From an uncultured Clostridia bacterium (GTDB lineage: Bacteria > Bacillota > Clostridia > Oscillospirales > Ruminococcaceae): a DNA stretch of 24,787 nucleotides. A model generated the notes under the pieces. That model was not told the DNA's origin and did no database searches. It saw only the letters and a list, made by a program, of their open reading frames with translations. Made by a program: the position numbers and the translations under genes. The DNA lies in assembly GCA_937893735.1 (NCBI GenBank), contig CALBGD010000054.1:1-24787 (forward strand), read 5' to 3'. Positions 1 to 24,787 of the stretch are shown piece by piece; the stretch's first letter is position 1, and each line of letters opens with the position of its first letter.

Positions 1-438
1 TTCGCCATGAAACAACCTCCGCAGTCTGAAATATACGCGGCGTATAAAGAAGCTCCTCCAGAGGAAAACGTACGCCCGGTAGGAGAACTTACCCGCCGGA
101 ATTTTCTTCCCGTTCCGGGTGATGTACCTTACGCGCGCCGTTATCTGCTCCGGCGTTATGCCGGGCTCCGGGGAGAGCTGATTGTCGCCGCACATGGTGA
201 AGCTCCCGTTCTGCTCTGATATTACCCGGTGTAATATGTAGGAGCCGTCCGCGCGCTGATAGAACGCGATATCTCCGGGTCTGACCGGGGCTTTTTCGAG
301 GGTCACGCTGTCCCTGCCCTGAACTATCAGCGGGAGCATACTCGTGCCGCGCGGGAAAATCGTGAACTCCCCGCCGCTGTCGAGCACCGCGCGTATAGTG
401 TCGTCGTAATCCGACAGGCGGAACCTCTGCTCAGGCAA
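1..438 (-). CDS. S26-like (signal-peptidase-type) serine peptidase, partial at the window edge
   Basis: The reading frame is open from the window edge back to a TTG at 438, giving 146 codons with no stop, so the 3' end is outside or only just beyond the window. Visible motifs are FPRGTSMLP, the catalytic-Ser box of signal-peptidase and S24/S26 enzymes, then RPGDIAFY and YILHRV, then a CGDN box. A His in the LHRV position instead of the Lys of typical bacterial enzymes resembles the SipW/ER-type Ser-His branch. The C terminus is basic and aromatic, possibly membrane-associating. The proposed TTG start overlaps the end of the PqqD-like gene by 8 bp, so the two are probably translationally coupled; the start is uncertain because no strong Shine-Dalgarno is present. 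With the PqqD-like gene and the YxxP peptide across the promoter region, a role in cleaving a small peptide is plausible but inferred. Confidence 0.72.
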   Translation of the reverse strand, partial: MPEQRFRLSDYDDTIRAVLDSGGEFTIFPRGTSMLPLIVQGRDSVTLEKAPVRPGDIAFYQRADGSYILHRVISEQNGSFTMCGDNQLSPEPGITPEQITARVRYITRNGKKIPAGKFSYRAYVFLWRSFFIRRVYFRLRRLFHGE

Positions 439-694
439 GGAGCGCCGCCTTTTTCAGCTTTTCCGTGAACGCGGCGACATCGGTCTGCGCCTGCTCCGGG
501 GTCACGTCGTATTCGCCGAGGAGCGCGGCGCAGAGCTGCTCCGGGGTCTTGTCGGCGGAGAGCTGTTCCCACAGGAACTTCCCGCTTTCGTTAAGGCGGA
601 TTATCCCGTTGAAGCTGCGGCTTGCCTCGCCCAGGGCCACAACAACGTACTGCCCGCCGACCTTTCTCAGCATGAAACCGTCTTTTATTTTCAT
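431..694 (-). CDS. PqqD family protein (RRE-like peptide-binding fold)
   Basis: This 87-residue protein has the size and layout of stand-alone PqqD/RRE proteins: an N-terminal beta part (MKIKDGFMLRKVGGQYVVV), the 'LNESGKFLWEQL' helix typical of the family, then 'TPEQLCAALLGEYDV' and a C-terminal helix. PqqD-like domains recognise leader peptides of ribosomally made, modified peptides; this is family knowledge. The start ATG at 694 is preceded by AAAGAGG on the minus strand and by a consensus promoter. It overlaps the downstream peptidase gene. The only candidate substrate in the window is the YxxP peptide at 3748-3903. No modifying radical-SAM enzyme or lasso cyclase is visible, so the partner enzyme may lie to the left of the window or may not exist. 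Confidence 0.85.
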   Translation of the reverse strand: MKIKDGFMLRKVGGQYVVVALGEASRSFNGIIRLNESGKFLWEQLSADKTPEQLCAALLGEYDVTPEQAQTDVAAFTEKLKKAALLA

Positions 695-725
695 AGGTAT
701 ACCTCTTTCTGTAAAGTATGCTTTA

Positions 726-754
726 ATTATATAATATCATCTGTAAAAAGTCAA
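726..754 (-). promoter_or_regulatory. Sigma-A promoter of the PqqD-peptidase unit
   Basis: Read on the minus strand, TTGACT (754-749) and TATAAT (731-726) are separated by 17 bases, with the start codon about 30 bp downstream of the -10 box. This is a near-consensus housekeeping promoter. Confidence 0.85.
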
Positions 755-850
755 TGCCGGCTGTTACACGGCGGACGGGTAAAAGTGCACAAAGAAAATT
801 GCGGGTGTTAGTAAATAATGGAGAAAATGCCGCGCCGGGACTTTTATTGC

Positions 851-879
851 TTGACTTTTAAAGAAACTAAAGTTATAAT
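851..879 (+). promoter_or_regulatory. Sigma-A promoter of the secreted Big2 gene
   Basis: TTGACT (851-856) and TATAAT (874-879) are spaced by 17 bases. The boxes are identical to those of the divergent promoter about 100 bp away. The leader of roughly 60 nt contains a small AAGGA/TCCTT inverted repeat (887-903) ahead of the Shine-Dalgarno ATGGAGG. Nothing else is recognised in 755-850. Confidence 0.87.
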
Positions 880-945
880 TAACAATAAGGATTTATTTTC
901 CTTAACGGGAGAAAAACAATATTACTTTTTATGGAGGTTAATTTT

Positions 946-3725
946 ATGAGATTCAAGCGTGCGATGGCTGCTTCAATGGCGGCTGTTATGGCGGTAAGCT
1001 CTGCTATCGTTTGCCAGATTACGGCGAGCGCGGCGGCTGATGAAACATTATCAACTGGTTCACTTGGCAGTGCTGAACTTACAGAGGACCAGTATAATAA
1101 GGGCTATATAGCTAAACCCACTATTACACTTGATAACAAGTGGGGCAATGCAACAAGCCTTAGCGGATATGGAAAAGTTGTAGTATCGTATACCTGTGAC
1201 GCAGTCGATGATATTGCCAATATATATCTTGTTGCACAGAACGGAACAGTAAACTGGCATCAGGCTGTCGCTAAGCCACAGGCGAAAGGCACGATTACTC
1301 TTGATTTATCTGACGTACAGGATAAGACATACGAGGCTATTTGCCTGCTTCTACATATTCGATCGGTGATACATTTGACCCTAAGTTCACGGTTACCAGT
1401 GCAACTCTTTGTTCAGCGGACACAAGAACATGGAATGAAACAGAACTTAATGTTGATGGACTTCCTGCTACTACCGAGAATACAAACACAGCAATTGAAA
1501 TAGGCACTGGGAAAACACTTGACCCGAGCAAGTACAGCGATGAAGCTAAATTAGTTGTATACTATACTTCCGGTAATCAGAGCGGCTGGGGAAACATTCA
1601 GGTAGTTGATAATTCAACTGGCTGGGATTCAATAACCACCCTTCCTTCAAAGGGAGACGGCGTTGAGGCAAAGGGCGAGATAGATCTTTCTACGATCAAG
1701 GATATGACAAAGATCGTTCTTCAGAATAATAATGGCTCTGTGCTGACTAAAATCACAGTAAAGGACGTTGAGAAGTCTGACGTTGAAGTATCTTCCCTGA
1801 CGATCGAGGGTGACGCAAAGAGAACCGCTACATACGGCGACGCTGATGTTGAGCTGTCAGTAAAGCCGAATGACGACGCTACCACTTACGATGAATCAAA
1901 GGTAACATGGGCTTCTTCCAATGAAGATGTTGCTGCCGTTTCCACAGACGGCAAGGTTACATTTGTCGGCGCCGGCGATGTTAAAATAACCGCAACTTAT
2001 GACAACAATGATACTATCACCGCTTCTGTTGATTTCACTGTTGCCAAGAAGCAAGTAACTGCAACAATCACCGCAGGCGATGTTACGGACGCTTCCAAGG
2101 ACGACGCAGAAGATAAGGCAAAGGCTGCCGTAAAGGTAGTTTCTGCTGACCTTACCGATAAGGACTACACCGTTTCTGTTAGGGTAGACGGCAAGAAGTA
2201 TACAGCAGCCGTTGAACTCACAGAAGCAGCTGACAAGAAGTACGCGCTTACTGCCGCTGCTGCCAACGGAAACATCAGCTATAAGGTTACAGGTCTTAAG
2301 CTCAGCGAAAACACCCTTGCTATTCCCGTAACAAAAACCGATGGCGTACAGCTCACAGCTGCTATCCAGCCTGAGGGTCTGGCTGAGGGCGATATCGAGT
2401 GGAAGACCGATGACGATACAGTTGCAACAGTTGAGAACGGTCTGGTAAAGCCGGTTTCCGGCTCCGCAGGCAAAACGACCACTGTCACTGCGACCGTAAA
2501 GGGCACTGATGTAAAGGCAGAGTGCACAGTATCTATCGTTGAGGTAGTTAACCCCGCTGTAAAGATAGAACTCGACAAGACAGAGCTTTCCGGCACAGCA
2601 GGCGACAATGCAGAGTTAAAGGCTGTCGTTACCGCTGAGGATACCACAAAGGACTGCACCGATGTAGTTACATGGAAGTCCTCTGATGAAAAGGTTGCAG
2701 CTGTAAACGCAGGCTCCGTTACATTTGTGGGCGAGGGCACAGCTACCATCACCGCAACTGTCGGCGGCCAGTCCGCAACCTGCAAGGTTACCGTAAAGGC
2801 TAAGGTCATTGCAGTTGAAAAGGTAACTCTCGACAAGACCTCCGCAGAGCTCACGGTCGGCGATACAGCAACTCTCAAGGCAACTGTAACTCCCGACGAC
2901 GCTACCGACAAGACCGTTACATGGACTTCCTCCGATGAATCCGTTGCGACCGTCAAGGACGGCGTTGTTACCGCTGTAAAGGCTGGTACAGCTACCATCA
3001 CCGCAAAGGCTGACGGCAAGACCGCAGAGTGCAGGATTACCGTAAAGGCTAAGAGCCAGCCTGTTAAGGAAACAGTGCTCTGGAGCGGAAACACCGACCT
3101 CGGCACCGACTGGAACAAGAACGTGACAGTTCCCAAGGCGGACGTAAAGATCGGTGATGTGATCAGGATCAAGGTAGGCACAGGCTCCGCTGAGTACCAC
3201 CAGATCAAGATCATGGACAGCAGCTGGAATGTTCTTTCCTCCCTCAAGAGCAGGGCTCACTCTGAGTACGGCACCATCGACGTTGACAAGGACGGCTATG
3301 TTGAGTTCACTGTAAACGCTGCGGACGCTAAGCTCATCAGCGAGGGCGGTCTGATAATCTCCGGCTACGACCTGACTATCTCCTCTGTTTCCAACAAGGC
3401 GATGAAGGACGAGACCTATGCTCCGTCCACCAAGGTACATACTGTTGTAAACAACGGCACTTCCCAGATCGCGGTATTCGCTATCTCCGAGGAGGACGCT
3501 GACAAGTACCAGAGCTACACCGTTACCATCACAAGAGGCAGCGACAACAAGTGCGTATATGTTATCGTCAAGGACTGCTACAAGTACGTTACATACAACA
3601 ACGGCACTGAGGACATCAGAGTTTCCGGCAACGGCGCTTACTACATCATGCTTGACATCACAGACATTGAGGACAGCTTCGGCGGTATCACAGTAAGAAT
3701 CACCCCCACAGTACCCAAGGGTTGA
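946..3725 (+). CDS. Secreted multidomain protein with CBM-like and four Big2 Ig-like domains; interrupted by a -1 frameshift
   Basis: The start is the ATG at 946, with GGAGG at 934; the in-frame ATG at 931 is itself part of the Shine-Dalgarno. The frame is broken at the T run 1340-1342. Restoring one T joins codon 132 to the frame ending at 3725 and gives 926 residues. Residues 1-31 are a signal peptide (MRFKRAMAASM, hydrophobic core, ASA-A cleavage). Two related beta-sandwich, CBM-like units follow (about 56-135 and 180-275). Four Big2-type domains follow at about 281-366, 447-532, 537-617 and 624-701, each with a W-(T/K/A)-S(S/D)-variable-V-A-x-V core. A further CBM-like unit (LWSGNTDLGTDWNKNV) starts near 711, and then a C-terminal domain. 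No LPxTG, SLH or dockerin motif was found, so it is probably released or non-covalently held. Likely role: adhesion or glycan binding. As sequenced, only a truncated product would be made unless the frame is corrected. Confidence 0.8.
1338..1345 (+). other. Frameshift site in the secreted Big2 gene
   Basis: Codons GAG GCT ATT TGC lead into a frame that stops at 1503. Adding one T to the TTT at 1340-1342 gives GAG GCT ATT TTG CCT GCT and continues directly into the 794-codon downstream frame (E-A-I-L-P-A-S-T-Y). The domain sequence is continuous across the join, so this is a one-base deletion, a sequencing or assembly error, or a slippage site. Confidence 0.85.
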
Positions 3726-3747
3726 TTGAAAGAGAGGAAATTACGCA

Positions 3748-3903
3748 ATGAAAAAGACATACGTACAGCCTGAGATAGAGATCACAGCTTTCACCACTGA
3801 GGATATCATCACTGCCAGCACCATATCTTCCGGCATGAACAAGAAGGACGATGTTATCGGCAATGGTGTGAAGATCGACCTTAAGGACAAGGAATGGAAC
3901 TGA
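3748..3903 (+). CDS. Small peptide with YxxP leader motif; candidate RiPP-type precursor
   Basis: ATG 3748 is preceded by AGAGAGG (3731-3737) and encodes 51 residues, starting MKKTYVQPEIEITAF and followed by TTEDIITAS, then a polar segment (NKKDDVIGNG) and ending KDKEWN. The N-terminal K-x-Y-x-x-P-x-I-E pattern matches the leader motif that PqqD-like RRE proteins bind in lasso-type precursors; short peptides of this K-x-Y-x-x-P type are common in Clostridia. There is no Cys, and no signal peptide or membrane segment. It lies 22 bp after the secreted gene, so it is probably cotranscribed, and is followed by a terminator hairpin and then an HPr-kinase-like gene. Ser and Thr residues at 23-28 are possible modification sites. 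Precursor status is inferred; a small regulatory or structural peptide is the alternative. Confidence 0.7.
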   Translation: MKKTYVQPEIEITAFTTEDIITASTISSGMNKKDDVIGNGVKIDLKDKEWN

Positions 3904-3929
3904 TCCGCTCTGTAAAGACGGCATAACTG

Positions 3930-3962
3930 AACGCCGGACGTGTAAAAGCGCCCGGCGTTTTT
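3930..3962 (+). terminator. Hairpin terminator or attenuator after the YxxP peptide
   Basis: AACGCCGG (3930-3937) pairs with CCGGCGTT (3952-3959) and is followed by TTTTT ending at 3962. It lies between the peptide and kinase genes only 11 bp before the kinase start, so it would lower kinase expression relative to the peptide. Confidence 0.7.
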
Positions 3963-3973
3963 ACGAGGTGTGA

Positions 3974-4675
3974 ATGACAAGGATATACAATATCTGCGGT
4001 CTTAACGTGGAGTGCGATTTCCGGTTCCCGACAATGACCGCCCGGGCGGAGAAATACCTTTCCGGCGGCGTTCCGGAGATCCGCGTGCCGTTCCAGCCGG
4101 AAAAATTCGAATGGCTGAAACAGCAGGAGCCCTCCCTTGACGACGACAACTGCGAGATAATCTGCACAACCGAGAGCTTCTATATGCAGCTTCTGGGCTT
4201 CGGGGGATTCATGCTCCATTCCAGCGCCGTGGTGATGGACGGAGAAGCCTACCTGTTCTCCGCGCCCAGCGGCACCGGGAAATCCACGCACACGGCGCTC
4301 TGGCTGAAGCTCTTCGGGGAGCGCGCCGCGATACTCAACGACGACAAGCCCGCGATACTCCTCCGGGAGGACGGTATCTTTGCCTGCGGAACTCCGTGGA
4401 GCGGCAAGAGCGACCTTAATCTGAACCTGTGCGTTCCTCTGCGGGGGATATGCGTGCTGGAGCGCAGTCTGCAGAATTTCATCAATCCTCTCCCGGCAGA
4501 GAGAGCCGTGTACGCGCTGATGAACCAGACCCTCCGGCCGGAGGAACCGGAAAAAATGGCGGCTCTGCTGGAATACATCGACCGGGTAACGGAAAATATC
4601 CCGATGTGGAGAATGGGCTGCAATATCTTGGCAGAGGCGGCTCAGCTCGCTTATGATGCCATGTCAGGAAAGTAG
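3974..4675 (+). CDS. HPr kinase/PEPCK-like P-loop kinase (HprK-related)
   Basis: The protein has 233 residues and starts at ATG 3974, with GAGGTG at 3965. A Walker A loop, SAPSGTGKSTHTALW (96-110), an LNDDKPAI acidic motif (121-128) and a GTPWSGK motif (139-145) give the HprK C-terminal-domain fold. FMLHSSAVVMDGEAYLFSAP just before the P-loop is typical of the HprK-like proteins found next to peptide clusters rather than of the true HPr kinase of carbon catabolite control, which is longer and has an extra N-terminal domain. Related kinases phosphorylate lasso-peptide precursors in some Firmicutes (family knowledge). Its position directly after the YxxP peptide suggests that peptide, or a product of it, as substrate; this is inferred. 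No transmembrane segment is seen. Confidence 0.8.
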   Translation: MTRIYNICGLNVECDFRFPTMTARAEKYLSGGVPEIRVPFQPEKFEWLKQQEPSLDDDNCEIICTTESFYMQLLGFGGFMLHSSAVVMDGEAYLFSAPSGTGKSTHTALWLKLFGERAAILNDDKPAILLREDGIFACGTPWSGKSDLNLNLCVPLRGICVLERSLQNFINPLPAERAVYALMNQTLRPEEPEKMAALLEYIDRVTENIPMWRMGCNILAEAAQLAYDAMSGK

Positions 4676-4685
4676 TAAAAACTCA

Positions 4686-4721
4686 GCCATCTTTCACCTG
4701 AAAGCGAAAGATGGCTTTTTT
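4686..4721 (+). terminator. Rho-independent terminator after the HprK-like gene
   Basis: GCCATCTTTC (4686-4695) and GAAAGATGGC (4706-4715) form a perfect 10-bp stem with a 10-nt loop, followed by six T. It closes the peptide-kinase unit. Confidence 0.93.
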
Positions 4722-4793
4722 GACAGCCCTTTTCTGTGCCTGATGGGCGGCTTGAACCTTAATTACAATTCGGTTACAATATGTCGGAATATG

Positions 4794-4822
4794 TTTACAA
4801 ATGGAATATTATATGCTATAAT
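4794..4822 (+). promoter_or_regulatory. Sigma-A promoter of the GT2-GtrA operon
   Basis: TTTACA (4794-4799) and TATAAT (4817-4822) have 17-base spacing. Transcription would start about 20 nt before the ATG at 4848, which rules out the upstream in-frame ATG at 4653 as the start. Confidence 0.88.
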
Positions 4823-4847
4823 CTCTATGAAGAAAAGGGGGGAGAGC

Positions 4848-5924
4848 ATGAATGTTCCGGCAGTACTGCCGACCTACAACCCGAAGGAGAAGATTTTCGG
4901 CGTGGTTGACGGGCTGATATCCGCGGGATTTGAGCATATAGTCATAATAGACGACGGAAGCCGCCCGGAGTGCGGCGCGATATTCTCCCGGCTGACGGAG
5001 ATACCGCAGTGCACGGTGCTCCATCACGGAGTTAACCGCGGCAAGGGGCGGGGGCTTAAAACCGGATTCTCATATGTTCTTGAGCACTTCACGGACTGCT
5101 CCGGAGTCGTCACCACGGACGACGACGGACAGCACACCCCGCAGGATATCCGCCGGTGCGCCGAGGAAATGGAGCGCACAGGACGTCCGGTGCTTGGCGC
5201 CCGGGATTTCTCCGGCGGGGATATCCCGCCCAAAAGCCGCTTCGGCAACAACACGACCCGGTTCGTTTTCAGGTTCCTCTGCGGGATAAAAATAACCGAC
5301 ACCCAGACGGGGCTGAGGGCGCTCCCGCGGGAGTGCCTGCCGGCTCTCGTGAAGCTCGGCGGGGAGCGCTTCGAGTACGAAACCAATATGCTGCTCGAGA
5401 TGAAGCGCCTCGGCTGGAGCTTCGATGAAGTCAGGATACAGACGATATACGACGACAACAACAAGGGCACGCACTTCAATCCGCTGACTGATTCACTGCG
5501 TATCTACGGCATGATATTCAAGTTCATGCTGAGCTCCCTTGGCTGCTCGCTGATAGACATAGCGCTGTTCACGGCGCTCAACCTGCTGACTCAGCCGCTT
5601 TTCGGTGAGAACGAAACGCTACGCATTTTTGCGGCTACGGCGGGGGCGCGGGTGGTATCCTCGCTGGTGAACTTCCTTGTCAACAGGAGCCGCGTTTTCC
5701 GCTCCGGCGGCAGCGTGAAGCGCTCCATGGCGAGATACTACATACTCTGCGCGGGACAGCTCGCCGCCTCGGCGCTGTGCGTGCGGGGAGTTTCGTTTTT
5801 GTTCAGCGCCTCTGCGGGCTGGCAGTCCGTGATAAAGATAGTTATAGACACGATTCTGTTTTTCGTGAGCTTCGGTATCCAGCGCGACTGGGTCTACGCA
5901 GGCTCGAAAGGGGATAAGAAATGA
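4848..5924 (+). CDS. Family 2 glycosyltransferase fused to a GtrA-like membrane domain
   Basis: The 358-residue protein starts at ATG 4848 with a GGGGGGAG Shine-Dalgarno just upstream. Residues 1-220 form a GT2 domain of the dolichyl/polyprenyl-phosphate mannose synthase type: LPTYNP (7-12), DDGS (35-38), NRGKG (63-67), TTDDDGQH (89-96, metal-binding DxD region) and DTQTGLR (151-157). Residues about 224-350 contain four hydrophobic segments with the GtrA-like pattern (VNFLVNRSRVFRS between them). Such fusions are thought to make a lipid-phosphate-linked sugar and move it across the membrane. It is the first gene of a three-gene operon and ends in an ATGA overlap with the next gene. Donor sugar and acceptor cannot be read from the sequence. 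Confidence 0.9.
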   Translation: MNVPAVLPTYNPKEKIFGVVDGLISAGFEHIVIIDDGSRPECGAIFSRLTEIPQCTVLHHGVNRGKGRGLKTGFSYVLEHFTDCSGVVTTDDDGQHTPQDIRRCAEEMERTGRPVLGARDFSGGDIPPKSRFGNNTTRFVFRFLCGIKITDTQTGLRALPRECLPALVKLGGERFEYETNMLLEMKRLGWSFDEVRIQTIYDDNNKGTHFNPLTDSLRIYGMIFKFMLSSLGCSLIDIALFTALNLLTQPLFGENETLRIFAATAGARVVSSLVNFLVNRSRVFRSGGSVKRSMARYYILCAGQLAASALCVRGVSFLFSASAGWQSVIKIVIDTILFFVSFGIQRDWVYAGSKGDKK

Positions 5925-7018
5925 CCGGAAACACACTGGAAGAAAAGCAGCTCCCCCGGAGCCGTCCGCGCTTCAAGAAGAAAAAGCCCGGCACGGCGGC
6001 TATGGTGATACGGCGCGTACTGCTGGTGTTCTTCACGATAATTCTGGCGGTGCTTGCGGCTCTGCTGGGCGTGGTGTACGTCATGGAAAAGGGTCCCTCC
6101 GAAACGGCGCGGAACATCTTCGTTATCTCCTGCCGGGAAACCAGCGCCATAAAGTGGGTCCCGAACATATTCCTCTCAGACGAGCTGGTTGAGGAGATAG
6201 CCGCCCAGAACACCATCAAGGAAACGGACGACATCACCGACCCTGATTTAGTCCAGATACCCTCCCCGGATAACGCAGGGAGCGCCGCAGAAGCCGACCC
6301 GGACATCGACCCGGACGGCGACGGCGTGGACATAATCGACGTCAGCGGCTCCACATTCAAGGGCAAGATGATGGTGGTCTACGACCCGTCAAGGGTGTTC
6401 GTGGGCATTTCGGGAAAATTCGGTCTGGAGGAACAGGGCAAGACCCTGCCTGAGATATACGCCTCCTACGATAACATAATCGGAGCGGTCAACGGCGGCG
6501 GCTTTGACGACCGTCCCGGACACATGACCGGCGGCGAGCCGTGGGGTATAGTCATGTCCGAGGGCGAAGTCCTCTGGGGCACGCCGATGTACTATTCATG
6601 GGACACCATCGGGATAACATGGGACAATAAGCTTGTCGTCGGCAAGATGACCGTGCAGGAGGCAGTAGATATGGGAGTCCGCGACGCGGTGAAGTTCGGG
6701 CCTATCCTGATAGTGAACGGCGAGCCGGTGGAGGCACTCGGCGACGGAAGCGGGCTGAATCCCCGCACGGCGATAGGACAGCGCGCGGACGGCGCAATGC
6801 TCCTGCTGACGATAGACGGCAGGCAGTCCAACAGCCTCGGCGCGAGCCTTGCGGACGTCCGGGACGTAATGCTTGATTTCGGCGCGGTGAACGCCGCGAA
6901 TCTTGACGGCGGCTCCTCCACGAACATGATGTTCAACGGCGAGATAATCAACCAGAGCGCCAGCCTGATAGGGCTCCGCAAGATGTGCACCGCGATACTG
7001 GTAAGGGGTAAGGAATGA
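5921..7018 (+). CDS. Membrane-anchored phosphodiester glycosidase (NAGPA domain) protein
   Basis: The 365-residue protein has a basic N terminus and one transmembrane helix (about 28-54), placing the rest outside the cell. Residues about 150-363 carry the NAGPA/phosphodiester-glycosidase fold: GAVNGGGF (188-195), PRTAIGQ (281-287), DGR (299-301) and NLDGGSS (327-333), which are the conserved boxes of the family. The family cleaves sugar-phosphodiester bonds and in bacteria is linked to exopolysaccharide or wall glycan turnover. A linker at 126-140 is rich in Asp (DPDIDPDGDG) and resembles a single calcium-binding loop. The start overlaps the previous gene (ATGA) and the end overlaps the next (ATGA), so it is translationally coupled on both sides. 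The substrate is probably a surface polymer built with the GT2-GtrA enzyme; this is inferred. Confidence 0.88.
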   Translation: MTGNTLEEKQLPRSRPRFKKKKPGTAAMVIRRVLLVFFTIILAVLAALLGVVYVMEKGPSETARNIFVISCRETSAIKWVPNIFLSDELVEEIAAQNTIKETDDITDPDLVQIPSPDNAGSAAEADPDIDPDGDGVDIIDVSGSTFKGKMMVVYDPSRVFVGISGKFGLEEQGKTLPEIYASYDNIIGAVNGGGFDDRPGHMTGGEPWGIVMSEGEVLWGTPMYYSWDTIGITWDNKLVVGKMTVQEAVDMGVRDAVKFGPILIVNGEPVEALGDGSGLNPRTAIGQRADGAMLLLTIDGRQSNSLGASLADVRDVMLDFGAVNAANLDGGSSTNMMFNGEIINQSASLIGLRKMCTAILVRGKE

Positions 7019-8097
7019 GTACGAAAAAGCGGAGCCGGAAGGGCACGATAGTTTTTTACGCGATATATTTCGTCCTGCTGGCGGCGGTGCTTTCGGCGGC
7101 AGTCGTGGGGCTCGGAAAGCTGTGGGAGTTCCTCCAGCGGTACGAAGCCTGCCAGATTTACCACGTCACGGACGCGGCGGCAGAGGAGCTTAATTCCGGT
7201 AAGCTCGACCTGCTTTACGCGGCGGCTGAGGGCGATATCTCCCCCTACGAGGACGAGGAGGCGCTGCACCGCCAGCTCCGGGAGCGCTTCACAGGGGAGT
7301 TCTCCTTCAAGAAAAGCGCCAAGGAGAGCACCAAGGAAAGCCCGGTCTACACGATGATATGCGGCGGCGAGCCGATGGCGTACATAGCGCTCACGCAGAC
7401 CGCGCAGGACTCCGTTTACGGCTTCGGGATATACAGCATTACCCGCGCCTACGGGATAACTCCGGAGAAAAACGAGAGCGTAACGGTCACGGTGCCCACC
7501 GGGTGCTCCGCGCTGATAAACGGAAAGCCGCTGACGGAATACGCGAAAAAGACCTCCGAACCGGTGGAGGGCTGGGAGGATTTCGGGGATTACCTCGCGG
7601 ACCCGCCGGAGCTGACCACCTATACAATAGACGGACTGATGTACCCGCCGGAGGTGGAATTCACGGGCGCGGGCGGGAATCTCCCGGCGGAGATATCGCA
7701 GGACGGCGCGTATTCCTGCGCCCTGCCGGTGACGGACAGCGCCGCCGCAGAGGAAGCGGAGCAGTTCGCGCTGGAATTCTCGGAGATGTATTCGAAGTAC
7801 ATCGCGAACGACCTGTATTTCTCGGCGATATCCGGCTATATCCCGCAGGACGTGAAGCTTTACAGCGACCTGCGGACTTACGAGGGGCAGTTCTACACCT
7901 ACCACACCGGGTACGACTTCACTGAGGAAAAGACGGTGAGCGTACAGCAGTACTCCGCAGAGTGCTTCTCGGTGCGCGTGAGCTATGTGCACAACGTGTA
8001 TTACGGCGGGGAGACCTACTCCTACCCGGCGGACAACACGATATACGCGGTCAGGACAGACGGAGGCTGGAGGGCTGTCGGGCTCACGATGAACTAA
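7015..8097 (+). CDS. Membrane-anchored extracellular protein of unknown function
   Basis: The 360-residue protein has a KKRSRK basic start, one transmembrane segment (about 9-34) and a long acidic extracytoplasmic part. No recognised catalytic motif was seen. The C-terminal third (about 245-360), rich in Tyr and ending YAVRTDGGWRAVGLTMN, has the look of an NTF2/SnoaL-like alpha+beta barrel, but this is only an impression. It overlaps the NAGPA gene by 4 bp (ATGA) and is the last gene of the operon, so a supporting role in the same surface-polymer process is the most economical reading. It ends just before a large hairpin ahead of the PucR gene. Confidence 0.8.
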   Translation: MSTKKRSRKGTIVFYAIYFVLLAAVLSAAVVGLGKLWEFLQRYEACQIYHVTDAAAEELNSGKLDLLYAAAEGDISPYEDEEALHRQLRERFTGEFSFKKSAKESTKESPVYTMICGGEPMAYIALTQTAQDSVYGFGIYSITRAYGITPEKNESVTVTVPTGCSALINGKPLTEYAKKTSEPVEGWEDFGDYLADPPELTTYTIDGLMYPPEVEFTGAGGNLPAEISQDGAYSCALPVTDSAAAEEAEQFALEFSEMYSKYIANDLYFSAISGYIPQDVKLYSDLRTYEGQFYTYHTGYDFTEEKTVSVQQYSAECFSVRVSYVHNVYYGGETYSYPADNTIYAVRTDGGWRAVGLTMN

Positions 8098-8116
8098 TGG
8101 CGGCATTTGAAATATG

Positions 8117-8145
8117 TTGCAATCAGCTCCCGGCTGTGGTATACT
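8117..8145 (+). promoter_or_regulatory. Promoter of the PucR-family gene (extended -10)
   Basis: TTGCAA (8117-8122) and TATACT (8140-8145) have 17-base spacing, and TG sits one base before the -10 box (8137-8138). The predicted start point lies near 8152, inside the loop of the nested hairpin. Confidence 0.65.
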
Positions 8146-8178
8146 TAATGTATACTATTTCAGCCGGGAGTGATTTTT
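8127..8178 (+). promoter_or_regulatory. Nested inverted repeats covering the PucR gene Shine-Dalgarno; also a possible terminator
   Basis: CTCCCGGCTG (8127-8136) pairs perfectly with CAGCCGGGAG (8161-8170). The loop contains a second perfect repeat, GTATAC (8139-8144) with GTATAC (8150-8155). The outer right arm contains the GGGAG Shine-Dalgarno and is followed by five T (8174-8178). RNA reading in from the upstream operon would form the hairpin, ending transcription or hiding the ribosome site. RNA started at the local promoter lacks the left arm and would be free. Confidence 0.7.
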
Positions 8179-9369
8179 CTGTACTACATCACCGTAAAAG
8201 ACATACTTGACCTCGACATAGCAAAGGACTGGAAGGTGCTTGCGGGAAACGGCGGGCTCTCCAAGACCGTGAGCTGGTTCTACATCTGTCAGGACGACGA
8301 AATTACCCCGTGGGTGCAGGGGCGCGAGCTGATGATACTCTACGGCTCCGGCGTGAAGCGGGACACCGCAAACCTCGTCAGAATTGTTGACATCTGCTCC
8401 GAGCGCCAGATATCCGCGATACTGGTGCTGATAGGCCATTATTTTATGGAGCTCCCCGCCGAAATGCTGGACGAGGCCGACCGTCTGGACGTCCCGGTCA
8501 TCACCATGCCCGCCTCTATCCCGATAGGCGCGGTCACCAAGGCGGTGGCTTATCTGCTGTTCTCCGAGCGGCACTATATGCGGCGCGGCGGCGAGGCCCT
8601 GCGGGATATAATCTACGGCTACGACGAGGACGAGCGCAGCCACTTCAACGCCATCGAGCGCGCGGGCTACAAGATGCGCAGGCGTTCCTTCGTGGCGGTA
8701 ATGCGCACCTCCGACCGGGCGCTGTCAGAGATGACGGACACCCAGCATATCCTGACCGATGTGTGCAATGTGCTCAACACCCCGATAGCATATATCCAGA
8801 AAAACCGCATAGTCGCCCTCACCGGCACGGACGATACGGATTCCGTACACTCTCTGATGGAGGCGGGCGAAAGGCTGGTATCACTCGCTTCGGAGAAGTA
8901 CGGGCTGAAAAATATGTACTTCGCCCTCGGCAGCCAGATAACCCATAAAAATACGATAAAATCCAGCTACCGGGACGCCGTGAATACCGTCAGAGCCGTT
9001 GATGTTTACCCAATTGACAGAAAATGCAGGAATTGCGCGGAGCTTCCTGCAATAATAAAGATGCTTTTCCGGACAGATGACCGGGATTTCATACGGAGCT
9101 GTTATGAGCAGGAACTCGGCGGCATAATCGAATACGACAGGAAGCATAATGCCGAGCTGCTGATAACGCTGGAGCGCTTCTTTGAGGAGAACTGCAACGC
9201 CAGCCGCGCCGCCGACAAGCTGTATATCCACCGCAACACCATGAACAACCGCCTGCGGCTGATTTTCGATATCCTCGGGCACAACTGCTCAGACCCAGAA
9301 AAACGCTTCGCCGCCGAGAACGCAATTTACTGCTTCAAATACCTTAATATGCAGGAAGAACAAAAATAA
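8170..9369 (+). CDS. PucR family transcriptional regulator
   Basis: About 399 residues with the three-part PucR/CdaR layout. An N-terminal PucR sensing domain (about 5-125, starting YYITVKDILDL) is followed by a middle GGDEF-like CdaR region and a C-terminal HTH_30 (about 330-392) with the signature AADKLYIHRNTMNNRLRLI. The family controls purine, allantoin and related nitrogen catabolism; the inducer is not predictable. The start is uncertain. GTG 8170 has no Shine-Dalgarno of its own because it overlaps GGGAG. A CTG at 8179, giving MYYITVKDIL, sits 8 nt after that GGGAG and would be the better-placed, non-standard start. It directly precedes the codA-urt operon on the same strand and is its likely regulator. 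Confidence 0.88.
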   Translation: MIFLYYITVKDILDLDIAKDWKVLAGNGGLSKTVSWFYICQDDEITPWVQGRELMILYGSGVKRDTANLVRIVDICSERQISAILVLIGHYFMELPAEMLDEADRLDVPVITMPASIPIGAVTKAVAYLLFSERHYMRRGGEALRDIIYGYDEDERSHFNAIERAGYKMRRRSFVAVMRTSDRALSEMTDTQHILTDVCNVLNTPIAYIQKNRIVALTGTDDTDSVHSLMEAGERLVSLASEKYGLKNMYFALGSQITHKNTIKSSYRDAVNTVRAVDVYPIDRKCRNCAELPAIIKMLFRTDDRDFIRSCYEQELGGIIEYDRKHNAELLITLERFFEENCNASRAADKLYIHRNTMNNRLRLIFDILGHNCSDPEKRFAAENAIYCFKYLNMQEEQK

Positions 9370-9370
9370 A

Positions 9371-9386
9371 TTGCAACACTGTGCAA
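9371..9386 (+). promoter_or_regulatory. Candidate operator dyad TTGCA-N6-TGCAA upstream of codA
   Basis: A perfect 5-bp inverted repeat starts 2 bp after the PucR stop codon. Its centre lies about 51 bp before the predicted codA start point (-10 TAAAAT, 9418-9423). The half-site TTGCAA recurs as the -35 box of the pucR promoter (8117-8122). That arrangement would suit activation of codA and self-repression by PucR; this is inferred. Confidence 0.4.
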
Positions 9387-9414
9387 ACTGTACATCGTAA
9401 TTTGCCGGATATTG

Positions 9415-9423
9415 TGCTAAAAT
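9415..9423 (+). promoter_or_regulatory. Extended -10 element of the codA-urt operon
   Basis: TGcTAAAAT (9415-9423) is a good extended -10, but the -35 position at 17-base spacing (TCGTAA, 9395-9400) is poor, which fits an activator-dependent promoter. Confidence 0.5.
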
Positions 9424-9443
9424 ACAAACAAGCAAAAGGACAG

Positions 9444-9492
9444 CGCAGTCCTGATGGAGAATCAAAGCTCCGTCAGGGCTGCGGCTTTTTTT
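9444..9492 (+). terminator. Strong terminator hairpin in the codA leader
   Basis: Arms 9444-9459 and 9468-9483 form a 16-bp stem (two G-U pairs) with an 8-nt loop, followed by seven T (9486-9492). It may simply end pucR. Because only about 28 bp separate it from the codA ATG, the codA promoter must lie before it and transcripts must read through, so it may be an attenuator. A short GGAC/GTCC stem (9438-9451) competes with its left arm. Confidence 0.88.
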
Positions 9493-9520
9493 ATTCATGA
9501 ATTGTCAGGAGGTTATTGAA

Positions 9521-10759
9521 ATGCTGGTAAAAAATGCGAAGCTCAGAAAGAAAGACGGACTTTACGACATCACGATAACAGGCGGAAAGTTCGGAAAGAT
9601 AGTTCCCGCCGGGCAGGGCGGCGCAGACCCGGAGACCATTGACGCGGCAGGAAAGCTGGTCATTCCTCCCTACTGCGACTCACACGTTCATCTTGACTAT
9701 GCGATGACCGCCGGAGTTCCGCACCACAACCTCAGCGGTACGTTATTCGAGGGGATCCAGATATGGGCTGATCACAAGGCGCAGGTTCCGCTCACCAAGG
9801 AATACATGAGGGAGAACGCAATAAAGACCCTTGAGCTGATGAGGTCCTACGGCGTACAGCACGTCCGCTCCCACGTTGATACCGGCGATGAGAATATGCT
9901 GGGCGTTAAAACCCTGCTGGAGCTGAAAGAGGAATACAAGGACAAGGTAGATATTCAGCTCGTTGCATTCCCGCAGGACGGCGTATACACCTACAAGAAG
10001 GGCGCGGAGCTCCTTGAGGAGGCTGTAAAGCTCGGCTGCGACTGCGTAGGCGGTATCCCGCACTTTGAGTACACAAGGGAATACGGCGTGAAGTCAGTGG
10101 AAAAGACCTTCGAGCTGGCTGAGAAATACGACAGGCTCATTGATATCCACTGCGACGAGATAGACGACGAAGCTTCAAGGTTCCTCGAGGTAGCGGCAAC
10201 GCTCGCCTATGAGAGCGGGCTCACGGATAAGGTGACGGCGAGCCACACGGTGGCAATGCACTCCTACAACAACGCCTACTGCATGAAGCTGTTCAATATC
10301 CTGAAGAAATCGAAGATAAATTTCGCGGTATGTCCGCATGAGAACACGCACCTTCAGGGCAGGGCGGACGCTTATCCCAAGCGCCGCGGCGTAACAAGGG
10401 TAAAGGAGCTGCTTGACGCGGGACTGAACGTTTCGTTCGGTCAGGATTCCATCTCAGACCCGTGGTACCCTCTCGGCACCGGAAATATGCTGTGGGTGCT
10501 TGAATTCGGGCTCCACGTATGCCAGTACATGGGTTACGATGAGATCTCGAACAGCCTCGACCTCATCACGGAAAACGGCGCTAAGACGATGCACATCACC
10601 GACCGCTACGGAATCGGCGAGGGCAAGCCGGCGGACTTCCTCATCATCGACGCAGAGAACGATTTCGAGGCTGTACAGTACCTGAAAGACGTGCTTTACT
10701 CCGTAAAGAACGGCAAAATCATCATGAAGCGCGACCCGGCAGTGGTAACGCTTTACTAA
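9521..10759 (+). CDS. codA: Cytosine deaminase (amidohydrolase superfamily)
   Basis: The 412-residue protein starts at ATG 9521, with AGGAGG 8 nt upstream; an upstream in-frame ATG at 9497 lies before that Shine-Dalgarno. The sequence follows E. coli CodA closely from memory: metal ligands H55 and H57 (DSHVHLD), H210, E213 (IDIHCDEIDD), H242 (TASHTVAMHSY) and D309 (SFGQDSISDPWYPLG), plus SGTLFEGI and FPQDG. It should convert cytosine to uracil and ammonia in the cytoplasm; CodA enzymes also accept isoguanine and similar bases. The residue after the ligand Asp is Ser310 where E. coli has Asp314, a known specificity position. It lies upstream of an importer of the Urt family and downstream of pucR, which points to nitrogen-base scavenging. 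Confidence 0.9.
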   Translation: MLVKNAKLRKKDGLYDITITGGKFGKIVPAGQGGADPETIDAAGKLVIPPYCDSHVHLDYAMTAGVPHHNLSGTLFEGIQIWADHKAQVPLTKEYMRENAIKTLELMRSYGVQHVRSHVDTGDENMLGVKTLLELKEEYKDKVDIQLVAFPQDGVYTYKKGAELLEEAVKLGCDCVGGIPHFEYTREYGVKSVEKTFELAEKYDRLIDIHCDEIDDEASRFLEVAATLAYESGLTDKVTASHTVAMHSYNNAYCMKLFNILKKSKINFAVCPHENTHLQGRADAYPKRRGVTRVKELLDAGLNVSFGQDSISDPWYPLGTGNMLWVLEFGLHVCQYMGYDEISNSLDLITENGAKTMHITDRYGIGEGKPADFLIIDAENDFEAVQYLKDVLYSVKNGKIIMKRDPAVVTLY

Positions 10760-10792
10760 ATAAAGAAAAAGGAACACAAGGAGGAAACAACA

Positions 10793-11977
10793 ATGAAATC
10801 ACGATTCTTAAAGAAGCTCTTATCCGCAGCGCTGGCAGTGACCACCTGCGCAGGCATCGTCACCGGAATGACCGGCTGCGAGGGCGGCTCGTCCGATGAG
10901 ATAAAGATAGGTCTGCTGTTCTCAAAGACCGGCGCTACCGCCATCACCGAGGAATGTATGATAAACGCCGCACAGATGGCCATTGACGAGGTGAACGACG
11001 CCGGCGGGATCAACGGAAAGAAGCTCACCTACGTTCTCGAGGACTACGCGACAGACGCCGCAACAGCCGCAGAGAAGATAAAGAAGCTCATCATGCAGGA
11101 CGAGGTCATCGCGACAGTCGGCTGCTACACCTCCGCTTCTCGTATCGCCTGCGAGCCGGTGGTAGAGGACAACGATTCGCTGCTTATCTACCCCACATTC
11201 TACGAGGGCGAGGAGCCGTCCAAGAACGTGGTCTACACAGGCGCAGTTCCGAACCAGCAGGGCGATATCTTCGTACCGTGGCTGGCTGAGAACGTCGGCA
11301 AGAAGTTCTTCCTGCTGGGCACCGATACGGTTTACGCTCAGCTCATCAACTCCCAGTGCCGCGCAAGCCTTGACGCGTGCGGCGGCGAGGTAGTCGGCGA
11401 GGAATACGTTCCGAACGCGCACAACGACTTCTCCTCCATCATCACAAAGATCAAGGAGGCTGACCCGGACGTGCTGTTCGTAAACCTCAACGGCGACTCC
11501 GGAGTTGCATTCTTCAAGCAGTACAAGCAGTACGGTCTGGACGCTTCCACAATGCCGGTAGCCTCCTACCTGCTGGACGAATCCACCGTTGCGGCTCTCG
11601 GCGCTGAAACAGCCGCAGGCCACTACACCTCCATCAACTATGTAAGCACGCTCGACACTGACGCAAACAAGGAGTTCCTGAAGAAGTACCACGAGAAGTT
11701 CGGCGACGACGCTGAGATGACCGTTGTCGGCGAGGAGACCTACGTTTCCGTAAAGCTTCTTGCAGAGGCTCTGAAAAAGACTGACGACTACTCCGCAGCT
11801 TCCATCATCAAGGCGATGGACGGCATCACGCTGGACGTTCCCGAGGGTCAGGTAAAGTTCGACCCGGAGACAAACCACCTCTATCTCAGAGGCAGAATTG
11901 CAAAGGTAAGCGACGAGGGCAAGTTCGAGGTAGTTTACGAATCCCCTGAGCTCATCAAGCCGGATCCTACAAAGTAA
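10793..11977 (+). CDS. UrtA-family substrate-binding lipoprotein of an ABC importer
   Basis: The 394-residue protein begins with a lipoprotein signal (MKSRFLKKLL, hydrophobic core, MTGC with Cys29 as lipidation site), so it is anchored outside the membrane. The mature part is a type I periplasmic-binding fold of the Peripla_BP_5/UrtA group: IKIGLLFSKTGATAITEE, LIYPTFYEGEEPSKNVVYTG, PNQQGD, KKFFLLGTDTVY and NGDSGVAFFKQYKQYG, each with a close counterpart in urea-binding UrtA. AmiC-like amide sensors share this fold, so the ligand could be urea, an amide, a ureide or a nucleobase. GGAGG precedes ATG 10793. It lies 33 bp after codA and is followed by a stable hairpin that may raise its mRNA level over the permease genes. 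Confidence 0.88.
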   Translation: MKSRFLKKLLSAALAVTTCAGIVTGMTGCEGGSSDEIKIGLLFSKTGATAITEECMINAAQMAIDEVNDAGGINGKKLTYVLEDYATDAATAAEKIKKLIMQDEVIATVGCYTSASRIACEPVVEDNDSLLIYPTFYEGEEPSKNVVYTGAVPNQQGDIFVPWLAENVGKKFFLLGTDTVYAQLINSQCRASLDACGGEVVGEEYVPNAHNDFSSIITKIKEADPDVLFVNLNGDSGVAFFKQYKQYGLDASTMPVASYLLDESTVAALGAETAAGHYTSINYVSTLDTDANKEFLKKYHEKFGDDAEMTVVGEETYVSVKLLAEALKKTDDYSAASIIKAMDGITLDVPEGQVKFDPETNHLYLRGRIAKVSDEGKFEVVYESPELIKPDPTK

Positions 11978-12003
11978 AGGCGGTATCCACTATTCCAAAA
12001 GAG

Positions 12004-12030
12004 ATGGAGCGGCAGAGGTTGCCGCTCCAT
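12004..12030 (+). promoter_or_regulatory. Intercistronic hairpin between the binding-protein and permease genes
   Basis: ATGGAGCGGCA (12004-12014) pairs perfectly with TGCCGCTCCAT (12020-12030) around a 5-nt loop. Only three T follow, so it is more likely an mRNA-stabilising or partial-termination element than a full terminator. Such hairpins are common behind binding-protein genes that need higher expression. Confidence 0.7.
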
Positions 12031-12052
12031 TTACCGAAATGAGGTGCATTTT

Positions 12053-12910
12053 ATGTTTATCGCTGCTCAGCTGATAAACGGTATATCGGCGTCTGCGCTG
12101 CTGCTGATATATTCCCTCGGCGTTGTCGTGATCATGGGTCACATGAACGTGGTCAACATGGCGCACGGCGAATGTATCATGCTTGGGGCCTACGTCTGCT
12201 ACTATATCAACACCGTTGCGGGCGCGCCGTTCTTCGTGGCGCTGATAATGTCGTTCGTTGTGACGGCGCTGTTCGGGCTGCTGATAGAACGTCTGGTCAT
12301 ACGGAAGCTCTACGGCAAGACTGCGGAAACGCTGCTCGCGACCTACGCGCTGTCGCTAATCGTGAAGCAGCTTGTAAACCTGATCTGCGGCTCGGAGCTG
12401 AAATACATCGCGATACCCTTTGAGGGTCATCTGGATATCGGCGGCGTGACTATCCCGTACTACAACATCTTCATTATCCTGTTCGCGGCGGTTATCCTGC
12501 TGGTAACATGGATAATCTTCTACAAGACCCCGTTCGGGACAAAGATGAGGGCTGTCACCAGTAACCGCCCGATGACCGAATGCCTCGGAATAAACGCGCA
12601 CGCTGTCGATTCCCTGACGTTCGCTTTCGGCGTAGGCCTTGCGGGACTTGCAGGCGCGGTCCTCGCCCCGATACGCGGCGTATCGCCGTTCATGGGAGCC
12701 TCCTACATCACCGACTCGTTCATCAACGTATGCGTCGGCGGACTCCAGTCCATGATAGGCACAACGCTTTCTTCGCTGCTCATCGGCGAATCCACCTCTA
12801 TCCTCGGCGGCTTCTGGAACGAGGTAGACGCAAAGATACTCGTGTTCCTGATAGTCGTGGTACTTATCCGGTTCCGTCCGGACGGACTTTTCAGAAAGGA
12901 GAAGAGATAA
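12053..12910 (+). CDS. Urt-type ABC permease subunit (UrtB/LivH-like)
   Basis: The 285-residue protein is mostly hydrophobic, with about eight membrane segments and the LivH/UrtB pattern: LINGISASALLLIYSLGVVV at the N terminus, MNVVNMAHGECIMLGAY, KTPFGTKMRAVTSNRPMTEC (the cytoplasmic loop that contacts the ATPase) and GLAGLAGAVLAPIRGVSPFM. The start is ATG 12053, 6 nt after GAGGTG; the in-frame GTG at 12044 lies inside that Shine-Dalgarno. It ends 1 bp before the next permease gene. It would form the channel with the 12912-13979 product. Confidence 0.9.
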   Translation: MFIAAQLINGISASALLLIYSLGVVVIMGHMNVVNMAHGECIMLGAYVCYYINTVAGAPFFVALIMSFVVTALFGLLIERLVIRKLYGKTAETLLATYALSLIVKQLVNLICGSELKYIAIPFEGHLDIGGVTIPYYNIFIILFAAVILLVTWIIFYKTPFGTKMRAVTSNRPMTECLGINAHAVDSLTFAFGVGLAGLAGAVLAPIRGVSPFMGASYITDSFINVCVGGLQSMIGTTLSSLLIGESTSILGGFWNEVDAKILVFLIVVVLIRFRPDGLFRKEKR

Positions 12911-12911
12911 T

Positions 12912-13979
12912 ATGCTGGAACGCATTAAAAAAATGCCCGTCAACAGATGGGTAGACATCGCACTCTTCATCTTTCTGCTGATCTTCCCGCTCATCTTCAA
13001 CGATTACCGCACGGGCTTCATGGGGAAGACCGCAGCCTACATGATATTCGCGCTTTCCCTTGACCTGCTGTGGGGCTACACCGGGCTTATGAGCTTCGGT
13101 CACGCGGCTCTGTTCGGGCTTGGCGGCTACATCGTCGGGCTTTCGTTCACCATTCAGGACGGTATCCCGTCGTTCATGGCAAGAATGGGCGTCGAGGAGC
13201 TCCCGTGGTTCCTGAAGATACTTGAAAACAACATCGTTGCCTCCCTGCTGGGGCTGATAATCCCCGGGGCTTTCGCAGCGTTCCTCGGATACTTCATATT
13301 TTCCAGCAAGGTCAGCGGTATATTCTTCTCGCTGATAACGATGGCTCTGGCGCAGATATTCGAGACATTCTTCGCGAACCAGTCCGCCTACACCAACGGC
13401 ACCAGCGGACTCGGCGGCCTCCCGCGCAGCTTCTTCGGCATCGAGCTGAAAGTAAAGCCGTTCTACTACCTCACAATAGGAATCGTGATACTGGTCTACC
13501 TGCTGTGCCTGTGGCTGACGAACTCCCGGTTCGGCAAGGTGCTGATGTCCGTGCGCGAGGACGAGCGCAGGCTCTCCTTTATCGGCTACAATCCCGCGAG
13601 ATTCAAGATCGCCGTTTACGCGCTGTCCGGTATGCTGGCGGGGCTCTCCGGAATGCTGTTCGTTCCGTTCAACGGAATGATCTCCCCGACCGAGCTGGGT
13701 ATCTCCCTCTCCACGATGGTGCTTATCTGGATAGCAGTCGGCGGCAGGGGAAACCTCACCGGCGCAATGCTCGGAACGGTGCTGATAAACTGGCTCCAGA
13801 CGCTGCTTTCGGAATACTCCGCGGATATCTGGCCGCTGGTTCTGGGTGCGCTTATTCTTGCGGTAATATTCCTTATCCCGACAGGCATAATCGGCAAGCT
13901 GAAGGAGATACAGTACAACATCGCCGCGCGAAAGACCCTCGAAAAGCTCTCGGCAAAGGAGGAAGAGAATCATGGGTGA
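12912..13979 (+). CDS. Urt-type ABC permease subunit (UrtC/LivM-like)
   Basis: The 355-residue membrane protein shows LDLLWGYTGLMSFGHAALFG near residue 55 and the LivM/UrtC core YTNGTSGLGGLPR, SRFGKVLMSVREDERRLSFI (ATPase-contacting loop) and WIAVGGRGNLTGAMLGTVL. About nine to ten hydrophobic segments are visible. GGAG lies 12 nt upstream of ATG 12912. The end overlaps the following ATPase gene by 8 bp, so expression is coupled. Confidence 0.9.
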   Translation: MLERIKKMPVNRWVDIALFIFLLIFPLIFNDYRTGFMGKTAAYMIFALSLDLLWGYTGLMSFGHAALFGLGGYIVGLSFTIQDGIPSFMARMGVEELPWFLKILENNIVASLLGLIIPGAFAAFLGYFIFSSKVSGIFFSLITMALAQIFETFFANQSAYTNGTSGLGGLPRSFFGIELKVKPFYYLTIGIVILVYLLCLWLTNSRFGKVLMSVREDERRLSFIGYNPARFKIAVYALSGMLAGLSGMLFVPFNGMISPTELGISLSTMVLIWIAVGGRGNLTGAMLGTVLINWLQTLLSEYSADIWPLVLGALILAVIFLIPTGIIGKLKEIQYNIAARKTLEKLSAKEEENHG

Positions 13980-14745
13980 AGTACAGCCGCTGCTCAGGGT
14001 GGAACATCTGAGCGTAGAATTCAAGAAATTCAAGGCGCTGACCGATGTGAACCTCACCGTAAACAAGGGCGAGGTGCGGGTGGTCATAGGTCCTAACGGC
14101 GCGGGAAAATCCACGCTGATGGACCTCATCTGCGGCAGGACGAAGCCCACCTCCGGCAAGGTATTCTTTGACGGCGTGGACATCACCGGAAAGGAGCCCT
14201 ACGATATCTCCGCGAAATACGGCATAGGGCGCAAGTTCCAGAACCCGAACATCTTCAATATGCTGACGGTGTACGAGAACATCGAGGTGGCTCTGCGGGG
14301 CTACAACACGGTGTTCAGGGCGCTGGCATTCCGGCGCACGGCGGAGGTAAGGGAGAAGATAGACCGCGTGCTGGAGATGATAAAGCTCAGCGAAAAGCGG
14401 AACATCATCGCCTCCTCCCTCTCCCACGGCGAGCGCCAGTGGCTGGAGATAGGCATGGTGATAGCACAGGACCCGAAGCTCATCATTCTTGACGAGCCGA
14501 CCGCCGGCATGACCGCCGCGGAGACCTACAAGACCGGCGAGATGATAAAGGAGCTGCTCGCCGACCACACCGTAATGGTAGTCGAGCACGACATGGACTT
14601 CGTAAAGCAGGTGGCGCAGACCGTAACGGTGCTGCACCACGGTCAGCTTCTCGCGGAGGGCACCTTCGAGGAAGTCGAAAAGGACCCCCGCGTAATACAG
14701 GTGTACCTCAAGGACGATTCAGACGAAGAAGCAAAGGAGGCGTGA
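13972..14745 (+). CDS. Urt-type ABC transporter ATPase (UrtD/LivG-like)
   Basis: The 257-residue ATP-binding subunit has Walker A GPNGAGKST (40-48), signature LSHGERQWLEIG (150-161) and Walker B LIILDEPTAGM (170-180), with the switch His in VVEHDMDF. The signature 'SHGxxQWLEIGM' is the form seen in UrtD rather than in LivG, supporting assignment to the urea-type branch of the branched-chain amino acid transporter family. It energises import at the cytoplasmic face with its partner ATPase at 14750. Confidence 0.92.
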   Translation: MGEVQPLLRVEHLSVEFKKFKALTDVNLTVNKGEVRVVIGPNGAGKSTLMDLICGRTKPTSGKVFFDGVDITGKEPYDISAKYGIGRKFQNPNIFNMLTVYENIEVALRGYNTVFRALAFRRTAEVREKIDRVLEMIKLSEKRNIIASSLSHGERQWLEIGMVIAQDPKLIILDEPTAGMTAAETYKTGEMIKELLADHTVMVVEHDMDFVKQVAQTVTVLHHGQLLAEGTFEEVEKDPRVIQVYLKDDSDEEAKEA

Positions 14746-14749
14746 GGAA

Positions 14750-15451
14750 ATGCTGGAGGTATCGCACGTCAACGTGAACTACGGCAAGAGCCGCGTAATA
14801 ACGGACGTATCATTCACCCTCAACCGCGGCAGGAAGCTGGTGGTTCTGGGGCGCAACGGCGTAGGCAAGACCACGCTGATGAAATGCATCATGGGGCTTC
14901 TCCCGGTGGAGGGCAAGGGCACGCTCACGCTGGAAAACAAGAACATCACGAAAATGCCCGCCTATATGCACAACCAGATGGGCATAGGCTATGTTCCGCA
15001 GGGGCGCGAGATAATTCCGGATTTCACCGTGCGCGAGAATCTGGAGCTCGGCTGTCTGGGGCACAGCTCGGTCAGCTTCAAGGAGCAGTTCGACATCGTG
15101 CTGGACTACTTCCCGGCGCTTAAGGAGCACATGAACCGCAAGGGCGGCGTGCTCTCCGGCGGTCAGCAGCAGCAGCTCGCGATAGGGCGCTGCCTGATGG
15201 GCAGACCCTCGATAGTGGTTCTGGACGAGCCGACAGAGGGTATACAGCCGAACGTAGTTTCCGAGATAGCCACAACGCTGAACCGTATCTCAAAGGAGAT
15301 GTACCTCAGCATTATTCTGGTGGAGCAGAACATAAAGTTCGCGAAGCGCATCGCGGAGGATTTCATAATCCTCCAGAAAGGCTCCATCGTTGCGCAGGGA
15401 GCCATAGGGGAGCTTAACGACGACCTCGCCAGGAAGTATCTGGCGGTGTGA
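14750..15451 (+). CDS. Urt-type ABC transporter ATPase (UrtE/LivF-like)
   Basis: The 233-residue ATPase has Walker A GRNGVGKTT (34-42), signature LSGGQQQQLAIGRCL and Walker B IVVLDEPTEGIQPN. The 'TEGIQP' ending is typical of UrtE. The start ATG 14750 lies 4 bp after the UrtD-like stop with GAGG just upstream. It is the last gene of the importer operon and is closed by a strong terminator at 15462. Confidence 0.92.
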   Translation: MLEVSHVNVNYGKSRVITDVSFTLNRGRKLVVLGRNGVGKTTLMKCIMGLLPVEGKGTLTLENKNITKMPAYMHNQMGIGYVPQGREIIPDFTVRENLELGCLGHSSVSFKEQFDIVLDYFPALKEHMNRKGGVLSGGQQQQLAIGRCLMGRPSIVVLDEPTEGIQPNVVSEIATTLNRISKEMYLSIILVEQNIKFAKRIAEDFIILQKGSIVAQGAIGELNDDLARKYLAV

Positions 15452-15461
15452 GTTTATACAG

Positions 15462-15495
15462 AAATATCCACCGGAATATCCGGTGGATATTTTTT
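15462..15495 (+). terminator. Terminator of the codA-urt operon, overlapping the VWA gene stop
   Basis: A 14-bp perfect stem (15462-15475 with 15479-15492, 3-nt loop) runs into T residues to 15495. The TAA of the convergent minus-strand VWA gene is at 15496-15494, so the same hairpin sits just past that gene and probably also terminates the minus-strand operon, though its U tract in that direction is weaker. Confidence 0.92.
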
Positions 15496-16642
15496 ATGCG
15501 AAGCCTGCAAGAGAACGGCGTTTCAGCGCGTTTTCAAGAAGCTCCGGCAGGCGCTCCGGCGGGCAGGCGAAGCACGGGATATCCAGCGCCGATACGCGCT
15601 TTGCGAGCTCCTCGTCGTAAATCGGCTTTCCGCTGTCGGAGACCGCCAGCAGCACCACGATGTTAACCCCGGAGCTGCGGAGCTCCTCCAGACGGCGGAG
15701 AAGCCTGCTGCGGTTGCCGCCCTCGTACAGGTCGGTGATAAGGAACATCGTGGTCTTTTCCGGCTGCGTGACAAGCCCGGAGCAGTACGCCACGGATTTT
15801 TCTATGTCCGTGCCGCCGCCGAGCTGTATTCCGTACAGCAGCTCCACCGGGTCTGAGCAGTGCTCTGTGAGGTCGGTGACGGCGGTGTCGAATGCGATTA
15901 CGTGCGTTTTAATGGAGCTTATGCTGGCGAGAATGCACCCCATCACGGAGGAATATATCGCGGATTCCCCCATGGAGCCGCTCTGGTCGATGTCCAGTAT
16001 CACGGTGCGGGAGCCGGATTTCGCCGCCCGCTCGTAGAACCAGAATCTTTCCGGCAGGAGGAGTTTCCGCTCTGGGTCGTAGTTGCCGAGATTCCTGCGG
16101 ATAGTGGTGCGGAAATCCAGCGCCGCCGCGCTTGGTATCGGGGAGTGCTCCCGGCGGTTCAGCGCGGAGCTCACAGAGCGGCGCAGGTCGTCCGACAGGC
16201 GGCGGTTTATGTCCTTCACTATCTTCGCGATGTAGCGCCGGGCGTTGTCCTTCGCCCGGGCGGGTATCTGGTCCTTCAGCGTGAGCAGAAGCGCCGCCGT
16301 GGAAATATCCGGCGCGAGACCCTCCAGCATTTCCGGCTCAAACAGGAGCTGCTTCAGCCCGCAGCGCTCTATCGCGTCGTTCTGTATCACGCGTATCTCG
16401 GTCTGGCTGAAAAGAGAGCGCAGGTCGCCGAGCCACTTTGTCAGCTTCGGGGAGGACTTCCCGCTGCCCGCCATTCCGGACGGGCTTCCGTCGGAGCTCC
16501 CGCCGTATATCTGCGCCAGCGCGGAATCCATCAGCATATCCTCCTCGGACATTGCTCCGGCGCCGCCGAGGGCGTCCATCGTGTCCTCGCAGCAGCTCCC
16601 GAGGATAAGCCGCCAGCGTTTCAGAATTTCCTTGTTTTCCAT
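15494..16642 (-). CDS. VWA domain protein (CoxE/YehP-like), partner of the MoxR ATPase
   Basis: The 382-residue cytoplasmic protein has a helical N-terminal part with a Gly/Ser-rich stretch (47-65) and a C-terminal von Willebrand A domain (about 210-380). The MIDAS metal site is complete: DIDQSGS (D219, S221, S223), GGGTDIEKS (T278) and LITDLYEGG (D304). VWA proteins next to MoxR ATPases act as metal-dependent adaptor or target-binding partners. Its length is close to that of E. coli YehP. The start overlaps the upstream DUF5682-like stop as TAATG (16644-16640), so it is translationally coupled. It is the last gene of the operon. There is no signal peptide or membrane segment. Confidence 0.88.
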   Translation of the reverse strand: MENKEILKRWRLILGSCCEDTMDALGGAGAMSEEDMLMDSALAQIYGGSSDGSPSGMAGSGKSSPKLTKWLGDLRSLFSQTEIRVIQNDAIERCGLKQLLFEPEMLEGLAPDISTAALLLTLKDQIPARAKDNARRYIAKIVKDINRRLSDDLRRSVSSALNRREHSPIPSAAALDFRTTIRRNLGNYDPERKLLLPERFWFYERAAKSGSRTVILDIDQSGSMGESAIYSSVMGCILASISSIKTHVIAFDTAVTDLTEHCSDPVELLYGIQLGGGTDIEKSVAYCSGLVTQPEKTTMFLITDLYEGGNRSRLLRRLEELRSSGVNIVVLLAVSDSGKPIYDEELAKRVSALDIPCFACPPERLPELLENALKRRSLAGFA

Positions 16643-18879
16643 TAAATATCTCCGAAATCAAAATCGTCAAGACTGCTGATGTCCTGCTGTTCCTGAGCGT
16701 TCAGCTCCCCTGCGGCGAACTCAGCCGCCGCCTGCTTCGAGATACCCAGCACCTCGCCGATGTTCTCGGCTATGTCGGATTTTTCAGCGGGGGTGTATTC
16801 CGCGAACGTTCGCCGCAGGCAGACCAGCACAGGCTTGAATTCCTCCGGGGAGAGCCCCGCCGTGAAATCGCACAGCTTCTCCCAGACGGAAAGCCGGCTT
16901 ATCAGCGCGCGGCGGTTTTTCTTCGAGAATCCCTCGAACCACTGCGCTCCCTCTGCGGCGAATCCCGGGGAAAGCCGCCTGCCGATGAGCTCCGAGAGCT
17001 TATCGGGGGCTATCAGCCCGCGCTCCATCAGCACCGCGCAGCAGAAGCCCGAGAGCAGCGGCGAGGCAAAGTTGTTGTCCGCGATATCCGAGAGAAGGGC
17101 GGTGAATCTCGCGCCGTCAAGGAAGTCGTGGGCGGTGCAGGCGTCGTTCACGGCGGAAACTGCGGTGATCAGCTGCTCTGCAGCCGGGCGGTCGCATACC
17201 ATGCCGGAGGGCAGGCACAGGCAGAATCTCAGGAACAGCTTCTCCATAAGCTCCGGCAGGCTGCTAAGCTCCAGGCGGCGTATGCTGCCGAAGCGCAGTA
17301 TCCCGGAAAGCGTGCCGATGGCGCTTCCTATCTCGGCGGCGGAGGAGCACTCCGCGGTCTGCCGCTGCACCGAGGAAGCGGCGGTTTTCACGCAGGCTGG
17401 AAGTCCGCATTCGAATGCGGTATCAAGGAGCCTTGCGGTCTCCGCCACGGAATCTGCTTCCGCGAGCCGCAGCGACAGGTCGTTTGCCGCCGCCTGCTCC
17501 ACCGTGTCGCCTTTCAGGGAGGCTTCCACTATCTCTATCTCCGCCTGCGGGCTCCAGCGGAGCTCCCACAGCTCCGCCCATGTGGCGTTGTCCTGCGGGC
17601 GGGCTTTCTGTATGCAGAAGCTCACCCCGAGGGATTTCAGCCGGTGCAGGAAAAACGAGCGTTCAAGGTCGAGAAAAGCCGCCTTTTCCGTCTTTACCCG
17701 GAGATTTTCCCGCAGGTCGAGGGACAGCTCCTCTGCGGACGCCTTGCGGTATTTCTGGAGCTTCAGCTCCTTTAACTGCCGCATGAAATCCTCCTGCACG
17801 GAGGTGCAGACTGCGCCCTCCGGCATGGAGCCTATTTTCGTGCCTATCTCGATATCCGCGCAGGCGAGGGAGATCTCCGAGAAGCTGCCGTGACCAAGGC
17901 AGGTGACAGCCGCGTCCCGCAGGTCTGCTAGATTCGGGAGCATTCCGCCGCGCATTCCGGCGAGGGTATCCGCAAGGCGCTTTGCCTCGATGACCTCCGC
18001 GGTGGAGCAGGCAAAGCCGTGCTCCCGCTGGTACTGCGCTATCTTCGCGAGGTACTGCGCGGCGCTGTCCCGGATATCGCCGGAGCGGCGGCATTCCCAC
18101 ATAAGCTCGTTGTAGCCCGGAGCCCTGCACCCCGCGCCGTAGCCGGAGCGCTCCGACAGCCGGAAGTAGGAATATGGCATGAGCGTCGCCTTTGACGGCA
18201 CTGACGGGAGCTTCTCCGTGAGCGCCCTGTCTTGCTCGGTGAATGGAACGTTTTTCAGCCCAGCCGTGTGGAATGCTCCGGTCATCACCGCGATATTACC
18301 GCCGGGGTGCGCCGCTTCGCACTCGCTTATCACGCGGCGCATGAACGCTTCCCTAAGGGAATTCTGCTGGTCATTGCCGGAAAAGCTGCGGAGCTCCGCG
18401 CCGTAATTCTCAGCGGCGGCGAGGAAATCTTCGTAGCTCTCGCACTGCTCGAAGCAGTATTCCCAGAACGACCCGTTATCCATGCCGGAGACCGTCTCCA
18501 TGCGCTCGTAAACGTTCGGCGGGCTGTCCGGGGATTCTCCTTTATCCGGGGTTTCCCGCTGTATCTGAGCCAGTACGCAGCCGGAGGGCAGGTCGCAGAA
18601 GCGCACTTCCACGCCGTTTTTCACCGCCCACTTCATCGCGGCGTATTCCGGGGAGAATTCCGCGAAGGGGTATAGCACGGTGTGCACCGGGGCTTCCTCG
18701 GTGTAGGCTAGTATGGCGCCGGGGAGCTCCACCTCCGGGGCGCATAGCTGAGGTATCAGTCCGCTGAGGTCGGAGGGTCCCTCAATAAGGAGCACCTCCG
18801 GCTGTGTGCGCCGCAGGAATTCCTCCGCGTAAAACGCGCAGGCGGGGGAGTGGTGTCTTACTCCGAAAAATTCCGTCAT
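16642..18879 (-). CDS. DUF5682 family protein (YehM-like)
   Basis: The 745-residue protein starts with MTEFFGVRHHSPACAF at 18879, sharing one base with the MoxR stop (TAATG), with GGGAG upstream; a longer in-frame start at 18900 is less likely. GVRHHSP (6-12), LIEGPSD (31-37) and VMTGAFH (198-204) are spaced like the conserved boxes of the TraB/ChaN/EreA-type hydrolase-like fold, which is the core expected for DUF5682. The remaining 500 residues are mainly helical without a motif I recognise. The size matches E. coli YehM (about 760 residues), which also lies between a MoxR ATPase and a VWA gene. Catalytic activity is unproven; the His pair at 9-10 and His204 are candidate active-site residues. 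Confidence 0.82.
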   Translation of the reverse strand: MTEFFGVRHHSPACAFYAEEFLRRTQPEVLLIEGPSDLSGLIPQLCAPEVELPGAILAYTEEAPVHTVLYPFAEFSPEYAAMKWAVKNGVEVRFCDLPSGCVLAQIQRETPDKGESPDSPPNVYERMETVSGMDNGSFWEYCFEQCESYEDFLAAAENYGAELRSFSGNDQQNSLREAFMRRVISECEAAHPGGNIAVMTGAFHTAGLKNVPFTEQDRALTEKLPSVPSKATLMPYSYFRLSERSGYGAGCRAPGYNELMWECRRSGDIRDSAAQYLAKIAQYQREHGFACSTAEVIEAKRLADTLAGMRGGMLPNLADLRDAAVTCLGHGSFSEISLACADIEIGTKIGSMPEGAVCTSVQEDFMRQLKELKLQKYRKASAEELSLDLRENLRVKTEKAAFLDLERSFFLHRLKSLGVSFCIQKARPQDNATWAELWELRWSPQAEIEIVEASLKGDTVEQAAANDLSLRLAEADSVAETARLLDTAFECGLPACVKTAASSVQRQTAECSSAAEIGSAIGTLSGILRFGSIRRLELSSLPELMEKLFLRFCLCLPSGMVCDRPAAEQLITAVSAVNDACTAHDFLDGARFTALLSDIADNNFASPLLSGFCCAVLMERGLIAPDKLSELIGRRLSPGFAAEGAQWFEGFSKKNRRALISRLSVWEKLCDFTAGLSPEEFKPVLVCLRRTFAEYTPAEKSDIAENIGEVLGISKQAAAEFAAGELNAQEQQDISSLDDFDFGDI

Positions 18880-19958
18880 TACGCGTTTCTCTCCCTGCAT
18901 TCAGCGTACAGCCCCGCGCAGTCGCGGCGCTTTTTCATCACGTTTTCGAGGTACTCCGCCCAGACCGCCTTGTCCTTGGTGTCGTCCTTGACCACTGCCC
19001 CCTGGAGCGCGGAGGCTAAGTCCGCGTCTGAAATCTCGCCGTTTCCGAAGCTCCCGGCGAGAGCCATGCTGTTTATCAGCAGGGAAATGGCCTCTGCGGA
19101 GGACAGCACGCCGGAGGTCTGTTTCAGCTTCACCTGACCGTCGAGGGTCTGCCCGTTTCTGAGCTCCCGGAAGATGGTGACAACGCGCTCCACTGCGGTG
19201 CGGTCGGGGAGCTTCGCGGTCAGCCCGAAGCTGTCGGAAAGCTGTGCGACTCTGGTGTTTACGATGTTTATTTCAGTTTCCATATCGGCGGGAGCCGGGA
19301 GCACCACGATATTGAAACGGCGCTTCAGCGCGGAGGACATCTCGTTTACGCCCTTGTCCCGGGTGTTGGCGGTGGCTATCACGGAGAAGCCCTTTTTCGC
19401 GGGGACTTCCTCGGAGAGCTCCGGCACGGAAATGCGCTTTTCCGAAAGAATGGAGATGAGCGCGTCCTGCACCTCGCTGGCACAGCGGGATATCTCCTCT
19501 ATTCTGGCTATGGAGCCGGTTTCCATTGCGGTGTATACCGGGCTCTTCACAAGGGCTTCGTGGGAGGGTCCCTTTGCAAGCAGGAGGGCGTAATTCCATG
19601 AGTAGCGTATCTGCTCCTCGGTGGTGCCGGCGGTGCCCTGTATCACCCGGGAGGAATCGCCGTTTATCGCGGCGGTGAGGTGCTCCGACAGCCATGATTT
19701 CGCGGGTCCCGGCTCGCCTATCAGCAGGAGGGCGCGGTCGGTGACGAGGGTGGCTATGCATATCTCGACTATGCGGCGGTCGCCCATGTATTTCGGCGTG
19801 ATGACGGTCTTGCCGGACTTGCCGCCCATTATGTAGGTCAGCACCGAGCGCGGGGACATCTTCCAGCCGGCAGGCACCGGGTCGGTTTCGTTCTTTATCA
19901 GGGCTTCAAGCTCTGCCTTGTATAATTCCTCGGCGGGGAGGCGGAGTATATCGGACAT
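18879..19958 (-). CDS. MoxR-type AAA+ ATPase (YehL-like)
   Basis: The 359-residue ATPase has a Walker A GEPGPAKSW (81-89), in the GExGxAKS form typical of one MoxR branch. Its Walker B-like strand reads IARIEEI (150-156). Sensor 1 is ATANTRDKG (195-203) and the arginine finger is LKRRF (211-215). MoxR enzymes use ATP to remodel or load factors onto partner proteins carrying VWA domains. It lies 16 bp after the 607-residue gene and is coupled by TAATG to the DUF5682-like gene. In the Walker B-like strand the residue before the catalytic Glu is Glu rather than the common Asp. AAGGAA upstream of 19958 supports the start. Confidence 0.9.
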   Translation of the reverse strand: MSDILRLPAEELYKAELEALIKNETDPVPAGWKMSPRSVLTYIMGGKSGKTVITPKYMGDRRIVEICIATLVTDRALLLIGEPGPAKSWLSEHLTAAINGDSSRVIQGTAGTTEEQIRYSWNYALLLAKGPSHEALVKSPVYTAMETGSIARIEEISRCASEVQDALISILSEKRISVPELSEEVPAKKGFSVIATANTRDKGVNEMSSALKRRFNIVVLPAPADMETEINIVNTRVAQLSDSFGLTAKLPDRTAVERVVTIFRELRNGQTLDGQVKLKQTSGVLSSAEAISLLINSMALAGSFGNGEISDADLASALQGAVVKDDTKDKAVWAEYLENVMKKRRDCAGLYAECRERNA

Positions 19959-19974
19959 GGTTTGGTTCCTTTCT

Positions 19975-21798
19975 TTATTCGGGGAGTTCTTTCAGCATGG
20001 TTTCTGCATATTGTTTGCAGTACGAGAGATTTCCTGTCAGTATCGTGTCCCGCATTTCCTTGAGTATCGAGCGTTTCTGCTCCACGGTGAGAAGCGGGGT
20101 TTTCGCGGTCTCCGTTATGGAGCGGGGCGCGTTGTATGGGAACATCGCATAGCTGCGTAACATCTGAAATCGGGTTTTGTCGTCCGGCTGGCTGTTATCC
20201 AGTATCAGCGACAGCGCATCGTAGAGGGGAGTTGTTTTCATCGCGGCGAGGGCGTATTTAACAGCCTGCGCCTTTATCATATCAGCGTCAGCGGGAGCCG
20301 CCGAATCAATGGCGCGGCTCAGGAACATACACCGCTCCCGCACTGCGTATTCTGATTTATTGGAATCATCTCCGAGCATTGAGGTGTCTCCGAGAAGCTC
20401 AATAAACGATTCCGGCATACGCTCGAAAAGCGGCATTGTCAGCACGCGGACGGGGATATTACCGTAGGACACGGGAACCTCTTCCTCAAAAATATATCTC
20501 CCGTCGCTTTCGGAATAGCGGATACCCTCCTCCAGAATATCAAATACCGGATAGACTCCCCTGCGGGATATGCGCTTTTTCAGCTCTGCGGCAACGGCGT
20601 CCGGGTCGTCCGCAAGCATGGCGATACACCATGCGGTGAAGAACGCCTCTGGCTGTTTTTCGTGCAGGCGCAGGGTCATCGCCCTGAAGCCGCCGTCCGG
20701 GTCGGGGAACATATTGTTGATCAGCACGGCGTTAAGCTCCCGGAGTTCAGATGCTCCACCCGGACTTGCGGGGAACTTCTCCGCGTATTCCACCGCCCGC
20801 AGAAAGCAGTCGTCTGTGTCCCGCTTGTTTATCATCATGGCGGCGGTGCTCATGACCTGCTTTAAATCCGGGCGGTTCTTCTTGTCGGCGGCGAAAGCCT
20901 CGTCCAGCCTGCCGCGGATAAGCTCCGACGCAACACCCGAGGGAGAAGCGCAGATTATCGGCAGATAGCTGTCCTTGTACTTCGCGGTGAGCTTTTTCAG
21001 TATTTCGTCAAATCCCGGAGGGTCGAGCCGGGCGGTTTCAAGCAGGGCGGCGGTCTTTACCTTGCCCTTTTCGGTGCGGCAGAAATCCAGCAGGCGCGGA
21101 GCGTTCCCGCTGTCCCGGGCAAGCGCCTGAATTGCCTTTATGCGGACGTTCTGCGGGGCTTCCTCGTTTTCCGCGAGGGAGAGGTACCAGTCATTCTCGG
21201 CGCTTCCGGCGGTGTCTGCGACGTAATCTATCTGAACTCCCGGGCATTTCTCGTCCGACAGGTCGAGGGAGGCTTTCAGCGGCGGCACGATGGAATCACC
21301 GTAGGCGGCGCACATTTCCCGGGCAAAGGCGGCGATGTTCTCGCTTTTCTCGCCGGAGGCGCAGATGAACTGCTCCAGTATGCGCGGGTCGCCGAGGAGC
21401 TTGTATTCGTGCGGGTCGAGATTTTTCAGGTGCGGGCTTTTGGTGAGTATCGCCGCCCACAGCGACCTCACGGAGCGCCAGCCGGCTTCCATATTGCATT
21501 CCACATCGTATTCCAGCGTGCCCGGGCGGGATTCCTCCGCGTTTGTGTAGTGTCCCTGCGCAACGGCGAGTGCGTCCGCCAGAGCTATGCAGTCCGCCAG
21601 CAGGAGCGCGGGCTCCGGCTCGGTGAAGAGCCTTGCGCACATATCCCGCAGGCGCGCAAAGGTCTTGTTGGCTTCCGCAAGGGGAGCCATGCCCTCCACG
21701 GCGCGTTTCAGCCGGAAATCCTCGGTGATGGAAGCGCACCCAGCAGAGGCGCAGTCGTAGAGCCTGTCGTGAAGCTCGTAAAAAGGTGCAGTATTCAT
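19975..21798 (-). CDS. Helical-repeat-like protein of the SWIM-MoxR-VWA operon (possibly DUF5691-like)
   Basis: The 607-residue protein has no signal peptide, membrane segment or catalytic motif that I recognise. It is rich in Leu, Ala and Glu with regularly spaced helices, for example NVRIKAIQALARDSGNAPRL and ALLETARLDPPGF, which look like HEAT-type units. This suggests a scaffold. A gene of similar place and size, often called DUF5691, occurs in some actinobacterial versions of this operon; that match is from memory and not certain. A GGGGGG-rich Shine-Dalgarno precedes ATG 21798. Spacing is 13 bp from the SWIM gene and 16 bp to the MoxR gene, so all are one transcript. Confidence 0.75.
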   Translation of the reverse strand: MNTAPFYELHDRLYDCASAGCASITEDFRLKRAVEGMAPLAEANKTFARLRDMCARLFTEPEPALLLADCIALADALAVAQGHYTNAEESRPGTLEYDVECNMEAGWRSVRSLWAAILTKSPHLKNLDPHEYKLLGDPRILEQFICASGEKSENIAAFAREMCAAYGDSIVPPLKASLDLSDEKCPGVQIDYVADTAGSAENDWYLSLAENEEAPQNVRIKAIQALARDSGNAPRLLDFCRTEKGKVKTAALLETARLDPPGFDEILKKLTAKYKDSYLPIICASPSGVASELIRGRLDEAFAADKKNRPDLKQVMSTAAMMINKRDTDDCFLRAVEYAEKFPASPGGASELRELNAVLINNMFPDPDGGFRAMTLRLHEKQPEAFFTAWCIAMLADDPDAVAAELKKRISRRGVYPVFDILEEGIRYSESDGRYIFEEEVPVSYGNIPVRVLTMPLFERMPESFIELLGDTSMLGDDSNKSEYAVRERCMFLSRAIDSAAPADADMIKAQAVKYALAAMKTTPLYDALSLILDNSQPDDKTRFQMLRSYAMFPYNAPRSITETAKTPLLTVEQKRSILKEMRDTILTGNLSYCKQYAETMLKELPE

Positions 21799-21811
21799 AT
21801 AAATTCCCCCC

Positions 21812-23227
21812 TCAGCACAGCTTTGTGATACCGTCCGTGTGGACTATCGACATCGGGCAGAGGAACATTCTGTGATCCTCCGGCGCGTAGTACATCAGCC
21901 CGAAAAGCGCGCCGTTCCGCAGTCTGCGGCTGTCCACAAACGAAAGGACATCGCAGCAGTTCGGGAACTGCCGGTAGTACGCCTGAAGCGTTATGCTCTC
22001 ATCGCCGAGCCTCAGCACGGCGCGGCGCCTGTCCGCGAGCTGTATCTCGTCAAAGCGGAGAAGCACCCCGGCGTACGGCTCGGAGAGGGTGTTTTTCAGG
22101 TCGTTCTTGGCTGTCTTTACCGCCTCCGCGATACTGGAGCCCGCCTTTTCGATGACGCGGGAGTAATCCGGCGCGGATATCTCGGCGGCCTCCCACCGCA
22201 CCCGGGGATTCAGCCCGCCGGGGTAGCGGCAGAGCACGGGGATATGGAAGATACCATTCGCGGAATCCTCCTGTTTAAGATATTTGGCGGCTTTCACCGG
22301 GCGTATGTTGCGGGTGCAGTATATCTCCCCGGAGCCGAGGTCGAGCCAGAATCCGTTGTCCGTTTCCACGGTGAGGTTGTAGTTGTTTGTCTCGCAGAAT
22401 GCAAGCTGGATAAGCTCGGCGTTCTCCTTGTACAGCCCCGCCTCCCGGAGCTGGGAGAGCTTCCACACGCCGCCGAGTTCCTCGTAGAGTATGCTGTCCT
22501 CCGGGAGCACGTCGCCGGATTCCAGCTTGGCTTTTATGTACTGGCGGGATTTTTTGACGGCGGCGGCAAGCCTAATCAGCAGGGAAGTGATGTACCGCAT
22601 GGATTTGTCGCTTGGGTCGCCGTTAAGGTACTGCACGGAATCCACTATGCGGTTCATTATCTCCTGAAGCCCCGGCAGCCAGTAGTCCCCGAGCTGCTTT
22701 GCAAGCTCCCGGTACTGGTCGGCGGCGGCGCTGTTCGCGGAATACACGCCGCGCGACAGCATATCCTTCACGAAGCTCTCCGCGAGGTCGAGCCCCTCGA
22801 GCTGCTTTTTAAGCTTCTTTGCGGCTGCGGCTTTGTTCTGCTTTGCGGGAGCGGCGGGCTCTGCCGCTTTTTCCGCGCGTTTCGCGGCTTTGGCGCGCTT
22901 TTCGGCTATGTCGGCGGGGAGCTCCGCAGTTTCGAACGGCTTCCCGGAGAGCCACTCCATCATCAGCGCAAGGGCGTGCTTGCACGGGAACTGCCTGCTC
23001 GGGCAGGAGCACCGGAACACCGGCGCGGCTCCGGAAAAATCCGCCGAGGTGGAGTAGGGGTTCTTTCCGCTGCCCTGACACTCGCCGAAAATCAGCGTTT
23101 CGTCTGTGGTCTTTTTCAGGCTGATGAACTCCCCGCGGGAGCATATCTTACGGGCGTTCGCGATGGCGGCTTCATTCGGCGCCGATGAGCGGACGAGCTC
23201 CATCGTGATGATACTTGCAGTTGACAT
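21812..23227 (-). CDS. SWIM zinc finger protein (YehQ-like), first gene of the operon
   Basis: The 471-residue protein carries a SWIM motif FRCSCPSRQFPCKH with C73, C75, C82 and H84 (CxCx6CxH), which binds zinc and is used for nucleic-acid or protein contacts. A basic, Ala/Lys-rich linker (about 108-145) follows, and then a longer domain of about 320 residues without a recognised motif. ATG 23227 is preceded by GGAGG. It leads a five-gene set in which MoxR, DUF5682-like, VWA and SWIM genes match the composition of E. coli yehLMPQ. Neither its ligand nor the trigger of the system is known. Its promoter is not obvious and must lie within or beside the hairpin repeats upstream. Confidence 0.87.
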   Translation of the reverse strand: MSTASIITMELVRSSAPNEAAIANARKICSRGEFISLKKTTDETLIFGECQGSGKNPYSTSADFSGAAPVFRCSCPSRQFPCKHALALMMEWLSGKPFETAELPADIAEKRAKAAKRAEKAAEPAAPAKQNKAAAAKKLKKQLEGLDLAESFVKDMLSRGVYSANSAAADQYRELAKQLGDYWLPGLQEIMNRIVDSVQYLNGDPSDKSMRYITSLLIRLAAAVKKSRQYIKAKLESGDVLPEDSILYEELGGVWKLSQLREAGLYKENAELIQLAFCETNNYNLTVETDNGFWLDLGSGEIYCTRNIRPVKAAKYLKQEDSANGIFHIPVLCRYPGGLNPRVRWEAAEISAPDYSRVIEKAGSSIAEAVKTAKNDLKNTLSEPYAGVLLRFDEIQLADRRRAVLRLGDESITLQAYYRQFPNCCDVLSFVDSRRLRNGALFGLMYYAPEDHRMFLCPMSIVHTDGITKLC

Positions 23228-23265
23228 GGCTTTCCTCCGTTTGATGTATTATTCAAGAGGTTCAG

Positions 23266-23490
23266 ATTATCCCATAACCGCAGGTTATGGGATAATAGTC
23301 CGATACGCACGGAGCAAATCTGAGATTTGCGTATGTGCGAGGACATTTTGATGTATAATAAACGCTATGCGTTTTATTATCCCATAACCGCAGGTTATGG
23401 GATAATAGTCCGATACGCACGGAGCAAATCTATGATTTGCGTATGTGCGAGGACATTTTGATATATAATAAACGCTTTGCGTTTATTATA
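23266..23490. repeat. Two tandem 110-bp units, each with three hairpins
   Basis: Unit 1 (23266-23375) and unit 2 (23376-about 23485) are nearly identical at a 110-bp period; they differ at a few positions, for example around 23321-23323 and 23366-23375. Each unit begins with a perfect 14-bp inverted repeat around GCA (23266-23296 and 23376-23406). A GCAAATC/GATTTGC hairpin within CGCAC/GTGCG follows, and then an AATAAACGC/GCGTTTATT hairpin. No open reading frame is credible here. It resembles a non-autonomous intergenic palindromic element that has been duplicated. It occupies the 5' region of the SWIM operon. Confidence 0.88.
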
Positions 23491-23555
23491 CCAGAAAATC
23501 CCGGTTTTTGCAATACATTAAATGCTCCGTTTCTGGAACAGTTACGCGTTCCGGC

Positions 23556-23584
23556 TTGACTTTTGGAGATGGGTGTGTTATAAT
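23556..23584 (+). promoter_or_regulatory. Sigma-A promoter of the DIP1984-family gene
   Basis: TTGACT (23556-23561) and TATAAT (23579-23584) with 17-base spacing; the start point would be near 23591, giving a leader of about 27 nt with CAGGAGGG ahead of ATG 23618. Confidence 0.92.
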
Positions 23585-23617
23585 ATTCTCACCAAATAAT
23601 AACAGGAGGGATACGCA

Positions 23618-24070
23618 ATGAAGCTTGCTTCCGCATTATCCGAGCGCGCGGACATACAGCGCAGGCTGTCGGAGCTTTCCGAAAGGCTTGCGAACAACGC
23701 GAAGGTACAGGAGGGCGACACTCCCGCAGAGGACCCGCAGGAGCTCCTCGCGGAGATGGACGGGCTTATTGACCGTCTGGAAACTCTTATCTACCGCATA
23801 AACATGACCAACAGCAAAGTGGAAACAGACGGAGTTTCCATGACCATGATGATAGCAAGGCGGGACGGTCTGAAAAAGCGCATAGCAATGCTGCGCGGAT
23901 TCCTCGACTGCGCCAGCAGCAAGGTGGAGCGCTACTCCCGCGCGGAGATAGCCGTGCACAGCACGGTTGACGTAAAGGAGCTCCAGAAGCAGGTTGACGG
24001 ATTCTCAAGGGAGCTGCGCGAGCTGGACGAGAAGATACAGGAGCTCAACTGGACGACAGAGCTCCTGTGA
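23618..24070 (+). CDS. DIP1984 family protein
   Basis: The 150-residue soluble protein matches the DIP1984 family (sometimes labelled septicolysin) along its length: MKLASALSERADIQRRLSEL, then NAKVQEGD, AEDPQELLAEMD, YRINMTNSKV and a C-terminal coiled-coil-like helix ending QELNWTTELL. The pattern is almost wholly helical with heptad-like Leu spacing. There is no signal peptide. The molecular role is not established; the lysin label comes from one named member and should not be taken as function. It is a single-gene unit with its own consensus promoter and Shine-Dalgarno. Confidence 0.88.
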   Translation: MKLASALSERADIQRRLSELSERLANNAKVQEGDTPAEDPQELLAEMDGLIDRLETLIYRINMTNSKVETDGVSMTMMIARRDGLKKRIAMLRGFLDCASSKVERYSRAEIAVHSTVDVKELQKQVDGFSRELRELDEKIQELNWTTELL

Positions 24071-24264
24071 CAAAGACGGTAGTCCGGCGGCGGTGGACGA
24101 GATCTCAGCGGTTGAGAATGAGCCGCAGCTTGTATGGGTATGTCCGGGCGCATACCTCACTTAAACAGTGTATGCCCAGCAATGTTACAAACGCACTGTC
24201 ACACCGCATTTTTACTACCATATCGTCAGGCTGCCGGGCGAGGGCGGGAATGGGGAAGATTTCA
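24071..24264. other. Non-coding stretch after the DIP1984-family gene
   Basis: No credible gene. Several short complementary segments are present: GGTATG (24137-24142) with CATACC (24151-24156), CAGTG (24166-24170) with CACTG (24194-24198), and GTATGCCC (near 24170-24177) with an interrupted GGGC..ATAC. They could form alternative RNA folds, but no known RNA family was recognised. Confidence 0.35.
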
Positions 24265-24404
24265 TTTAATTCGGAATTCTTAATTCGGAATTAATGTATC
24301 TGGCTTCGCCAGATGAATAAAAAAACGCTGCGATTTCTCGCAGCGTTTCGTTTTTTGATCAGTTCCACGAAGTGGGACACCTTAATTCCGAATTCCGAAT
24401 TAAA
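24265..24404. mobile_element. MITE-like element with terminal inverted repeats
   Basis: The left end (24265-24294) carries two copies of TTAATTCGGAATT and the right end (24382-24404) carries the inverted form TTAATTCCGAATTCCG. Between them lie three hairpins: ATCTGGC/GCCAGAT (24298-24314), the bidirectional terminator (24323-24348) and GTTCCAC/GTGGGAC (24362-24378). There is no coding capacity. The right repeat contains the glgD stop codon (24402-24400), so insertion or growth of the element set the end of that gene. Confidence 0.65.
24319..24356. terminator. Bidirectional terminator between DIP1984 and glgD
   Basis: A perfect 11-bp stem (24323-24333 with 24338-24348, TTTC loop) is flanked by seven A on the left and six T on the right (24351-24356), so it can end transcripts from both convergent genes. 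Confidence 0.9.
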
Positions 24405-24787
24405 CCGTCGCTCCCTTGGTGATGAAAACGGGGTAGTCGGTGGAACCGGTAATTGTACGGTTCTTGGTGAGCGTAACGTCCTTGTCGGTGATACCGTTGA
24501 TAAGAGCTGCCTTTTCCTCGATTACAGTGCCCTGGAGCACGATGCTGTTCTTGATGACAGCGCCCTTGCCTACCTTTACGCCGCGGAACAGCACGGAGTT
24601 CTCAACGGTGCCCTCGATGATGCAGCCGTCAGCGATGAGGGAATCCTTGACGTTCGCGTCGATGCCGTACTTCGCTGGAGCAACGTCCCTTACCTTGGTG
24701 TAGATGGGCTTGCTCATGGAGAATACCTTGTGGCAGATGTCGCGGTTCATCATGTCCTTGTTCGCCTTGTAGAAGGTCTTCATGCTG
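24400..24787 (-). CDS. glgD: GlgD, regulatory subunit of glucose-1-phosphate adenylyltransferase (3' part)
   Basis: Only the C-terminal 128 or so residues are inside the window; the gene continues past the right edge. The frame shows MKTFYKANKDMMNRD, then TKVRDVAPAKYG and a left-handed beta-helix with hexapeptide-type repeats (VKDSLIADGCIIEG, VENSVLFRGVKVGKG, AVIKNSIVLQG), ending STDYPVFITKGATV. This is the C-terminal half of the GlgC/GlgD family, and TKVRDVAPAKYG followed by this helix fits GlgD, the partner that pairs with GlgC to make ADP-glucose for glycogen. The internal ATG at 24783 is not the start. The stop lies inside the terminal repeat of the adjacent MITE-like element. Confidence 0.85.
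   Translation of the reverse strand, partial: SMKTFYKANKDMMNRDICHKVFSMSKPIYTKVRDVAPAKYGIDANVKDSLIADGCIIEGTVENSVLFRGVKVGKGAVIKNSIVLQGTVIEEKAALINGITDKDVTLTKNRTITGSTDYPVFITKGATV

Follow-up and report, generated by a model that had tools for sequence, protein, structure and literature searches.

What does a locus produce in which a 51-residue peptide, a PqqD-like protein, an S26-like peptidase and an HprK-like kinase are encoded around a large secreted protein, and does that protein have anything to do with the peptide? The window that we analysed, 24,787 nucleotides from an uncultured Clostridia bacterium, opens with these genes, and all four peptide-related genes named in the first-pass annotation are present. 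On the reverse strand, the gene of an S26-like peptidase (SpI; 1–438, cut by the window edge, catalytic Ser33-His70-Asp85) is overlapped at its start by that of a stand-alone RRE of the PqqD family (431–694; LppB-like, PF05402 at E = 2e-18). On the forward strand lie the secreted protein, the peptide (3748–3903), which starts 22 bp 3' of the secreted-protein gene, and the kinase (LppK-like, 3974–4675). The secreted Big2 protein was recognised correctly as to its parts, a signal-peptide-like start judged by eye (931–1503) and a main part with four Big_2 stretches (1341–3725), but these are two open reading frames in different frames, reflecting either an assembly error or a real break. The identical divergent promoter-like boxes were confirmed as well, TTGACT-17-TATAAT at 726–754 on the reverse strand before the RRE-SpI genes and at 851–879 on the forward strand before the secreted protein-peptide-kinase genes; we treat them as leads only, because a scan of positions 600–5000 gave 11 promoter-like sites against 5.3 expected.

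The peptide, which begins MKKTYVQPEIEITAFTTEDIITAS, is in our judgement a real gene, because each of the 21 candidates with words common to it proved to be a relative at E ≤ 0.01, and because across these 22 sequences residues 1–3, 5, 8–9, 11–22, 24 and W50 are invariant with a variable stretch in between. Used as a single-sequence query it retrieved a peptide for just five of the 80 kinase loci; of 3539 candidates scored, 1638 protein clusters carry the leader, with the family motif YxxPE[IML]E..F..ED[VI]IT.S. From this conservation and by analogy to LppA, residues 1–22 (3748–3813, forward strand) would form the leader, and cleavage would fall between residues 20 and 24. We propose Ser24 (codon 3817–3819, forward strand; Y+19) as the phosphorylation site, judging from its conservation: it is kept in 22/22 close relatives of the window peptide, and a serine stands at Y+19 in 98% of the 109 placed top homologues and in 15 of a more varied set of 24. 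The top homologues come from 112 sequences, three of which could not be placed, and exclude the close relatives of the window peptide (P0121–P0128).

Do the peptide and the three enzymes belong together? The co-occurrence test, set beforehand, was run on 297 related genomes, all sampled from a single family and with completeness not stated; 41 of them have the kinase and 256 lack it. The RRE type was present in 40/41 kinase genomes versus 6/256 of the others and SpI in 40/41 versus 8/256, counts from profiles that were built from kinase-locus copies and so favour that subtype, so that other PqqD proteins may exist; NTP_transf_5 was present in 36/41 versus 17/256. The leader peptide tracks this near-perfect enzyme association (31/41 versus 3/256, or 26/36 of the kinase genomes without the five genomes that supplied leader-profile sequences), the leader-profile search finding none in 10 of the 41. 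In 48 of 80 loci the RRE gene follows the kinase at no more than 400 bp, and in 33 of 41 genomes the two lie within 5 kb. Kinship among genomes is uncorrected in these and all other counts and p values given here. This outcome does not refute the proposed association, and because the RRE and SpI co-occur with the kinase in this way, we take the peptide, RRE, SpI and kinase to belong together. Nearly all of the loci carry labels of Clostridia or groups within it, with one each from Bacilli, Bacillota and Lentisphaeria.

The individual enzymes compare well with a recently described precedent. Linear polyphosphorylated peptides (LPPs), described in 2026 from the lpp cluster of Paenibacillus alginolyticus and with no known biological role as described, were biochemically shown to involve an RRE, SpI, a kinase and a YxxP leader, with no macrocycle (PMC13381572). 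In LPPs a single core Ser carries several phosphates, and cleavage by SpI depends on the RRE (PMC13381572). Residues N33 and D70 of LppB fix the Pro and Tyr of the leader (PMC13381572), and N35 and D72 of the window RRE align with them in an alignment to 9x8z, a mapping made in this analysis. Profile scores nevertheless point to no special kinship of the RRE to LppB, because TbiB1 (42.7 bits), TfuB1 (37.5) and PbaB1 (34.6) all outscore LppB (29.8). The best model for SpI was the archaeal signal peptidase I model TIGR02228, at 26 bits, below its 52-bit cut-off, and sequence comparison with the PDB gave nothing meaningful with the single sequence and weak matches to signal peptidases with a profile. 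Its S33, H70 and D85 are invariant in 36/36 aligned sequences, and the catalytic triad of LppS is S29/H68/D93 (PMC13381572). The kinase had only sub-cut-off NCBIfam matches (ScmC, HprK_rel_A), and its profile matched nothing in the PDB by sequence; its predicted model (pLDDT 94) points to an HprK/PEPCK fold, all of the PDB matches listed (50 of the 52 at E ≤ 0.001) being PEPCK or HprK/P.

The likeness to LPP clusters thus comprises a discrete RRE adjoining SpI (overlapping on the same strand in the window), an archaeal-type SpI with Ser-His-Asp (by the sub-cut-off match), an HprK-like kinase (by predicted fold), an NTP transferase and an MsbA-like exporter in relatives of the window, a YxxP leader with a variable core and, in related kinase genomes, no B2 peptidase. 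The locus had been called an orphan, which does not hold: relatives with the same divergent layout extend to NTP_transf_5, which follows SpI in both L123 and L002, and some also to an MsbA-like ABC exporter, with L124 and L125 showing RRE-SpI-ABC-NTP diverging from a secreted protein. Our greedy gene calling assigned the wrong strand at times (L008, G300:C54). The window itself ends at the 3' side of the operon, where relatives continue, and the NTP_transf_5 and ABC genes lie outside it. The leader sets the two systems apart. That of LPPs reads YxxPxVLxHQxIxFETxxS (PMC13381572), and the window family has its YxxPx[IL] part but after YxxP carries E-x-E-[VI]..F..ED[VI]IT.S in place of xVLxHQxIxFETxxS, with HQ at +8/+9 and FET at +13 found in 0/109 placed homologues; for this reason we file the system as an LPP-like variant and not as LPP. 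Here, moreover, there are several unlinked precursors per genome, the loci are nearly all Clostridia-labelled, and precursors often stand directly behind large secreted proteins, whereas LPP clusters of Bacilli are reported from capsule loci (PMC13381572). Searches of an open-access library turned up no account of either the leader or the secreted-protein pairing; Clostridia members are possibly contained in the LPP supplementary data.

Other known systems are more distant. Paeninodin-like lasso clusters share an HprK-like kinase, PqqD/RRE and NTP transferase, but they have a WxxP leader and Gly at the RRE N33 position where the window has YxxP and N35, and the peptidase here is SpI, the lasso B2 leader peptidase (PF13471) occurring in 0/52 related kinase genomes (the window's own genome not among them). 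ScmC and ScmD of SynChlorMet are among the NCBIfam models weakly matched by the kinase and RRE, but their scores are far under cut-off (30 of 125 bits and 24 of 100 bits). By analogy to the Paenibacillus precedent with the same three enzymes and a YxxP leader (PMC13381572), the original suggestion of a phosphorylation-and-cleavage system without a macrocycle gains support.

What, then, of the secreted protein? Kinase genomes contain up to 8 leader peptides, and 51 of 70 leader matches are separated from the kinase by more than 10 kb or sit on a different contig, so that a single set of enzymes apparently handles several precursors scattered over the genome. Of 77 leader matches, 23 without flanks or with short flanks were left unscored; among the 54 examined, 32 peptides follow a signal-peptide gene at a distance of no more than 150 bp, compared to 28/124 control pairs (Fisher p 4.5e-6), and the excess persists for the unlinked peptides alone (25/43 versus 28/124, Fisher p 4.2e-5), the signal-peptide call being a crude heuristic of this analysis. 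By eye, about six of the 22 peptides that failed the criterion have in front of them a large gene that looks secreted, is truncated or sits slightly further away than 150 bp; six or more are clear exceptions. These scattered pairs support the guess that the peptide and the large secreted protein are linked; their secreted members include BspA-like LRR, papain-like protease, transglutaminase-like, Big_2 and PKD/CAP families.

Considering these comparisons, we give a probability of about two in three to the reading that the locus consists of an LPP-like phosphopeptide machinery plus one precursor, paired with a secreted protein. The RRE would bind the YxxP leader of the peptide, the HprK-fold kinase would phosphorylate the conserved Ser24, and the archaeal-type SpI would then cut off the leader near residues 20–24. 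The linear acidic core might be modified further by the NTP_transf_5 enzyme and exported by the MsbA-like exporter, both of which, judging from relatives, should lie beyond the left edge of the window. The precursor would belong with the large secreted protein encoded 22 bp upstream, and the exported core would most likely act as a cell-surface partner of that protein.

A more specific reading, which we offer tentatively and consider rather doubtful in its full form, is that one phosphopeptide machinery serves many scattered precursors co-transcribed with secreted proteins, the core being an envelope anchor or adaptor on their C-terminal domain. An unnamed C-terminal domain common to many paired proteins occurs in 24/41 kinase genomes versus 0/35 sampled genomes without kinase; the secreted protein of the window matched neither of the common domains, A6 and A7. 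A peptide stands behind 30 of 64 A6 proteins, a count that is partly circular because the A6 profile was built from peptide-adjacent proteins. Re-reading of the other 34 revealed a leader peptide behind five (L193, L210, L214, L222, L223); the remaining 29 showed none, some of these lying at or near contig ends or having little flank, so A6 also occurs without a peptide, mainly in G125 and G129. For the predicted A6 model (pLDDT 65) the matches listed were all immunoglobulin-type, but not one of them reached E ≤ 0.001. Next to some kinases or peptides are small lipoproteins that end like a few cores, in ELPFVP[AVI], as if the lipoproteins were a lipid-anchored version of the core ligand. Among lipoprotein-like genes, ELPxVP-type C-termini occur in 5/21 of those close to a kinase or peptide versus 0/90 elsewhere (5/19 without two duplicate loci, p 1e-4, an optimistic value because the motif was noticed before counting). 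This likeness is a lead only, because the motif is found in just 2/109 top peptide cores and no lipoprotein of this kind is encoded in the window. Separately, the cores of 23 peptides were each compared with the locus they come from and with 40 others. In L020 the core DNDIADPWG recurs exactly in the SLH protein next to it (score 56 versus ≤30 elsewhere), one L123 peptide showed a slight excess (31 versus 29), and the window peptide did not stand out, 18/40 other loci scoring as high; we rejected core duplication as a general rule, since it is strong only in L020.

It is also conceivable, though we think it unlikely, that this is an ordinary LPP-type cluster whose core is a diffusible product such as a bacteriocin or signal, with the secreted protein an unrelated neighbour. 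The enzyme set is indeed the LPP set, some peptides have no secreted neighbour, and the capsule-locus position of Bacilli LPP clusters (PMC13381572) would fit; an unrelated neighbour is hard to reconcile with the pairing of unlinked precursors given above, retrieved by a neighbour-blind leader profile, and with C-terminal domains common to many paired proteins. Less probable still, the peptide might not be exported but stay in the cytosol as a regulator: phosphorylated and bound to the RRE, it would tie production of the secreted protein to the kinase. A short gene directly behind the secreted-protein gene, several copies apparently served in trans and no exporter in the window would suit such a role, but it leaves unexplained SpI in nearly every kinase genome and the exporter in part of the relatives (24/81 sequences, counting the exporter-less window; L124, L125 among them). 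That the set still produces a cyclic peptide, a lasso or another kind, by means of a cyclase elsewhere in the genome is very improbable: HprK kinase, PqqD and nucleotidyltransferase do accompany paeninodin-like and ruminal lasso clusters (PMC13381572, PMC7533575), but the B2 family is absent from the 52 kinase genomes, and cores differ in length, with no constant position after the Ser-Gly region as far as residue frequencies were tabulated (to Y+24).

Returning to the phosphopeptide machinery paired with a secreted protein, the pairing, which holds for over half of the peptides examined and includes adhesin-like and hydrolase families, may point to a hitherto undescribed means of furnishing the cell surface, and it makes the function of phosphorylated linear RiPPs directly testable. 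If the anchor reading were true, these bacteria would possess a further means of attachment to the surface, alongside sortases, the S-layer and lipoprotein anchors.

On the reverse strand of the window, the gene for a stand-alone PqqD-family leader-binding protein (RRE; 431-694) overlaps that for an S26-type peptidase (1-438), which is incomplete and crosses the left edge. Divergent from these, a gene for a secreted, Big_2-repeat protein (931-3725, forward) is followed after 22 bp by that for a 51-aa peptide (3748-3903, forward) and, 70 bp beyond the peptide gene, by that for a kinase (3974-4675, forward); identical TTGACT-17-TATAAT boxes, one on each strand, lie between the two units. All elements named by the first-pass annotation, which had proposed the peptide as substrate of the RRE, the peptidase and the kinase, are found. 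The signal-peptide part and the main part of the secreted protein are in different frames, reflecting either an assembly error or a real break. Directly 3' of the peptide system, the stretch 4653-7018 encodes a GT2/GtrA protein and an NAGPA phosphodiester glycosidase, preceded by a terminator-like hairpin at 4685-4716 and by a promoter-like box at 4794-4822. Ordinary neighbours occupy 8170-18900: a PucR-type regulator, an amidohydrolase, a five-gene branched-chain-amino-acid-type ABC uptake operon and, after it on the other strand, VWA (CoxE-like) and DUF5682 proteins.

Across 21 database relatives of the peptide, the first 24 residues are near-invariant, the next stretch is variable and a C-terminal Trp is retained; this succession of near-invariant segment and variable stretch is as expected of a RiPP leader and its core. 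The predicted model of the kinase (pLDDT 94) matches only PEPCK and HprK/P among the 50 matches listed of 52 at E<=0.001. Peptidase residues Ser33, His70 and Asp85 are invariant in 36/36 aligned sequences, and form the same type of triad as S29/H68/D93 of LppS, the archaeal-type signal peptidase (SpI) of the linear polyphosphorylated peptides (LPP) of Paenibacillus alginolyticus. According to the part of the 2026 LPP paper (PMC13381572) used here, the RRE LppB binds the YxxP leader, with N33 and D70 fixing the Pro kink and the Tyr, the kinase LppK places several phosphates on core Ser3, and LppS removes the leader in an RRE-requiring step. The window system has these first three parts, RRE, kinase and SpI, in common with LPP, and by our own residue mapping on the alignment, N35 and D72 of its RRE correspond to LppB N33 and D70. 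By analogy, Ser24 of the window peptide would be the phosphorylation site, and the leader would be cut between residues 20 and 24.

The 109 sequences placed among the top 112 of 1638 homologues give the leader consensus K-[KE]-x-Y-x-x-P-E-[MIL]-E-[IV]-x-x-F-x-x-E-D-[VI]-I-T-x-S-G, with Ser 19 residues after the YxxP Tyr in 98%; being the best-scoring matches, they overstate conservation. Among 24 more varied peptides chosen by eye, 15 carry this Ser. The LPP leader residues HQ and FET occur in 0/109 of the placed top homologues, and the RRE profile does not prefer LppB to lasso RREs; it is for these reasons that the system, judged from sequence, is named LPP-like, not an LPP.

A kinase-profile scan of the genome collection returned at least 593 relatives; the 80 top-scoring loci were retained. 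By single-sequence comparison, 56/80 contain an RRE homologue and 48/80 an SpI homologue, and in 48/80 the RRE lies within 400 bp 3' of the kinase. We detected the kinase in 41 of 297 genomes, all from one family; this type of RRE is present in 40/41 of these vs 6/256 others, SpI in 40/41 vs 8/256, with both profiles derived from kinase-locus copies and hence biased to that subtype, and the nucleotidyltransferase NTP_transf_5 in 36/41 vs 17/256. Kinase, RRE and SpI genes go together. None of 52 kinase-bearing genomes had a match to PF13471, the family of lasso leader peptidases. One kinase-RRE-SpI set with a YxxP peptide (L069) occurs outside Bacillota, in a genome labelled Lentisphaeria, where it may be a binning contaminant.

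The divergent layout recurs among relatives. In locus L123, RRE-SpI-NTP_transf_5 diverges from a secreted protein, two YxxP peptides, a lipoprotein and the kinase; in L002, from a Big_2 secreted protein, the adjoining 119-aa peptide (L002:5756-6115), whose conserved leader precedes a long NES/DES repeat core, and the kinase. In L124 and L125, the genes diverging from the secreted protein are RRE-SpI-ABC-NTP_transf_5, and the kinase is on a different contig of the same genome. Among 81 sequences (the 80 loci and the window), 24 have an ABC-exporter family and 12 a nucleotidyltransferase family, neither being in the window; by analogy, what lies past its left edge may resemble these loci (NTP_transf_5, ABC).

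The precursors are not confined to such loci. With the leader profile at E<=0.01, peptides were found in 34/297 genomes, 31/41 with the kinase vs 3/256 without; five of the 31 had contributed profile sequences, and without these the count is 26/36. At least two leader peptides occur in 18 of the 31, with a maximum of eight, and 51/70 matches in kinase genomes lie more than 10 kb from the kinase or on a different contig, so that one enzyme set appears, on this genomic evidence, to serve precursors in trans. Of the three kinase-less genomes with a match, G052 probably owes its match to chance within a 1865-codon frame; G189 and G294 have leader peptides and the first shared C-terminal domain described below, with kinase and RRE undetected, through incomplete assembly or loss.

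Many precursors adjoin secreted-protein genes. The upstream neighbour was scored for 54/77 leader matches, with signal peptides called by a crude heuristic. Of these peptides, 32 start within 150 bp after a same-strand signal-peptide gene vs 28/124 pairs of adjacent genes at the loci concerned (p 4.5e-6), and the nearest co-directional gene 5' of the kinase in the 80 loci has a signal peptide in 27/56 cases vs 81/411 distant genes (p 1.2e-5). Neither these p values nor the other comparisons given here are corrected for kinship among genomes. The pairing holds for 25/43 unlinked peptides, 4/7 within 10 kb of a kinase and 3/4 in kinase-less genomes. By eye, about six further peptides follow a gene that is large and secreted-looking, cut off, or just over 150 bp away; at least six of the 54 are clear exceptions. 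The 32 peptides adjoin 30 distinct proteins with a median length of about 925 aa (range 339-4585), as diverse as BspA-like LRR, papain-like protease with a lectin-like domain, transglutaminase-like, cellulase with dockerin, PKD/CAP and Big_2 proteins, several others having no Pfam match.

We collected 48 proteins: those upstream of peptides, seven linked to the kinase and the window's own. When their last 160 residues were compared by BLAST, 24 proved to have one C-terminal domain in common and eight another, neither named by Pfam in the proteins scanned; the secreted proteins of the window, L002 and L123 fall in neither cluster, and neither domain profile finds a match in the window. The first domain occurs in 24/41 kinase genomes vs 0/35 systematically picked kinase-less genomes, and in two (G189 and G294) of four special-case genomes; after re-inspection, 29/64 copies have no peptide behind them.

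Small lipoproteins adjoining some kinases and peptides terminate in ELP[FL][VI]P[AVI], such ends being found in 5/21 lipoprotein-like genes near a kinase or peptide vs 0/90 elsewhere; similar core ends (ELPFVPAEK in L134, ETPFVPI in L133) occur in only 2/109 top cores. In L020, the core DNDIADPWG (peptide at 7715-7840) recurs letter-exact in the adjacent SLH protein (9036-9923). Two neighbouring proteins there have a common D[ED]GW[ST]GIY C-terminal ending. The shared end motif, the core recurrence and the shared C-terminal domains suggest a reading that we hold to be rather unlikely, in which the core would be a ligand of the secreted protein, held to the envelope via its own modified end.

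The first-pass observation is sound and, as far as sequence comparison reaches, its interpretation is borne out. Our search of the open-access literature found no report of a phosphopeptide machinery with scattered precursors paired with secreted proteins. Relative to the part of the LPP paper (PMC13381572) used here, what is new is that the precursors of such a phosphopeptide machinery are several and scattered, and that many of them have secreted-protein partners.
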